Shown piece after piece: positions 1 to 64,000 of a stretch of 64,000 bases of DNA (within the stretch, counting starts at the first letter, position 1; each line of letters starts with the position of its first letter). The stretch comes from Bacteroidales bacterium (lineage in GTDB: Bacteria; Bacteroidota; Bacteroidia; Bacteroidales; UBA10428), in assembly GCA_016931575.1 (NCBI GenBank), contig JAFGEO010000118.1:79457-143456 (forward strand), in the 5' to 3' direction. The notes below the pieces were generated by a model. It was not told where the DNA came from and ran no database searches. It saw only the letters and a program-made list of their open reading frames with translations. Made by a program: the position numbers and the translations under genes.

Positions 1-1553
1 CTGGTTCCGCACCAGAGATTACCTGAATTATCCAGGCCCAATGACCATATCCAGTCATCCGACAGTCCTTCCGATGTTGCCAGCCTGTCAAAGTCCCCGT
101 TGTGATAAATTAATAATCCATAGGTGGAACCGCAGTAAAGGGTGTCGTTGACCCATACAAGGTCGGTTGTTAGTTCGTTGATATCGGAGGGAAACCTATC
201 CTTATAGCTTATAAATTTTGCACTTTTCCCATCGAAGCGGGCAATTCCGTCATCCGAAGCCAGCCATAAATTGCTTTTCTCATCGAAGGTCATCAGGTAA
301 AATGGGGAAGTCAGTCCAAGACTGGAAGGCGAAAGTTTCTTATAGTGTTCATTTATGATCCCGCCCTTCAGGGTGTTGAGTCCGTTTACGGTTGCAAGGT
401 AAACCGTATTATCCCGCTCGGCTATACCAAATATTTCAATGTTGTCATTCAGGAAATTGTTCCTGTAGATCTCAAAGACCACTTTCCCGTATTTTGAAAG
501 TCCGTTTGCCGTTGCAATCCAGACATTACCGTTAAAATCCTCAAAGATTTTCTGAATAGTATTGCTAACCAGGTTGTTATCTGTGTTGATGATTTTCAGA
601 TCATCATTTTCTATTAGTACTAAACCTTCAGGAGAACCCAGCCAGATTCGTTTTCTGCTGTCAATATAGATTTTGTTAATATCTAGATTTTCCAGGCCCT
701 TTTCCCATTTTCTATCAAGTTTACCCTTGATGATCCGGTAAACTCCACCGGGTCTGATAGTCGTTACAATTACTGTATCGGGTCCCATGACTTCAAGGAT
801 ATGACTCTGATTGCTCCTAAGGATGTTACCTGCATCGTAGCTATGAGTACCCTCAGGGGTAAGATGGATAATACCCTGGTTGTTGGTGGCCAGCCAAAGC
901 GAACCCGGTTTATCTTCCAGGATATTATGAATAACACTTTTATCAAACAGGGGATTGATGATTTCGGTAAGTGAAGTATCATAGCAGAATAGTTTCCCGG
1001 GTGTCGAGAACCAGACCCGATCCTCCAGACCGAGATTCCATGCATAGATGACTCCGTTGATCTCGCTGTTTGACTCGTTATAGTTGATGATCGTATCCTC
1101 CCGGATGATCGAAATACCTTCCCAGGAAAAGTAAACGATATTTCCATTCCTGTCCTCCAGCAGGGTAATGGCATAATCGGAAACCAGACCATTGCTGGTG
1201 TTCAGCAGCCGCATTTCACCATTTTCAAGGATGGCAACCCCTCCGCTCTCTGTTGCGATCCATACCTGGTCCTTACTGTCAATTAATATATCGCTGACGT
1301 TGTTATCCAGCAGGCCCTTCTGAATGTTGTACTCGGTAAAGGAGTATCCGTTGTACCGGATGGCCCCAACCTGGGTGGCAAACCAAAGGTATCCCTGACG
1401 GTCCTGCTCGACATCATAAACATAGGATGCAGGAAGCTTTTTTCTTTTAGCTTTTTCCCTTACCTGGTAGTTATCGAAAGGAATAATCTGAGCCTGGCTG
1501 CCAGCCAAACCGGAGAGTATGAGGAGAATTATAAGGGAAGTAAGTATCCGCAT
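1..1553 (-). CDS. Two-component-type beta-propeller sensor protein, N-terminal part (runs off left edge)
   Basis: The frame is open from an ATG at 1553 to the window edge, giving about 517 residues with no stop, so the C-terminus is outside the window. It opens with a signal peptide (MRILTSLIILLILSGL, ending near SQAQ). The rest is a run of short propeller repeats of the form D-x-x-G-x-(L/V)-W-(F/I)-A-T, for example GYLWFATQVGAIRYNG, DQVWIATESGGVAI, GSLWLATNNQGI and GNVWIATANGLSKYG. These are the hallmark of the Reg_prop repeats found in the periplasmic sensor half of hybrid two-component systems and related Bacteroidota regulators. The missing C-terminus would decide whether the output is a histidine kinase, LuxR/LytTR-type DNA-binding domain or phosphatase. 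No neighbour in the window reveals its ligand. Confidence 0.85.
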   Translation of the reverse strand, partial: MRILTSLIILLILSGLAGSQAQIIPFDNYQVREKAKRKKLPASYVYDVEQDRQGYLWFATQVGAIRYNGYSFTEYNIQKGLLDNNVSDILIDSKDQVWIATESGGVAILENGEMRLLNTSNGLVSDYAITLLEDRNGNIVYFSWEGISIIREDTIINYNESNSEINGVIYAWNLGLEDRVWFSTPGKLFCYDTSLTEIINPLFDKSVIHNILEDKPGSLWLATNNQGIIHLTPEGTHSYDAGNILRSNQSHILEVMGPDTVIVTTIRPGGVYRIIKGKLDRKWEKGLENLDINKIYIDSRKRIWLGSPEGLVLIENDDLKIINTDNNLVSNTIQKIFEDFNGNVWIATANGLSKYGKVVFEIYRNNFLNDNIEIFGIAERDNTVYLATVNGLNTLKGGIINEHYKKLSPSSLGLTSPFYLMTFDEKSNLWLASDDGIARFDGKSAKFISYKDRFPSDINELTTDLVWVNDTLYCGSTYGLLIYHNGDFDRLATSEGLSDDWIWSLGLDNSGNLWCGT

Positions 1554-1740
1554 CAGAATGCCTTTACTCCAGTAAAGATAAAAACATGCGGATAAAATGT
1601 ATGCCGAATAATCAACAAAAGGTATGGAGGCAATAGGCAATAGGCAAAGTTATATGGCTTTGCTTATGGGAAACAAATAGCATTGGTCGCTATGTAAATG
1701 ACTTCCGACTGAACCTGAAAATCCCGGTGATTCCTGTATA

Positions 1741-3063
1741 TTATTTACTGGCAAGGCTTTCCTGGAGCGAGGCGCCCGGCTCGTAATAGAAGAGGTCATG
1801 CGTTGGCCATTCTTTTACCTGGTAAAGTGCCTTAAACATCACCCGTGACAATTCATTGTGCAGCCGCTTGCGTTTCCTGGTGGTAGTATTCAATAAAATT
1901 ACCCAGTTTGTCTCTTTGGAATTTCGCATGATCAGGGCGATTGTACCCGCGAGAGTACCCGTGCGCCACCAGTTGCCGTAACCATCTCCTCCGCGCCAAC
2001 CAATAAGTTTACGGCTAAATGTATTTGAATTGGTCATGTAGGCAATACTTTCATTGGATAGAATATCCGGGCGCGATGAAAATCCATCAATGGACACCAT
2101 AAGCTTTGCCAGCTCAGGTGCCGAAGCCACCCAACCCCCGGCAGCACCAAGAAGCTCCATATTATTACCGCCATATTCCGGGGAGACCAGTGTTTCAGAA
2201 CCGTCATAAGCCCAGACTTTAGGAATCCGGTCGAGGTTATGGTAGCGGACTTCGTTAGCCAGCTTTTCATCATAATAGCTCTTCCCGATGTGCATATCAT
2301 ATATCCCTAGTGGGTGAAGGATTGCAAACTGGACATAGTCTTCATACTCCATACCAGTGATCTTCTCGATGATTTCACCCAGAATGCAGAAACCCAGGTT
2401 TGAATAGCTGTATTTTTTACCCGGATCCCAATCCAGCGATTTCCCCAGGATATATTCCAGGATTACCGGCATGGTGGCCGGAGGCTGGACCTTCATTTTT
2501 CTAGCGATATACAATGAGTTGAAGATCGGGTCTCCTTTCTTGCCATTCCAGCCTGCAGTATGGCTCAGCAGGTGACTGACCGTAATTTCCTCATACCGCA
2601 GATCTTTATAATTCCGGTACTGAGGATCATTCAGGATCCCGTCTTTGCCGAATACCTTCTGATCAACCCGCAGTTTGTCATCTTCAACCAGTTTCATTAT
2701 GGCTACCGCCGTGATCAACTTTGAAACACTGGCAATCCGGAACAGGTTTTTTGGTTCTACTTCCTGTCCGGTACTGTCATCAGCAAGGCCAAAGCCTTTG
2801 GAATACACAAGTTTTCCTCCATTTGTTACTGCAACTGAGGCACCGACTATATCGAATTTTTGCAAAAAATCGTTCATACTTGAATCAAACACGGAAAGCT
2901 CGTTGTTTTCTTCCATGCCGTTTGATAGTCTGTAGGAAAGTGGAATAGCATTATCCTTATCGATTTTTTCTTTCTTTTTTTGCTCAAAGGAAAAGGTCAT
3001 AGCAATTTCCCCCAAAAAGAAAAGCAAGAATAAACTAAGCGTAATCAGGATCTTAATCTTCAT
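1741..3063 (-). CDS. Serine hydrolase of the beta-lactamase / class C penicillin-binding-protein family
   Basis: A 440-residue protein with an N-terminal hydrophobic signal or anchor (ILITLSLFLLFFLGEIAM). The active-site set is visible in order: S-V-S-K at about residues 112-115 (nucleophile and general base), Y-S-N at 220-222, and R-T-G at 368-370 in the position of the KTG box. The family (PF00144) includes class C beta-lactamases, D-aminopeptidases, DD-peptidases and esterases, so the substrate is not determined. A periplasmic or surface role in peptidoglycan or small-molecule hydrolysis is inferred. It is transcribed alone, divergently from msrB. Resistance to beta-lactams should not be assumed from the fold. 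Confidence 0.85.
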   Translation of the reverse strand: MKIKILITLSLFLLFFLGEIAMTFSFEQKKKEKIDKDNAIPLSYRLSNGMEENNELSVFDSSMNDFLQKFDIVGASVAVTNGGKLVYSKGFGLADDSTGQEVEPKNLFRIASVSKLITAVAIMKLVEDDKLRVDQKVFGKDGILNDPQYRNYKDLRYEEITVSHLLSHTAGWNGKKGDPIFNSLYIARKMKVQPPATMPVILEYILGKSLDWDPGKKYSYSNLGFCILGEIIEKITGMEYEDYVQFAILHPLGIYDMHIGKSYYDEKLANEVRYHNLDRIPKVWAYDGSETLVSPEYGGNNMELLGAAGGWVASAPELAKLMVSIDGFSSRPDILSNESIAYMTNSNTFSRKLIGWRGGDGYGNWWRTGTLAGTIALIMRNSKETNWVILLNTTTRKRKRLHNELSRVMFKALYQVKEWPTHDLFYYEPGASLQESLASK

Positions 3064-3460
3064 ACCAGGTCCTCATCATTTCTAAAAAAACAGTGTTATA
3101 CTGCTATTATTTATTGTTTGCTGACTGATGGTCAATACAACTTTTTACATACAACCTGTCTGGCTTCCTGTCACTTTTCATCTTCTATAATCTGTAAAAG
3201 CTTATAGTTCTGAAGCACTGCAGTCCATTAAGTTTGTTTATACTACGGTATCGTTGTCACACTTTTTGTCCATGCAAAAATACACTTATTCAACGACTTA
3301 GAAAATTTGTTTTTTTCAACATGCGTTTTTTTTCTGTTAATAAATATCATCTGTTGATGAACAGTATCCTATAGATCCGATGAGTTAAGGGATATTTATT
3401 TTTTTTCTATTACTTAGACTTAACAATTTTTTACCTCAGATGTTTCCTCATAAAAAGGAA
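3064..3460. other. AT-rich divergent intergenic region
   Basis: This stretch of almost 400 bases separates two divergent genes, so it must contain promoters for both. It is AT-rich with long T runs. I could not find a convincing Bacteroidota promoter (TTTG about 20 bases before TAnnTTTG) on either strand. A small hairpin CTGTT-gatg-AACAG lies near 3351-3364. No open frame here looks like a gene. Confidence 0.5.
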
Positions 3461-3961
3461 ATGCGCACACTGATCATATTTTGCAGTCTGATCCTGGTAA
3501 GTGCATCAGGAATCTCTGCACAGGACTCTACAAATACAAAAAATCAGGCCATGAAAACATTTGAAATTGAAAAAAGTGAAACAGAATGGCAAAAAGAACT
3601 GAACGCCGAATCGTATAAGGTACTCCGTCAGTGTGGGACAGAATATCCCGGCACCGGTAAGTACTACGATTTCTACGAGGAGGGCAGTTATCATTGTGCC
3701 GGATGCGGTTCAGTGCTTTTTAGTTCCGATACTAAATACCATTCTGGTTCCGGCTGGCCCAGTTTTTATGATGTTATTTCCGGGGACCAGGTAATCCTGG
3801 AAGAGGACACCTCGCTCGGCATGGTCCGGACCGAGGTGAAATGTGCAACCTGCGGGGGGCATCTGGGACATGTTTTCAGCGATGGACCAAAGCCCACTCA
3901 GCTGCGCTATTGTATTAATTCAGCTTCCCTGAAATTTATGCCTGCCGCTAAAGTCAGGTAG
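3461..3961 (+). CDS. msrB: Peptide-methionine (R)-S-oxide reductase, secreted
   Basis: A single-domain MsrB that reduces methionine-R-sulfoxide in proteins. From the chosen start the protein has 166 residues: a signal peptide ([20 protein letters not shown]) and then the SelR fold. Two zinc-binding CxxC pairs are visible (C79/C82 in YHCAGCG and C128/C131 in VKCATCGGH). The catalytic cysteine is in LRYCINS (C151), with a possible resolving cysteine at RQCGTE (C58). The signal peptide indicates repair of oxidised periplasmic or surface proteins. I chose the internal ATG because it begins directly at the signal sequence; an in-frame ATG at 3440 would add seven residues. It appears monocistronic. 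Confidence 0.93.
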
Positions 3962-4143
3962 ATCGTAAAGTTCTGAAAGAAATCAGTACGATGAGTTAGC
4001 CACGATTTTCATGAATTGATTTGCAGAATTGAGGCAGAACCCATACGTTCACCCAACAGGCAGATTTTATTATCTTCAATGTCCGGATATTTTTGCAACT
4101 TGCAACTTCGTCTTATTTTCGAATCTTTTCAATAACATTGGAA

Positions 4144-5178
4144 ATGAATACAAGAGGTTTTGCAAGTGATAACAATTCAGGAGTTTCCCCCGAGGTAATT
4201 GAAAAATTAAAAGCTGTAAACCAGGGACATGTAGTTGGTTATGGGGATGATCCCTATACATTGGAAGCCCTGAATGTTTTAAAAAATCAGTTTGGCCCCG
4301 ATTGCCATCCCTACCTGGTATTTACCGGCACGGCAGCAAATGTGCTTTCAATTGCTTCAATGGAAAAACCGTATCATTCCGTATTTTGTGCAGAAACAGC
4401 CCACATTCAGGTGGATGAGTGCGGGGCACCGGAGCGGTTTACGGGTTGTAAGCTAATCCCTGTTGCTACAAAAAACGGGAAGCTGGATCCCGGGATGCTG
4501 GAACCTCATATGACAGGTTTTGGCTTTGAACATCACGCGCAACCTGGTTTGATATCGATCTCGCAACCCACCGAATTAGGAACCGTCTATACCCTTGCCG
4601 AACTCAAGGCGCTGGCTGATTTTGCACACAGCCAGGGTATGTTACTGCATGTTGATGGCGCCAGACTTGCCAACGCTGCGGTTTCCCTGGGAGTAAGTTT
4701 TAGGGAAATGACAAGCGATACCGGAGTGGATTTACTTTCCTTCGGGGGAACTAAAAATGGACTGCTGGCTGCAGAATCGGTTATTATTTTCAGGCCTGAA
4801 ATGCTGGCCGGTTTTAAGTATATCCGGAAACAGGCCATGCAGCTTTCATCTAAAATGAGGTTCATAGCTGCTCAGTTTCTCGCATACTTTGAAAATGACC
4901 TGTGGAAAAAGAATGCCCTTCATTCAAACCGGATGGCCCAAAAGCTTTTTCATGCAGTTAAGGACATTGAAGGAGTTACCATTACCCAGGAAGTGCAGGC
5001 AAATGGCGTTTTTGCCATTATCCCCGGGTATGCTATCCCTTTACTGCAGGATGCTTACTTCTTCTATGTGTGGAATGACAAAACCGGGGAGGTACGGTGG
5101 ATGACTTCCTTTGACAGTACCGAAGAGGATATTGATCGTTTTGCAGGGAGACTGAAGGAAATTCTTAAAAGGGATTAA
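4144..5178 (+). CDS. ltaE: Low-specificity L-threonine aldolase (PLP-dependent beta-eliminating lyase family)
   Basis: A cytoplasmic fold-type I PLP enzyme of 344 residues, expected to cleave L-threonine or allo-threonine to glycine and acetaldehyde. The N-terminus MNTRGFASDNNSGVSPEV matches the family start, so I prefer this ATG to the upstream in-frame one at 4093. The PLP-binding elements are visible: HVDGARLANA, with the aspartate (D171) that contacts the pyridine nitrogen, and SFGGTKNG, with the Schiff-base lysine (K204). Its last four bases overlap the stop of the convergent queA. Nothing in the neighbourhood suggests a specialised role. Confidence 0.9.
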   Translation: MNTRGFASDNNSGVSPEVIEKLKAVNQGHVVGYGDDPYTLEALNVLKNQFGPDCHPYLVFTGTAANVLSIASMEKPYHSVFCAETAHIQVDECGAPERFTGCKLIPVATKNGKLDPGMLEPHMTGFGFEHHAQPGLISISQPTELGTVYTLAELKALADFAHSQGMLLHVDGARLANAAVSLGVSFREMTSDTGVDLLSFGGTKNGLLAAESVIIFRPEMLAGFKYIRKQAMQLSSKMRFIAAQFLAYFENDLWKKNALHSNRMAQKLFHAVKDIEGVTITQEVQANGVFAIIPGYAIPLLQDAYFFYVWNDKTGEVRWMTSFDSTEEDIDRFAGRLKEILKRD

Positions 5179-6386
5179 TGATCAGTACGCCATAGAATAG
5201 AACTGTCTCCATAGCTAAGAAACCGGAAGTCCCTGGAAAGGGCATACTGATATACTTTTTTCCAGTTCTCCCCGATGAAAGCAGCTATTAAAAGCAGCAG
5301 CGTGCTTCCAGGCTGATGGAAATTGGTTATAAGGCCTTCAACCAGACGAAAATTATATCCCGGGGTAATCATGATCCGGGTTTCTGCCTGAAAATGTTCT
5401 TTCCTGTCATTGATTAGCAGCTCGTTCAATGCTGCGAATACTTCATGTGGAGAATACTTGTCCGGTAATTCTTCGTATTCCCATTGCTCCAGCTTACCGG
5501 CCGGGGTGTTATCGATCAGGGATTTTACAGCAAGCCAGTAGAGGCTTTCCAGCGTACGCAAAGTAGTTGTACCCGTTGCGATGAGCTTTCGGTCGGTCTG
5601 TGACAGGGTGTGGATAACTTTACGCGGGACAGTAACATGTTCAGAATGCATCCTGTGATCAAATACATTCTGGTGTTTTACCGGCTGAAAGGTTCCTGCG
5701 CCAACATGCAGCGTGATCTCTGAACTCTGAATTCCCCTTCCGGCAATGGCCTCCAGTATTTCAGGAGTGAAGTGAAGACCTGCTGTGGGGGCTGCCACAG
5801 AGCCATCATGGCGGGAATAAACTGTTTGATACCGGTACTGGTCTATCGCTTCCGGGTCGCGGTTCAGGTATGGAGGAATGGGGATGATGCCTGCCTCATG
5901 AATGATTTCTGCAAAAGAAATGCTGTTATCCCAGCTAAAGCTGATACTAACACCCCGCTCATCGGAACTGACCTTCTTAGCTGAGAGCCGGATGGATTCA
6001 CCATGGATTGAAACCTCCATCGATAGTATTTCATTCTTCCATTTTTTCAGGTTGCCCACCATGCAAAGCCAGGTGCAGGAGCCTTTTTCAGAGAAGGCAA
6101 GCTGGTAATCAGCCGGATCCAGAGGCTGCAGGCAGAATATTTCGATGTTGGCACCGGTTTGTTTTTTAAAGCGGAGGCGTGCGTGTATGACTTTGGTATT
6201 ATTAAAGAAGAGGATGCTGTTACCCGGAATATGCCGCGGAAGAGAGGAGAAACGGTCTTCTGTTACCTCACCCCCTGAAAAACAGAGAAGTTTGGATTGA
6301 TCCCGGTTATCAAGGGGGAATTTTGCAATTCGATCCTCAGGCAGATCATACGTGTATTCGGAAATCGAAATATATTTATTCAGCAT
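5175..6386 (-). CDS. queA: S-adenosylmethionine:tRNA ribosyltransferase-isomerase
   Basis: QueA transfers and isomerises the ribosyl part of SAM onto preQ1-modified tRNA to make epoxyqueuosine. Recognisable blocks are LPEDRIAKFPLDNRDQSKLL at the N-terminus, SVAAPTAGLHFTPEIL, HVGAGTFQPVK, GTTTLRTLESL and TNFHQPGSTLLLLIAAF. At 403 residues it is longer than the usual 340-360. The extra length lies mainly in the first half, as in a longer variant I recall from Bacteroidota genomes, so it could be a second paralogue rather than the only queA. It is convergent with ltaE and divergent from the Smr gene about 60 bases away. Confidence 0.88.
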   Translation of the reverse strand: MLNKYISISEYTYDLPEDRIAKFPLDNRDQSKLLCFSGGEVTEDRFSSLPRHIPGNSILFFNNTKVIHARLRFKKQTGANIEIFCLQPLDPADYQLAFSEKGSCTWLCMVGNLKKWKNEILSMEVSIHGESIRLSAKKVSSDERGVSISFSWDNSISFAEIIHEAGIIPIPPYLNRDPEAIDQYRYQTVYSRHDGSVAAPTAGLHFTPEILEAIAGRGIQSSEITLHVGAGTFQPVKHQNVFDHRMHSEHVTVPRKVIHTLSQTDRKLIATGTTTLRTLESLYWLAVKSLIDNTPAGKLEQWEYEELPDKYSPHEVFAALNELLINDRKEHFQAETRIMITPGYNFRLVEGLITNFHQPGSTLLLLIAAFIGENWKKVYQYALSRDFRFLSYGDSSILWRTDH

Positions 6387-6449
6387 GTATATTCGGTCTG
6401 ATAATGCCGCAAAAATAGTTAATTTTACCGCTTGAGGATTTTAAAAGCT

Positions 6450-7475
6450 ATGAGAATACAAATTGGTACACGGGTAAAGTTTCTGAATGATGTTGGAGGG
6501 GGGATAGTCCGGGGATTTTCCGATGACCGCTATGCTATGGTAGAAAACAACGATGGGTTCGAAATACCGGTGCTGCTGAATGAGCTGCTAATCGATGAGG
6601 CATCGGGGTATAGCGATGATGGGACTCAACTACCGGCTCCAAAGCCGGTTGTTCAGGATAAGCAGGCAGTAAAGGCCAGCTATGAGAAAAGTAAGTTCCT
6701 GCAATTCAAGGGCAACATCTGCCTGGCAATTGTTCCTCAGAACGACCAGTTGATGCATGTTACCGACTTCAACCTCTACCTGGTCAATGACAGTAATTAT
6801 ACCTTCGTTTACCAGGTAAGCCAGGATGACGCATCAACGTTGAAACTGCTTGATAGCGGTGAAGTTGAGGCTGACACGAAGACGGAAATCGGAGAATATT
6901 CGCAATCGGCACTTAGTAAACTCCGGGGGATCAGGTTGCAGGGTTTCTATTATAAAACCGGATTGTTTGATCCTCAGCCGGTGATTGATCAGGTATTCGA
7001 TCTGAGCGGCTTGAGTGTTTATAAGGCAAACCTGTTCGGTGAGAATGAGTTTTTTCATCAGAAGGCATTTATTTTGAGAGATGAGTTGGCCCAAAGGGCA
7101 GAAGAGGAAAGGATAAAGCAGGAGGCAAAAAAAATGCTTAGGGAGAAAGAAGCTACCCAGGTTAAAACCCAGCACAAATCTCCAAAGAACGACAGCATCG
7201 AGGAAGTTGATCTGCATATTGAAGAAATAGTTGAAAATTCTGCAGGGATGTCGAACGGAGAGATAATCAGGACCCAGATGGCCCGGTTTGAGACAGCCCT
7301 GGAAACGGCCATGCGGTCTAAGACTCAAAAGATCGTGTTTATTCACGGTGTAGGCAATGGCAGATTGAGGCAGGAGTTACGGAAGACCCTGGACAGGAAA
7401 TACACGGAGTTGCGTTACCAGGATGCTTCATTTATGGAGTATGGCTATGGGGCAACAATGGTGTATCTGAAATAG
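6450..7475 (+). CDS. DUF2027 domain protein with C-terminal Smr (MutS2-type) domain
   Basis: A protein of 341 residues from the ATG at 6450; an upstream in-frame TTG at 6432 is less likely because MRIQIGTRVKFLNDVGGG is a natural SH3-like start. The middle (about residues 80-230) fits the Bacteroidota DUF2027 domain. A charged lysine/glutamate-rich linker follows (RAEEERIKQEAKKMLREKE). The C-terminal 90 residues are an Smr domain with the D-L-H motif (EEVDLHIEEI) and HGVGNGRLR, which is the H-G-x-G-x-G-x-L nuclease signature with one variation. Smr domains bind or nick nucleic acids. The actual role, whether recombination control or ribosome rescue, cannot be told from this sequence. Confidence 0.85.
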   Translation: MRIQIGTRVKFLNDVGGGIVRGFSDDRYAMVENNDGFEIPVLLNELLIDEASGYSDDGTQLPAPKPVVQDKQAVKASYEKSKFLQFKGNICLAIVPQNDQLMHVTDFNLYLVNDSNYTFVYQVSQDDASTLKLLDSGEVEADTKTEIGEYSQSALSKLRGIRLQGFYYKTGLFDPQPVIDQVFDLSGLSVYKANLFGENEFFHQKAFILRDELAQRAEEERIKQEAKKMLREKEATQVKTQHKSPKNDSIEEVDLHIEEIVENSAGMSNGEIIRTQMARFETALETAMRSKTQKIVFIHGVGNGRLRQELRKTLDRKYTELRYQDASFMEYGYGATMVYLK

Positions 7476-7605
7476 GTACAGACCTGATGCATCGCGTCTT
7501 GACAGACAAATAAATTTCAGGCCAGCCAGAGCCTCTGCCTGGAAAAGGTGGGAATTTTTATAGTTATGGCATAAGGGGAAAGGATTATTTAACAGACTAA
7601 AAATA

Positions 7606-8010
7606 TACAGTAAACCATTCTGTCGCCACGCCTCTGGCGTGGAGGAAAGTCCGGACAGCGAAGGGCATCGTACTCTTGAAAAAGAGGTATCTGTGAGGGT
7701 ACAGTCGTAAAGAAGAAAAGAACTTCCTGACGGAGTTGAAGGAAATGGGTAAACCCGCCTTCGCTAAGGCTTCGGCGGGTAAAGGTGAGAAGGTGGGGTA
7801 AGAGCCCACCAGTCGTGATGGTGACATTACGAGCTGTTTACCTTACGAGCTGCAAGATCGCGTACATTCCGATTTCTGTTAACAGAAGCAGGGCGGCCCG
7901 CTCTGCAGGTCCTATGAATAGGACATTACGGAAGGGGTAGATCGCATAGATAAATGACAGAATCCCGGGTGAAAACCAGGGAACAGAATCCGGCTTATCG
8001 GTTTACTGTA
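7606..8010 (+). ncRNA. rnpB: RNase P RNA (catalytic RNA for tRNA 5' maturation)
   Basis: Conserved type A elements are all present: GAGGAAAGTCCGGAC near 7650 (P4 5' strand), GGTGGGGTAAGAGCCCACCAG-type sequence around 7792-7812, GCAAGATCG at about 7853, and ACAGAATCCGGCTTATCGG near 7983 (P4 3' strand). The ends are fixed by a perfect 11-bp P1 helix: TACAGTAAACC at 7606-7616 pairs with GGTTTACTGTA at 8000-8010. The variable P12-position helix is capped by a GC-rich palindrome, listed separately. The RNA is about 405 nt, in the normal range. Confidence 0.96.
7753..7780 (+). repeat. GC-rich palindrome in the variable P12-position helix of rnpB
   Basis: ACCCGCC at 7753-7759 pairs perfectly with GGCGGGT at 7774-7780. 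The 14-base centre (TTCGCTAAGGCTTC) can fold further in more than one way. It lies immediately before the conserved GGTGAGAAGGTGGGG segment, where helix P12 is expected, so it may simply be that helix. Its sequence resembles GCCTTCGCTAAAGCTTCGGC-type palindromes that I recall as scattered in many genomes. I saw no second copy in this window. Confidence 0.6.
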
Positions 8011-8019
8011 CTTTATTTT

Positions 8020-8062
8020 GGAAGAAGGATGAGCTTTCATTCTTCTTCCAATTATTTTGTGG
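8020..8062 (+). terminator. Hairpin terminator after rnpB
   Basis: GGAAGAAGGATG (8020-8031) and CATTCTTCTTCC (8038-8049) form a 12-bp stem with one G-U pair and a 6-base loop. A T-rich stretch (AATTATTTTG) follows. It starts ten bases after the end of the P1 helix, as expected for the end of the RNase P transcript. Confidence 0.7.
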
Positions 8063-8123
8063 CTATTTTTCGTCCCTTTCTTCGAAAATTGTATCTTCAA
8101 CCTTCAAAATTTAACCTAAAACA

Positions 8124-10646
8124 ATGAAAATGATAGTTAATCCAGTTAACTCGCTGAAAGCTATATTTTTCGCAGCAGTGATCATGGTATCCTGTGCTGA
8201 AAAAGGAGGTAACTACGTGGAAGATACCCTGAAGAAGATGACCCTCAGGGAGAAGATAGATATGATAGGAGGCTACAAGAGTTTCAATATCCGGGCATAC
8301 GACAAGTATAACATTCCTGAAATTCATATGGCTGACGGACCCGTTGGAGTCCGAAACTATGGAGCATCCACAGCCTATCCTGCATCCATTAACCTGGCGG
8401 CTTCCTGGGACAGGGAGATAGCCAGGAAGGTAGGGGAAGCGATCGGTATGGAAGCTAAAAACAAGAATGTTCATATCATGCTCGGACCTGGAATGAATAT
8501 TTACCGGGGACCGTTCTGTGGTCGGAATTTTGAGTACCTGGGGGAAGATCCCTGCCTTGCCGGTGAACTGGCATCCTCATATATCATTGGAATGCAGGAG
8601 CAGGGAATTGTTGCCACTGCCAAACATTATGTGGCAAACTATCAGGATTTTGACAGGCATAATGTATCCTCTGACATGGATGAGCGGACACTCCATGAGA
8701 TCTACCTGCCGGCATTTAAAGCCTGTGTGCAGAAGGGAAATGTAGGTGCTGTGATGACTTCATACAACCTGATCAACGATATTCATGCCTCACAACATGA
8801 TTACCTGATCAATGAAGTGCTGAAAAAAACCTGGGGTTTCAAGGGCATTGTCATGTCTGACTGGACATCCACCTACGATGGAGTTGCCTGCGCAAAAGCG
8901 GGTCTTGACCTGGAGATGCCATCCGGTGATTTTATGAATTATGATACATTGCTTCCGGCGATCAAATCAGGGGAACTATCTGAAGCTGCCATTGATGACA
9001 AGGTGCGACGGATCCTGAATCTGTATCAGCGTTTCGGTTATTATGAGAAACCAACTATTAGTGACGGCTTTAAGCTTGATAAGGATTATGTCCGGGAAAT
9101 TGCCCTGGATGCCGCACGCGGAGGAATTACCCTGCTGAAAAATGAGGGAAAAACCTTACCCATTTCCTCCGGGAAGGTCAAAAAGATCGCGGTAATAGGC
9201 CCCAATGCTCATCCTGCAGTCACCGGAGGTGGTGGCAGTTCAAAGGTTGATCCGCTGCATGTGGTTTCATTATTTGAAGCCGTGAAGGAGATCGCTGGTC
9301 CTGATGTGGAAGTGGTATTTGAGAGGGCCATACTGCAGGAAACTGAGCTGCCAAAGAAGTTCTTCCGAAATACACACTTCTATCACCAAACAGAAAATGG
9401 GACGGTAGAGGGAGTGAAGGCACAGTTTTACGGGAATACCAATCTGGAAGGAGACCCTGTTTTCGAAGGGGTATTTGATCACATCGATCATACCATGCAT
9501 GATTCCGTTTATGCTGGTGTTCCGGACGTTAATTATTCGGCCCGGTTTGAGGCCTGCTTCAACGTGGATACCGGTGGCAATTATCGCCTCGCTCTTGCCG
9601 GGGATGATGGATATCGCCTGATCATGGACGGGGACACCCTGATCGATCAATGGCATAATCAACCGGAAACCGTGAGGAGTATTGATATGGTATTAAAAGC
9701 AGGGAAAGAGTATTCAATAAGGATTGATTACTACCAGGGTGGAGGAAGTGCTTCCATCCGGTTTGGCTACATGCCCAAACTTGATCTGGCCAGCGAATCT
9801 GCAGTGCTCTGGCAGAATGCAGTGAAAGCTGCCAGGGAAAGTGACCTGGTCATCTTTGCTGTAGGATTTAATCCGAATATTGAAAGCGAAGGTATGGACA
9901 GAAGCTGGGAGCTCCCAAAGGGACAGGATGAGATGATAAAAAAAATCTCTGCCCTGAATTCAAACAGTGTGGTTGTTCTAAACGCGGGAGGAAATGTCGG
10001 TATGCCCTGGCTGAACCAGGTTGGTGCGCTGCTCTATGCCTGGTACCCGGGAGGTGAGGGCAATCTTGCTGTGGCCGAGATCCTTTTCGGTAATACTAAT
10101 CCCTCAGGGAAACTGCCCGTTTCTTTCGAAAAAAGATGGGAAGACAATCCGGCATTTGGCAGCTATTTTGATCATGACGGCGATAAGAAAGTCTATTTTG
10201 AAGAGGGTATTTTCCTTGGCTATCGCCACTATGACCGTTCTGCGGTTAAGCCTCTGTTCCCCTTCGGTTTTGGCCTTTCCTACACCAGCTTTGACTATGC
10301 CGCCCTGAAGCTTGAAAAAGATACGATTCGGGCAGGAGAACCGCTTACCTTGAGCTTCACGCTTACTAACTCAGGAGCAATGGGCGGCGCTGAAGTTGCC
10401 CAGGTGTATGTAAGGGATATGGAATCAGAACTTGACAGGCCTGTTAAAGAGTTAAAAAACTTCGATAAGCTATACCTTGAACCACAGGAGTCGGGAGAAG
10501 TTAAACTAACCCTTGACCCCGGTGCTTTCAGCTATTATAATCCTGAAAAGGGCGGGTGGGTTACAGAACCCGGCACCTTCGAGATCCTTGTAGGAGCTTC
10601 TTCAGAGGATATCCTGCTCAAAGCTGCCCTTATTGTCACTGAATAA
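8124..10646 (+). CDS. Glycoside hydrolase family 3 beta-glycosidase with inserted PA14 domain, lipoprotein
   Basis: The 840-residue protein starts with a lipoprotein signal (lipobox VMVSC, C24). The (beta/alpha)8 domain follows, with KHYVANYQ (K167/H168 of the substrate pocket) and GIVMSDW carrying the catalytic nucleophile aspartate (D246). The second alpha/beta domain is interrupted at about residues 405-560 by a PA14 domain (EGVKAQFYGNTNLEGDPVF up to GGGSASIRFGYMP). A fibronectin-III-like domain forms the C-terminus. GH3 enzymes with PA14 include beta-glucosidases and beta-xylosidases. Next to the arabinose operon a hemicellulose-derived substrate is plausible, but this is inference. The esterase gene follows after 32 bases, so the two are probably co-transcribed. 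Confidence 0.92.
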   Translation: MKMIVNPVNSLKAIFFAAVIMVSCAEKGGNYVEDTLKKMTLREKIDMIGGYKSFNIRAYDKYNIPEIHMADGPVGVRNYGASTAYPASINLAASWDREIARKVGEAIGMEAKNKNVHIMLGPGMNIYRGPFCGRNFEYLGEDPCLAGELASSYIIGMQEQGIVATAKHYVANYQDFDRHNVSSDMDERTLHEIYLPAFKACVQKGNVGAVMTSYNLINDIHASQHDYLINEVLKKTWGFKGIVMSDWTSTYDGVACAKAGLDLEMPSGDFMNYDTLLPAIKSGELSEAAIDDKVRRILNLYQRFGYYEKPTISDGFKLDKDYVREIALDAARGGITLLKNEGKTLPISSGKVKKIAVIGPNAHPAVTGGGGSSKVDPLHVVSLFEAVKEIAGPDVEVVFERAILQETELPKKFFRNTHFYHQTENGTVEGVKAQFYGNTNLEGDPVFEGVFDHIDHTMHDSVYAGVPDVNYSARFEACFNVDTGGNYRLALAGDDGYRLIMDGDTLIDQWHNQPETVRSIDMVLKAGKEYSIRIDYYQGGGSASIRFGYMPKLDLASESAVLWQNAVKAARESDLVIFAVGFNPNIESEGMDRSWELPKGQDEMIKKISALNSNSVVVLNAGGNVGMPWLNQVGALLYAWYPGGEGNLAVAEILFGNTNPSGKLPVSFEKRWEDNPAFGSYFDHDGDKKVYFEEGIFLGYRHYDRSAVKPLFPFGFGLSYTSFDYAALKLEKDTIRAGEPLTLSFTLTNSGAMGGAEVAQVYVRDMESELDRPVKELKNFDKLYLEPQESGEVKLTLDPGAFSYYNPEKGGWVTEPGTFEILVGASSEDILLKAALIVTE

Positions 10647-10678
10647 ACCGGTTTAGACAACGAAAAAACTAAACACTC

Positions 10679-12703
10679 ATGAAAAACATAGCTCGTATTC
10701 TTCTAATTCTTAACTTGTTATCGCCAATCAACCTGTTTGCCAATAAATTGGCATTGCCCCCCATTTTCGGATCCGGCATGGTACTCCAGCGGAACTCTGA
10801 CGTTGCGATCTGGGGTACTGCGACACCCGGTGCAACAGTGGAGATCAAGACAGGCTGGGGTGAGGAGATTGAAGCAACAAGCGATACAAATGGGAAATGG
10901 ATGGCAAAGCTGAAGACAGCTGATGCGGGTGGTCCTTATGTCATTAAGCTTACGTGCGGTGAAGAAATGCTGTCCCTTGAGAATATTCTGTTAGGAGAAG
11001 TGTGGCTTTGTTCCGGACAATCGAATATGGAAATGCCTTTGGAAGGCTGGCCGCCGGCAGATACCATCATGAACAGCGCGAAAGAAATTGCAACCGCCAA
11101 TTTCCCGGATATCAGGTTATTTACCGTTTTGAAGAATGTTTCACCCATGCCTCTGGACAGTTGCCATGGAGAATGGACCATTTGCGACTCCAAAACAGTG
11201 GCCGGTTTTAGTGCCACAGCTTACTTTTTTGGAAAAGAGTTGTACGAAAAACTGCACGTTCCGATAGGACTGATACACTCAAGCTGGGGAGGTACCCCGG
11301 CAGAGGCATGGATCCCGGGCAGCCACCTGCAGAATATCCCTGCCTATAAAAGTGTAACCGATTCAATTCATCATGCTGAAAGTCAATATAAGGATTTTCT
11401 GAAATGGATGAATCAACTGGAACATTATTACCTTTTGGGGACCGATCCCGATTACTACGTCAGACTCGACAAAAAAGAAGGTGTTTATGCCGCTGAGGGA
11501 CTGGATGATTCCGACTGGAAAATAATGGAACTCCCTTCACTATGGGAAGCTGTCGGCTTGCCGGCTTTTGATGGTGTTACCTGGTTCAGAAAAACTTTTA
11601 CTATTCCTGAAGACATGGCGGGGAAGGAGATGACCCTGCTGCTTGGTCCGGTAGATGATATGGATATTAGCTATATCAATGGTACGGAGGTAGGGCAGAC
11701 GCTCCAATCAGGGAAATGGAAAGCAAACAGGGAATATACAATTCCTGCCGGTGTTCTTCGGGCCGGGGAGAATACAGTGGCTGTCTGTGCCATTGACATT
11801 GTTGGGGGAGGGGGCATTTATGGTACCGATCCGATTGCCATAACCGATCAAAACGGATTTGTGTTGAATTTGAATGGCGCATGGAAATACCAGCCTATCG
11901 CTCAAATAGTTGGCGATAACATTTACCTGTTTGATGAGGAACACGATTTCGACGACCGGCCGCATATGGGCATGATTTTTGGCGCAGGATCACCCACTGC
12001 CCTGTATAATGCTATGATCAATCCGATAGTTCCCTATGGAATCCGGGGTGCTATATGGTACCAGGGAGAGTCTAATGTTGGCAGGGGGTTTGAATACCGG
12101 ACATTGTTTCCGACCCTGATTGATGCATGGAGAAAGGTATGGAACATTGGGGATTTCCCCTTCTATTTCGTTCAGATCGCTCCATGGGAATACAGCGAAA
12201 AAGAAGCCAGTCCTGCCGCTGAAGTCCGCGAGGCCCAGTTTATGAGCCTTTCAGTGCCTAATACCGGCATGGCAGTCACCATGGATATTGGAAACCCTGC
12301 GAATATTCACCCTGCCAATAAGGAGGATGTTGGTCAACGTCTGGCCCGTTGGGCACTGAACAAAGATTATCATTTTGAGGATGTGGTTTATTCCGGGCCA
12401 CTGTATAAGTCTTTTGAAATTAAAGGATCGAAGGCCATTGTTTCATTCGACCATACAGGAGGTGGTTTAATGATGAAGGGAAAAGCGCTTACCCATTTTG
12501 AGATCGCCGGCAGCAACCAGGTATATTATCCTGCAGAAGCCAGGATCAGCGGGAATGTCATTGAAGTCTGGAATGAGAAAGTCTCAAACCCGGTAGCGGT
12601 TCGTTATGGCTGGAGTGCTACGGCTGAGCCAAATCTTTTCAACGCTGAGGGTTTACCAGCTTCACCTTTCAGAACCGATGACTGGAAAAGATTATCAGAA
12701 TAA
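10679..12703 (+). CDS. Secreted SGNH-type carbohydrate acetylesterase (sialate O-acetylesterase family)
   Basis: The protein has 674 residues and a signal peptide (MKNIARILLILNLLSPINLFA). The catalytic serine lies in VWLCSGQSNMEMP (S115), the conserved AIWYQGESN block is near residue 460, and the catalytic histidine region NIHPANKEDVGQR is near residue 541. Between about residues 240 and 410 a jelly-roll or galactose-binding-like insert interrupts the hydrolase fold (DDSDWKIMELPSLWE to IYGTDPIAI). Many Bacteroidota proteins named sialate O-acetylesterase act instead on acetylated plant polysaccharides. With GH3 upstream and arabinose genes downstream, de-acetylation of xylan-type glycans is the better inference. 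Confidence 0.88.
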   Translation: MKNIARILLILNLLSPINLFANKLALPPIFGSGMVLQRNSDVAIWGTATPGATVEIKTGWGEEIEATSDTNGKWMAKLKTADAGGPYVIKLTCGEEMLSLENILLGEVWLCSGQSNMEMPLEGWPPADTIMNSAKEIATANFPDIRLFTVLKNVSPMPLDSCHGEWTICDSKTVAGFSATAYFFGKELYEKLHVPIGLIHSSWGGTPAEAWIPGSHLQNIPAYKSVTDSIHHAESQYKDFLKWMNQLEHYYLLGTDPDYYVRLDKKEGVYAAEGLDDSDWKIMELPSLWEAVGLPAFDGVTWFRKTFTIPEDMAGKEMTLLLGPVDDMDISYINGTEVGQTLQSGKWKANREYTIPAGVLRAGENTVAVCAIDIVGGGGIYGTDPIAITDQNGFVLNLNGAWKYQPIAQIVGDNIYLFDEEHDFDDRPHMGMIFGAGSPTALYNAMINPIVPYGIRGAIWYQGESNVGRGFEYRTLFPTLIDAWRKVWNIGDFPFYFVQIAPWEYSEKEASPAAEVREAQFMSLSVPNTGMAVTMDIGNPANIHPANKEDVGQRLARWALNKDYHFEDVVYSGPLYKSFEIKGSKAIVSFDHTGGGLMMKGKALTHFEIAGSNQVYYPAEARISGNVIEVWNEKVSNPVAVRYGWSATAEPNLFNAEGLPASPFRTDDWKRLSE

Positions 12704-12740
12704 GATAAAAAAGTAAAGCGGTTTATTAAAACCGCTTTAC
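12704..12740 (-). terminator. Intrinsic terminator of the arabinose operon, overlapping the end of araR
   Basis: GTAAAGCGGTTT (12713-12724) and AAACCGCTTTAC (12729-12740) form a perfect 12-bp stem around a 4-base loop. On the minus strand it is followed by six T (12712-12707) and then ATCTT, the usual form of a Rho-independent terminator. The stem includes the last codons and the stop of araR. On the plus strand no T tract follows, so it should work mainly for the leftward operon. Confidence 0.8.
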
Positions 12741-13412
12741 GATATTATCACGAATAAGGTTTTCTTCCTTATTTTCAAACCTGTAGTAGTAGGCACCCTT
12801 CTTAGAATCCGAGGTGTTTTTATCAGTCTGTTTTTCAAGCATTCCTAGCGATAAAACCTTCTTCCGAAAGTTTCCCGGGTCAAATTTTCGTTGAAATATT
12901 GCTTCATACAGTTTTCTGAGCTGTGTAAGCGTAAATTTGGTAGGCAGGAGGTTCTGACCGATCAATTCATAACTTGCTTTCAGCTTGAGCTTCTCATGGG
13001 CAGCTAATAGCATTTGCTCATGGTCGAATACCAGTTTGGGTATTTTATTATAAGCTATCCATCCGGTTCCGTGCTTTTCAGCCAGTACGCTATCGTGTTT
13101 ATCGAGTCTGATCATCGCGTAAAACACGATGCTGATCACCCTTCCACCCGGATCGCGGTCGAGCTTAGAGAAAACTTCAACCTGTTCAAGGTAGATGTCC
13201 TTCAGGCCGGTGATTTCTACCAGGACACGCTCGGCTGCCTTTTCTGCAGTTTCTTCTTCGCGGATCCATCCACCGATCAGGGACCAGTCGCCCTGAGCAG
13301 GCTGAAATCTTCTGTGAGATAACAATACTTTCAGGATGTCTTTCTCATACCCAAAAATTATGCAGTCAACTGCAACATGATGTTTAGGATATTGATAATG
13401 AGAATCTGACAT
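12726..13412 (-). CDS. araR: AraR-type transcriptional regulator of the Nudix/NrtR family
   Basis: A 228-residue protein with an N-terminal Nudix fold and a C-terminal winged helix (TLTQLRKLYEAIFQRKFDPGNFRKKVLSLGML). The Nudix box at residues 48-70 (GWIREEETAEKAAERVLV then EITGL) has lost the REUxEE core: the glutamate after the arginine is V and the second glutamate of the pair is I. Hydrolase activity is therefore unlikely and a sensor role fits. In Bacteroides thetaiotaomicron a Nudix-type AraR represses the arabinose genes and responds to arabinose; the same gene company here (galM, symporter, araBAD) supports this assignment. It is the last gene of the operon, 15 bases after galM. Confidence 0.87.
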   Translation of the reverse strand: MSDSHYQYPKHHVAVDCIIFGYEKDILKVLLSHRRFQPAQGDWSLIGGWIREEETAEKAAERVLVEITGLKDIYLEQVEVFSKLDRDPGGRVISIVFYAMIRLDKHDSVLAEKHGTGWIAYNKIPKLVFDHEQMLLAAHEKLKLKASYELIGQNLLPTKFTLTQLRKLYEAIFQRKFDPGNFRKKVLSLGMLEKQTDKNTSDSKKGAYYYRFENKEENLIRDNIVKRF

Positions 13413-13427
13413 GAATTACATTTTGCT

Positions 13428-14558
13428 TTATTCTTTAACTTTAAACCTGATGATGGTAGTCTGTTTGTAAACCTCGCCAGGTTTGAGAACGGTGGTTGGG
13501 AACCCGGGATTATTCGGTGCATCCGGATAGTGCTGAGTCTCAAAGATCAATGCTGACCGGTGTTGATAAGCTCTTCCGCTTTTTCCTTTCACAGTTCCAT
13601 CCAGGAAATTCCCGCTGTAAAATTGCATACCGGGTTCCGTAGTCCATATTTCCAGGAGCCTTCCGGTAGTTTCTTCCCATAATTTACCGGCAAGCGAGAG
13701 TTCGTCCTCTGATTTCTTGATCAGGTTCCAGTTATGGTCAAAACCAAGTCCGTTTTCCACCTGTGGATCGCCAATGGCGATATCCTGACCGATCTGCTTT
13801 CCTTCGCGGAAATCCAGGGCAGTTCCTTCAACAGAGGCAATTTCTCCGGTTGGGATCCATTCCTTGTCAACAGGGATAAATTCATCTGCATTGATCATAA
13901 AATAATGATCGAGGATGGTACTGTCACCTTCTCCTTTCAGGTTCCAGATAGTATGGTTGGTAAGGTTCAGGATCGTAGCGGCATCTGTTTCAGCCTCGTA
14001 CTCGATTTTCAGCTCGTCCTTGTCTGTCAGTGTATAAACTACGGTAACAGCTAAATTACCGGGATATCCCTCTTCCATATCAGGTGACAGATAGGTCATT
14101 TTCACCGAATTTCCTTCCTGGCTCGCAGTCCATACTTTCTTGTCAAATCCGTTGAGACCTCCGTGCAAAGTATTGTCACCGTTGTTCTTATAGAGCGTGT
14201 ATTCCTTTCCGTCCAGGGTGAATTTTGCATCTTTTATGCGGTTGGCGAAACGACCGACGATGGGACCGCTGTAAATATTATCGCTCAGGTATTCGTCTAT
14301 TGTGTTATATCCCAGTGCGATATCTGCAAATTCACCTTTTTTATCGGGAGTAAGAACAGATACGATGCGGGCACCATAGTTGGTAAGAACCACCTCAATC
14401 CCATTTGCATTTTTCAGTTCATACATATGGATTGAGTCTTTATTGACAGTTGTGTTTTTCATACTTCCAGGATTATCAGCTTCCTTAGTTTTAACTGAAT
14501 CAGATGGTTTGCAGCCAATTACTGTTAGGATGATCAAGGGTAGGAGTAGTTTTTTCAT
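13428..14558 (-). CDS. galM: Aldose 1-epimerase (mutarotase), lipoprotein form
   Basis: Interconverts alpha and beta anomers of sugars such as arabinose, galactose or glucose. From the chosen ATG the protein has 376 residues with a lipobox (LTVIGC), so it should sit in the periplasm or outer membrane. Family motifs include NRIKDAKFTLDGKEYTL, NNGDNTLHGGLNGFDKKVW, LTNHTIWNL (catalytic histidine) and ALIFETQHYPDAPNNP (catalytic glutamate). An upstream in-frame ATG at 14570 would overlap the end of araB by eight bases. The start used here begins at MKKLLLP, a typical lipoprotein signal. Mutarotation before uptake would help the adjacent symporter. Confidence 0.92.
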   Translation of the reverse strand: MKKLLLPLIILTVIGCKPSDSVKTKEADNPGSMKNTTVNKDSIHMYELKNANGIEVVLTNYGARIVSVLTPDKKGEFADIALGYNTIDEYLSDNIYSGPIVGRFANRIKDAKFTLDGKEYTLYKNNGDNTLHGGLNGFDKKVWTASQEGNSVKMTYLSPDMEEGYPGNLAVTVVYTLTDKDELKIEYEAETDAATILNLTNHTIWNLKGEGDSTILDHYFMINADEFIPVDKEWIPTGEIASVEGTALDFREGKQIGQDIAIGDPQVENGLGFDHNWNLIKKSEDELSLAGKLWEETTGRLLEIWTTEPGMQFYSGNFLDGTVKGKSGRAYQHRSALIFETQHYPDAPNNPGFPTTVLKPGEVYKQTTIIRFKVKE

Positions 14559-14562
14559 AGTA

Positions 14563-16242
14563 TTAAGCATTTGTCGTTAGTTCATTTTCGATAAACTTGC
14601 CGAATTTCATGTACTTATCATACCGAGCCTGATATTTTTTAGCATTTTCGGTATTGGGTTGATATTCGGTTTCAAAACCATTTCCCATCCGGTTCTTGGC
14701 TTCTTCAAGGTCTGCATAGATTCCTCCTGCGACAGCTGCAGCCATAGCCGAGCCGAGGGCACAGGTTTGTTCTGAGCGTGCAACAAGGATGGGCTTGTTC
14801 AGTACGTCGGCCATAACCTGCATCACAAATTCGGATTTTTTTGCAACTCCTCCGATGGCGATGATTCCGTTGATGGGTACACCCTCATTAATAAAGCGAT
14901 CGGCAATGGCCTTGGCTCCAAAAGCCGTAGATTCGACGAGGGCCCTGAAAACCCGGGGAGCACTTGAACCCAGGTTCAAGCCTGCGATAGCACCTTTTAG
15001 GTTTTGATTTGCATCAGGTGTTCGCCGGCCGTTGAACCAGTCAAGCGCCAGTTCAGCGGATTCTTCTATTGGGATTTTAGCAGCTTCTTCACTCAGGCTG
15101 GGGATCAGCTGTGCATCAAGTTCAGCGATAAGCGCTTCTTTCGATGCCTTATTGAGTGATTCCGACCTGGAGATCAGGTTTTCTGCCGGCCAAAGCAAGA
15201 GATTCTTAAACCAGGCGTAAACATCACCAAAAGCAGATTGACCGGCTTCCAGTCCGATCATGCCGGGAATGATAGATCCATCTACCTGTCCGCAGATTCC
15301 CTGCACGAGCTTATCGCCCAGGTCGTTTTCAGGAGCAGTGATCATATCGCAGGTTGAGGTTCCCATCACCTTACAGAGATAGTAGGGTTTTATTTCAGCG
15401 CCGACAGCGCCCAGGTGGGCGTCAAAGGCGCCAACCCCAACCACTACATCTTCCCGGAGCCCGAGTTTATCAGCCCAGTCTTTTGTGAGAGTTCCGGCCG
15501 GTTGGTCTACCGTATAGGTATCCTTGAACAGACGTTGGCGGACACCTTTCAGCATGGGATCGAGTTTTACCAGGAATTCCTCCGAAGGGAGACCATCCCA
15601 GCTGCTGTGCCACATAGCCTTATGGCCGGCAGCACATCGGCTTCTCAATATGTCAGAGGCTTTGTTTACTCCGGTAAGTAAAGCAGGGATCCAGTCGCAA
15701 TGCTCTATCCAGGTATATGCGGCTTCGCGCACATCCTTATCATCGCGCATGACTTTGAGGATCTTGGCCCAAAACCATTCCGAGGAGTAGATACCACCTT
15801 CAAATTTGGTATAATCTTCTCCGCCCCAGCTCCTGGCTAGTTCATTGATCTGATCTGCTTCTCCAACGGCGGTATGATCCTTCCAAAGGACGAACATCGC
15901 ATTTGGATTCTCAGCAAATTTTGGATGAAGAGCCAGAGGCACTCCATTTTCATCAGCAGCAACAGGGGTGGATCCGGTAGTATCTATCGAGATGGCACCG
16001 ATCTCCATGGCTGCTTTGGGGCCTGCCTTCTGAACCACCTTTCTGATGGTAGTCTGCAGACCTTCAATATAATCCAGAGGGTGTTGACGAAACTGATTCC
16101 TGACAGGATCACAGTATTTTCCTTCTTTCCAGCGCGGATAATAGAAAACATGGCTTGCAATTTCCTTTCCTGTCCTTACATCCACCAGGACCGACCTGAC
16201 AGAGTCTGAACCATAATCAACACCAATCGTAAATTTTTTCAT
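14563..16242 (-). CDS. araB: Ribulokinase
   Basis: Phosphorylates L-ribulose to L-ribulose 5-phosphate with ATP in the cytoplasm. The protein has 559 residues, standard for AraB of the FGGY family. It begins with the ATPase-fold phosphate-1 motif FTIGVDYGSDSVRSVLVD. Further motifs are AISIDTTGSTPVA, CDWIPALLTG, VGVGAFDAHLGAVGA (catalytic aspartate region) and the C-terminal IIAIGGVAKKSEFVMQVMAD. It lies 27 bases after the GH51 gene and directly before galM in the operon. Confidence 0.95.
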   Translation of the reverse strand: MKKFTIGVDYGSDSVRSVLVDVRTGKEIASHVFYYPRWKEGKYCDPVRNQFRQHPLDYIEGLQTTIRKVVQKAGPKAAMEIGAISIDTTGSTPVAADENGVPLALHPKFAENPNAMFVLWKDHTAVGEADQINELARSWGGEDYTKFEGGIYSSEWFWAKILKVMRDDKDVREAAYTWIEHCDWIPALLTGVNKASDILRSRCAAGHKAMWHSSWDGLPSEEFLVKLDPMLKGVRQRLFKDTYTVDQPAGTLTKDWADKLGLREDVVVGVGAFDAHLGAVGAEIKPYYLCKVMGTSTCDMITAPENDLGDKLVQGICGQVDGSIIPGMIGLEAGQSAFGDVYAWFKNLLLWPAENLISRSESLNKASKEALIAELDAQLIPSLSEEAAKIPIEESAELALDWFNGRRTPDANQNLKGAIAGLNLGSSAPRVFRALVESTAFGAKAIADRFINEGVPINGIIAIGGVAKKSEFVMQVMADVLNKPILVARSEQTCALGSAMAAAVAGGIYADLEEAKNRMGNGFETEYQPNTENAKKYQARYDKYMKFGKFIENELTTNA

Positions 16243-16269
16243 GCATCAGGGGTGTTAAATGGTGGATGT

Positions 16270-17805
16270 TTATTTGTTTTCGATGGCAATATGAACAACC
16301 GATTTTGAGGGCATATCCAGGATCAGCTGCCCTGATTTTACCTGATATCCTTTAAATTCCTTCAATGTAATTTCATCAGGATTGTCAAAATCGTTGTAGC
16401 TGTTCATTTTATTGGCAGTAATTATATCTGCACTGAGGATCTTAATCTTTCCTTCAGTATCCAGGTTTACTGTAACGCTCTTACCCTCATTGGGATCCAG
16501 GTTTGACAGGGTAAGGTTGATCACCCCTTCCTTTTCTGAAGCAGAAGCTGAAATAGCAGGAATGCTCTTATCTCCCAGGGTATATTCTGTAGAGTTAAGC
16601 TCAAGAGGAATATTTAAGGCATCCTGATGCACTTTGTACATTTTAAAAACATAGAATGTCGGGGTCAGCACCATTTTGTCTCCTTCGGTAAGCACCATGG
16701 CCTGAAGAACGTTCACAACCTGTGCAATGTTTGCCATGGTTACACGGTCGCAATGCCGGTTAAATACATTCAGGTAAATAGAAGCAGTGATGGCATCACG
16801 CATGGTGTTTTGCTGGAAAAGGAATCCGGGCTCAGTACCGGGTTCTGCATCGTGCCAGTTACCCCATTCGTCAGCGAGGAGACCGATCTTCTTTTCAGGA
16901 TCGTATTTGTCCATAATGGCCATGTGCTGCCTGAGGTTATCTTCCATTTCAACGTTTTGCCTGATAGTCAGGAACCAGTCTTCTTCGCTGAAATCGGTAG
17001 CAGAGCCTTTGTGTTCCCAATTGTGGCACACAGTATAGTGATGGTACGACATACCCTGAATCAGCTGTTGGTATACCTCTGTTTTTTTCATGAGGGTTTC
17101 GGTCCATTCCAGATCATGGTTAAGTCCACCGCTCGCAATGCGCTGGTCTACCCTGCAGTAAGTAGCAAAACGTTTATACAGGTCAGCATAATAGCTGGCA
17201 GTCATATTTCCGCCACAACCCCAGTTTTCATTTCCTATTCCCCAGAATTTAACATCCCAGGGCTCCTCACGACCGTTCTGACGGCGCAGCTCTGCCATAG
17301 GGCTGTTATCGTCGGCTAAAACATATTCAACCCATTGCATGGCTTCCTGCGGAGAACCGCTACCCACGTTAACAGCCAGGTAGGGGTCACAATCCAACAT
17401 TTCGCATAGGTCAAGAAATTCATGCGTTCCGAAGCTGTTGTCTTCAACTACCTCGCCCCAGAAGATATTAAGCATGGGCGGACGATCTTCTTTTGGACCG
17501 ATACCATCTTTCCAGTGGTAGGCGTCGGCAAAACAACCTCCCGGCCAGCGGAGTACAGGGATATCAATTTCTTTCAGTGCTTCGAGAATATCGGTACGGT
17601 ATCCTTTGGTATTAGGGATAGGGGAGTCTTCGCCCACCCAGATTCCATCATAGATACATCTTCCAAGGTGCTCGGCAAAATGACCATAAATATTTTTATT
17701 GATGGTATCTTTTGCTTCTTTTGTTTTTAGGACTATTTCATTTTCCTGTGCAAGACCAACTACCGGCAGCAGCATCAGGAAGAAAAGAATTCTGACTTTT
17801 TTCAT
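16270..17805 (-). CDS. Secreted alpha-L-arabinofuranosidase, GH51
   Basis: Removes terminal L-arabinofuranosyl groups from arabinoxylan or arabinan. The 511-residue protein has a signal peptide (MKKVRILFFLMLLPVVGLAQ). GH51 landmarks are INKNIYGHFAEHLGRCIYDG, LRWPGGCFADAYHWKDGIGP, the acid/base glutamate in FWGIGNENWGCGG (E193) and the nucleophile in LLADEWGNWHD (E313). The C-terminal 120 residues are a beta-sandwich ending KSVVHIAIENK. It is encoded between araD and araB, so release of arabinose outside the cell is co-expressed with its catabolism. Confidence 0.95.
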   Translation of the reverse strand: MKKVRILFFLMLLPVVGLAQENEIVLKTKEAKDTINKNIYGHFAEHLGRCIYDGIWVGEDSPIPNTKGYRTDILEALKEIDIPVLRWPGGCFADAYHWKDGIGPKEDRPPMLNIFWGEVVEDNSFGTHEFLDLCEMLDCDPYLAVNVGSGSPQEAMQWVEYVLADDNSPMAELRRQNGREEPWDVKFWGIGNENWGCGGNMTASYYADLYKRFATYCRVDQRIASGGLNHDLEWTETLMKKTEVYQQLIQGMSYHHYTVCHNWEHKGSATDFSEEDWFLTIRQNVEMEDNLRQHMAIMDKYDPEKKIGLLADEWGNWHDAEPGTEPGFLFQQNTMRDAITASIYLNVFNRHCDRVTMANIAQVVNVLQAMVLTEGDKMVLTPTFYVFKMYKVHQDALNIPLELNSTEYTLGDKSIPAISASASEKEGVINLTLSNLDPNEGKSVTVNLDTEGKIKILSADIITANKMNSYNDFDNPDEITLKEFKGYQVKSGQLILDMPSKSVVHIAIENK

Positions 17806-17831
17806 AGGATAACTTGTTTTATTGAATTTAA

Positions 17832-18515
17832 TTATTGTCCATAGTATGCATTTTTTCCGTGCTTTCGCAGGTAATGCTTATCCAGCAGGTATTGATCAAT
17901 GGGAGTAGTATTTCCCAGTACTTGTGTCCGAAAGGCCATTTTTGCAACTTCGTCCAGCACAACCGCATTATGGACGGCTTCATCGGGATCTTTTCCCCAG
18001 CAGAAAGGAGCATGTCCTTCTATCAGAACGCCTGGCATGGAAATGTAATCGAGATCTTTAAACTTCTCCACGATCACTTTTCCTGTGTTTTTTTCGTATT
18101 CTGATTTTATTTCCTGCTCAGTAAGTTTCCTGGTGCAGGGAATTTCGCCGTAGAAGTAGTCGGCATGGGTTGTTCCAAATGCAGGAATAGCCTTTCCGGC
18201 TTGTGCCCAACTGGTTGCCCATTCACTATGAGTATGTACTACCCCTCCGATATTTTCAAAGTTACGGTACAGCTCAAGGTGAGTAGGAGTATCGGAGGAA
18301 GGCTTTAATTTGCCTTCCACGATATTTCCTTTCAAATCCAATACGACCAGGTCATTTACGGTCATGTCTTCATATTTCACTCCACTGGGTTTGATTACGA
18401 AAAGACCTTTTTCGCGATCGATGCCACTGACATTCCCCCAGGTGAAGGTCACAAGACCATACTTGACCAGGTCGAGATTAGATTTTAAAACACGTTCTTT
18501 TAAAGTCTCAAGCAT
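17832..18515 (-). CDS. araD: L-ribulose-5-phosphate 4-epimerase
   Basis: Converts L-ribulose 5-phosphate to D-xylulose 5-phosphate, the last step of bacterial arabinose catabolism. The 227-residue class II aldolase-fold protein shows [10 protein letters not shown] and [20 protein letters not shown] near the N-terminus. Zinc-site histidines are in [14 protein letters not shown] (H94, H96) and a third comes later in [28 protein letters not shown] is a typical AraD block. It starts 11 bases after the symporter gene ends. Confidence 0.94.
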
Positions 18516-18526
18516 CGTACTAAATT

Positions 18527-20650
18527 CTACCAGAACATGAAATAGAATGCCAGGACGATACCAATAATAATGATGGTATTGATAACATCCCAGACAGTGA
18601 TCCCTGAGCGTGTGTATTTTTTATCTGCTGCATCTGCTGCACCATAAGTGTACTGAAGCTGGACATCAGTCGGTTTTTTGGTGAAGAGACTCACGATAAC
18701 AATAGTAGCAACAGAAATTGCAAACAGAATTTCTGTAAAATGCAGCCAGTTTATGGCAGCGATCCTATACAGAATTCCATGATTGGCTTCAAACAGGCTT
18801 TGAGTTTGTTCTTTCAGATCACCGATCACCGAAGCTGCATGTTGTAGTGCACCTTTGTTAAGGACTGAATCAACTACTGTAGGTGCAACGTCTGCAGAAG
18901 CAGCAACTTGGCTCAGGGAGTCGGCCATTACCGGATCTGCATGAGCAGAAAGTTGCATGGTAGTATCGATAGCTTCAGGACTAATTTGCATGGCCGGTTC
19001 AGCATATACAGGATCAAAGAATGAGGTCGGTAATGCATTTAAGGTATTAGTTACCGGTTCAGCATTATCGACAATTTTACTCAAATCGTCAGGTTGCAAA
19101 ACACTCTTAGCATCCCTAAGGAGAAAGCTTGCATTATGCTCGGTGGCAACTGAGATTTGTTGCCTGACGCGCTCCAATGAACTCACGAAGCTGGCTTTTG
19201 CACTGTAGATAACATTCAGGATCAGTCGGAACATACCAATACCAAATCCAACGATCATACCCCAAAGCGCACCCTTCTGAGTAGTTCTTTTCCAGAATAC
19301 ACCCAGTAGGAATACAGCAGCAATGGCAGGAGCCAGAAGTCCCTGAACACCCTGCAGGTATTCATAGAGCACATCGCCAAGGCCCATCATGACAGGTATC
19401 CAGATGACACCCAGGATGACGATTACACCCGTAGCTATGCGGCCTACGATCACATAGTGCTTTTCCTTGAAATTCGGGCGGAATTTTCTGTAGAAGTCCT
19501 CCACAAAGAGCATGGCCGATGAGTTGAACAGGGAAGCCAGTGAACTCATCAGGGCAGCCAGCAAGCCGGCAACAACAATACCCGTTACACCGTCCGGCAG
19601 CAATTGTGATACCATAGCAGCAAATGCACCGTCGCTATCGTTAACAACCAGCAGGTTTTTCTGGGAAAGAGCAAAGGCAATCATACCCGGAACGAGGAAA
19701 ATGAATACCGGTAACAGTTTGAGGTAGCCAGCGAGTATCGTTCCGCGGCGGGCCACTGCGCGGTTTTTGCCGGATAGCACACGTTGCACGATAAACTGGT
19801 CGGTGCACCAATACCAAAAACCAATGATGGCAGATGCGAATAATACACCTGTCCATGGGAATTCCGGATCCTTCGCAGATCGTACCAATTCCAGATTGGG
19901 TCCTACAATGTTCTTAACTTCGCCCCAGCCTCCAACTTCGATAAGGCCCATGACCAGGATAACGATAGAACCAAAGAGCAGAATAGGCGTTTGTAAAACA
20001 GAGGTATAAAGAACTGCCTTCATTCCTCCGAAGACTGTATACAACCCGGTAATCACAACAAGACCGATAGCAGCGATCCAGAAAAAGTCGATATGCATGC
20101 TGTAGTTGGCAAGTTCTGCTGCCAGTGTACCTCCTTTTTCCCAGCCACCAGCAACTGTTTGTGTGACGGTTCCCCAGCCATTGCTGCCGTAGACGATGTA
20201 TTCGATATTGAACACCTCCTTGAAAACCACACCTCCGGCATAAACCGTTACGGCAACTTTTGTAAGAATGTAGCTAACGAGAGAAATCACAGAGAGGATG
20301 GTCCTGGAGCTTGAGGAGAACCTTTTCTCCAGGAATTCGGGCATGGTGAAGATCTTGATTCTGTCATAGAAAGGGACAAAAACCCATCCTAAGACAAGGA
20401 TCAGCCATGCATGCATCTCCCAATGTGCCATGGCCATTCCACTAACAAATCCGGCACCTGCAAGACCAACAAGGTGTTCCGATCCAATGTTTGATGCGAA
20501 AATGGATGAACCAATGGAAATCCATCCTGCTTTTTTTCCGGCAAGGAAATAATCTTCCGTGCTTTCTTCTTTTTGTCGCAGTACCCATACAATGATACCG
20601 ATCAGACCGAGTCCAAACAGACCCAATGCTATCCAGTCTAGTAAATGCAT
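18527..20650 (-). CDS. Sodium:solute symporter (SSS family), probable arabinose importer, with a large hydrophilic insert
   Basis: An integral membrane protein of 707 residues with about 13-14 hydrophobic segments. The N-terminus ([38 protein letters not shown]) and the block [22 protein letters not shown] are classic for the SGLT-like sugar branch. Residues of about 483-623 (18782-19204) form a 140-residue soluble stretch rich in A, S, D and V, placed between two late membrane helices where relatives usually have a short loop. Its position between araA and araD makes arabinose or an arabino-oligosaccharide the likely substrate. The B. thetaiotaomicron arabinose operon also contains a symporter of this family. 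Confidence 0.9.
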
Positions 20651-20684
20651 GTCATTTAAGGTTTTTTAGTTAATTGTCAGGTTA

Positions 20685-22187
20685 TTATCTTGGTTTAATG
20701 TGGTAGTACACATCATTCCATTTAAGAGTGTTTTTAAAATTGGGAATTGTTGTTGATTCATCGATGATAAGGTGTTCAAGCCCTGCCATCTCACTGAAAT
20801 CCTGGATCATCTCTGCTGTAACAGCCTGTGAGAATACGGTATGATGGGCACCTCCGGCGTAAATCCAGGCAGCAGCAGCAACTTCCAGGTTTGGTTTTGC
20901 ATCCCATAATACACGGGCAACAGGAAGTTTAGGAAGATCCTGAGGAGTCGGAACCACATCAACTACGTTAGTAAGCAGCCTGAAGCGGTTACCCATATCC
21001 ATAATGGAAACATTAATGGCCGGACCGGTGGGAACATTAAAAATAAGGCGTGCCGGATCGCTTTTTCCCCCGATGCCGAGGGGTAAAACATCCAGTCTTG
21101 GTTTTCCTGTGGCGATTGATTCACATACTTCGAGCATGTGGGCGCCAAGTACCCTCATTCCAGCAGGATCGAAATGGTAGGTATAATCTTCCATAAATGA
21201 AGTTCCACCTTTAAGGCCTTCAGTCATTGCTTTCACCGCACGCACCATGGCGGCGGTTTTCCAATCGCCTTCAGCACCGAAACCATAACCTGCGGCCATG
21301 AGGCGTTGCACGGCCAGACCAGGTAACTGAACCAGACCGTGGAGGTCTTCGAAAGTGGTGGTGAAAGCCCCGAATCCGCCTTCTGTGAGGAATTTTTTCA
21401 TTCCCAGCTCAATCCTGGCTGCTTCAAGCACAGAACTTCTTTTTGCACCGCCATGCTGAGTCCCGGGACCCATTTCATAGCTGGCCTCATATTCTTCAAC
21501 CAGGGCTTTGATATCTGCATCGGAGATAGAGTTGATAACAGCAACCAGGTCGCCGACACCATATCCGTTGACAGCACATCCAAGCTTGATCTGTGCTTCA
21601 ACCTTGTCACCTTCGGTAACGGCTACTTCGCGCATATTATCTCCAAAGCGGGCCACTTTCATGGACTTCATTTCAGCCCATCCCATGGCAACGCGAGTCC
21701 AGTCTGAAACCTGCTTTAGTACTTTCTCATTTTGCCAGTGGCCCACAATAACCTTACGGTTAATTCCCATACGGCTCAGAATAAAACCATACTCTCTTCC
21801 GCCGTGGGCAGACTGGTTCAGATTCATGAAGTCCATATCGATTTCACTCCAGGGGATGTCCCGGTTGAACTGAGTGTGGAGGTGAGCGATAGGCTTCTGG
21901 AGAATATTCAGGCCCCGGATCCACATTTTTGCCGGAGAAAAGGTATGCATCCAGGTAATGATACCGATGCATGAATCGTTCGCATTCGCATCGATGCAAA
22001 GCTGGTATATGGAGTCCGGAGTAGTCAGCGTTGGCTTATGGACAATAGATACAGGAATCGATGAAAGACTGTCAAGTTTCTCTACAATCTTTTTAGAGTT
22101 CTCAGCTACCTGTCTGAGTGTTTCCTCACCGTATAGGTGCTGGCTGCCTGTGACGAACCAGACTTCTTTGTTGTTATTCTTTTTCAT
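20685..22187 (-). CDS. araA: L-arabinose isomerase
   Basis: Isomerises L-arabinose to L-ribulose in the cytoplasm using a divalent metal. The protein has 500 residues from the ATG at 22187; an in-frame GTG two codons upstream exists but is less likely. Motifs include the N-terminal [57 protein letters not shown] (active-site region) and [23 protein letters not shown], which carries a catalytic glutamate and metal-binding histidines. It is the first gene of the seven-gene leftward ara operon; the region upstream holds a palindromic candidate operator. Confidence 0.96.
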
Positions 22188-22744
22188 AATCACTGAATTA
22201 GCTGGGGTTTTCTTTTGAAATTCACAAATAAAAGTATTGAAAACTTGGATAAAATCCGGACCAAAATATAAAAAAAAACGGAAAAAAAGTATTAATTACT
22301 TTTATTTATCTGGTTCAGAAAATATCTGCAGATGGCCTTTTCGTTTTTTGGTCTAAATTTCAGGTGGATGCATTCCGAAAAGATTTCGGTTTTACATCAT
22401 ATTCTGAACAGCTCTGAAGTTTTCACGGCGGATGCACCTGCACAAAAATGACGTTACGCAATGCCCATTTTTTTCCGGATCCGGAGGAGCAGTATCATAA
22501 CTGAAAACAGCTTTAAAATACCCATTCTTTTTTTGGTATTTAAAAATGTGATTGTTTATCAATGGAAAGCATGCATTCATCAATTGAATCAGACAGTTAC
22601 CTAAGGATTCCTTAATTTTATCCCTTGAAATATTAGCTCATAATTATTTTTTAGATTAGATGTGCCGGTTATTGCAACGTTTACAGAGCTAAATTCGATT
22701 ATAGTATACGTTTTGGAAGTTCCTAAATCTAACTCCTGTTAAGG
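22188..22744. other. Divergent regulatory region between araA and the exopolysaccharide locus
   Basis: About 557 bases without a credible gene; a 63-codon minus-strand frame at 22392-22583 has no recognisable features. The araA-proximal part is very AT-rich and holds the palindrome at 22285-22303. A weaker, imperfect copy (AAAAGTA-ttgaa-AACTT) begins at 22230. On the minus strand TATATTTTGG around 22263-22272 is one base off the Bacteroidota -7 box, a weak promoter candidate. A 12-base perfect palindrome TCCGGATCCGGA lies at 22474-22485 with no assigned role. Confidence 0.5.
22285..22303. promoter_or_regulatory. Candidate AraR operator: AAAAGTA-N5-TACTTTT
   Basis: A perfect 7-bp inverted repeat (22285-22291 and 22297-22303) around the spacer TTAAT, about 100 bases upstream of the araA start. 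This is the size and symmetry expected for a dimeric winged-helix regulator. The assignment to AraR rests on position only. Confidence 0.45.
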
Positions 22745-23908
22745 ATGAAAGACTATATACATTACGTACATAACATTCCGGATGGCAGATCATTATGGGG
22801 AATACACCCACCATCAAAGCGGTTGCTGGAAGAAGATGTTCAAAGTCGCTTCAATTCCATAAATGAATTACAGCAAGCCATTATCGATGAATCGAATCAC
22901 ACAGTTTTTTCTTTTGTTTCCGAGCATCTTGATTTGCAGAAGTATTTTAAGAGCATTGTCTTCACTTCCCGGTACAGGTCTTATGTCGACAACGTTGATT
23001 TCAGCAATGTGCGGGCTATCATTAATTTTAAGAGAATTAATTATATCCGTGAAATAAATGAGCATTTTAAATCGGTTAATATCCTGTTACCTGACGCAGG
23101 TATTTATATCGGCCGATGTGAAACCTACTTTAATCGAAGGATACGATTCTATACTCGTTTTGGCAAAAAGATGGGTCGCCTGCTCTGGCTGGTCGATTTC
23201 GTTTTCAACAGGGTATTTCCAAAGCTCAGACCTTTTGATAAAATCCATAAATTGTTCTTTGGGAACAGGCCTCATGTTATATCCAAGGCTGAGATTCTGG
23301 GCAGGTTGGTTTACAATGGCTTTGAGATCATTGAATTTAGGGAAATAGATGGTATTTTTTACTTCGTCGTAATGAAAACCAGGGAACCGAATATAGTGAC
23401 TGCTGCTCCTTCATATCATGCCCTAATAAAGCTTGACCGGATAGGTAAGAATGGGAAAATTGTAAAAGTATTCAAGTTCAGGACCATGTATCCATATTCA
23501 GAATACTTACAGAATTTCGTAATACAACTGAATGGGTACAATGAAGTCGGGAAGCCATCGAATGATTTTCGGCTTGCCGGATGGGGGAAGGTATTCCGTA
23601 AACTCTGGCTTGATGAGATTCCTCAGTTTATCAATGTTCTTAAGGGTGAAATGAAACTGGTTGGTGTGCGTCCGCTAAGCAAGGTGAGGTTTTCGCAGCT
23701 GCCTGAAAAGCTTCAGAGGGAGCGTATAAACTTTAAACCTGGCTGTTTTCCCCCTTACGTGGCGTTAAATATGCCTGATGATCAGGGCAACATAATTGCA
23801 GAGGAGATTTATCTTAAAGACCTGCAGAAACATCCCTATACCACAAACATAAGGTATTTCATAAAAGCAGTTCTCAATATTCTCTTTAATCGGATAAGAA
23901 GTTCCTGA
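22745..23908 (+). CDS. Sugar transferase initiating exopolysaccharide synthesis (polyprenyl-phosphate glycosyl-1-phosphate transferase)
   Basis: The C-terminal 190 residues match the bacterial sugar transferase family (PF02397): KLDRIGKNGKIVKVFKFRTM, then DFRLAGWGKVFRKLWLDEIPQ and INVLKGEMKLVGVRPLS. Such enzymes put the first sugar-1-phosphate on undecaprenyl phosphate. The N-terminal half lacks the multi-helix membrane domain of WcaJ/WbaP. It is soluble and ends with KAEILGRLVYNGFEIIEFRE plus IDGIFYFVVMKTREP, an arrangement I recall as usual for Bacteroidota members. It is divergent from araA and 39 bases upstream of a GT39-like gene. This is the only candidate initiating enzyme for the locus in the window. 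Confidence 0.88.
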   Translation: MKDYIHYVHNIPDGRSLWGIHPPSKRLLEEDVQSRFNSINELQQAIIDESNHTVFSFVSEHLDLQKYFKSIVFTSRYRSYVDNVDFSNVRAIINFKRINYIREINEHFKSVNILLPDAGIYIGRCETYFNRRIRFYTRFGKKMGRLLWLVDFVFNRVFPKLRPFDKIHKLFFGNRPHVISKAEILGRLVYNGFEIIEFREIDGIFYFVVMKTREPNIVTAAPSYHALIKLDRIGKNGKIVKVFKFRTMYPYSEYLQNFVIQLNGYNEVGKPSNDFRLAGWGKVFRKLWLDEIPQFINVLKGEMKLVGVRPLSKVRFSQLPEKLQRERINFKPGCFPPYVALNMPDDQGNIIAEEIYLKDLQKHPYTTNIRYFIKAVLNILFNRIRSS

Positions 23909-23947
23909 AATAGCCTCCAGCTTTAACCACACTTAATTGCAGTATCC

Positions 23948-25342
23948 TTGACTAATCAAACCTTTTTTACCAAAATATTTTCGTTTCTGACTGGCTCCAT
24001 AAAGGGGCTCTTTTTCCTGTTATTGTTTATTAATATCTTGCTCCGTATCATAATCTGGGTAACTTCTGACCCAATAATAGGAAATGATACGACAGGATAT
24101 GCAAAAGTGGCAGATTATTTTGCACAGCAGGATTTTAGTGAGTACAGGGGCGATCGGACACCAGTTTTTCCCTTGGTAATTATGCTAAATGGCAGCAATT
24201 ATAATCATGTATTGCTTACCCATTTTATTTTGGGTACACTGATCTCCCTAATGATTTTTTACATATTAATCCTGTTGGGAAGCAAATACTGGATTGCCTT
24301 TATCGGTGGTTTGCTATACAGTTTTCATATTCCTCTAATTGCACGTGAACTATATATGGGTACCGAAACGGTTTCTGTATTTCTGACGGTTCTGTTGTTT
24401 CTTCTTTTTGTTCTATATCATAAACAGGAAAAATGGCAGTTGGGATTGTTCTTTTTAACGGGTCTGCTGATTTCTTTGCTGATTCTTACCCGCCCCGCCT
24501 ACCTGTTATTAACACCTTTTATCCCTGTTGTTCTCATCGCACAGGACTGGTTCAGGCACAGGAAGTTGAATTTTCAAACTGTAGCCTGGAAATTCATTCT
24601 TTATTCAGTACCTGTCATTCTATTGGTGGGTGGCTGGTGTGCGTTTAATAAGATAAAGCTTGACAGATTCACAATAACGACTTTTAAGGGCTATTCCCTG
24701 ATTAATAGCGTAGGGGATATGATGGTTGATGCGCCGGATGATTTGCAGCCGTACAAATCCATGTATCTCGAAAAATATTATGAACATCTGGAAAAAGAAG
24801 GAAAATATTACAATGCCATACATCAGTCTACGGAACCGCTAATGGATACACTGGATATAACTTTCTGGGAGCTTTCGGATAAATGGGAAGAGATTGCGCT
24901 CGATTTAATTAAGAAGCGTCCCCTTGAATTTGCGGGCAAAACAGTAGAAAGTTTTATTCGAAACTGGAAGCCGATGGGTTTTTATGACACTCATTACCAA
25001 TTAATAATCCGAATCAGGCAGGCACAGCAGTTGCTGATTATTTTGGTGACACTACTGTTTTTTGCAATACCTGTAATATTCTGGATGGTAAGAAAAAGGG
25101 ATTACTTCACCATCGGGGAAGTGTTATTGATCGTACATGTATTCCTTATTTCCCTGGGTATCTCTGCAATTTCGGCAGTTGTGGAATACGGCGATCCTCG
25201 CTTTTCCATTCCATACCTTCCTCTGATATTACTGATTGTTCTTTTCTTTTACTCAAGACTTCTCTTTGTAGTTAAGAAGGTATCTCCTGCCGGAGATACG
25301 GTAATTTCCACCGATGAGCCTGGCAAGGGTAGTCTTCACTAG
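23948..25342 (+). CDS. GT39/ArnT-like integral membrane glycosyltransferase
   Basis: 464 residues with about 10 hydrophobic segments. After the first helix an outward loop contains SDPIIGNDTTGYAKVADYF and RGDRTPVFPLVIMLNG, the acidic loop plus R-x-P-x-(F/Y)-P pattern typical of PMT-family (GT39/GT83) enzymes that use polyprenyl-linked sugars. The start is a TTG; no ATG occurs before the first helix, so the non-ATG start looks real. The C-terminal helix is followed by a charged tail. It probably adds a sugar to the polysaccharide, lipid or a protein on the outer face of the membrane; the acceptor is unknown. Confidence 0.75.
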   Translation: MTNQTFFTKIFSFLTGSIKGLFFLLLFINILLRIIIWVTSDPIIGNDTTGYAKVADYFAQQDFSEYRGDRTPVFPLVIMLNGSNYNHVLLTHFILGTLISLMIFYILILLGSKYWIAFIGGLLYSFHIPLIARELYMGTETVSVFLTVLLFLLFVLYHKQEKWQLGLFFLTGLLISLLILTRPAYLLLTPFIPVVLIAQDWFRHRKLNFQTVAWKFILYSVPVILLVGGWCAFNKIKLDRFTITTFKGYSLINSVGDMMVDAPDDLQPYKSMYLEKYYEHLEKEGKYYNAIHQSTEPLMDTLDITFWELSDKWEEIALDLIKKRPLEFAGKTVESFIRNWKPMGFYDTHYQLIIRIRQAQQLLIILVTLLFFAIPVIFWMVRKRDYFTIGEVLLIVHVFLISLGISAISAVVEYGDPRFSIPYLPLILLIVLFFYSRLLFVVKKVSPAGDTVISTDEPGKGSLH

Positions 25343-25392
25343 CTAAAACTACTGTCAGGGACAGGGCGAAATGTTCCGGAACGGAAGAATCT

Positions 25393-26292
25393 CTAAATTT
25401 TCGCAGCACTTATCACTCTGATGTTACCCTTGGTATCGGCAACAGATTCAATGGAGTGATATAGTTTAGATTTCTCAAATAGTCCCATAATGAATTTGCC
25501 CTGTCCAAGTCCTACCTCTAACACTACAAATGCATTTTTTCCAAGGAGTTGGGCAGCTTCCCGAATCAGCTTCTGAATTATTTTTATTCCCATCATTCCT
25601 CCGTCGAATGCCAGATCCGGCTCATGGTTAGCAATCTCTGCATTCAATGTAGATACTTTTCCAGATGAAATATAGGGCGGATTGCAGACAATCAGATCGA
25701 TTTGGTTCAGAAATCCGGGGTTTAAATAGGCTTCAAGTACATCACTTCTTTTTATTTCCACTCTTTCGTGTAAGTGGTAAAGCCCAATATTTTCCCGGGT
25801 AAGCTCAAGGGCTTCTTCTGACAGGTCGCAGGCCTGTACTGTAATGTTCGGATTCTTCAAAGCGAGAACTGTGGCAAGATTTCCACTTCCACAGCATACA
25901 TCAATAACCGATATGTCTTTTTCTTTCGAACTAATTATGTTAATCAATTCCTGTGCACGCTTGCCAAGAATTTCAGTTTCTTTCCGTGGGATAAGGGCTC
26001 GTTTATCCGTGATCAGTTCGATTCCCATAAAGTTCTGCCTTCCTGTAATATGAGCCAAAGGTATGGGGCTTAGCCTTTTTTCAATAAGCACCTTAAGTTT
26101 GTCTTCTTGCGTTGTGCTAAGACTTGGAAGGGGATGATTCAGGGCTGTTTCAGCAGAGTAATATGAGCCTGTTACCAGGTGCCACAGTGCATGTAAGGTG
26201 GAATCCGGGGTCTCTTCGGGTTTATCCTCCAGCAGGTGAAGTTCTCTGCTAAGTTTTTCCTTTAGCTGGTCATATAGGGTTTGATTATGCAT
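25393..26292 (-). CDS. PrmC/HemK-like glutamine-amide N-methyltransferase in a biosynthetic cassette
   Basis: A 299-residue class I SAM-dependent methyltransferase with the two-part architecture of PrmC. It has an N-terminal helical region ending PIPLAHITGRQNFMGIELIT and PRKETE, then the SAM motif VIDVCCGSGNL (129-139) and the amide-binding N-P-P-Y (204-207). Authentic PrmC methylates the GGQ glutamine of release factors. This gene starts one base after the stop of the AMP-ligase gene and ends the five-gene cassette, so it could instead be a paralogue acting on the cassette product. It is either the housekeeping prmC or a recruited copy; the sequence alone does not decide. Confidence 0.8.
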   Translation of the reverse strand: MHNQTLYDQLKEKLSRELHLLEDKPEETPDSTLHALWHLVTGSYYSAETALNHPLPSLSTTQEDKLKVLIEKRLSPIPLAHITGRQNFMGIELITDKRALIPRKETEILGKRAQELINIISSKEKDISVIDVCCGSGNLATVLALKNPNITVQACDLSEEALELTRENIGLYHLHERVEIKRSDVLEAYLNPGFLNQIDLIVCNPPYISSGKVSTLNAEIANHEPDLAFDGGMMGIKIIQKLIREAAQLLGKNAFVVLEVGLGQGKFIMGLFEKSKLYHSIESVADTKGNIRVISAAKI

Positions 26293-26293
26293 C

Positions 26294-27865
26294 TTAAGAT
26301 AACATTTGTTTAAGTATCTTCTTATCTATTTTTCCATTGCTGCTTTTTGGCATCTCTTGTAAAAACAAGATTTTCTGGGGGACCATAAACATTTCAAGAT
26401 GCTTTGAACAATGCATCAGGATCTCTTTATCGGTTAAGGAAGCGGTTTCATGCACTGTGATGACAGCTGCAATACTTTCCCCAAGAACCTCATCCGGCAT
26501 TCCGAAGACAGCTACTTCTCTGATCCCTTTTAGTTGGTATATGAGATTTTCAATTTCTACCGGGCTGACTTTCTCCCCTCTTGTTTTTATAATATCATCG
26601 GTTCTTCCCTGGAAATACAGAAATCCTTCTTTATCCATTCTAAACCAATCCTGGGAACAAAGAATCCTCTCACCTGGAATGAATCCGGGTTTTAGCATTT
26701 GATTGGTGAGTTCTTCTTTATTCCAATACCCGGCCATTACGTGCGGCCCTCGTATATGCAGGATACCAGTTCCTCCCGGTGGAACGATTTCACCCTCCGG
26801 AGACATCAGAAATACTTCAGTTCCCGGAATAGCTTTACCAACTGATTCCGGTTTTAATTCAAGAAATTCCGGTTCAAGGTAACATACTCTTTTGCATTCT
26901 GTTAATCCGTACATCTTGAAAATCAAAGCTTTTGGAAATATTTTCTGCAGTTCAGGCAGGAATTCTCCGGGCAACTTAGCGGCTGTATTTGTAACTTTTT
27001 CAATACAATCGAAGGACAATTCTTTCTTCTTGCTGGTGGCGATCATCATGGCATAGATAGTGGGCACACCTGGGAAAACCGTGGGTTTTAATGTTTCTAT
27101 CTGCTTGTATATCGTTGCAGGGAATGCAAAGGATTGCTCAATAATCAGAGTGCCTCCGCTGGTTATAGCCATAAATAATTGATAAAGACCGTAATCAAAG
27201 GCCATAGGAAGAAGAAGTAATATTCTGTCCTTCTCGGATAATCTGAGGTATTCAATAAGGCTCCATGAAGTAAAAACCATGTTTTGATGGGTCATCATAA
27301 CCCCTTTGGGAAAACCAGTGCTTCCGGATGTATAAATTAAAGCAGCCAGATCGTTCGGTATAATTCGTGGAAAAACTTCCGGGTTATCCTCGTCAGACTG
27401 CATGATATTTTCAAATCTCTGAAGCCGGAAATCAGGCTGAAAAGGTAATGTTACTTCCGGTCCCGACAGAATAAGCTCATCAATACCTCCGAAGTCCTTA
27501 AGTGCCAGTGCAAGCTCGTTGTGCAGTATACTTTCAGCGAAGAGCGTCCTGGCACCACTGTCAGTAAGAATGTAATGCAATTTGTCTGCTTTTGTCTGCG
27601 GGTTAATAATAAGAAATACACCTCCTGCCAGGGTAATGGCATAGATAGCAAGTACGCAGTGCCATGAATTATTCATATAAATCGCCACCCGATCTCCTTT
27701 TCGGATCCCGATGGAAGTTAGATAAGCTGCCAGCTTCCTTGTTTCAGAATTTAATTCCTTGTAGCTATATTCCTGACCTTTGAATATTATGGCTGTTTTC
27801 TCGGGATTGATCCCGGACGAAATCTGAAGTGCTTCACCCAGCAATCTTTGCGGTATACGGACCAT
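26294..27865 (-). CDS. AMP-forming acyl/aminoacyl ligase (ANL superfamily)
   Basis: A 523-residue adenylating enzyme that should activate a carboxylic acid with ATP and pass it to a thiol. The core motifs are IYTSGSTGFPKGVMMTHQNM (A3), MYGLTECKRV (A5), FQGRTDDIIKTRGEKVSP (A7/A8 hinge) and the C-terminal lysine motif SSNGKIDKK (A10). With a carrier protein three genes upstream in the same cassette, loading of that carrier is the obvious role. The family resembles ligases found with asparagine-synthase-like genes in exopolysaccharide (exosortase-associated) loci. The acid substrate cannot be predicted. Confidence 0.85.
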   Translation of the reverse strand: MVRIPQRLLGEALQISSGINPEKTAIIFKGQEYSYKELNSETRKLAAYLTSIGIRKGDRVAIYMNNSWHCVLAIYAITLAGGVFLIINPQTKADKLHYILTDSGARTLFAESILHNELALALKDFGGIDELILSGPEVTLPFQPDFRLQRFENIMQSDEDNPEVFPRIIPNDLAALIYTSGSTGFPKGVMMTHQNMVFTSWSLIEYLRLSEKDRILLLLPMAFDYGLYQLFMAITSGGTLIIEQSFAFPATIYKQIETLKPTVFPGVPTIYAMMIATSKKKELSFDCIEKVTNTAAKLPGEFLPELQKIFPKALIFKMYGLTECKRVCYLEPEFLELKPESVGKAIPGTEVFLMSPEGEIVPPGGTGILHIRGPHVMAGYWNKEELTNQMLKPGFIPGERILCSQDWFRMDKEGFLYFQGRTDDIIKTRGEKVSPVEIENLIYQLKGIREVAVFGMPDEVLGESIAAVITVHETASLTDKEILMHCSKHLEMFMVPQKILFLQEMPKSSNGKIDKKILKQMLS

Positions 27866-27934
27866 ATTTTCTCGGTTTAGTTTGCATCAGGATTGGTTTA
27901 TTTAGAATAAGTCGGTGGTTCAGCTGTTCCCGGG

Positions 27935-28927
27935 TTAATGGTCATCAATTACTTTGAGAGCCGGCATACGAAGAAATTCGGTGGTCTCTTTCTTTCGCCT
28001 GAAGTTTGAGAAGATATTAAGTATTTCATCTTCAGGGATCTCCAGTACCTTGCTGATCTCTCCAATGTCGTAATTGTTTTCAAACCCATACCATAACAGG
28101 TCCATCATTTTAAATGGCATTTGAAAGAAGAATTCTTCCTGAGTTTGTTCCGCGGAGTAGGTGTCACTTGTTGGCGTGCGGTCGATAATTTCCTGAGGTA
28201 TTCCGAGGTGCCTTGCAAATTGGTATACCTGCGTCTTATACAAATGGGAAATTGGCATAATATCAGTTCCACTGTCGCCATATTTGACGAAGAAACCCTG
28301 CTCGACCTCGTGTTTGTTAGGGGTGCCAATCACGGCATAGCGCATGCATTCTGCATGGTAATAAAGCATGGCCATCCGTGTACGTTGCTTAAAGTTTGAG
28401 GAAGCAACGATTTGGAGGTAATCCTTTGCAGGTAACTTTTTGGTGAATTCATTTCCCTGTTGATCAACAATGACCACTGAGAAAATGGGAGGGAGCTTGC
28501 TATTCGGGGCAGATTTGATTCCAATCTTCATAGTGTAGATCTTTGGATCATATTCAGGGAATACCCTTTTAACCGCTTCATCTCTGCGTTCATAGCATCC
28601 AAACCCCTGGAGGGCTCCGGTTATATCTTCAGTAAGGGTCCTTACTCCAAACTTTTGAGCCAACTCGAGTGCAAGCCTTTTACTATCCGGACTGGAATCT
28701 TTTTCCGGGAGCATGATCCCCAAAACACGCTCGGGTCCAAAGGCCCTCACGGCAAGCGCAAAGGACACGGAAGAATCAATTCCGCCACTTATGCCGACTA
28801 CTGCACCCTGCCGGTTAAATACTCTCAGTGTGAGGTCTCTCAAACTGTTAACAATCTGCTCAACGTATTTTTCTATATCCGGGATTTGCAGAATTTCCTT
28901 ATGGAATCCGGTTTTGGTATCAGTCAT
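27935..28927 (-). CDS. NadE-like ATP-dependent amide ligase
   Basis: 330 residues of the adenine-nucleotide alpha-hydrolase fold with the PP-loop SGGIDSS (47-53) and later GTPNKHEVEQGFFVKYGDSG and PISHLYKTQVYQFARHLGIP, typical of NAD synthase. There is no glutaminase domain, so ammonia must come from elsewhere. The adjacent glutamine-hydrolysing AsnB-type enzyme is a possible source. It is about 50-60 residues longer than ordinary ammonia-dependent NadE. Its tight packing in the cassette (12 bases from asnB) argues for a biosynthetic paralogue that amidates or condenses an acid, though a role as the cell's NAD synthase is not excluded. Confidence 0.8.
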   Translation of the reverse strand: MTDTKTGFHKEILQIPDIEKYVEQIVNSLRDLTLRVFNRQGAVVGISGGIDSSVSFALAVRAFGPERVLGIMLPEKDSSPDSKRLALELAQKFGVRTLTEDITGALQGFGCYERRDEAVKRVFPEYDPKIYTMKIGIKSAPNSKLPPIFSVVIVDQQGNEFTKKLPAKDYLQIVASSNFKQRTRMAMLYYHAECMRYAVIGTPNKHEVEQGFFVKYGDSGTDIMPISHLYKTQVYQFARHLGIPQEIIDRTPTSDTYSAEQTQEEFFFQMPFKMMDLLWYGFENNYDIGEISKVLEIPEDEILNIFSNFRRKKETTEFLRMPALKVIDDH

Positions 28928-28939
28928 AGGTAGGTGGTT

Positions 28940-30895
28940 TTATTTAAGTTCAACTATTTTACAATTAGTAAGGACAGGAGCTTTTTTTCTCTGATCAATG
29001 AACTGATGGATCAATAACTGGGTTGATAGTATCCCAGTTATTGCCATGCTGTCTACTTCAGATCCGTTTCCTGAAAGGATTTTCTCCTGAAGGACTTTTA
29101 CCCGTTCTTTATCAAAGATACCAAATGAATCCAACTTCTTATCCGATAGGAGCTCCTCAACATAGTCACTTCGTTTTTTTTGCATAAAAACAGATTGTAT
29201 CGGGGCCCGGTAAGCTTGTTTGGATCGCCTGGTGATTTCTTGCGGGAGGCGGTCCTTTACAATATTTTTTAGAATATACTTCTCATTGAGTCCATGAAGT
29301 TTCAGATCAGGGTGAAGTTTACTCGCAAATTCAATAACCCTGTGGTCAAGGAAGGGGTAACGACCTTCAACAGAGTTGGCCATAGTCATGCGATCACCCT
29401 GGGACGAAAGCAGGTATCCGGACATAAAGATCGTTGCTTCAAGCCATTGCGCTTTTGCCAGATCTGAATAGACATTAAAGTTATCTGGTAACAAAGGAAG
29501 GATCCTTTCTTCAATATCTATAGCTTTATTTTCAGGAGCTGGAAGGAGGTATGAGTTTATCTTGCTGGTATTATTCCATCGCAGCAAATGGGAATAGATT
29601 GGGGAGTCAATTTCGGTCAGCTTATATCCAAAGAAGAACTTCAACATCTTTCCTTTTTGATTTTGCAGTTGCGGAATATAAGGGTAGAGACGCTTCAGAA
29701 GTAGAGGACGGAGGTTTGATTCAGGATTTCTAGCCCAGAATCGCCTGATTGACATTTCTTTGAAAATATTGTATCCTCCCAGCATTTCATCTGCACCTTC
29801 ACCTGTTATTACAACCTTAATATGGTATTCCCTGACATGTCTGGATAAAATGTGCATAGGGGTAGGGGCAGTTCTGAGAATCGGAACCTCAGTATGCCAG
29901 ATAACATCCGGAAAGGTTGAGGATATCTCATCATTGGTACAGGTGAAGGAGGTATGATGGGTATTGAGATACCTGGATACCAGTCTTTGATATTGGCTTT
30001 CATCATACTCCTTTTCTTCGAACCCTATTGAGAAGGTATTTAGATTCTTATAGGCGATTTTTTTTATGTAATACGTAGTTGCGCTGGAATCGAGTCCTCC
30101 GCTAAGGTAAGCTGCTACCGGCACATCCGACCTGAGTCTTAGCTTAACTGCATCTTCAAGTAATGCATCAAGCTCTTCGATGGCCTGGTTCTGGGAAGAA
30201 ATGGAATAATTGAATCCACTGCTGAAATCAAGGCTCCAGTATTTATGGGTATTGAGTTCCTTTGCTGTTAGTTTAAGGTAGTGTCCCGGAGGTAACTCCT
30301 TAATTCCCCGAAAACTGCTATGCGGTGACAGAGGAGCCCAAAATGTAAAGGTCTCCCTCAGGGCATTCATATCCAATTCGCGCTTCACTTCCGGATGGTC
30401 AAGGATGCACTTGATTTCAGAGGCAAAGATGAAAGTACCGTTCTGGTAATAGTAATATAAGGGCCTGATACCCACACGATCACGGGCAAGAAAAAGCTCA
30501 CCGGATTTTCTGTTCCAGATCGCAAAGGCAAACTGTCCATTAAAGAAGCCGAGGCAATCGGGACCATAGAATTCATAATATTTCAGGACTACCTCAGTAT
30601 CAGAATGGGTAGTAAAAACTACGCCTTTTTTCTCCAGATCTTCACGCAATTCAAGGTAGTTAAAAACTTCTCCATTGTAGACTATCCATAAAGACTTATC
30701 AGGGTTACTCATCGGCTGTTGCCCGGTAGACAGGTCAATAATACTTAAGCGTACATTTCCCATACCAACATTTCCGTCAAGCAGAATCCCGCTTTCATCA
30801 GGCCCGCGATGCTGGATCAGACTCAGCATTGAGCTTAGTAGTTCTTGAGTGGCTGCAGTATTGGGGCGATTAACAATTCCAGCTATTCCGCACAT
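28940..30895 (-). CDS. asnB: Glutamine-hydrolysing asparagine synthase-type amidotransferase
   Basis: 651 residues with both halves intact. The N-terminal glutaminase starts M-C-G-I-A-G-I-V, leaving Cys2 as the nucleophile, followed by QHRGPDESG, RLSIIDLSTGQQPM and YNGEVFNYLELR. The synthetase half has YLSGGLDSS (PP-loop, 265-271) and VVITGEGADEMLGGY. It should transfer ammonia from glutamine to an adenylated carboxylate. It may be a plain asparagine synthetase, but it lies two bases after the carrier protein gene and before the NadE-like gene. Homologues in surface-polysaccharide loci are thought to amidate sugar acids or acyl groups. The exact Met-Cys start fixes the N-terminus. Confidence 0.9.
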   Translation of the reverse strand: MCGIAGIVNRPNTAATQELLSSMLSLIQHRGPDESGILLDGNVGMGNVRLSIIDLSTGQQPMSNPDKSLWIVYNGEVFNYLELREDLEKKGVVFTTHSDTEVVLKYYEFYGPDCLGFFNGQFAFAIWNRKSGELFLARDRVGIRPLYYYYQNGTFIFASEIKCILDHPEVKRELDMNALRETFTFWAPLSPHSSFRGIKELPPGHYLKLTAKELNTHKYWSLDFSSGFNYSISSQNQAIEELDALLEDAVKLRLRSDVPVAAYLSGGLDSSATTYYIKKIAYKNLNTFSIGFEEKEYDESQYQRLVSRYLNTHHTSFTCTNDEISSTFPDVIWHTEVPILRTAPTPMHILSRHVREYHIKVVITGEGADEMLGGYNIFKEMSIRRFWARNPESNLRPLLLKRLYPYIPQLQNQKGKMLKFFFGYKLTEIDSPIYSHLLRWNNTSKINSYLLPAPENKAIDIEERILPLLPDNFNVYSDLAKAQWLEATIFMSGYLLSSQGDRMTMANSVEGRYPFLDHRVIEFASKLHPDLKLHGLNEKYILKNIVKDRLPQEITRRSKQAYRAPIQSVFMQKKRSDYVEELLSDKKLDSFGIFDKERVKVLQEKILSGNGSEVDSMAITGILSTQLLIHQFIDQRKKAPVLTNCKIVELK

Positions 30896-30897
30896 TC

Positions 30898-31158
30898 TTA
30901 CTGCCCGTTTGACTTACTCTCGATATACCTGGAAAGAGCATTTACAGACTCGAAATTCTCTTCGGTCAGATCTTCATCCGAAACCTGAATTGAAAATTTT
31001 TCTTCCAGAAAATCAACCAATAACACAAAGCCCATGGAATCAAAAAAGCCTTCCTGGAAGAGCAAGGTATTATCCTGGATCAGATCAGCCTCTTTGAAGG
31101 TATTATCTTTAATATAGGCCCGTAAAACTTCTTTGTTTTCTGCGATAAGGTTGCTCAT
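30898..31158 (-). CDS. Acyl/aminoacyl carrier protein
   Basis: An 86-residue acidic helical protein with the phosphopantetheine site in EGFFDSMGFVLLVDFLEEKF (serine 41, D-S-M-G). The sequence before it (LIQDNTLLFQEGFFDSMG) is closer to the DltC/aminoacyl carrier type than to fatty-acid AcpP. It is the first gene of the leftward cassette and sits two bases upstream of asnB. It should hold the intermediate activated by the AMP-ligase. Its transcription probably starts in the AT-rich stretch 31159-31438. Confidence 0.88.
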   Translation of the reverse strand: MSNLIAENKEVLRAYIKDNTFKEADLIQDNTLLFQEGFFDSMGFVLLVDFLEEKFSIQVSDEDLTEENFESVNALSRYIESKSNGQ

Positions 31159-31438
31159 GTGGTGTACAATTAAAAATTTAAAGATTTGATTTAAGCAAAT
31201 TTGAGAATTCTAGACGCAATCACCACATTTTATTGATGAATAGATTACATATTTCCATAAAGGTAAGAGGTGAAAAACCTAAGTTGAAAGCAAATATTTC
31301 AATATCTTTAACCATAGATTTCTTTTCTGCCTGTTTTAATAAGTTATTAAGTAAGCGATTTATCTTAAATCTGTATAATTCAGTCAGGTTGAAATCAGAA
31401 TGGTATGCTATACTCAATAACTAAATTAGTAAACGATT

Positions 31439-32449
31439 TTGGGAGTATCAATCAGAAGAACACAGGTTAGAGATCTTCAACAAATAGAAAACCTTTACGA
31501 GCACTCGAAGGTATCTGAGGAGTTGCGATGGGTATTTTCGAATCCTGAAAATCCGGATGAACTGAATTCATGGGTCGCTTTTGATGAAGTCGGAAACCTC
31601 GCCGGTGTGGTCGGTTACGCTATCTCCGGTTATACTTACCTTGGAACGACCTGGAAAGGTGTGATTTCCATGTCATGGATGGTTGCGCCTAAATATCGTG
31701 GTTTATTGGGTATCCAGCTTTTAAAGAAAGCCCTGGGCCAGGCCGATTTTTCCTTTACCCTGGCTGGTTCTCTGGAGGCGCGAAGTCTTTATCATGCCTT
31801 TAAATTGAACTATATACGGGATGCGAATACCTATTTCAAACTGTTTCGTCCCTATGCCTATATGAAATCCTGGCAGGGGAGATCACTTCCAAGAAGGATC
31901 TTCTATATGGCACGATTGTATCAGACCTTTCTGGCAGGGATTCCTTCTTTGAAAGAGTCTGCGTTACAGCTGGTACCTTCCGGGATTTTTCCGGAATACA
32001 GTGAGAGTGATTCTTGTTTTCGCAAAGAAATGACAGCAGGATATTATAAGTGGCTTTTGGACTGTCCATTGCATGAAACACAGGGCTTCCATATTCTCAG
32101 AGGGGAAACGGTCAGGGGGGTGGCAGTTTGTTATATCCGAAAGACATCAGGAAATACCTCACGGGCAAGGATTGTCCATGTAAGCACCCTGGATGATTTC
32201 AACGAATACAAATCTGTAATTGGTCAACTGTCCAGGTTTCTTATTGACAGGGGTTGCTCATCGGTTTCGATATTGGCAAATCAAAGCGACTTCAGAAAGT
32301 CCCTGAAAAAATTAGGTTTTGTAAAACTCAGGACCAAAAAGAAACCCTATTTTATTAATGACCGGAATAAAATACTTCCTTCACAAGCCATTTTATCGGA
32401 ATGGAACATACAGTACTCTGAAGGAGATAAAGCATACAGGGATATATAA
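31439..32449 (+). CDS. GNAT-fold acyltransferase
   Basis: 336 residues. The N-terminal half is a GNAT domain: the opening strand SIRRTQVRDLQQIENLYEHS, then VAFDEVGNLAGVVGYAIS, and the acetyl-CoA-binding region ISMSWMVAPKYRGLLGIQLLKKAL, where RGLLGIQ takes the place of the R/Q-x-x-G-x-G/A loop. The C-terminal half may be a second, degenerate GNAT-like unit (RARIVHVSTLDDFNEYKSV), as seen in FemAB-type proteins. The start is TTG; no ATG lies upstream in frame. It is divergent from the carrier-protein cassette and could transfer the carrier-bound acyl group to a sugar amine, which is inference. Confidence 0.75.
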   Translation: MGVSIRRTQVRDLQQIENLYEHSKVSEELRWVFSNPENPDELNSWVAFDEVGNLAGVVGYAISGYTYLGTTWKGVISMSWMVAPKYRGLLGIQLLKKALGQADFSFTLAGSLEARSLYHAFKLNYIRDANTYFKLFRPYAYMKSWQGRSLPRRIFYMARLYQTFLAGIPSLKESALQLVPSGIFPEYSESDSCFRKEMTAGYYKWLLDCPLHETQGFHILRGETVRGVAVCYIRKTSGNTSRARIVHVSTLDDFNEYKSVIGQLSRFLIDRGCSSVSILANQSDFRKSLKKLGFVKLRTKKKPYFINDRNKILPSQAILSEWNIQYSEGDKAYRDI

Positions 32450-32474
32450 TAATAAATGAATAATCCTGAAAAAT

Positions 32475-33305
32475 ATGAAGGTTGACTTTAGACACACCAG
32501 ATGGCTTGCTTATTTTGCTATTTTCCTAGTGCTAGGATGTGGTGGTGATAATTTAAATTATGTTCCTATGAATACAAGCTCGAAAACTCTAAAACAAATC
32601 CCGGATAGTCTGCTGAAATCCTTGTCCGGGAAAAAAATTTTCTTTGGACATCAAAGTGTTGGTTATGAAATCATAGGAGGGGTCAGTCAACTCATGAAGG
32701 ATTATCCCGATTTGCAGCTTAATATCGTTGAAACCCGCGATACTTCGGATTTCAATCAAGCTGTTTTTGCGCATTCAAGGATTGGAAAGAACCGGCATCC
32801 GGAATTAAAAATTCTGGATTTTTGTTCGATAATGAACGGAGGGATGGCGCAGAAAGCGGATATTGTCTTTTTTAAATTTTGTTTTGTGGATGTTGATCGA
32901 AATACGGATATTGAAAGGATTTTTAATGAGTATATCGCTAAAACCAGGGAAATTCAAAATCTTAATCCGGATCTGAAGATTATTCATTTAACTGTTCCGG
33001 TACGCGTGAAACCTGATGGCTTCAAAGGGTTCTTAAACAGGGTTTTACTCAGAGATCATAACATAAATCGAAACAACTTCAACAACATGCTCCGGAAGCA
33101 TTTTCCTCCCCAGGATCTATTTGACCTGGCACTTTACGAATCACGCTCTGTAAACAAGGAACGCATCAGTTACAAGATGTGGGGAACTCAGGTATTCTCT
33201 TTAGACCCTGACATAACATACGATGGCGGGCACCTAAATGATAAAGGTGCCCGGTATATCGCTGAGAAGCTGCTTATTAAATTAATCGATAGCTTGCAGG
33301 AATAA
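32475..33305 (+). CDS. SGNH-hydrolase-like lipoprotein of unknown function
   Basis: 276 residues with a lipobox (FLVLGC, followed by GG). The mature part begins SGKKIFFGHQSVGYEII, where G-H-Q-S-V takes the place of the G-D-S block, and ends with DGGHLNDKGARYIAEKLL, which supplies the D-x-x-H pair of SGNH block V. I do not recognise a named family. The position 25 bases after the GNAT gene suggests joint expression. A role in adding or removing acyl groups on the exported polysaccharide is possible, comparable in fold only to AlgX/DltD-type proteins. Confidence 0.65.
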   Translation: MKVDFRHTRWLAYFAIFLVLGCGGDNLNYVPMNTSSKTLKQIPDSLLKSLSGKKIFFGHQSVGYEIIGGVSQLMKDYPDLQLNIVETRDTSDFNQAVFAHSRIGKNRHPELKILDFCSIMNGGMAQKADIVFFKFCFVDVDRNTDIERIFNEYIAKTREIQNLNPDLKIIHLTVPVRVKPDGFKGFLNRVLLRDHNINRNNFNNMLRKHFPPQDLFDLALYESRSVNKERISYKMWGTQVFSLDPDITYDGGHLNDKGARYIAEKLLIKLIDSLQE

Positions 33306-33341
33306 AATCCTGTTTTTTCCCTGACTGCCGGCCAATTTGAA

Positions 33342-36300
33342 TTAACCGATGATGATCAGTTTCTGAACGACCATATTATCCATGTTGGTTGCCTTAATGA
33401 AGTAGCTTCCTTTCTTTAGGTGTTCAAGATTGAAATTCAGGTTTCGATGCGCCTTTGATTCCACGGAATAGACCAGTTCACCTTTTTGAGAAAAAATGTT
33501 GATCATTGTGGGTGCGCTATTGCCAAAGTCAAGCGAAAGATTAAACCTACCGTCATTAGGATTCGGATAAATCTCAACCTGGTATTTTGAATTGTACCTT
33601 TTAAGATCATTAATTGTTGTGACCAGGCTTTCAGCATTTCCAATATCCGGGTTGGGACCTACAGGAACAACATTTCCTTTCAGATCGCGGCTTAGACCGA
33701 GATCAATTCCGGTATTAATACCGGGAGACTCATCTTTAAGGGAAAAGTCACCATCCACAGGGTCCTGAAATGACGGATCCAGGTCCATGGAATGCAGATC
33801 AGTTTGCTTCTCGTCCTGATATTTTTGCAGGCTGCTGTATGACTTATCAGCAATATGAATAAAATCTCCACTGCCACTTACTGGGTAAAAAATATTGTAA
33901 TCGGAGATCATTTCATCCAGATCCTGGCTGATTGCGACACTACCCGGCATGTGTAGTGAGAAAATATTGTTATAGAGCTCAAGTCCCCCATAAGTAGAAC
34001 TTATGGCCTGGTAGTTATCATAAAAAACATTGTTAAAAGCTTTGATTTTGGAGGTGTAATTGTTGACCTCAATGGAGGTCATATTATTTGAAAACTGATT
34101 GTAGACAAGGTATGTATTCTCAGCCATGGTGAAGACTGCGTTGTCATTATCTCTAAATTCATTATACCTTATCGTATAATTGTTACCGCCTATAATCCTT
34201 ATTCCGTATGTACCTCCTGTAATTTTACATCGTTCAACTATAATGCTGTCCGTCTCACTCCCTGCGAAGTAAATACCTCCTATTACATTGTTTGCAGCAA
34301 TCTCAAAATCACTAATGCTGATATTGCTCTTCTCGTACGCACAGAGGGCATAATCGTCGGCGCTGGAGATTAGTAATGGTTTATTCCCCGTTCCATAAGC
34401 TCCAATGCTTACATTATTGGCTGTGATAAGAATCTTATCTTCATTCATTACTGTTCCCCTGCGCTGCAGGTAGGTATAGCCTTCCTGCCAGACAATCTCA
34501 CTCCAGTTTGTAAACGGGGCACTGATAGAACCATCTGGAGCAAGGAAACTCGTACTTTCCGGGTCAATGTAAACGATCTTCACATCAGTAGTAGTCCTGA
34601 TAGAAATTGATGCAGCAGTTTCGCTTTGATTTCCGGAGTTATCCAGGGCATATACAGCATAAGTATACTCAGTATCAGGATTTAAACCTGAATCGGCGAA
34701 GCCCTCCTGGTTAGTATTTCCCAGAAGTTCTCCGTCTCTGTAAATCCTGTATCCGGCTATACCATCATCATCAGTGGCTTCATCCCAGGTCAATTCTATT
34801 TCAGTTGAACTGGTAGCTACTGCATAAAGATTTCCAGGAGGACTTGGTTTCTCCGTATCAATCGCCGCTAGAGTTGTTACCTGCAAAGTGCTGCTTTTAC
34901 TGCTTTCATTTCCTGCTGCATCCACCGCTGAAACTGTATAGCTGAATGTTGTGGCAGCAGAAAGTCCCTGATCGGTAAGGGATAGCTGCCCGGTAGTACT
35001 GATCAGACCTCCATTACGGTATACCTGATACGATTGAATACCTACATTATCGGTTGATGCATTCCATGCAAGAGAAACCGAAGTGGGAGTAATTCCGGTG
35101 GACCGTAAATTGGCTGGTACTGTAGGCGGAGTGTCATCAACTATAGGAGCGAGGGTAAGACCTAGCGTTTTATCCGCATCTGCCACAACTGATCCGGTTA
35201 TTGATTGGTAGCCGCTTTTAGAGATGGTATAGCTGAAAGAGCTTCCCTCTGGTATCCCTGTAAAAATTGCTTCACCACTGGCGGAGGTAGCTTTTGTCGA
35301 ATAATTCATCAACGCTACAGATGCGTCGCTTATTGCCATTCCGGATTTGCTATCAGAGATATGAAAGCTGATATCCCTGAAATTTCCACCGGCGAAACCG
35401 GCGGCCCATTCTTCCAGATTGGTAAAGCCGTTTCCATTGTTATCGCTATGTGGATTTGAGGGTATGCTCAGAGACCGGGTGACCTGCTCAGAATCCGGAT
35501 ATCCTGCATAGCCATCATGACCGTAATAGGTGCCAGGATAAATCCCGAAAACCCTGGAACCGTCCTGTCCTGTTTCGTTTGCGATGGTAAGAGATGCCCC
35601 TGAACCCGTTTCAGTAGTCTGAAGCACAATATGGTAGCAGATCGGGTTAGGATGGTCGATGGCCTCCACACCTGACGGAAGCTGACTGTTCAGAAGGTTT
35701 AGCACAGCCTGCTGATTTGTGCAATTCACATTCAGGACAAGCTGTTTTCCGTTTACATAAAAAATATCAGGGTCAGCAGCCCAGTTATAACCGTATTGCA
35801 TATTGCCCGCATCGGTTTGGTAGCCATAGTCGCCGGAAAAGTTGTATGCTCTGGCAGGGATAGCATCTGCATTGTTTATTGTCACGATTTCACCCTTCCC
35901 GAGGTTGTTAAGGATAAATTCATCAACGATATCACGATCCCAATAAAATGCCCCGGCATACTTTCTGAGGTAATCTTCAACCTCCGAGGCCGGCAGGATC
36001 GAGTAACCGGACAAATCTACCGGACTGCTTGACTGCTCTGCGGCTCCAATCAGGTTGCGTATGTTTTGCCAGTCTGTATTGGAGGGATTATCAATGCCTT
36101 CCTTGCATATATTATCCTCGGCGTATACCTTGCAAAGAGGGCTGCAGGAAGTGTTAATTTGTGCAGCATACTCCTGCGTTGACCAATATTGTTCACTGAT
36201 CACAATTTCATTTCCAACAATAGCATATTCCAGATCAGGACTTGAATTCACGATCTGCGGACCGACCTGTCCTGAATTTGAATACACATAATTGTTTATG

Positions 36301-37058
36301 AAAACTTCCCTTTTATTATCGGTCCGGGGATTTCTGAGTTTTGTATAGCCAATGATGTTTTTTAAGTAGGTGACATTTCCCTCACAGTGCGAAATGATTC
36401 CCATCCCATGTTCCTCCGGTTCATGCTGCCCGCTTTCATTTGCATGCCAGGATCGGTTTAGCGGTGCAGCTATAATGCAGTTCGATAAGGTAAAATCAGA
36501 AGAGGCATTATAAATTGTGAAAATCTCATCGTTCGAATATGCAAAGCTGCAATGGTCAGCAACTAGACGTGATGTGCTGCTTCCAAAAACCATGCATTTT
36601 ACATTTCCTGTAGGTCCCTTATCATCCTGTCTGAATTTAATATGCTGTATTAAAGCATCGTGCATGCCGTTCCTGAAACGGAGCTCCAGGCCAAAAAGTG
36701 TAATTCCGGGAGAAGGTGCTGTCTGGCCATAAATAGACAGATAGGGATTAGAAATATTTATTATGTTGTCCTCATAAAGTGAATAATCAATGATGCCTCC
36801 AACCTCGAAGATCACAATTCTGGGAAATGCCTGTTCAACACACCATTTAAAGGTACCCCGGTTGGTACCCGTGGAAAAGCTTCCCGGTGATAAGTCGTCT
36901 ACGATTAGAATTGTTGGACTTGCCGAGCCTTGATAAGCTCCCCTCGATTCAGTTCCGAAACCTTCCGCGCCCGGGAAGATTTTTTGTCCATTGATAGTCA
37001 TTCCAATAGAAATAAGGAATGCAACCATCATTAGATGATAGTAAATTCTTTTGCCCAT
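33342..37058 (-). CDS. Large T9SS-secreted protein: pectate-lyase-like beta-helix, FN3 repeats, second beta-helix
   Basis: From the ATG at 37058 the protein has 1238 residues with a signal peptide (YYHLMMVAFLISIGMTINGQ). In-frame ATGs at 37085 and 37145 would add a non-signal extension. The first domain is a PL1-like parallel beta-helix (IFPGAEGFGTESRGAY to GITLFGLELRFRNGMHDALI), then a carboxypeptidase-regulatory-like fold, then two FN3 domains (PPTVPANLRSTGITPTSVSL; PSPPGNLYAVATSSTEIELT). A second beta-helix with right-handed-repeat character follows, and a type IX sorting domain ends the protein (YQVEIYPNPNDGRFNLSLDF, KKGSYFIKATN). It is exported and anchored to the surface. It may cut or bind the polysaccharide of this locus or an environmental pectin. 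Confidence 0.88.
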   Translation of the reverse strand: MGKRIYYHLMMVAFLISIGMTINGQKIFPGAEGFGTESRGAYQGSASPTILIVDDLSPGSFSTGTNRGTFKWCVEQAFPRIVIFEVGGIIDYSLYEDNIINISNPYLSIYGQTAPSPGITLFGLELRFRNGMHDALIQHIKFRQDDKGPTGNVKCMVFGSSTSRLVADHCSFAYSNDEIFTIYNASSDFTLSNCIIAAPLNRSWHANESGQHEPEEHGMGIISHCEGNVTYLKNIIGYTKLRNPRTDNKREVFINNYVYSNSGQVGPQIVNSSPDLEYAIVGNEIVISEQYWSTQEYAAQINTSCSPLCKVYAEDNICKEGIDNPSNTDWQNIRNLIGAAEQSSSPVDLSGYSILPASEVEDYLRKYAGAFYWDRDIVDEFILNNLGKGEIVTINNADAIPARAYNFSGDYGYQTDAGNMQYGYNWAADPDIFYVNGKQLVLNVNCTNQQAVLNLLNSQLPSGVEAIDHPNPICYHIVLQTTETGSGASLTIANETGQDGSRVFGIYPGTYYGHDGYAGYPDSEQVTRSLSIPSNPHSDNNGNGFTNLEEWAAGFAGGNFRDISFHISDSKSGMAISDASVALMNYSTKATSASGEAIFTGIPEGSSFSYTISKSGYQSITGSVVADADKTLGLTLAPIVDDTPPTVPANLRSTGITPTSVSLAWNASTDNVGIQSYQVYRNGGLISTTGQLSLTDQGLSAATTFSYTVSAVDAAGNESSKSSTLQVTTLAAIDTEKPSPPGNLYAVATSSTEIELTWDEATDDDGIAGYRIYRDGELLGNTNQEGFADSGLNPDTEYTYAVYALDNSGNQSETAASISIRTTTDVKIVYIDPESTSFLAPDGSISAPFTNWSEIVWQEGYTYLQRRGTVMNEDKILITANNVSIGAYGTGNKPLLISSADDYALCAYEKSNISISDFEIAANNVIGGIYFAGSETDSIIVERCKITGGTYGIRIIGGNNYTIRYNEFRDNDNAVFTMAENTYLVYNQFSNNMTSIEVNNYTSKIKAFNNVFYDNYQAISSTYGGLELYNNIFSLHMPGSVAISQDLDEMISDYNIFYPVSGSGDFIHIADKSYSSLQKYQDEKQTDLHSMDLDPSFQDPVDGDFSLKDESPGINTGIDLGLSRDLKGNVVPVGPNPDIGNAESLVTTINDLKRYNSKYQVEIYPNPNDGRFNLSLDFGNSAPTMINIFSQKGELVYSVESKAHRNLNFNLEHLKKGSYFIKATNMDNMVVQKLIIIG

Positions 37059-37076
37059 GTTAGTTAGTTGTGTTAC

Positions 37077-37118
37077 AGTTTTCATACGAATTTTCAGGCT
37101 GAATGTTGTATGAAAACT
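37077..37118. repeat. 11-bp inverted repeat upstream of the T9SS beta-helix gene
   Basis: AGTTTTCATAC (37077-37087) and GTATGAAAACT (37108-37118) are perfect reverse complements separated by 20 bases. The pair ends 19 bases before the chosen start at 37058. It could be an operator for a spaced dimer or a hairpin in the 5' leader; no T tract follows, so it is not a simple terminator. Confidence 0.5.
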
Positions 37119-37318
37119 CAAACAAAAACGAATGATATCAATCATCTCCCTAAGGACATAAATGCCATATAAATAACACGTTAGTATTAACTTGTAAGCA
37201 TAGTACGAAAAAATTGCCCATACTGGAAAATATCACGAAGGAATAGCACTTTCAAGTCCTGAAAGAGATACATACGAGTGATTATCCTAATTAGGAATCT
37301 TCGCGGGATACCTGTCAG

Positions 37319-38083
37319 TTAGGTACTGACTGAATTCTGCCTTAACTTGTGCCGATCATTCCAATACAGGATCCAGATAACCGCCAGGAACAACAAGGCA
37401 AGATTAGCTTCTTTGATTTCGGTTGCAGCACGGTTTATCCAATAAGAATGGTTGTTTTCTATCGCCTTTGGGAATCCATAATTTACTATCATAAGGATAC
37501 CCAGCCAAATTGAGGGAATAGGAAGTGCCAGCCAGTTGAGAAAAACGGAGGCTTTTCGTATATACCTGTAAATCAGAGGTATCAGGAAGCAGTATGTGAA
37601 CCAGAATAAGGAAAATATTCGTGCAAGGGAATACCAGACTTCAATTCCGCTTTTGCGCTGATTAGCCTCATCCCGTCCATGAAATACATTCAGATTATGG
37701 ATGTTAATTTCCTGTTGGGCGTTAACTTCGCTGATATAATCCGGGGTTTTTACATGGAAAATTCGCTGCCCCCAGCTTATCTCTTCACCAAAGCAGAAAA
37801 AAAACAATAGCGCAAGTAGTAGATAGAAGTAATTACGCTTCATTTTGAAAGGATAGTTACCCCCGGTTTTTGAAGACTGAAAAAAGGCTGATGCAGCTAT
37901 AATTGTTGCGCCTAGGTACAATATAGCTCCAAAGTATTCAACAAATCCATCTTCCCTTGTCCAGTAGAAAAGGTTCTTCGCATTTAGGAAAAAAAGTACT
38001 GAATAGTTCAGGCTCATGAGCCCTATGAGGGTCATCAGAAAGATTAGCAGACCCCGTTTTGACTTTGTCCAGTTTACATGCAT
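37319..38083 (-). CDS. Polytopic membrane protein of unknown family with E-E-I-S-W-G-Q motif
   Basis: 254 residues with about 6-7 hydrophobic segments. After the third helix comes FFFCFGEEISWGQRIFHVKTP (E100-E101), followed by a polar stretch with histidines (EINIHNLNVFHGRDEANQR). Paired glutamates and histidines at a membrane face look like a metal or catalytic site, but this is not CPBP (which has E-E-x-x-x-R) as far as I can align it. It follows the polysaccharide deacetylase by 19 bases, so it is probably the last gene of the long leftward exopolysaccharide operon. I do not assign a function. Confidence 0.7.
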   Translation of the reverse strand: MHVNWTKSKRGLLIFLMTLIGLMSLNYSVLFFLNAKNLFYWTREDGFVEYFGAILYLGATIIAASAFFQSSKTGGNYPFKMKRNYFYLLLALLFFFCFGEEISWGQRIFHVKTPDYISEVNAQQEINIHNLNVFHGRDEANQRKSGIEVWYSLARIFSLFWFTYCFLIPLIYRYIRKASVFLNWLALPIPSIWLGILMIVNYGFPKAIENNHSYWINRAATEIKEANLALLFLAVIWILYWNDRHKLRQNSVST

Positions 38084-38102
38084 ACTGACAGACTGTAAAA
38101 GA

Positions 38103-39125
38103 TTAAAGAATTTTTTTGAAAGAATTTCTGATGCTCGGAATAAAACCTGAGCATAGCAGGTCGAGAACAGGTTTATTAACTGAGGGATTAATGGTTATTC
38201 TGGGCAAAGCGTGCATACGATTAATGTGTTGGGGAAATATATTGGCAAGCCGGGTCGTTGCAGCAGTTTCGAAATCCAGGTCAGCCATTAGCTTAAAATC
38301 TCTTTCTCCGGCTTCAGTTTTGCTACCAAAGGGATAGGCGAAATGTTTAATCTCGCACTTAAGTTCTTCCTGAATCCGGATTTTAGATGCAAGCGCTTCA
38401 TTTTTAGCCTCTTCAGGTTCCAGCTTTAGGAGAGCCCTGTGTGTTATGGTATGAGCACCAATAGTAACCAGCGGATCGGCACTTAGTCGCCGAAGCTGCT
38501 CCCAATTCATGCTTAATCGACGCTCTTCCGAGAAAGCATCAATCATATACCTGTTGAAAAACCGGATGATTTCTTCACGGGTGCTTGAAATCAGATGACT
38601 TCGAATGGTATAGAATGCTCTTTCTTTCCCGGCATTGCTTGAACAGTCAATGACATCCTGGTCAATCTCCACCTTCTTTTCCCTGATAAGCAGTTCCTCA
38701 AGTAGATACCACCAGATCAATGCTTTATTATCCGGGAAGTCAGTAGTGATGTAAAGTGTAAAAGGGATCTTATGCTTCCGGAAAATGGGATAGGCGATCT
38801 CATAATTATCCAGGTAGCCATCATCAAAGGTGAATATTACAAATTTATTTTTCTTGTGGTTCAGCCGGTCTTTTAGCTGATCAAGTGAAATAAAGTCGTA
38901 TTTTCTTTCCTCAAAATAGGCTATTATTTCTTCAAGTTGTCCGGTACTTATTTCAAGCGTTTCATGATTGTGTATCCTGAATCTGTTTTCCTTTGGAAGA
39001 ACACGATGGAACATTAGTATATGTCCCCATCCCGAATAGAACGGTCTGAAAAGCTCCTGCACCTTAAGTGAAGCAATCATCGGCCCCACAGTCCTTGCCA
39101 CTATTTTTTCATAATACCTGTTCAT
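38103..39125 (-). CDS. Polysaccharide deacetylase (NodB / CE4 family)
   Basis: 340 residues. The NodB core shows KFVIFTFDDGYLDNYEIAYP (catalytic D-D) and TIGAHTITHRALLKL (metal-binding H-x-x-x-H), with the later block IKHFAYPFGSKTEAGERDF. The N-terminal ILMFHRVLPKENRFRIHNHE is typical of the bacterial surface-polysaccharide branch. There is no signal peptide, so it may act on lipid-linked sugars at the inner face of the membrane. It starts two bases after the ATP-grasp gene; removal of an N-acetyl group could expose an amine for that ligase. Confidence 0.9.
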   Translation of the reverse strand: MNRYYEKIVARTVGPMIASLKVQELFRPFYSGWGHILMFHRVLPKENRFRIHNHETLEISTGQLEEIIAYFEERKYDFISLDQLKDRLNHKKNKFVIFTFDDGYLDNYEIAYPIFRKHKIPFTLYITTDFPDNKALIWWYLLEELLIREKKVEIDQDVIDCSSNAGKERAFYTIRSHLISSTREEIIRFFNRYMIDAFSEERRLSMNWEQLRRLSADPLVTIGAHTITHRALLKLEPEEAKNEALASKIRIQEELKCEIKHFAYPFGSKTEAGERDFKLMADLDFETAATTRLANIFPQHINRMHALPRITINPSVNKPVLDLLCSGFIPSIRNSFKKIL

Positions 39126-39127
39126 GC

Positions 39128-40309
39128 TTACTTATGACGGCGAAAATAGCTAAAAATTTTTTGTATGAGAAATACGGGAATACTAAGGAAAACTCCAGGA
39201 TCCTTTTTGTACCAGTAGCGGTACTCTTTTTTGCCCTTCAGGCTTCTGCGCCATTCCCGGAAGGTATGAAGTCTTCTGGCAAAATGCACAAGGGTGCTGG
39301 AAATTTCAGCAAGCTCATCAACGTAAATAACCGGTAGTTTTTTTGGTGGTATGGCTTTTATGTCAGAATCTGTCAGACTGTTATAAGCTATCAGGGGAAT
39401 ATTTATCCCGTTCATCGTGGTAATTATTTCTTGCTGGTTTGTCCGGCCAGCGGTTGGCTCAATAAGGTAATACTTACCATCAGAATCACTTTTTTTGTAC
39501 TCTATTGAGCCCAATCCCCTGTAATTCAGGAGACTAAAAATACGCTTAGTTTCATGTTCGATCCAGTCATCCCCGGCGATAGCGCCGGAAGCCGTACTGC
39601 CTGTCCCAACGGGCCACTGCCTCAGCTTTATGCCATTAAAGGCAGCAAGAGGTTTGCTGTCAGCATCATAATACGTTAGACAGTAATATACATTGAAGTC
39701 TTTACCGGGGATCCACTCCTGTATCAGTAGATGAGTATCTGCAACAATCGACTTCCGGAAGGCCTGGCGGTAATCGTCCATATTACTAAGGAAGAAGGCT
39801 TTAGGCAGATTATGTTGTTTCCATGCAGCCTGACGCAGGAAGGGTTTTAAAATGGCTGGGAAACGGATGTTTGATTCCACATAGCTTTCCGGTGTTTGAT
39901 CATCAATATTCAGGGTTTTAGGGACCAGAATGTTGTGTTTTGCTGCAAACTCATAAAAGCGGTGCTTATCCATCATTATTTCGAGCTTATCCCTGTCTGG
40001 GAAGTTCATCAGAAATTTTTGCTGAAGCAATTCCTGATGTTTAGCATAAAAATTGGCGTAATAATCCGTCGTCAGAAATAAGACTGGCTTTTCGTCCTTC
40101 AGGATGTCAAGGCCAAGCAGTTTTTCCAGAAGTTCTTCCTCATTACGATAAAAATATTTTCTTTCACATAGCCGGGTGCGTGCCTCCGGTATAAAACGGT
40201 CGTTATAAAAGCCGATCGTAGGAATCTTGTAGGGATGTAATGACCTTATGATGCCGTATCCCGAAAATTTCAGATCGAGAATTATACAGTGAACGGGTTT
40301 TGCAGTCAT
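39128..40309 (-). CDS. ATP-grasp carboxylate-amine ligase
   Basis: 393 residues. An N-terminal Rossmann-like pre-ATP-grasp domain (VHCIILDLKFSGYGIIRSL) precedes the ATP-grasp fold. That fold has FPAILKPFLRQAAWKQ (ATP lysine), LLIQEWIPGKDFNVYYCL (hinge) and the metal-site segment YYLIEPTAGRTNQQE. The last has E-P-T-A-G-R in place of the usual E-x-N-x-R. A basic membrane-proximal tail ends the protein (IFSYFRRHK). Such ligases join an amino acid or other acid to an amine through an acyl phosphate. Next to a deacetylase in a polysaccharide locus, aminoacylation of a sugar amine is plausible. Confidence 0.83.
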   Translation of the reverse strand: MTAKPVHCIILDLKFSGYGIIRSLHPYKIPTIGFYNDRFIPEARTRLCERKYFYRNEEELLEKLLGLDILKDEKPVLFLTTDYYANFYAKHQELLQQKFLMNFPDRDKLEIMMDKHRFYEFAAKHNILVPKTLNIDDQTPESYVESNIRFPAILKPFLRQAAWKQHNLPKAFFLSNMDDYRQAFRKSIVADTHLLIQEWIPGKDFNVYYCLTYYDADSKPLAAFNGIKLRQWPVGTGSTASGAIAGDDWIEHETKRIFSLLNYRGLGSIEYKKSDSDGKYYLIEPTAGRTNQQEIITTMNGINIPLIAYNSLTDSDIKAIPPKKLPVIYVDELAEISSTLVHFARRLHTFREWRRSLKGKKEYRYWYKKDPGVFLSIPVFLIQKIFSYFRRHK

Positions 40310-40408
40310 ATCGGACAGGATTAATGAATAGAAATGGATTTAGGCTTTTGTGATATTTTTCAGCACCTTACGCGATTATACAAGTTAAAATATATTCAAC
40401 AGATAGTG

Positions 40409-41527
40409 CTAATTACCATTCGAAATTTTCGCCATTTTTTTGTAAAGTACCTCATATTTTGGGGCAATTACCGTCCATGAGTAAATATTTTTGAGTCTGG
40501 AATGGGCATTATTGGTTTTTTCTAAAGTTTGCTTTTCATCCTTAAAATATTCCGCTAATTTTTCTGAAAGATCCCGGGCATCATTCGAGCGAAAGAAAGT
40601 CACTTCATTTTCAGTAAAAAGCTCCCTGTTTTCTTCGATATCACTACAGATAATAGGTGTTTTCATTGAGGCTGCTTCCAGAAGCATCATTGACATATTC
40701 TCACTGTAGGAAGGGAAGATAAAGAGTCTGGCGTGCCTGAGGTAAGTTAATACCTTAGATTTATCCTTTATCAGGCCCGGAAATTCCACATCCATGCTTT
40801 TGGCCAGGTTAAGGATCTTAGTTTTGTAGGCAGGCATCTGGTTCATATCACCAAGTACGAGGAGCTTCTTTTTGAAGTTGATCATTTTAAGCGCCTCAAG
40901 TAAAAGGTGCAATCCTTTCAGTGGAATGATCCTTCCGGCAGCAAAGAGGAGGTAATCACGATATTCAACTGCCGATTCTGTATGAGGGTTAAGATCAATT
41001 CCATTCGGGATATAATGGAATTCACGTGTGTAACGTTGGGTGAATTTTGTATGTAATGGTTTTCCCACACAGCTAAATTCGTTGGCAAACCTAATAGCAA
41101 TACGTTCATTCAGCCGGAAGAAGAATTTTACATAGCCAGGCCATTTTTCAGCAAGTTGAGGTTGGGCATGAGCAGTGAGCAGTACTTTGTATTTTAACCG
41201 AAGCAGGGGCAGGATGATGGCTCCGTCGGTATGATGAAGATGAATTAGATCATATCTTCCATATACCAGTGCATGGAGCGCTGATTTAAAATAATAGAAA
41301 AAAATATTAAGCTTTTTAATTGGGAACTTGCGGAATACAATCTGGTAGAAACCATCCTGAGGCCCAGGTTTATCGGTATGAGAGCGAACTCCATAGACTG
41401 TAAAACTGAATTTGCCTTTCAGGGAATTAATCAGCCCCTGACCAACAGATGCGGCCCCGCCAAAAGCCGGCAAGCCTTTAAGTCCTATAATTCCTATATG
41501 TATTTTTTCCTGGTCTGGTTTGTCCAT
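40409..41527 (-). CDS. Glycosyltransferase, GT4-like (GT-B fold)
   Basis: 372 residues with the GT-B two-domain plan. The N-terminal GIIGLKGLPAFGGAASVGQGLINSL has the G-G-A-x-x acceptor loop. The C-terminal donor site shows LFAAGRIIPLKGLHLLLEA and FIFPSYSENMSMMLLEAASMKT with the E-x7-E motif. It is retaining, cytoplasmic and sugar specificity is unknown. It is the last of six consecutive glycosyltransferases, five bases after the preceding one. A 99-base gap separates it from the ATP-grasp gene. Confidence 0.9.
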   Translation of the reverse strand: MDKPDQEKIHIGIIGLKGLPAFGGAASVGQGLINSLKGKFSFTVYGVRSHTDKPGPQDGFYQIVFRKFPIKKLNIFFYYFKSALHALVYGRYDLIHLHHTDGAIILPLLRLKYKVLLTAHAQPQLAEKWPGYVKFFFRLNERIAIRFANEFSCVGKPLHTKFTQRYTREFHYIPNGIDLNPHTESAVEYRDYLLFAAGRIIPLKGLHLLLEALKMINFKKKLLVLGDMNQMPAYKTKILNLAKSMDVEFPGLIKDKSKVLTYLRHARLFIFPSYSENMSMMLLEAASMKTPIICSDIEENRELFTENEVTFFRSNDARDLSEKLAEYFKDEKQTLEKTNNAHSRLKNIYSWTVIAPKYEVLYKKMAKISNGN

Positions 41528-41532
41528 GATTT

Positions 41533-42618
41533 TTACTTAATGCTATCAATTAAACTGATGTACTGGTTCTCAATTTTTGTTGTAGAGAATTCGCTGTTTA
41601 GAAGTTCATAGCCTTTAATACCAAATTCAGTTCGTTTGACAGGATCTTCAATCAATTCGTTCAATTTTGCGGCCATTACCTGGAATGCTCCTGGCTTTGT
41701 AATAAAGCCGTTATGCCCATCCCTGACCATGTATTTATTATCACCGACATCAGTGGCTATAACAGGCAGCGAATGCCCCAGCGCTTCCATAATCGAATTT
41801 GAAAAGCCTTCCAGGATGCTTGAGCACAAATAAATATCTGCATCTTCAAGATAGGGATCCACCGATTTCGGCATACGGACAAGTTCGGTGTAGGGCTCAA
41901 GTTCAAGTTCCCGGATCCAGGATCGTAGTTGATCTTCAAGAGGGCCCCAGCCGACAGCAAAATATTTAAGCTTTGTCCGAAGTTTAAAATTATCAAGTAG
42001 AAAACGAATAGCTCTCAGAGAAGTCAGGTAATCTTTATTTGCATTGTAGCGGGAGACCGTTATGATTTTAATGGTTTCTGAAGGTTTACGATGCCTGGGG
42101 GGCGGGATACTGGTATTCGGAAAATTAGTAATTACTATGGATTTTTTTGGAGAGAAACCCTCCGATACCAGCTGCTCTTTGCCAATCTGATTATTAAACA
42201 GAAGGTATTTCATCGTGGTGTGATGCAAGATTTTTATCAGCAACTTCTTTAGCGGGGGCAGTGTGCAATTGCGAACTCCGCCAATAAATTCTATGCGCGT
42301 GAAATATGATACCACGCCGGTTAACAGGTTATCAATGGGCAGGTAGGTAAAAACGATTTTGATATTATTCTTTCGGATGATTCTTTGAAGTTGCCATGCT
42401 CTTCTGAAGAAACTTCCTTTCAGAAATACATAATCGATCTTTTCCTCCTCTGCAAAGCGGAGATTTTTTACATCTGAAGATTTAGCTTTCCCCTGGACGA
42501 TAACAAGTACGGGGTACTTTTTTTTAAGCGATCTGGCAAGCAGCAAGCTTTGTTTTTCCGCACCGCCAACTCCCAGACTTTTGGTTACTATGCCAATACT
42601 TTTATTCATCCTGTGCAT
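41533..42618 (-). CDS. Glycosyltransferase, GT4-like (GT-B fold)
   Basis: 361 residues. The opening KSIGIVTKSLGVGGAEKQSLLLARSL is the classic GT4 glycine-rich acceptor loop. The donor site has IKIITVSRYNANKDYLTSLRAI and IYLCSSILEGFSNSIMEALGHSLPV, with intact E-x7-E. Its start overlaps the upstream glycosyltransferase by 17 bases, which implies translational coupling; a second ATG at 42609 is equally possible. Substrates are unknown. Confidence 0.9.
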   Translation of the reverse strand: MHRMNKSIGIVTKSLGVGGAEKQSLLLARSLKKKYPVLVIVQGKAKSSDVKNLRFAEEEKIDYVFLKGSFFRRAWQLQRIIRKNNIKIVFTYLPIDNLLTGVVSYFTRIEFIGGVRNCTLPPLKKLLIKILHHTTMKYLLFNNQIGKEQLVSEGFSPKKSIVITNFPNTSIPPPRHRKPSETIKIITVSRYNANKDYLTSLRAIRFLLDNFKLRTKLKYFAVGWGPLEDQLRSWIRELELEPYTELVRMPKSVDPYLEDADIYLCSSILEGFSNSIMEALGHSLPVIATDVGDNKYMVRDGHNGFITKPGAFQVMAAKLNELIEDPVKRTEFGIKGYELLNSEFSTTKIENQYISLIDSIK

Positions 42619-43708
42619 TCAGTTCTTTAAACAGGTCAAGAAATGCTTTGAACATAATATCGATCGTGAAGGCATGAAGGACCTTTTCCTTTCCTCTCTT
42701 ACCAAACAGTTGACGTAATTCTTCATTGGCCAGCAGAAAGGTGATTTTTGATTCCAGTTCCTGCGGATTTGATGGACGTATTATGAAGCCTGAATAGTGA
42801 TTGTCAATGATTTCAGGGGTCCCCCCACCGGATGAGGCGATTACTGGTTTTTCCATGGCCATGTATTCAATAATAGAGTTGGAAATGCCTTCCCGGTGTA
42901 TCAAAGGATTAGACATTAAAATACCGATATCAAAAATGTTAATGATTTCTTCAACCTGGCTCTGTCTCCCGGTGAATTGAATCAGCTCGCGGTATTCCTG
43001 TGGTACCCGGCTTTTTTCCTTTTCCAGATTTTGACCATCCCCAATCGCTATGAAGGTTATATCATCTCTTTTACTGCATATCGAAAGTGCTGTACTGATG
43101 AATGTATGGTAGTCTTTTCGGGGATGAAAAGCACCGACCATACCCACAACGAATTTTGTTTTAATGCCGAATTTCTGACGTATTTCTGAAGGAATGGTTT
43201 CCACCTCAAAACGATCCAGGTGAACACCATTATAAATGACGCAGGATCTGAAGACCGGAGTAGGATACTTTTCAATACCGGCGAAGGAGTTAGCCATGAC
43301 GATATCTGAGAAAGGAAAGGTGAGTTTGGAACGTATCCAGTTTTTACTGAAAACTTTACATATGCCATTCTGAATCATATAGTTCACAAATTTTACCTTT
43401 TTGTTCATGACGAAGGGAAGGGCATAGACAGAAGGCATGGTTCCCCATGATAGGATGATGTCAGGCTTATAGGTGTTAATGATTTTTCGGAGTTTTAAAA
43501 ATACGGTTGGGTCTTTCTTTATTCTTCTTTTCAGAATGTGGAACCTAACACTGAGGTTCTTTGATTCCTCATATTGGTTCATATTCTTAAACAAAACCAC
43601 TTCATTTACGATCTCATCGCAACTTTCAGAAGCCTTCAGAAATTCTATCAGTTGTCTTTCCTTTCCTCCTCCTCTCAGGCTGTCAATCAGATGCAGTACG
43701 CTAATCAT
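42602..43708 (-). CDS. Glycosyltransferase, GT4-like (GT-B fold)
   Basis: 368 residues. The N-terminus ISVLHLIDSLRGGGKERQLIEFL carries the acceptor loop. The C-terminal half has FVVGMVGAFHPRKDYHTFI and IGILMSNPLIHREGISNSIIE, with E-x7-E, then YMAMEKPVIASSGGGTPEII. It resembles GT4 enzymes of capsule loci that transfer hexoses or N-acetylhexosamines. It begins three bases after the preceding gene ends. Confidence 0.9.
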   Translation of the reverse strand: MISVLHLIDSLRGGGKERQLIEFLKASESCDEIVNEVVLFKNMNQYEESKNLSVRFHILKRRIKKDPTVFLKLRKIINTYKPDIILSWGTMPSVYALPFVMNKKVKFVNYMIQNGICKVFSKNWIRSKLTFPFSDIVMANSFAGIEKYPTPVFRSCVIYNGVHLDRFEVETIPSEIRQKFGIKTKFVVGMVGAFHPRKDYHTFISTALSICSKRDDITFIAIGDGQNLEKEKSRVPQEYRELIQFTGRQSQVEEIINIFDIGILMSNPLIHREGISNSIIEYMAMEKPVIASSGGGTPEIIDNHYSGFIIRPSNPQELESKITFLLANEELRQLFGKRGKEKVLHAFTIDIMFKAFLDLFKELNAQDE

Positions 43709-43711
43709 CAG

Positions 43712-44872
43712 TTAAGATTTTTGGTAGTTAATAGTCCTGTCGTATTCACAGATAAGTTTATCAGACAGGGAGTTCCAGGACTTTTCCCCTGAAAAGTACT
43801 CCTTTTCGATATTTTGATACAGTTTCTCTCTGAGGTCAGGTTCAGTTAGCAGACGTTTCAGACCATGATACAATTCATCAGCTTGTTTTGGATTCACGAG
43901 AAGGCCCGTTTTTTCATGCTCAATTACCTCAGGGATTGCTCCGACATTGGTTGCAATAATTGCCTTCCTGAATGCAAGGGCTGTCATGATCACACCACTC
44001 TGTGTTGCATCCGTATAGGGACAGGCAATAATTTCGGAAGATTGGATGTATTTTACCATTTCTTCATTGGGAATGAAACGATTGATGAAGGTAATACCAG
44101 CATTTCTATAGTGTTTTGTATCGAACCAGTAGTTCCCTTTCCCCAGAATCCATACTTGCAGACCTGGTATCTCTTTTTTTAGTCTGACGGCCGCATCACA
44201 CAGGTAGTTAATACCCTTGTATGGCGAGATCCTTCCAAAGAACAGGATGCTCTGAGGGATAGGCTCCACAGTATTGGAAGAATAATTTGTATAGACATCA
44301 TAGATCCCCAGACTGGAATGGATTAGTTTTTCCTTTTTGAGTCTGAAGGTTTCCATAAACTGGGAATCGTTCATATGATTTAGCAGAAGGATCTTATTCG
44401 CTTTCCGGATCACAAGTTTCTTCAGATAGTGTTTTTTTCTTTTAAACTCCCCGGAATGAAAAGTCGGATCGTGAATGGTCTGAATGCGGGGAGTTCTCAT
44501 AAAAAGCAGCCCGATATGTGGCAATGAGATATTTCCTCCAAAATGGATGATATCCGGCTTTGTTCGCAGAGCAAATTTTACTATTGATACAGCTTGCATG
44601 AACTTGCCAAAAAGTGAGGTCTTTTTACGATGCTGGAAAAACGATTTCGAGTAATCAATATATTCATGGAAGAATGAGGGGAGGTATTCACTGACCTCGG
44701 AAAAAGCAAATATTCCCTCCGGAAGCTCCTTCTCCAAATGTAGAATGGTGGACTGATAGGAGTTTTTATGCAGGTCACAGATATAGGTAAGCTCAACTTT
44801 CCCAGCAAGGCTTTTTAACAGCTCAAGATCGAGATCCATAAAGAAGCTTGTTGAGAAATAGAGTACTTTCAT
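43712..44872 (-). CDS. Glycosyltransferase, GT4-like with T-Q-S-G-V donor loop
   Basis: 386 residues of GT-B type. The N-terminal strand VLYFSTSFFMDLDLELLKSL lacks the usual glycine-rich loop. The donor domain has SILFFGRISPYKGINYLCDA and IIACPYTDATQSGVIMTALAF, then KAIIATNVGAIPEVIEH. The first glutamate of E-x7-E is replaced by the T-Q-S-G-V loop found in a GT4 subgroup, so donor preference probably differs from its neighbours. It is an internal operon gene with 33 bases to the upstream gene. Confidence 0.87.
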   Translation of the reverse strand: MKVLYFSTSFFMDLDLELLKSLAGKVELTYICDLHKNSYQSTILHLEKELPEGIFAFSEVSEYLPSFFHEYIDYSKSFFQHRKKTSLFGKFMQAVSIVKFALRTKPDIIHFGGNISLPHIGLLFMRTPRIQTIHDPTFHSGEFKRKKHYLKKLVIRKANKILLLNHMNDSQFMETFRLKKEKLIHSSLGIYDVYTNYSSNTVEPIPQSILFFGRISPYKGINYLCDAAVRLKKEIPGLQVWILGKGNYWFDTKHYRNAGITFINRFIPNEEMVKYIQSSEIIACPYTDATQSGVIMTALAFRKAIIATNVGAIPEVIEHEKTGLLVNPKQADELYHGLKRLLTEPDLREKLYQNIEKEYFSGEKSWNSLSDKLICEYDRTINYQKS

Positions 44873-44905
44873 ACTAATAGTAATATTTTGGTTATAGTTT
44901 TTTAA

Positions 44906-46231
44906 TTATTTTTTTAGCTGAATGAGTGCATCCTGAAATCTTCCTTTTACCTGTGTTTTTTCATGCTTATGTTCGGCCAGATGAATAGCATTTTTTGAAT
45001 ATTGTTCCCGAAGTTCCTGGTTCTCTATTATTTCCTTTAGACGGGTTGAGAGGGCAGGGATACTATTCTCGTTCACCGTGAATGCCCAATGGTACCTTGA
45101 GGCATATTGATAGAGTGCTGTAGATTGATGGGCAAATACAAGGATTGGTGTTCCGCAAATCATATATTCAGGGGCTTTGGTTGGCATTGACAGGTGAATG
45201 TAATCCAGGTTCTTTTTATCGAAGTCCATGGGCAGAACCAGGAGATCAGCAGCTGAGAAAAGGAAGGGGAGATCATTATATTCGGCAAAATCATTCCGGA
45301 CAATATGTTTTGCCTGAGAGATGAATTCTTCGAATTTTTGAGGAATCTTTTTGCATTGAATCTGCATTTCAACCCTGATTCCTTTTTCTCCAATGTCCTC
45401 CACCGCTTTCATGACGGTAAAGAGAGATTCGGATGTGCCTGGCCCAATGCGGCCTGCATAAAGGATCTTAAAATTGTCGGAGAAGGTCCAGCTGGTTTTT
45501 TGTCCCTGTTTCCAGAAATCAAGGTCCACATAGTTATGAAAAGGAATAAATTCATGTCCATAGCGCTCCTTATATTCCTCGCTCATGGTTTCGCAAATAC
45601 TCATCAGGAGTTTTGACTGGCTAAGGATGTGACGCAGATCTCTTTTTAGTTTGTGATTCCAGTAAAGGTGCGAGAGTCCCGGTTCATTTGCCACTTTAGG
45701 CCAGTCGTCCATGAAATGGATGACGAGGGGGATATCCCTCTGACGGACCAGCTCCTTAACAAAGGGTACCAGCCAGGGATTTAGAAGCTGGGTATAAATG
45801 ATATCAGGGGAGTTTTTATCGAGCCAGTCCAGGAGTTTGTTGCTAAGCTTGAGAGGAAAGAGAAAATGATAAATGCCGGCTGCCCTTACCAGGTACTCAA
45901 TGCCTTGTTTCAGAAAACGGTTGTACCTGGATTTCCTGGGGGTGTACTGTCTGAAGTCATCGATCTTTTTCTGTGGGGAGAGCTCAACCTCACCGGATTG
46001 ATACTTTGGCTGGAAGATATTCAGGGGCCATGGGCGTTTCGTTTCATCATAGCCTATTCTGTAATATCTGCTGCATATTTCCAGACCTTCTTTCTCAATA
46101 TGCAGGTTGACAACAGATAGCTTATCCTTTGGCCATCCTTCGAGGAGGTTGAAAAGGGTAATGCCACCCCCATCACTTTTATTCAGGTAGCTCCCAAGGA
46201 TTATTAGATTTGGATATTCAGCTTTTTTCAT
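44906..46231 (-). CDS. Glycosyltransferase, GT4-like (GT-B fold), larger variant
   Basis: 441 residues. The start NLIILGSYLNKSDGGGITLFNLLEGW contains a G-G-G acceptor loop. The C-terminal domain has FKILYAGRIGPGTSESLFTV, FSAADLLVLPMDFDKKNLDY and HLSMPTKAPEYMICGTPILV. The S-x-P-T-K-x-x-E-Y block replaces the E-x7-E motif and is usual in one GT4 branch. Its start overlaps the upstream glycosyltransferase by 14 bases. Confidence 0.88.
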   Translation of the reverse strand: MKKAEYPNLIILGSYLNKSDGGGITLFNLLEGWPKDKLSVVNLHIEKEGLEICSRYYRIGYDETKRPWPLNIFQPKYQSGEVELSPQKKIDDFRQYTPRKSRYNRFLKQGIEYLVRAAGIYHFLFPLKLSNKLLDWLDKNSPDIIYTQLLNPWLVPFVKELVRQRDIPLVIHFMDDWPKVANEPGLSHLYWNHKLKRDLRHILSQSKLLMSICETMSEEYKERYGHEFIPFHNYVDLDFWKQGQKTSWTFSDNFKILYAGRIGPGTSESLFTVMKAVEDIGEKGIRVEMQIQCKKIPQKFEEFISQAKHIVRNDFAEYNDLPFLFSAADLLVLPMDFDKKNLDYIHLSMPTKAPEYMICGTPILVFAHQSTALYQYASRYHWAFTVNENSIPALSTRLKEIIENQELREQYSKNAIHLAEHKHEKTQVKGRFQDALIQLKK

Positions 46232-47480
46232 TTTGAGTCTGAATAAGTTCCGTATATATGCCTGAAAGTTGCGTGATAATGCTTTCGGGCTGATGTCGTT
46301 GGAATGCTCTTTTACGGGCGTTTTTTGAAAAGTGTTCCTGCATTTCCCTGTTTTCGAATAATTCGATAATACTACCCGCCATCATATAAGGATCCCCATC
46401 CTGAATGAGGATTCCTTCAATATTGGGAGTAAGGATGGAGCCCGTTCCACCGGTATAGGTGGCAATTACAGGCATGCCTGTCAGCATGGCTTCGCAGACA
46501 CTGTTTGGGCTGTTTTCAATGTGGGAGGGATGCACAAAGATGTCGGCTTCTTTCATTTCTTTTACAATGGTTTCTGCTGAACAGTCTCCCAGAAATTCAA
46601 TCGACAGGTCTGAAAACCTGATCCCCAACTCTTTTCGGACAATGCGATTAATTTTATCATTTTCCCTTCCCCCGATTATCCTCCAGGTAAAATCGAATTT
46701 CCTCTCGGTTAACAATTGTGCTGTCCTTGCAACGGACTCACAGCCTTTATATGGATTATTCCGGATAACGGACAGGAGGGTACATCCTGGAGTTTCAGGA
46801 GATCTCCACTCAAGCCCGTAAAACTCCTTTCTGATCATTTCATCACAGTGGTAATACCGTGCGTTTGGAGCAAGTATCTTCATGACCCTTCTGTCCCAGT
46901 CTGTTCTGCCCATCACAAAACGACTCATTTTAAGGCATTCCTTTTCCACTTCAACCCGTTTAAGGAAATAATTATAGTAAGTAAGAACGGAGGTTCCTTT
47001 TAAGCGCTCAATCAAACCGGAATGCTTCTTAAGTATAGCCAACGGGAATCCGGACAGAAATTTTTCCAGGTAGACAGAAAGGACTCCCTGAATGTGAAAA
47101 ATTACCGGAACGGTAGTATGTGCCTGAATTATTCCGTAATTGTTTTCTGATCCAAAAATATGAATGATATCAGGCTGAAAATTTTCAATGATCTCCAGGT
47201 AATCGTAAAGTGCTTGTTTGTTATCGATTTTATAATAGGTTCTTTTTCCAAAGTACTTTTTAAAAGAACCGTTATTTTTCGGAACAATATAATAGGAGGT
47301 TTCACCAATCCGGGTATTCATTTTTTCGGGTCCGCTGTTCTGGCAGGCAATTCCTATTTCAATTCCTGGCATTAGACTGATTCTGCTTTCCAGGGCAGTG
47401 ATCCAGCTTTCCCCAACAATGGTCTGGTTAACCAGCTTTTTTGCGGATACCGCAGTATTTGTGAAGAATAAAACTTTCAT
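46218..47480 (-). CDS. Glycosyltransferase, GT4-like (GT-B fold)
   Basis: 420 residues. The N-terminus VLFFTNTAVSAKKLVNQTIV and the IGESWITALESRI helix form the acceptor side. The donor side has CTLLSVIRNNPYKGCESVAR and IFVHPSHIENSPNSVCEAML, with E-x7-E, then TGMPVIATYTGG. It is the first of the six glycosyltransferases to be transcribed, 14 bases after the sulfotransferase. The order of the six may reflect the order of sugar addition, but this is not established. Confidence 0.9.
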   Translation of the reverse strand: MKVLFFTNTAVSAKKLVNQTIVGESWITALESRISLMPGIEIGIACQNSGPEKMNTRIGETSYYIVPKNNGSFKKYFGKRTYYKIDNKQALYDYLEIIENFQPDIIHIFGSENNYGIIQAHTTVPVIFHIQGVLSVYLEKFLSGFPLAILKKHSGLIERLKGTSVLTYYNYFLKRVEVEKECLKMSRFVMGRTDWDRRVMKILAPNARYYHCDEMIRKEFYGLEWRSPETPGCTLLSVIRNNPYKGCESVARTAQLLTERKFDFTWRIIGGRENDKINRIVRKELGIRFSDLSIEFLGDCSAETIVKEMKEADIFVHPSHIENSPNSVCEAMLTGMPVIATYTGGTGSILTPNIEGILIQDGDPYMMAGSIIELFENREMQEHFSKNARKRAFQRHQPESIITQLSGIYTELIQTQNEKS

Positions 47481-47494
47481 TTTCAGAATTACTT

Positions 47495-48397
47495 TTAGTT
47501 CCTGGTATCCCTGGATTTGTAACCTAACACCTTCAACTCTTCGTCGAAAATATTTGTTAACTCCTCAATCGTAGTCGATTTGAGTTTATTAAGATGATCA
47601 CCCGCTTTTACATTGCGTTTGTGGCTGAAAATATCTTCACCATTAACCTCGAAATTTGTTTCGGCAACTATTTTTTTAATAAGGGCTTCATTATAGGGTA
47701 GTTCACAATGACTTACTAACTCCCGCAGCCATGAATCAAAGTTTGCTATCATATCCTCGTACCTGAACAGTTTTACATTGGTCATTGGAAGCAGCCTGGT
47801 GATATAGTCGGAATAAACTTCTTTAAATTCCTGAGCATTTTCAAGAGCATATTGATCGATATCGTACTGTAATGATTCCCTTCGTTTTTTAAAGAACTTC
47901 AGGTTAATTACAGGATGGCTATACCGATGGGAAAAAAACAGAGATGTCAGCACGTCTCTTGGGTCGCGGAGCAAGACAATAACTCTGTATTTATCAAGCT
48001 CCGGGATCTGAATATATTGCCGGAAAGACCCATAAATATACCCCCGGGAAATGAATGCTCTTCTCATGAATTTAGGGCTTTTAAAAAAACGGTCCGAGGC
48101 ATTGTATAGTTCAGCAATATAGGTTTCAAAATTGATATGCACCATATCAGATGAATTGGCAAACTCATTAATGATATGGCTCATAAAGGTTGATGCTGAT
48201 TTATGGGTAGTAAATAGTACGATGCTCTTGTTTGTGCTTTTAGAGATGTCCTTACCGCTTCTGAGTTTCTTTTCCGGTTTAAACTTTGTGAGATACCTTC
48301 TCGGATAAGAGTAGAATAATCCCAGAAGCGGGTAATTCTTTTGCAGGTATTTCCGGATGTTCTTATTTAGTTGTTTTATGGGGTTGAAGAAATTCAT
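47495..48397 (-). CDS. Sulfotransferase (PAPS-dependent)
   Basis: 300 residues. The 5'-phosphosulfate loop is KSIVLFTTHKSASTFMSHII and the 3'-phosphate site is RVIVLLRDPRDVLTSLFFSH, both standard for P-loop sulfotransferases. No signal peptide or clear membrane anchor is present, so it should act in the cytoplasm, where PAPS is available, on a lipid-linked repeat unit. Its place between flippase and glycosyltransferase genes predicts a sulfated exopolysaccharide. PAPS-making genes are not in this window. Confidence 0.87.
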   Translation of the reverse strand: MNFFNPIKQLNKNIRKYLQKNYPLLGLFYSYPRRYLTKFKPEKKLRSGKDISKSTNKSIVLFTTHKSASTFMSHIINEFANSSDMVHINFETYIAELYNASDRFFKSPKFMRRAFISRGYIYGSFRQYIQIPELDKYRVIVLLRDPRDVLTSLFFSHRYSHPVINLKFFKKRRESLQYDIDQYALENAQEFKEVYSDYITRLLPMTNVKLFRYEDMIANFDSWLRELVSHCELPYNEALIKKIVAETNFEVNGEDIFSHKRNVKAGDHLNKLKSTTIEELTNIFDEELKVLGYKSRDTRN

Positions 48398-48405
48398 AGC
48401 ATTAA

Positions 48406-49779
48406 TTATTTATTCCAGATACCACGGGCCTTGTGATTAATCAGTAATTTGTACTGTAAGGGCGCTATAACAGGACCGTATAAAATACAAACCAGGGTTG
48501 CCAGTATTACACCAGAGATGCCCATTCCAAGAGTCTTCGCGAAGAAAACAGACAAGGGAATATTGAGCAGCGCAGAGCCGATCGAAAAAATAAACTGGAG
48601 TTTTATTTTTCCAACTCCATTTATAAAGTTATTATAAATACTTCCATAGATCCGAACGATGACGTAAACGCCCATGATTAAAGTCAGGTCGAAAGGTACT
48701 TTCACTTCAGATCCAACCCAGACGCGATATGCAAGGCCCGAGAAGGTAATCATAAGTGCACTGGCCAGAACAAAATATAACCAGATTTTATTCAGCTTGC
48801 GGATGATATTCCGGATCCACTGAATGTCTTTTTTCGTCCAGGCTTCGGTAAATGCCGACCAAAAGGGCCCCATTAAAAGAGAAAAAGAAACCAGGATAAT
48901 ATCAAAATACTTTCGGGCAACCTGGTAGGGGGTAACTTCGGCTGGACCAAAAAGCTGTGTGATAATAATGCTATCCGTTGAAAACATTACGATAACTGCC
49001 AGCTGGATGATGAAGAACCTGAATCCAAGATTGAGGATGTCCCCGGAGTATCTGAAATCAATAAATTTTAGCGATGGTCGGTATTCCTTATATTTTGAAG
49101 TAAAGAAAAAGAGGCTTGCGATCGCGACCGTAAGAACAGGTGATATGCTGAAAGCCAGAGCTACTTCCAGAAGGGATCCATCCTTTAATAAAGTGGTCAG
49201 AATAAGGATGGTTATAAATGAGATAAGTTTGCTGGTGAACTTCAGGGTATCTACAACGCCTGGCATTTGATCGGCCTGAAGGATAACATACATAATTCTC
49301 AACACGAACCTGACCGCAAACATACTGGTGACGATGATCATAACCAGGGAAAGGTCTTGCCCGATTTCAGGTGTGGTATTAAATACCGACTGCCAGTTGA
49401 TGAATTGCTCAGCAATTGTGAAAATCACCATGAAGGCAGCAATAATCAGGAACAAAAGCGTATAGGTAGTACTGATGTATATTCGGGCTATTTTCTTTTT
49501 CTCTTTGGCCCAGGCTTCGGCCAGACGGTTGCGAAGACCTTGCCCCATGCCAAGATCAAAAAAACTGCCCCACTCAATAAGGGAGCCAATAGTGACCCAT
49601 ATACCATATTGAGTTTTGCCGAGGTAGTGGATCAGGATGGGTAACATGATAAACGTTAGTGCCATGCTTGATCCTTTCACTGAGATGGAAAGCAGTATGT
49701 TCTTTTTAGCTTTTACTGAACGGCTATATCCGGAGTTTATCTTCGCCGTGAAATATTTAATGAGATTTTTAGTCTTCAT
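48406..49779 (-). CDS. Wzx-like polysaccharide flippase
   Basis: 457 residues with about 12 membrane segments and no soluble domain, matching the MATE/MVF superfamily. The start KNILLSISVKGSSMALTFIMLPILIHYLGKTQYGIWVTIGSLI is typical of O-antigen and exopolysaccharide flippases. The basic N-terminal stretch RSVKAKK fits an inside orientation. It would move undecaprenyl-linked repeat units to the outer face. Its start overlaps the end of the polymerase gene by four bases. Confidence 0.88.
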   Translation of the reverse strand: MKTKNLIKYFTAKINSGYSRSVKAKKNILLSISVKGSSMALTFIMLPILIHYLGKTQYGIWVTIGSLIEWGSFFDLGMGQGLRNRLAEAWAKEKKKIARIYISTTYTLLFLIIAAFMVIFTIAEQFINWQSVFNTTPEIGQDLSLVMIIVTSMFAVRFVLRIMYVILQADQMPGVVDTLKFTSKLISFITILILTTLLKDGSLLEVALAFSISPVLTVAIASLFFFTSKYKEYRPSLKFIDFRYSGDILNLGFRFFIIQLAVIVMFSTDSIIITQLFGPAEVTPYQVARKYFDIILVSFSLLMGPFWSAFTEAWTKKDIQWIRNIIRKLNKIWLYFVLASALMITFSGLAYRVWVGSEVKVPFDLTLIMGVYVIVRIYGSIYNNFINGVGKIKLQFIFSIGSALLNIPLSVFFAKTLGMGISGVILATLVCILYGPVIAPLQYKLLINHKARGIWNK

Positions 49780-51050
49780 ACTGTTTCAAGTTCTTCTTCC
49801 TGCTGCTGCAAATAGTAATTATTAAAGACTAAAACCAGTGCGACACCCATAATAAAGATGTCAAGGCTAACAATAACCAGGTTTGACACCATAAACATAC
49901 TCCAACCTATAAGGGGCCCCCACCGCCCCGTTACCCGAGCGTCCCTTATCAATTTCCGTGTCAGAAAAACCAAAAATAAAACGTATAAGCCACCACCTAT
50001 CAAACCATAATAGTAGAACAATGAAAGATAGCCAACGTGGATTTGGGAGGTTATTCCAGAGATAAGTCTGACGAGATCCCTGTCCCTGCTTTCCTCAATC
50101 TTTGTTGAATGTAGTCTTCCTTTGCCTAAAACCGGATTGTCAGGGAATAATTCTTTAAAGACTGTAAATGCATAAATCCGCGAACCGGCATTACCAGCCA
50201 TGATCCCACCACTTTCTTTCTCAAGGATTCTTTCCTCAATAATCTGGTCAGCATCGTATCCGAAATATTTGGATCCATGATACAAAAGAAATAAACCGAG
50301 GAAGCCTATCACAAGATAGCGTACCAGTTTTCCGATATTGAATCCGAAGTGAATAGGTATTAGCAGGAACAACATCGCTGCATTCACCATCATAAACCGC
50401 GACTTATTAAGGAAAGAAACAACAATGCCCGCCATAAAGAAGAAGATCAGGTAGAGGACACTCTTTTCTCTGAGTATAAAATCCTCAATGATAATTATCA
50501 GAACAGGAAAGAAGCATATTCCTAACAAATGCATCCCACCTAGGTATCCGTAGATCGATGGAAGCCGGTCATCTTCAATTTCGTAATTGCTGAACCTGAA
50601 CCATTCTGATTCAGGCATCATAAGGCGGGGATTGATGGTTTGCTGAATGATGATAACCACAATAGCTATCAGGATGACCAGGACGGAGATATTGAAGCTT
50701 AGGCGATAGAAGCGATTGGTGCAATATATGTTGTCGATCACAATCAGCATTAACAAGCTGCCGAGCATCTCATTATTGAGGAAATAGTTGACATTACCTT
50801 GTGCTCCAGTCAGATAGAGGTCAGAGAAGATGGTGAAAATACAGAAAAACAGAAAAAATATAGTGTGCGTTGCCATCCGGAGGTTCCACTTTTCATAGAG
50901 TAGGAAACCGATAGCTGCTATGGAGAACATGAGAAGGAAAGGGCCCTCATCCTTATCAATTATAGTATAACTTGCATATCCTACAAATGGAGAAATGGCA
51001 AATAAAAGGATGACAAAGAGTCCTGCTTTATTGCTTAGTGACCTTTCCAT
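49776..51050 (-). CDS. Wzy-like polysaccharide polymerase / O-antigen ligase family protein
   Basis: 424 residues with about 11-12 hydrophobic segments. A large outward loop in the second half (GNAGSRIYAFTVFKELFPDN, VLGKGRLHSTKIEESRDRDL) precedes QIHVGYLSLFYYYGLIGGGL, as in O-antigen ligase/polymerase proteins, in which such loops carry functional arginines and a histidine. Primary sequence of this family is poorly conserved, so polymerase versus ligase is decided by context: it lies between Wzx and Wzc genes. Confidence 0.8.
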   Translation of the reverse strand: MERSLSNKAGLFVILLFAISPFVGYASYTIIDKDEGPFLLMFSIAAIGFLLYEKWNLRMATHTIFFLFFCIFTIFSDLYLTGAQGNVNYFLNNEMLGSLLMLIVIDNIYCTNRFYRLSFNISVLVILIAIVVIIIQQTINPRLMMPESEWFRFSNYEIEDDRLPSIYGYLGGMHLLGICFFPVLIIIIEDFILREKSVLYLIFFFMAGIVVSFLNKSRFMMVNAAMLFLLIPIHFGFNIGKLVRYLVIGFLGLFLLYHGSKYFGYDADQIIEERILEKESGGIMAGNAGSRIYAFTVFKELFPDNPVLGKGRLHSTKIEESRDRDLVRLISGITSQIHVGYLSLFYYYGLIGGGLYVLFLVFLTRKLIRDARVTGRWGPLIGWSMFMVSNLVIVSLDIFIMGVALVLVFNNYYLQQQEEELETV

Positions 51051-51073
51051 GCTGATAACTGGATTTAGGTGTG

Positions 51074-53446
51074 CTAATTTTGCCCTTTCCGGTCGTCATA
51101 ATAACCATACCCATACTTAGAGGATCGCAGCAGGGGTAATTCGTTCACTACCAGGCAAAGGTTTTTTATTTTCTTATCCTGTAATTCGGACAGTACAGCA
51201 AATGACTCTTTTTTAATGGAATGATTGAGGCGGACCACGAAAATATTCAGATCAGCCTGATCCAGCAGGAGGTAGGTGTCTGAGACCAACCCTACTGGTG
51301 GAGTATCGATGATAATATAATCATATTTCTCTGTCAGGAAGCTAAAGAGGTCATTCATCCTGGTCGATGCGGTAAGTTCTGAAGGGTTTGGGGGTATTGG
51401 CCCGGAAGTGATAACATCCAGATTAGGAATGTTGGTTTTTTGCACAACTTCCTCAAAATTTGCCTGTTCACTAAGGAACGAACTGATACCAATTTCGTTT
51501 TTAATATTCAGTCTCTCAAAGACCTTAGGTTTACGCATATCGAAACCGAGTAGTATCGTGCTATTATTTGCATTTGCCAGAGCAACAGACAGGTTATTTG
51601 CCAGGAACGACTTACCCTCCTGAGCAAAATTTGAAGTAATGGATATTATGGAATTTTTTGACTTGGGCAGGAAATACCTAAGGTTTGTGCGCAACATCCG
51701 AAAGGATTCAGCAATATGTGATTTCGGGAAGTTATTTACTACCAACTCAATCTTCTTGTTGTTCTTATATATTTTTGCGAGTATAGGTGTCGAGGTGAAT
51801 TTTTCAATCTCGGAAACGTCTTTGAGCCTAACACTTAGCGTATCCTTAAACCTGAAAAAAACTAGTGGCAGAATGAGTCCCAATAAGAGCCCCATAAAAT
51901 AGTTTAGCCTTGTTTTGGGAGAGATGGGACCACTACCAACAACATCAGCAGGCTCAACAATTTCAGCATCCGGGAGGAATGAAGCGATTGCGATCTGGGC
52001 TTCCGAGCGCTTTTCAAGTAGATAGGTGTAGATGGCATCATTAAGGTTAAACTTCCGTTCGATGCCAAAGAGTTCCCGTTCTGTTTCGGGCAGCTTTCGA
52101 ATTTCGCGGTTCAGCTCACTGATCCTTCCGTTAACATCCTGCAGGGAAATCTCGGTGGTGTTCAGGATGTACTTAATATTTTCTGTGATCGTGTTTTTTA
52201 AGTTCTCGATCTGGATATTCAGCTTGCTCAGGTAAGGGCTTTTCTCCTGATTATTCTGGATTAAACCGGCCCTCTCGGCATTTAATTGCAGGAGTTCCTG
52301 GATCATATTGTTCAGCAGCGGATCTTCAATACCCATAGCAGAGGGTGCTATCAGATCCGAAAATTCCTTATTCAACTCAAAATAATCGTTAATGTATTGA
52401 TAATACTTATAATTGACAGTGACAGAAGCCTTCTCTCGCTCAAGTTCGCGAAGCTGTTCGTAGACCCGACCTGATTGCACCGTAACATCCATAATACCCT
52501 GGTTTGACCGGAAGCGTTGAAGATTTTCCTCGGCGATCTTCAGGGAATCCTTTATCACATTTAACTGGTCATCAATATATTCAATCGTTTTAAGCGACAT
52601 GTACCGTTTTTTTTCCAGCTCTCGTTCCAGGTAGGTATCCAGCAGGGTGTTTATGAAATCAATATCCTTCTGCGGAACTGTGCTCTTAATGCTTAGTTCT
52701 GCAACGGAAGATTCCAAATCCACAGGTGCTATTTCCATAGCACTTTGATAATACCGGCTTAGTGATTTTGGATCACGGATAATAAAAGAGAATTTTTTTG
52801 TCGGGTAATCATCGATGTTAACATTCTCGTTGAGGATTAGCTTGAAATTTAAATACTCATTATGGATTGTCTGACCGAAACGGGCATTCTTATCGATCTT
52901 TAGCTCACTTACTGTCTGAATGATATTATCGTTTGAGAAATTATACAGGGGCACATCTTCTCCCTTCGTCCTTATTTTAAAGCCGGTTTTGTCAATAACC
53001 TCCAGGTTGATCTCCAGATTGATCGGCTGGGCAATGGTCCTGTCAAATACAATTACAAATGGGGTGTTCTTATAGAGTTCTTCTTTGCTTAATCGAGAAT
53101 GGCTGTAATAGGATACATAGAAGTTCAGCTCGTTGAGGGCCCTTCGAATAAGTACAGATGAACGGAGCTTCTGTATCTCATTCTGGAAATTATTTTCTCC
53201 TCCGAACATGCCGAAACCTTCCATAAACTGAGCAGAAATAGTGGAAGTCGTATTCTCCTCACTGCTAATAAGGATCTGGGCTTTAACTTCGAACACTTTA
53301 TGTTTTGTTTTATTTAAGAAGAAACTGATTGCAAGCCCAACGAAAATACAAATGCCAATGGCTAGGTAATGTTTTTGAAATAAAGAGGCCAGGTAATGAA
53401 TGTCAACAATGTCAGAAGTCCTTTTTTTGGTCATTGGAGCTGTCAT
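51074..53446 (-). CDS. Wzc-like chain-length regulator with bacterial tyrosine kinase domain
   Basis: 790 residues. The N-terminal Wzz domain starts after a short cytoplasmic segment with the helix HYLAIGICIFVGLAISFFL; a long coiled-coil periplasmic part follows (about residues 260-470) and a second helix (YFMGLLLGLILPLVFF). The C-terminal BY-kinase shows the Walker A variant NFAQEGKSFLANNL, Walker A' LLGFDMRKP, Walker B YIIIDTPPVGLVSD and a tyrosine-rich tail (SSKYGYGYYDDRK) for autophosphorylation. It is the single-chain form typical of Bacteroidota and Proteobacteria and controls polymerisation and export with the Wza-like protein upstream. Confidence 0.93.
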   Translation of the reverse strand: MTAPMTKKRTSDIVDIHYLASLFQKHYLAIGICIFVGLAISFFLNKTKHKVFEVKAQILISSEENTTSTISAQFMEGFGMFGGENNFQNEIQKLRSSVLIRRALNELNFYVSYYSHSRLSKEELYKNTPFVIVFDRTIAQPINLEINLEVIDKTGFKIRTKGEDVPLYNFSNDNIIQTVSELKIDKNARFGQTIHNEYLNFKLILNENVNIDDYPTKKFSFIIRDPKSLSRYYQSAMEIAPVDLESSVAELSIKSTVPQKDIDFINTLLDTYLERELEKKRYMSLKTIEYIDDQLNVIKDSLKIAEENLQRFRSNQGIMDVTVQSGRVYEQLRELEREKASVTVNYKYYQYINDYFELNKEFSDLIAPSAMGIEDPLLNNMIQELLQLNAERAGLIQNNQEKSPYLSKLNIQIENLKNTITENIKYILNTTEISLQDVNGRISELNREIRKLPETERELFGIERKFNLNDAIYTYLLEKRSEAQIAIASFLPDAEIVEPADVVGSGPISPKTRLNYFMGLLLGLILPLVFFRFKDTLSVRLKDVSEIEKFTSTPILAKIYKNNKKIELVVNNFPKSHIAESFRMLRTNLRYFLPKSKNSIISITSNFAQEGKSFLANNLSVALANANNSTILLGFDMRKPKVFERLNIKNEIGISSFLSEQANFEEVVQKTNIPNLDVITSGPIPPNPSELTASTRMNDLFSFLTEKYDYIIIDTPPVGLVSDTYLLLDQADLNIFVVRLNHSIKKESFAVLSELQDKKIKNLCLVVNELPLLRSSKYGYGYYDDRKGQN

Positions 53447-53457
53447 AAGGCGAGGAT

Positions 53458-54243
53458 TTACGGGTTGTTGCTGCGGTCGATGTAGGAAAAAACAAGGATA
53501 GCTGTGGTAACGGTGGAAAAGATGAGATCAATGGGGGTGGAGATTACACTCCACCTGGCAGACCCTCTTTGTTTAACATATAAAACATCGTCCGGTTGCA
53601 TGAAATAGTACTTACTGAAAATCTCATCGTCATGGCGGATGTCAATTACATGTTTGGTGATTGAATCTCCTTCCGCCCGTAAAAGGACAATTTCATTCCG
53701 GTTTCCATGGATGGTCATGTCACCAGCCAGGCTTAAAGCCTCAAAAATCGTAATGTGATTCTTTGAATACGTATAGTTGCCAGGCATTCTGACCTCACCA
53801 AGAACCGAAATTTTCTTATAAGCAAATTTAATAGTAATGGTGGGCTGATTAAAATAGTCTTTCAGCAGGACTTCCATCTTTTCAGTCATCTCATTAAGTG
53901 TAAGTCCTTGGACAGAGATCATTCCGACTACCGGAAAATCTATATAGCCTGAGTCATTAACCGAATAACTGATCAGTGAGACCGACAGCTCGTTACTGAA
54001 ACCTGCACGTCCTACACTTTGGTCACCCTCAAAGTAGTTGAAGGACAAATCATCGAAGCTGGATACCTTGATGAATAATTCGTCATTTGGTTTGATGGTG
54101 TTTTCCTCTTTTGGCTGAAGTTCATATACCTTCTGCTGTACTACAGGGTCCTGCAGATAATCGAGTTTATTCTGTGAAATACAGGAAGTCAGATAAAGAA
54201 GGCAAATAGAAATGAGGAACAAGGGGTAGCTGGTTTTTCTCAT
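53458..54243 (-). CDS. Wza-like outer-membrane polysaccharide export lipoprotein
   Basis: 261 residues with a lipobox (LLYLTSC). The poly-export domain covers about residues 50-140 (NTIKPNDELFIKVSSFDDLS, GYIDFPVVGMISVQGLTLNE), followed by an SLBB domain (ISVLGEVRMPGNYTYSKNHI, FEALSLAGDMTIHGNRNEIV). A hydrophobic C-terminal segment (STPIDLIFSTVTTAILVFSYI) could form the membrane-spanning helix of the octameric channel. It is the first gene of the leftward polysaccharide operon; 11 bases separate it from the kinase gene. Confidence 0.92.
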   Translation of the reverse strand: MRKTSYPLFLISICLLYLTSCISQNKLDYLQDPVVQQKVYELQPKEENTIKPNDELFIKVSSFDDLSFNYFEGDQSVGRAGFSNELSVSLISYSVNDSGYIDFPVVGMISVQGLTLNEMTEKMEVLLKDYFNQPTITIKFAYKKISVLGEVRMPGNYTYSKNHITIFEALSLAGDMTIHGNRNEIVLLRAEGDSITKHVIDIRHDDEIFSKYYFMQPDDVLYVKQRGSARWSVISTPIDLIFSTVTTAILVFSYIDRSNNP

Positions 54244-54423
54244 ACGGAAAACAGTTTAGGCTATAACTTAATTCAGGTGAAGTAAAAATACGCGAAATAC
54301 AAGTATTACGCACGGATGCCTAATTAAATTTTGACTAAACTGATACCTGTTTCTGGGAATCCCTGATTTTTTCTGTTAAAAGGAAATTTACCTGAATCAG
54401 CCGCTTGCCGGGATGTTGTTAAA

Positions 54424-56226
54424 CTATTCCTTATTTGTCATTCTTTTTCGTTCATGTTCCTGCAGGTAGATTTTTCTGAGCCGGATGCTTTTGGGTGTAA
54501 CCTCCACATACTCATCATCCTGGATATATTCCATTGCTTCTTCAAGCGAGAACTCAACCGGCGGGGCTATTCTGACTTTATCATCACTTCCGGAAGCCCT
54601 CATGTTGGTGAGCTTCTTGGTTTTTGTCAGGTTGACTACGATATCCCCGGATCTGGAATTCTCGCCGACGATTTGCCCCATGTAGATCGGGTCGCCCGGC
54701 TTAACGAAGAAATTGCCACGATCCTGCAGCTTATTGATCGCATAGGCGATAGCAGTGCCTGTCTCCATGCCCACCAGGGTGCCAACGGTACGCTCTTTAA
54801 TGTCTCCTTTCCAGGGCTCATAGCCCTTGAAACGGCTGGCAATGATTGCCTCCCCGGCAGTGAGGTTCATGATCTGTGTGCGGAATCCTATCATGCCCCT
54901 TGCAGGAATGTCAAACTCAAGATGGATCAGATCATTTTTTGGTTCCATAGACAATAGTTCACCCTTGCGCTGTGATACAAACTCGATAACTTTCCCTGAG
55001 CTTTCTTCAGGTGTGTTGATTGTCAGCACCTCAACCGGCTCACATTTCTTACCATCAATTTCTTTGATAATGACATGGGGCTTTCCAAGTTGCAGCTCGA
55101 AACCTTCACGGCGCATGGTTTCTACCAGGATGGCAAGGTGAAGAATACCCCGGCCGAAAACATGATACGAATCAGGCGAACCGGTTTCCTGTATCTTCAG
55201 GGCCAGGTTTTTTTCGGTTTCGAGAAATAATCTATCGCGCAGATGCCGGGAAGTCACGTACTTACCTTCTTTACCGAAGAAAGGTGAATCATTGATGGTA
55301 AAAAGCATACTCATCGTGGGTTCGTCGATCGGGATAGGGGGGAGGCCTTCCGGATTTTCAGAATCGGCAATTGTGTCGCTGATATCGAAACCTTCAAGTC
55401 CTGCAACTGCACATAGGTCTCCGCAGCTAACCTCATTGACTTTCCTTTTTGAAAGGCCTTCAAAAACGAAGAGCTCTTTGACCTTACCCTTAACAACCGA
55501 ATCATCCCTTTTTACAAGTGAAACAGGCTGTCCGGCTTTTATTGAGCCACGGGAAACCCTGCCAATGGCCACCCTGCCGATGTATGAAGAATATTCCAGG
55601 GAAGTGATCTTCATCTGGAGTGTACCCGTCTTAATCTCTGGAGGGGGAACGATATCAAGGATGGTGTCAAGCAGATAGGTAATGTCTTTGGCAGGAGTCT
55701 TCCAGTCGGAAGACATCCAGCCTTGCTTTGACGATCCGTAAACGGTCTGGAAATCCAACTGTTCTTCTGTAGCATCCAGGTGGAACATTAATTCAAATAC
55801 AGCTTCATGAACCTCATCGGGCCTGCAATTCTCCTTGTCTACTTTGTTGATGACCAGAATGGGCTTAAGTCCGAGCTGTATCGCCTTTCCAAGCACAAAA
55901 CGGGTTTGCGGCATAGGTCCTTCAAAGGCATCAACCAGCAATAGTGCTGCATCGGCCATGTTGAGCACACGCTCTACTTCCCCTCCAAAATCAGCGTGCC
56001 CGGGGGTGTCAATAATGTTTATTTTAACGCCTTTATACTCAACGGAGACATTCTTGGAGAGAATGGTAATGCCACGCTCTCTTTCCAGGTCATTGTTATC
56101 CAGGATGAGATCCCCGGTTTCCTGATTTTCCCTAAAAAGATTACACTGGTGAAGAATCCTGTCTACCAGTGTGGTTTTGCCATGATCGACGTGTGCGATG
56201 ATGGCCACATTTCTAATTTCAGTCAT
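54424..56226 (-). CDS. typA: Ribosome-associated GTPase TypA/BipA
   Basis: 600 residues from the ATG at 56226 ([20 protein letters not shown]). An upstream in-frame start at 56292 would add a non-conserved 22-residue leader through the terminator region and is rejected. G-motifs are AHVDHGKTT (G1), RERGITI (G2), [12 protein letters not shown] (G3) and NKVDKENCR (G4). The C-terminal BipA-specific region ends with the basic [17 protein letters not shown]. TypA helps 50S assembly and stress adaptation, especially at low temperature. A hairpin terminator isolates it from the bTHX gene. Confidence 0.96.
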
Positions 56227-56246
56227 TTTCTTTCGCTTTCCTACCT

Positions 56247-56283
56247 CTAAATAAAAAAATGCCGCCGGATGAGGGCAGCATTT
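56247..56283 (-). terminator. Intrinsic terminator after the bTHX gene
   Basis: On the minus strand AAATGCTGCC and GGCGGCATTT (56283-56274 and 56266-56257) make a 10-bp stem with one U-G pair and a 7-base loop, followed by TTTTAT. It starts 28 bases after the stop of the bTHX gene and ends about 20 bases before typA, so typA should have its own promoter or depend on readthrough. Confidence 0.75.
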
Positions 56284-56311
56284 ATATCTCATGTTTTTTA
56301 TTTTCTCTCTG

Positions 56312-56734
56312 CTATTCTCCCTCGTCAGTCACGTCTTTGGGCTTGGTCTTGGGTTTGGATTCATCTTCCGTCTCAACCACAGTCTTTGCCGCTACTTCCT
56401 CTTCTGAGGTATCCTTCGGCTTCGATTTTGGCTTTGGTGCCGGTTTAGCTTTCGGAGCGTCCTTTTTCTTCTCCTCATCTCCAGCCGTGTCTTTTGGCCT
56501 GGTGGCGGGCTTTGGATCCTCCCCTGTTTTTGCTACAGGTTCTGCCTGCTTAGAAAGCTCTTCTGCCACAGCTTTCTTCTTCGTCTCTTTTTCAGGTGCT
56601 TCAGGCTTTTTAGTAACTTGTTTTGAGGCTGTGGGTTTTACGCTTAAAGCTTTGATTTTCTTTTTTCTGCGCCTGACACCGTATGAACCCTGAATAATTT
56701 TTCCTCTCTTGGATTTTTTATCGCCTTTACCCAT
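56312..56734 (-). CDS. Ribosomal small-subunit protein bTHX with long charged C-terminal extension
   Basis: From the ATG at 56734 the protein has 140 residues. The first 30 (MGKGDKKSKRGKIIQGSYGV plus RRRKKK) match the 30S protein THX, which in Thermus is a 26-residue peptide lodged in the 30S head; Bacteroidota forms I recall are also short. The remaining 110 residues are low complexity: K/P/A/E-rich, with repeats such as KPKSKPKDTSEEE and KPKTKPKDVTDEG. The tail is probably disordered. The longer frame opening at 56788 adds 18 residues unlike the family and is not used. An AT-rich stretch upstream may hold the promoter. Confidence 0.82.
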   Translation of the reverse strand: MGKGDKKSKRGKIIQGSYGVRRRKKKIKALSVKPTASKQVTKKPEAPEKETKKKAVAEELSKQAEPVAKTGEDPKPATRPKDTAGDEEKKKDAPKAKPAPKPKSKPKDTSEEEVAAKTVVETEDESKPKTKPKDVTDEGE

Positions 56735-56931
56735 AATTAGATGCTTTAAATAGTTAAGGTGTGCAAAAGTACACTTTTTTTTTGTCACTACATAAGAAAC
56801 ACCTATTTAGATGCTGGGACAAAGTCCCTGGTAATAAAATGGATCCTGATAATTTCTTCAGATTGTTGATGAGAATTCAATAAATTGCATCTTAAAATAG
56901 AGAATAGCCTAAATCCTTCAACCCCCTGTGA

Positions 56932-58659
56932 ATGAAACTACGAATTCCTAACGATTTCAAACAAGCAAAACTGGCCATTGATCAACCTCAGATCGATTAT
57001 GACAGCCTGGTTACCGATCAGCTGATTCTTTTTATTTATGGGCATCCAGTTGATTTTCCTAAAAGAAAATGGTTAAACTGCAACAATCTTGCTGAATACT
57101 ATCGCTCCGGAAAATTGGATTTTATCGATGGTATTGACGGTGTTTTCACATTGATAATACTGGATAAACAACAGGGTAGATTGATTGTGATTACAGACAG
57201 GCTCGGTATTTATACCCCCTTTTATCATCTTGAGGATGAACAACTGTGCATTTCAGACCGTACAGAAGAGCTTAAATCAGAGCTTGCCAGGCCGGAGATT
57301 GACAAAGATACAGTTCTGGAACTTTTAAATCTGGGACTGAAAATTGGCAACAAAACCCTTTACAGAGGTATCCGGGAATTTGAACCTGCCAGAATTTATG
57401 AATTCGGCAAGGATTTTTCCATGAAGGAAAAGGAGTACTGGAGTGTATTTGACCTTCAGCCTTCAGAGAGGATGTCAAAGGAAGATTTTAAGAACTTATT
57501 TAATAGTAACCTGGACGTTATTACAGATTTGGAAGACACTATCCTTCTCCCGATATCCGGAGGGAAAGACACCCGCATGCTCTTATCTGCCATTCTCCAT
57601 AAGAAAGAGAAACTTCATTGCTACACTTTCGGTCCGCCTTATCATAGCGACATCAAAGGGTCTGTGAAGATCTGTAACAGGATTGGTATAAGTCATGATA
57701 TCATTGAAGCGGACATGCAGTTCGGCAGGGAGATTGATTTTAACCGGGACCTGAAAAATATGAACTTAAATGGAATAGGACCTTATTTCTTCAATCTGCT
57801 GGTGAAAAAGGCCCTGATCCGGGAGAAGGATAAAGCCCGACTGGTTCTTCAGGGTGACCTTGGTAACCAGATGTGGCGGCATCATCCTTTTGGAAGGTCT
57901 GTTCCGCAATCTATGGATCCCTCTGAAAATGCAAGTTGGATGTTGAAGAATCTAACCAGGGTGTTATATTTTAAAGGGGATCATAGCTCCAACTATGCAA
58001 ACCTGTATAGCCATTCTTCGATTCAGGACGTAGTGACTCAATTGCAGGAATCCATCCGCCTGGATCTAATGAAACTTAAAGATCCTGAAAAACCTTCAGA
58101 TTATTCAGAGTTTTTCATTTTAAGGACTCTGGCATATAATTTTTACAGCAACATTCTCAAATATATTGGAAGGCATTTCAGGTTATTCGTCTCTCCCCTG
58201 CAAAAGGACCTGCTGCAACAGTTGCACCTTTTAAGCATTGAGGAACGTGTTCGTGGCGGGCATATCGATTATATCATCGCAGAAAATAATAAATTTCTCT
58301 CCACCATGCCCTATTACAATTCCGGGAGGGTGATGAAATACATTAAACTGATTTCCAATTCGGTGAGCCAAAAAATGATCGGGACAAATCTGGTTAATCA
58401 TCCCGAATTGCATAACTATCCCTTGTGGATTAGAAAGTATCATAAGGATTTTTTCTATAGGGTATTAAATCCCGATAAAATGGTTCTGGGAAATTATTTT
58501 AATGCTGATGAATTGAAGAATCAGGTCGGCGCTTTCCTGGAAGAGAAATATTCGATCCTGGGGAAAAACAGAATATTACTGAAGTATTCGAATCAGCATT
58601 TTGTCTATAACCTGTTTTGCCTGGAGCAATGGCTTCAGTTTCATGAACAAAAGAGTTAG
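56932..58659 (+). CDS. Asparagine-synthase-fold protein lacking the glutaminase cysteine
   Basis: 575 residues. The N-terminal 160 have the Ntn glutaminase outline (FIDGIDGVFTLIILDKQQGR, VITDRLGIYTPFYHLEDEQL) but begin M-K-L rather than M-C-G and lack the RHGPD block, so glutamine cannot be the nitrogen source. The synthetase half has the PP-loop PISGGKDTRMLL (209-215) and CYTFGPPYHSDIKGSVKICN. Cysteine-less relatives with known roles include beta-lactam synthetase and lasso-peptide cyclase, which form amides from internal amines. It stands alone on the plus strand apart from a 36-codon ORF just after it. The substrate is unknown. Confidence 0.8.
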   Translation: MKLRIPNDFKQAKLAIDQPQIDYDSLVTDQLILFIYGHPVDFPKRKWLNCNNLAEYYRSGKLDFIDGIDGVFTLIILDKQQGRLIVITDRLGIYTPFYHLEDEQLCISDRTEELKSELARPEIDKDTVLELLNLGLKIGNKTLYRGIREFEPARIYEFGKDFSMKEKEYWSVFDLQPSERMSKEDFKNLFNSNLDVITDLEDTILLPISGGKDTRMLLSAILHKKEKLHCYTFGPPYHSDIKGSVKICNRIGISHDIIEADMQFGREIDFNRDLKNMNLNGIGPYFFNLLVKKALIREKDKARLVLQGDLGNQMWRHHPFGRSVPQSMDPSENASWMLKNLTRVLYFKGDHSSNYANLYSHSSIQDVVTQLQESIRLDLMKLKDPEKPSDYSEFFILRTLAYNFYSNILKYIGRHFRLFVSPLQKDLLQQLHLLSIEERVRGGHIDYIIAENNKFLSTMPYYNSGRVMKYIKLISNSVSQKMIGTNLVNHPELHNYPLWIRKYHKDFFYRVLNPDKMVLGNYFNADELKNQVGAFLEEKYSILGKNRILLKYSNQHFVYNLFCLEQWLQFHEQKS

Positions 58660-58664
58660 TCCCG

Positions 58665-58775
58665 ATGCCAAATTATACTCTGCTTACCAGCAACAGTCCG
58701 GAACTTAAATACGAGAACTACCGGGGCCATAAGCTGGACCGGCAGATGCTCGAATTGCTGAGAGAATTTCTATAG
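58665..58775 (+). CDS. Possible 36-residue peptide downstream of the AsnB-fold gene
   Basis: An ATG frame starting five bases after the stop of the AsnB-fold gene. It encodes a short hydrophilic peptide beginning MPNYTLLTSNSPELKYENYR and ending in a leucine-rich amphipathic stretch (LDRQMLELLREFL). No Shine-Dalgarno-like sequence and no homology that I recognise. It could be a real small protein, a substrate of the upstream enzyme, a gene remnant or chance. Confidence 0.3.
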   Translation: MPNYTLLTSNSPELKYENYRGHKLDRQMLELLREFL

Positions 58776-58819
58776 GTGCTTCTTCATGCTCTCCCGGCCC
58801 ATCTCCCCGGGAAATCCTG

Positions 58820-59482
58820 CTAACTTCTTTTCTTAATAAACCGGAACGACCAGTACACAATAGCCAGGAAAACAAACATAAATAAGGTCATACCCCATGT
58901 TTCCGGGTGCTGAAACGGATTGGCCACTCTGTCGCCGATATCAAACAGAATGGCATGCGGCTGGGTCACAATATCCCAGCTGTTCCAGCGCAAATATCTT
59001 CCGACGTAGATACCAAAGCTCCCGAACATCAATAGCAGCATAGAAATTGTAATTGCCATCTTTTTGCTTATAAGCTTGCTTAGGAATTCTTCAATATCCC
59101 AAAGACTCATAAATCCAAACAGAAGGCCCGTCCATGCATAGGAAAGGATGAGTACCAAATCAAACCAGATGGGCATGGAATCATTTGACCGGATGTGGAA
59201 TAAATCAGTAAGAATATAAGGTGCGTTGGGAAAAAAGAGCAGCCAGGAAGGTATCAGACCAAAGAGTATATACTTTCGCTTCTGAAGGGAAGGGAAGACA
59301 ATGAAAATGGAACTTAAAAGCCAGGGGAGGAAGGCTAAGAAAAGGTTCCAGTTTAAAAACAGAAAGTACATGGTTCCGGAATAGACAGCTCTGAAAATGT
59401 ACAGGCCGAAGCATAATGCACTCAGGCTGCCCAGGAAAATGGTTTCATTGAACCGTCCGGATTGTTTTATTTGTTTAAACAT
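58820..59482 (-). CDS. DUF1361 membrane protein
   Basis: 220 residues with about 6 hydrophobic segments. The block FGLIPSWLLFFPNAPYILTDLFHI is the DUF1361 signature, with conserved N-A-P-Y and T-D-L-x-H-I, and FDLVLILSYAWTGLLFGFMSL follows. The family is of unknown function. It is the last gene of a leftward group with the DUF4153 protein (50 bases apart) and perhaps the HTH regulator. The C-terminus is short and basic (FRFIKKRS). Confidence 0.88.
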   Translation of the reverse strand: MFKQIKQSGRFNETIFLGSLSALCFGLYIFRAVYSGTMYFLFLNWNLFLAFLPWLLSSIFIVFPSLQKRKYILFGLIPSWLLFFPNAPYILTDLFHIRSNDSMPIWFDLVLILSYAWTGLLFGFMSLWDIEEFLSKLISKKMAITISMLLLMFGSFGIYVGRYLRWNSWDIVTQPHAILFDIGDRVANPFQHPETWGMTLFMFVFLAIVYWSFRFIKKRS

Positions 59483-59532
59483 GTAAGTTGTTGTTAGATG
59501 AATTTATGCTATAAAGTTAAACAAAGCCCTGG

Positions 59533-60909
59533 CTAAGGGGCTTCTTTGTATTGATTTAAATATAGATTCCAGCTTCGCCAACCGGTTTCATCTGCTTGCT
59601 TTCTGAGATCCTGGATGCGTTCTTCAGTCCGGGGACCATATTCAGCATACTGTTTGTTTTCATCGATATATTCCTTGAGCATATGGAGATCCGGGTGAGG
59701 CAAACTAAGAACGTACTCTATATCTGCAAACTGAGCATAATTGAGGTTGCAGGCAGTAATCATCCGGTCGTAGGGCAGCATTGCCATCAGCAGAAACATC
59801 AGGTAGGCATACAGGGACAAGCGATTAAAAAACAACCAGTTACTAAGGAGGGTGCGAACTTTATTTAGTGAGAGTACCAACCCGATAAGTACGCATGCAA
59901 CAAAAAGAAATACTGCAATTCTTTTATAGGTTAAACCGTAGGCCTCAACATACAGGAAGTTTTTATACGCGGTTATGAGCGCAAGTAAGATGTTTTGTCC
60001 GATCCAGAAATAGCTTATTTTCATCAGGCTTCTGACTTTTTCGTGAAAATTAACCTGTCCCCGGAAAAAATAGACAATTAATGCCACGGCCAGACCCATA
60101 GCCAGGATCAGGGTATAGAATCCCTGGTGTACATAATCCTTGTACGTGAATCCCTCCGGCAATTCCCCGCTAAGAATGACGATTAAATCAAGCAGGTTCA
60201 CAATGGCCAGAATCACGGATACGGACCAAAAACTGATGCTGGCGATCTTATGTTCTTGTTGATCTCTCTGGGAAAGGCTTCCCGGTTCAATCTTCGATTT
60301 CAGGAAGGAAAGCCTGGCGATCCGCTTATTCTTTCGAAAGCTAATCATTCCATAGAGCACGGCATAGAGGAATAGGGTAAGCATGATGAAACCAAATTCC
60401 AGAAAGGAAAGGTCAATTTTCTTCATCAGCTTTCCAAACAGGGGGTTACCATTTAAATAGAGCAGAACAAAGATGAGAATGATTATCCCGGAGATAATGT
60501 AAATCCAGACATTCGGTAGCTTTTCTTTCTTTGTAGCAGGTGTGTTTTCTTCAAGACGTCTGAAAAATGAATTCAGATGACTCTCAACAAGGGAGGATAT
60601 CGCATGAAACAGCACCATCAGCGGTTGGCAATCCAGCACAACACTGCTCCACATCAACAGGTATGCCAGCATCCAGATCAGGAATGTTATTGCCTGAGGA
60701 TAAAGCATAATCATCGCTGAACACACCAGGGGAGGTACAACTGCCATAAGGCGCTTCATCAGGGATGTATCCCTATATCGCAACATTACCAGTGTTGCTG
60801 ATATTCCTGTAAAGAGGAAAATGTTTATACCAGGTTCCTGTTTGTAAAATAAGCTCGATCCGATAATTGCAAGGATGAGCGTCAAAACCGAATTTCCTAT
60901 TTTCTTCAT
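59533..60909 (-). CDS. DUF4153/DUF4173-type membrane protein
   Basis: 458 residues with about 11 hydrophobic segments and short loops. The family signature is best in the C-terminal part (RLSLYAYLMFLLMAMLPYDR, then NYAQFADIEYVLSLPHPDL). A palindromic operator TACTTTG-N5-CAAAGTA lies 20-38 bases upstream of its start, matching a site before the first gene of the neighbouring regulator pair, so it is probably controlled by that regulator. Function unknown; related proteins accompany small winged-helix regulators in Bacteroidota. Confidence 0.82.
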   Translation of the reverse strand: MKKIGNSVLTLILAIIGSSLFYKQEPGINIFLFTGISATLVMLRYRDTSLMKRLMAVVPPLVCSAMIMLYPQAITFLIWMLAYLLMWSSVVLDCQPLMVLFHAISSLVESHLNSFFRRLEENTPATKKEKLPNVWIYIISGIIILIFVLLYLNGNPLFGKLMKKIDLSFLEFGFIMLTLFLYAVLYGMISFRKNKRIARLSFLKSKIEPGSLSQRDQQEHKIASISFWSVSVILAIVNLLDLIVILSGELPEGFTYKDYVHQGFYTLILAMGLAVALIVYFFRGQVNFHEKVRSLMKISYFWIGQNILLALITAYKNFLYVEAYGLTYKRIAVFLFVACVLIGLVLSLNKVRTLLSNWLFFNRLSLYAYLMFLLMAMLPYDRMITACNLNYAQFADIEYVLSLPHPDLHMLKEYIDENKQYAEYGPRTEERIQDLRKQADETGWRSWNLYLNQYKEAP

Positions 60910-60928
60910 AATTTTTAAGTTTAGAAAG

Positions 60929-60947
60929 TACTTTGAAACACAAAGTA
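60929..60947. promoter_or_regulatory. Palindromic operator before the DUF4153 gene
   Basis: TACTTTG (60929-60935) and CAAAGTA (60941-60947) are perfect inverted arms around AAACA. A near-copy occurs at 61871-61887. Lying between the HTH gene and the DUF4153 gene, it could act on the downstream promoter. Confidence 0.6.
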
Positions 60948-60962
60948 TATAATTAAAAAAAA

Positions 60963-61259
60963 TTAGCTTCCTTTAATAAGGTTTTCAAGTGCATCCAAAT
61001 GATCCTGAAACGCTTTCCGGCCAGCCGGGCTTACGTCGTAGGTAGTATGAGGCTTTCTGTCTATAAATGATTTATCTACACGGATATACTCAACTTTTTC
61101 TAATGCTTTCAGATGGCTGGCCAGGTTACCGTCAGTAACATCCAGCAATTCCTTCAGGCGGTTGTAGCTAACCCTTTCATTGACAATCAAAATGGACATG
61201 ATTCCCAGTCGGATACGATTTTCAAATGCTTTATTTAAATGGTGTACGATATGTTTCAT
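60963..61259 (-). CDS. Winged-helix transcriptional regulator (HTH_34 / MarR-like)
   Basis: 98 residues, a single DNA-binding domain: FENRIRLGIMSILIVNERVS, YNRLKELLDVTDGNLASHLK (recognition helix region) and the wing DRKPHTTYDVSPAGRKAF. This fits the small PF13601-type regulators, which act as dimers. Its start overlaps the end of the membrane-protein gene by four bases, so the two are translationally coupled. The palindromes at 60929 and 61871, one in front of the pair and one in front of the next gene, are the natural targets, implying autoregulation. Confidence 0.88.
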   Translation of the reverse strand: MKHIVHHLNKAFENRIRLGIMSILIVNERVSYNRLKELLDVTDGNLASHLKALEKVEYIRVDKSFIDRKPHTTYDVSPAGRKAFQDHLDALENLIKGS

Positions 61260-61861
61260 ACACGATCGTATTTGAAATACATATAAATCCCGTAAATTAC
61301 ATGGAACAATCCAAAACCGGCTACCCAGAAAATCAGACCGTAACCGATAAAAAAGGCGTTAATCAGGCCCAGACCTATTTCCAGGAAACCGAGTTGACGA
61401 ATGGTTGGGAAGGTATATTTACTGGTATTTACCAGGGCCAGTCCGTAAAAGATCAGGGTAGTGGGGGCAACAAGACCAATAATCCCTTCATGGATCAGGG
61501 CGAGGGAGAAAATCCCACCAGTAAGAAGAGGAATACAGAGATTTAGAATGGCATTTTTCGCCGATTCATCCCACATTTTTACTCCGGCATGCCTGGCTTT
61601 TCTCAAGCTTAACAAAAAAGCTGTCAACAGGGCCAGGATCAGCGTGACCACAGCGATCATGACCAGGACAACACGGTCTGTTTTGCCATCCGGTGTAAAA
61701 TATTCGAGTTTCCCCAGGTAGAGATATGCGATCAATCCGGCAAGAATTGCATATATTCCGGCAAATAAACCCGATAATCCACTTAATGACAGAAAACGAA
61801 CCGACCGGTTCATCATTTTACGGATATCCTGCAGGGCATCTAATTGTTCTTTTGTGTCCAT
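61256..61861 (-). CDS. Small polytopic membrane protein paired with the HTH regulator
   Basis: 201 residues from the ATG at 61861; an earlier in-frame start at 61885 would run through the operator and is rejected. An N-terminal helix (MDTKEQLDALQDIRKMMNRS) is followed by about six membrane segments, for example LSGLFAGIYAILAGLIAYLY and DRVVLVMIAVVTLILALLTA. No catalytic motif is visible. Coupling to a one-domain regulator suggests it senses or is the target of that regulation. Proteins of this layout are common next to HTH_34 regulators in Bacteroidota; function unknown. Confidence 0.8.
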   Translation of the reverse strand: MDTKEQLDALQDIRKMMNRSVRFLSLSGLSGLFAGIYAILAGLIAYLYLGKLEYFTPDGKTDRVVLVMIAVVTLILALLTAFLLSLRKARHAGVKMWDESAKNAILNLCIPLLTGGIFSLALIHEGIIGLVAPTTLIFYGLALVNTSKYTFPTIRQLGFLEIGLGLINAFFIGYGLIFWVAGFGLFHVIYGIYMYFKYDRV

Positions 61862-61870
61862 AATTAAAAG

Positions 61871-61887
61871 TACTTTGAAATACAAAG
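61871..61887. promoter_or_regulatory. Second copy of the TACTTTG-type operator, before the membrane-protein gene
   Basis: TACTTTG-AAATA-CAAAG, followed by CTA instead of TA: five of seven arm positions pair. It lies 10-26 bases upstream of the start of the first gene of the regulator operon and shares 16 of its 17 bases with the 60929 site. Confidence 0.6.
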
Positions 61888-62020
61888 CTAATAGTTATTT
61901 TTTAATTTCCAAATTAGTGAGCCAGTATGGGCAGAAAAAAAATTTAAACAGTTCACATTGAAATCGACATCAGCTTCCGGATCCAAAATTTCAAGTTGCA
62001 GGAGCAAGTCAGCTACAAGC

Positions 62021-62618
62021 TCATTGCATGCTGATTGACAAGCTTAGAGCCGGCTGTACAAGATAATAACTAGGGGTTGAACTGATATAGCACTCATTCC
62101 AGATAGGGATCTGGTAGGTAATTCCAGAATTCAGATCGCCAAAATCCATGCTTATTCCGGGTAGAAGATAGCCAAGGATATCGTGATCAAATGAGTCAGT
62201 ATTTGTGCTGTTTAGAAGTTCCTGACTGCTTTCATGAGGTATATCTTTACTCTTCCAGATTTCATAGTCATAGCCCGCTCCCAGCCAGATCCTGAGACCG
62301 GAAAAGAAATGAACCCCGAAATAGAAGGGGACGCTGAATTTAGTCAATCCGGGACAAGTCCACTCTATAGCTGAATTGTACAGGCTTATCGAACCTTTGT
62401 TGAAATAGGAAGGGGTTATTTGAATAAAGTATTTTGAGAAATCATACCGAAGGAAAATTCCGCCCCGATAGTTAAATACGGGTGATTTTATGCTATAATG
62501 CAGGTCTGAGGGGGCCTGTACGATTGTTGGCCCCCACCGGCAGTTATTCCAAGTTTAAATTGGGCAGACAGGCATAGGGGAGTGCTGCCAGGATCATGAT
62601 CATCAAATTTCGTTTCAT
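62021..62618 (-). pseudogene. PorT-like outer-membrane beta-barrel gene with two frameshifts
   Basis: The ATG at 62618 follows an AGGAG ribosome-binding site and opens a signal peptide (MKRNLMIMILAALP), but the frame stops after 24 codons. Shifting by one base after the C4 run (62577-62580 on the plus strand is GGGG) gives LCLSAQFKLGITAGGG. A second one-base shift at the G5 run (62531-62535) gives PTIVQAPSDLHYSIKSPVFN, then a barrel-like sequence to the stop at 62021 (FGVHFFSGLRIWLGAGYDYE, YYLVQPALSLSISMQ). Adding one base to each run restores about 199 residues: a secreted 8-stranded-barrel type protein. Either a true pseudogene or two assembly errors. It starts five bases after the caspase-like gene. 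Confidence 0.8.
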
Positions 62619-62623
62619 AGCTC

Positions 62624-64000
62624 CTATTTTAAGATGAATAGAAAGTCACCCCCTTCATCACCGGCTTCCCTGATCTCACCAAACTGGGGAACCTGATTGG
62701 CAGGGCTGTTGTTAATAACGGCAATTTTGAAACTGGCAAACAACTGCTCCGCAGTGAGGTAAGGGAGTTGGTTTTCTGTGAGCCTGTTAATTAAATAGAA
62801 AAAGAAAACGCTCTTATCCGGAACAGTGGTCATGGCCCCGGCAGTCATGGCTTTCCGGCTTGGCAATTTGTATAATTGGTAAGTGGCCGGTGAAACCTCG
62901 TTAAAAGCATCCCGTGTTTTGAAGATACCCCCGCTAAAGCAGGCATCCGCAATTAAGAGTGTGTGGTGCGACTTGATCCCATGGATATAGTCGCGTAACT
63001 CACTATTAGAAAACCAGTTAACCCTGTTTTTTAAAGTGGCGTCAGAGGGTATCCAGTAGCCCTTCTCAAGGGTTTCGTCCCAATGACCATGTCCGGAGTA
63101 AAAGATCAGCAGGTTGTCAAGAGGACCTACGGTGCCCGAAAGGAGATCCAAAGCCGCTATGATTTCAGCGCGGGTGGGATTTTCCAGGAAGATCATCTCA
63201 CTTTCATAGAAATCATACCGGGTAAGCAGGGTATAAGTTAATTTCCTGGCATCGTTTATTGGTTCGTTGAGGTCGTTCACATCGGGCGACTGGTATTCAT
63301 TTTCCGCTATGATCAGGGCATAATTCTTGGATTGTTCCCTGACAGCATTGAAAATCTCCACCATTTCCGGACTTACGGAGGGTGTTTCTGCGGAAGGAAT
63401 GTTATTATTATCCACATAGTTACCAGCCGGCGAATAGGAAGCAGTGGAGGAAGAGGTCGGGCCTGAACCGGAATTTGAACCACCGGCTCCAAGAGTGAAA
63501 TATTTATAGTATCCAGGGTATTCGCTGACTCGCTGCTCCAATACAAGGCTCAGGGATTGTTTGAATTTATCCGGATCCGGTTTTGTTTCGGTCTTATCCA
63601 TTTCTGAATAAAAGGAGCATATATAGGTGAGTGCATTTTTAATCCCTTCACTTTCAAAAGATTTCAGCAGGGCCTGGTGAAAGATCTCTGCATCATATTC
63701 ATGCTGGCTCACCGAACCCAGTTCGCTCTTAATGCTTTTCCGGTAGTCTATGATTTCTGTAAACTTCTTTTCTGCAACAACTGCTCCTGAAGTATTAAAG
63801 ATCTTTACCAGGTAATAAACCTCCGGTGAAAGATTCAAATTATTGAACCTGTAATAGGGATAGTCATTATTCAGGATGCTGAGGCCGCATGAAAGATCCA
63901 CAAATATATCACTGCTTTTACTCATGTCGTCCATCGGTGCAACCGTGTTGCTCAACCCAACTCCGGGACATGCAGAAGTATATAGTTTCCGCAGTTTGAT
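62624..64000 (-). CDS. Caspase-like (peptidase C14) protein, possibly truncated at the right edge
   Basis: The caspase fold is in the C-terminal half. It starts KNYALIIAENEYQSPDVNDL, with the catalytic histidine in LLIFYSGHGHWDE (codon near 63090) and the catalytic cysteine in LLIADACFSGG (codon near 62940). The substrate-loop region GYWIPSDATLKNRVNWFSNS is typical of bacterial orthocaspase-like proteins. The N-terminal part (IFVDLSCGLSILNNDYPYYR onward) is of unknown fold and is joined by a G/S-rich linker (GAGGSNSGSGPTSSSTAS). The frame stays open to base 64000. A TTG at 63955 and ATGs at 63934 and 63925 are possible starts, so the N-terminus is unresolved. Confidence 0.82.
   Translation of the reverse strand: MKLRKLYTSACPGVGLSNTVAPMDDMSKSSDIFVDLSCGLSILNNDYPYYRFNNLNLSPEVYYLVKIFNTSGAVVAEKKFTEIIDYRKSIKSELGSVSQHEYDAEIFHQALLKSFESEGIKNALTYICSFYSEMDKTETKPDPDKFKQSLSLVLEQRVSEYPGYYKYFTLGAGGSNSGSGPTSSSTASYSPAGNYVDNNNIPSAETPSVSPEMVEIFNAVREQSKNYALIIAENEYQSPDVNDLNEPINDARKLTYTLLTRYDFYESEMIFLENPTRAEIIAALDLLSGTVGPLDNLLIFYSGHGHWDETLEKGYWIPSDATLKNRVNWFSNSELRDYIHGIKSHHTLLIADACFSGGIFKTRDAFNEVSPATYQLYKLPSRKAMTAGAMTTVPDKSVFFFYLINRLTENQLPYLTAEQLFASFKIAVINNSPANQVPQFGEIREAGDEGGDFLFILK

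Follow-up and report, generated by a model that had tools for sequence, protein, structure and literature searches.

A recurring set of genes for a carrier protein, an AsnB-type amide synthetase, a NadE-like amide synthetase and an ANL (AMP-forming) ligase probably builds an unusual amide group on outer sugar polymers, as judged from the sequences of the encoded proteins and their neighbors. On balance, we lean towards a cassette that makes a small, amidated acid on the carrier protein, from which an acyltransferase attaches it to a surface polysaccharide. The cassette was analyzed in a window of 64,000 nucleotides from a Bacteroidales bacterium (contig JAFGEO010000118.1), where a fifth gene encodes a PrmC-like methyltransferase (Table 1).

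Table 1. Cassette genes and neighboring features in the window.
Feature	Position	Strand	Basis and remarks
Carrier protein, 86 aa	30898..31158	-	PF00550, 29.1 bits; GFFDSM attachment site
AsnB-type glutamine-dependent amide synthetase, 651 aa	28940..30895	-	TIGR01536; GATase_7 and Asn_synthase domains
NadE-like ATP-dependent amide synthetase, 330 aa	27935..28927	-	NF002048; family insertion of about 50 residues
ANL (AMP-forming) ligase, type A, FDYGLYQ pocket motif	26294..27865	-	PF00501, 301 bits; pocket comparison
PrmC-like methyltransferase, 299 aa	25393..26292	-	TIGR00536/TIGR03534; tree; motifs; cassette clade apart from housekeeping PrmC
GNAT-like acyltransferase candidate, 336 aa, TTG start as listed	31439..32449	+	Profile match; divergent from cassette
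SGNH-like protein (by eye), 276 aa, possible accessory	32475..33305	+	No family match
Polysaccharide deacetylase	38103..39125	-	PF01522, 69.6 bits
Glycosyltransferases, sulfotransferase, Wzx-, Wzy-, Wzc- and Wza-like proteins	40409..54243	-	Pfam; context
Bacterial sugar transferase	22745..23908	+	PF02397, 83.7 bits; context

The five leftward genes described in the initial annotation are all present as open reading frames, in the order carrier, AsnB, NadE-like, ligase and PrmC-like and with gaps of 2, 12, 69 and 1 bases. AsnB exceeds the cut-off of TIGR01536 (520.4 against 267.1 bits) and contains both the GATase and the synthetase domain, in agreement with its description as glutamine-dependent. 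The NadE-like protein matches NF002048 and PF02540 and has no glutaminase domain, also as described. In the family search, the ligase shows PF00501 and a C-terminal domain, and the NCBIfam models closest to the carrier (cispentacin ACP AmcB and DltC) all score under their cut-offs. We take MCGIAG and SGGLDSS in AsnB and SGGIDSS in the NadE-like protein to be active-site motifs, GFFDSM to be the attachment site of the carrier, and NGKID and NPPY to be characteristic of the ligase and the methylase, respectively; each can be read in the translation, including the N-P-P-Y motif noted earlier.

A unit of five genes had been proposed, which the comparison across genomes narrows to four. By gene content, the conserved unit is the carrier protein, AsnB, the NadE-like enzyme and the ANL ligase, while the PrmC-like gene is optional and tied to one ligase type. 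The five-gene unit was rejected because loci with cysteine- or glycine-pocket ligases yielded no methylase. All four core genes occur in 48 of the 54 loci with enough flanking sequence and three of the four in the remaining six, which lack AsnB (L031), a detected ligase (L033, L078, L088) or a detected carrier (L038, L069). L037 stands outside the 54 because its NadE reading frame was dropped in overlap picking. Of at least 584 matches, ranked by likeness to the NadE-like protein of the window, the best 80 make up the named loci. The core is found in Bacteroidota and several other phyla and also on rhizobial and other alphaproteobacterial plasmids. Since it recurs in related loci, the association of the genes goes beyond chance. 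The expected conservation of gene order holds in part: the set is kept, but the order varies among loci.

The optional methylase follows the pocket type of the ligase and not the NadE lineage, as far as sequence comparison can tell. A PrmC-like gene is present in 14 of 23 loci with an FDYG-type ligase, compared with none of 61 other loci. Two of the 23, L153 and L161, were picked after a methylase match had been seen in their own or a related record; leaving out these two and the window, the counts are 11 of 20 against none of 61. Weak methylase-like matches in two genomes (G407, G412) are ordinary PrmC by motif and were scored as misses, and absence of the methylase was checked genome-wide for 32 of the 52 B-type loci. 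As a rule, the methylase gene comes immediately after the ligase gene, and in seven of eight type A loci with both (window included) the two are at most 35 bases apart or overlap; the Sinorhizobium meliloti methylase (L153) is 11 kb away from its cassette. Nine of the 23 FDYG loci have no methylase nearby, one of them with a methylase on another contig. Among cultured organisms with the cassette, Geothrix limicola combines an FDYG ligase with the methylase, and Marinilabilia salmonicolor has a cysteine-pocket ligase. The NadE tree shows at least five changes involving the type A ligase, and neither the AsnB nor the NadE-like sequences track ligase type. The ligases of L029 to L032 are mixed: L030 has an FDYG ligase without methylase and is counted among the 23, and the best ligase match in L032 is a divergent gene. 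In the pocket comparison, the FDYG aspartate and a nearby arginine are the only pointers to the loaded acid; the aspartate presumably suggests an amino group on it.

The PrmC-like protein belongs to the HemK family TIGR00536 (193.6 bits, cut-off 115.5) and lies at the boundary of TIGR03534, with 199.0 bits, or 199.3 with neighbors in frame, for a cut-off of 199.1. Its closest solved relatives are PrmC/HemK, release-factor glutamine methyltransferases, with which it shares the NPPY motif (residues 204-207; PPY is invariant and N present in at least 90% of 16 rows). In contrast to PrmC/HemK, its gene is linked to the ligase gene, the cassette enzymes are 24-31% identical to the PrmC of cassette-bearing genomes, and 10 of the 13 rows of their clade share a distinctive N-terminal motif. 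A tree places 13 cassette methylases on one side of a branch and 13 PrmC on the other (support 100/99), the rows having been assigned to the two groups before the tree was made, with a line at 36% identity, and two long PrmC branches meeting the cassette side according to a tool warning. The PrmC-like protein thus falls into its own clade and does not group with housekeeping PrmC.

The NadE-like protein exceeds the cut-off of NF002048 (432.1 against 313 bits), a family (PRK00876) named NAD(+) synthase. Its predicted model (pLDDT 90) superimposes on NadE 1xng_A over 250 residues (Z 28.4, 2.5 A), and fold and PP-loop motif are common to both. Unlike NadE, the cassette enzyme carries about 50 extra residues between two NadE-like stretches, and this insertion contains residues invariant in 25 sequences. 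Second copies of prmC and nadE elsewhere in the genome, which the initial annotation suggested looking for, do exist: this genome and the 12 related ones examined (13 of 13) all have another NadE and a separate PrmC, and the canonical genes of this genome stand apart from AsnB, carrier and ligase genes. Hence, the cassette copies are paralogs, and the NAD-synthase label is probably wrong for the cassette member.

The surroundings of the cassette form a polysaccharide locus by Pfam, as the initial annotation held, with Wza-, Wzc- and Wzx-like proteins, six glycosyltransferases, a deacetylase, a sulfotransferase and a bacterial sugar transferase; the Wzy match is weak and under cut-off. A deacetylase likewise adjoins the cassette in Azospirillum, and in L057, L116 and L119 a homolog of the SGNH-like protein is at most a few genes away from the cassette. 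Several kinds of acyltransferase are found in cassette loci, including relatives of the GNAT-like protein of the window. The latter has no Pfam match, and its single-sequence model (P0006) was set aside at pLDDT 39. It weakly matches a profile of a long GNAT-like family beside the cassette on rhizobial plasmids (E 1.1e-6, 24.2 bits; E 4e-5 to the Mesorhizobium ciceri member), which agrees with its designation as GNAT. We defined this family here, and its L153, L154, L155 and L029 members are part of the profile and match by construction. GNAT-like neighbors occur in eight of nine plasmid loci; the annotated GNAT of L157 does not match the profile at 1e-5. Glycan loci often contain MBOAT and hexapeptide families, and a DltB-like MBOAT is present in 16 of 92 loci scanned, the counts of both families covering whole fetched loci without a frequency control.

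From these data we infer the following chemistry, including the order of steps, the acid and the acceptor. The ligase would adenylate an acid and load it onto the carrier protein. AsnB, with glutamine as nitrogen donor, would amidate a free carboxylate of the acid, either before the acid is loaded or afterwards, and the NadE-like enzyme would adenylate another carboxyl and add ammonia or another amine. In many FDYG-ligase lineages the PrmC-like enzyme would N-methylate the acid, most likely at the amide nitrogen, and ligase and methylase together would specify the N-methylated version. The GNAT-like protein may transfer the carrier-bound group to the glycan, at one of its amino or hydroxyl groups; elsewhere, this role may fall to a hexapeptide acyltransferase or a DltB-like MBOAT. 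The deacetylase of the window is a possible source of the amino group for acylation. We tentatively propose, more specifically, that a PrmC paralog was recruited to the carrier pathway and methylates the amide nitrogen of a small acid that is bound by the matching ligase or on its way to it. Ligase and methylase would then form an exchangeable cartridge on a fixed core of carrier, AsnB and NadE-like enzyme, the last being an amide-forming enzyme, and this core would decorate surface polysaccharides in several phyla with an amide or N-methylamide group so far unseen.

The methylase might instead act on an amine of the acid or on a protein glutamine, for example of the carrier or ligase. PrmC itself modifies a protein glutamine, and the name of TIGR03534, the apramycin N-methyltransferase named in a PDB entry for a distant PrmC relative and the FDYG aspartate are consistent with such targets. 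However, the cassette methylase keeps NPPY, a motif that occurs in enzymes methylating planar nitrogens, and two amide synthetases adjoin it, and we regard these targets as rather unlikely. Because of the same PDB entry, a PrmC relative acting on a small molecule is not in itself new, whereas an amide substrate, which the initial annotation called new, would be. That the NadE-like and PrmC-like proteins are an ordinary NAD synthase and release-factor methylase, mere bystanders here, is hardly credible: the name of NF002048 and the score at the TIGR03534 cut-off speak for it, but the separate canonical copies, the distinct methylase clade and the conserved four-gene linkage led us to reject it.

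With respect to the destination, an acyl group made for a lipid, a diffusible metabolite or a protein seems unlikely. It would fit the M. ciceri and Nitratireductor loci, which list no polysaccharide gene close by, and the 19 of 54 loci without a homolog of the glycan genes of the window (the only queries used). The other 35, however, have such homologs, and by annotation the Azospirillum, Shinella and Roseateles-labeled loci have, or seem to have, polysaccharide genes. We give even less weight to two separate decorations in one locus, with AsnB and the NadE-like enzyme making uronamides and ligase, carrier and GNAT adding an unrelated acyl group. AsnB-like proteins that make uronamides are known from O-antigen loci, and the independence of AsnB and NadE-like sequences from ligase type would be in line with this. 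Yet the four genes remain linked in the 48 loci, and also in rhizobial loci that have no glycan genes nearby; independent decorations would not require such linkage.

Among known systems, the Dlt system for D-alanylation of teichoic acids resembles the cassette in its ANL ligase and small carrier protein and in the DltB-like MBOAT of some loci. It differs in that the cassette carrier scores only 23.9 bits against DltC (TIGR01688, cut-off 52.35) and that Dlt is not known to include AsnB or NadE-like enzymes; no MBOAT was found among the window locus proteins scanned, and the four of the genome lie on other contigs. Kinship to exosortase-associated sets had also been suggested. TIGR03098, an exosortase A/PEP-CTERM family, is indeed the nearest NCBIfam match of the ligase and TIGR03108 the second-best of AsnB, but both score clearly under cut-off (432.8 against 592.35 and 418 against 816.9 bits), and membership was rejected on score. 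For glutarimide polyketides, AsnB homologs are proposed to amidate a carrier-bound acid to malonamyl-ACP (starter modules SmdFGH, ChxBCD, LtmHCD, MgsHCD and GdsBCD; PMC7756379). These modules share the stand-alone carrier protein and the AsnB homolog with the cassette, but there an acyltransferase loads the acid, which feeds a polyketide synthase. The cassette has instead an ANL ligase, a NadE-like enzyme and an acyltransferase, and no polyketide synthase was seen in the window locus.

No description of the four- or five-gene set was found in the titles and abstract openings of the open-licence papers searched. The cassette would represent a widespread route, undescribed in the literature searched, for assembling carrier-bound substituents, probably of surface glycans. 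The extra nadE, asnB and prmC genes of many genomes would be accounted for, and the family name of NF002048, which now labels these proteins NAD(+) synthase, would need correction. Furthermore, the coupling of ligase and methylase predicts that organisms with an FDYG ligase and a PrmC-like gene carry an N-methylated substituent and those with other ligase types carry none.

The five leftward genes of the cassette lie at the coordinates originally described, with gaps of 2, 12, 69 and 1 bases, and the family assignments of the initial annotation are upheld: a carrier protein, an AsnB with both domains, an ANL ligase, a HemK/PrmC-family methyltransferase and a NadE-like protein, which indeed lacks a glutaminase and falls in NCBIfam NF002048. 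The cassette sits in a polysaccharide locus that also encodes six glycosyltransferases, a sulfotransferase, a bacterial sugar transferase and a deacetylase, together with proteins resembling Wza, Wzc and Wzx and one that matches Wzy weakly. Further features are listed in the table.

Features in the window and in related cassette loci of other genomes (L-numbers)
Location	Strand	Feature	Observation
window 18527-22193		L-arabinose isomerase and sodium:solute symporter	next to the polysaccharide locus
window 25393-31158	leftward	five-gene cassette	
window 31439-32449	+	GNAT-like acyltransferase candidate	
window 32475-33305		276-aa protein, no Pfam or NCBIfam match	homologues (E 1e-33 to 1e-39) few genes from the cassette in L057, L116, L119
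window 33342-37145		1267-aa protein, fn3 and NosD-like domains, T9SS sorting tail	within the polysaccharide locus
window 39128-40309		393-aa protein, no Pfam match	homologue (E 7.5e-72) in cassette locus L068
window 62624-63955		caspase-domain (Peptidase_C14) protein	
L056:12633-13052		SnoaL-like small protein	locus has methylase
L070:14368-14808		SnoaL-like small protein	locus has methylase
L076:10695-11114		SnoaL-like small protein	locus has methylase
L070:14839-15753		further methylase of the cassette type, 38% identical to the window's and more divergent than the first	in a locus that already has one; branches deepest within the clade in the tree as drawn
L153:14425-15971		ligase as two overlapping ORFs (S. 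meliloti)	without annotation

NF002048 is rare: of 395 genomes sampled from the phylum, 13 have it, counting the window's own. Regions around the other 12 NF002048 genes and around the best 80 of at least 584 matches (named genomes) were compared with the window proteins. In 48 of the 54 loci whose flanks extend 5 kb or more to both sides, carrier, AsnB and ligase all lie no further than 7.5 kb from the NadE-like gene; in the remaining six, two of the three do. The gene order is variable: many Bacteroidota loci read carrier-AsnB-NadE-ligase, and most loci of Chloroflexota, cyanobacteria and acidobacteria read carrier-ligase-AsnB-NadE. Of the five-gene unit first proposed, four genes make up the conserved core, without a fixed order, and the methylase is optional. 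Plasmids of Mesorhizobium, Shinella, Rhizobium, Nitratireductor and a Roseateles-labelled record carry genes annotated asnB, acyl carrier protein, adenylate-forming enzyme and nadE; the ligase is unannotated in the Sinorhizobium set, and the Azospirillum set has a different order. minCDE adjoins the cassette region in the plasmids of Sinorhizobium meliloti (L153) and Rhizobium sp. ACO-34A (L158). The cassette is real and conserved, and more modular than first supposed; no description of the gene set was found in the literature searched.

The ligases can be grouped by pocket motif into FDYG, shared by the window and its near relatives (type A) and by distant relatives (type C), YC(Y/F)G (type B) and FGYG, found in six plasmid loci. 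Across 84 loci, the methylase occurs in 14/23 FDYG loci versus 0/61 others (Fisher 2.6e-10, kinship ignored), or 11/20 versus 0/61 (1.4e-8) when the window and two loci chosen once a methylase match had been seen are left out. Genome-wide, it was matched at 1e-30 in 0/32 B-type genomes. Among type A genomes, 9/10 have it (window counted; one on another contig), and among type C genomes 3/9. However, it is absent nearby in 9 of the 23 FDYG loci. Ligase and methylase genes overlap or lie at most 35 bases apart in 7/8 type A loci with both, window counted; in L056, a SnoaL-like gene sits between them. Ligases were swapped repeatedly, the methylase usually travelling along: type A needs 6 changes on the NadE tree, at least 5 of them forced by well-supported branches. 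By its distribution, the methylase is an optional fifth member tied to ligase type.

Cassette-type methylases share 37-53% identity with the window methylase, versus 24-31% for the housekeeping PrmC of the same genomes. In a tree, 13 cassette and 13 PrmC rows are parted by one branch (support 100/99), although the program flagged two long PrmC branches as meeting the cassette side. NPPY and AFDGG are common to the cassette clade, and DKP(E/D)E near the N-terminus occurs in 10/13 cassette and no PrmC rows. A second nadE (252.5 bits, contig C62) and a second prmC (253.6 bits, contig C115), sought elsewhere in the window's genome, are present; the cassette NadE-like and PrmC-like genes are paralogues additional to these copies, around which AsnB, carrier and ligase gave no match. 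The 12 other cassette genomes tested, all with ligase type A or C plus the full set or the methylase of interest, gave the same picture: 12/12 have a separate PrmC that scores above the cut-off, and 12/12 a separate NadE of glutamine-dependent size. A PrmC-like enzyme acting on a small-molecule amide had been called new; an amide substrate would be, yet the use of PrmC relatives on small molecules has precedent by name, since a PDB entry named apramycin N-methyltransferase is a distant relative (E 6.8e-8 versus 3.5e-39 for HemK 2b3t).

The NadE-like structure model is good (pLDDT 90) and resembles NH3-dependent NadE (Z 28.4, 2.5 A over 250 residues; Foldseek concurs), so that by predicted fold the protein is an ATP-dependent amide-forming enzyme. 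An insertion of about 50 residues separates the two NadE-like stretches (profile positions 103 to 171 versus chain 90 to 105), and within it residues 112, 114, 115, 117, 118 and 134 are invariant across 25 sequences.

Most plasmid cassettes have a GNAT-like neighbour some 350-380 aa long (ACYLTRANSFERASES). A profile from five of these finds members in 8/9 plasmid loci and in two further loci (L029 and L030), and matches the window candidate weakly (E 1.1e-6); this weak match and the failed single-sequence model of the candidate count against the pathway proposed below. In Mesorhizobium ciceri, AsnB, carrier, ligase and NadE-like genes are followed on the opposite strand by GNAT-like and 'HemK/PrmC family methyltransferase' genes, an arrangement also found in Ensifer adhaerens by ORF search. 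Anywhere in the 92 loci scanned, a DltB-like MBOAT occurs in 16 (L054, L056, L062, L076, L100 and 11 more) and a hexapeptide protein matching the search profile in 22, both families being common. The MBOAT often adjoins a protein of about 290-330 aa without family match. Next to the Azospirillum cassette lies a polysaccharide deacetylase, and the window locus contains one too.

We propose a pathway in which the evidence is at the gene level and the chemical steps are suggestions. The ligase would load an acid onto the carrier and AsnB would amidate it, a step resembling that proposed for malonyl-ACP and an AsnB-type enzyme in glutarimide pathways (PMC7756379). The NadE-like enzyme might form a second amide or related bond, the PrmC-like enzyme would methylate, most likely at the amide nitrogen, and an acyltransferase would hand the group over to a glycan. 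Against the glycan reading, queries with the window's glycan genes alone found no homologue in 19 of the 54 loci, and two plasmid loci listed no glycan genes close by. Since the core is fixed and ligase types are exchangeable, the data suggest that AsnB and the NadE-like enzyme serve the same function throughout and that the choice of acid lies with the ligase, whether or not a methylase accompanies it. The cassette probably represents a form of carrier-protein-dependent acyl decoration.
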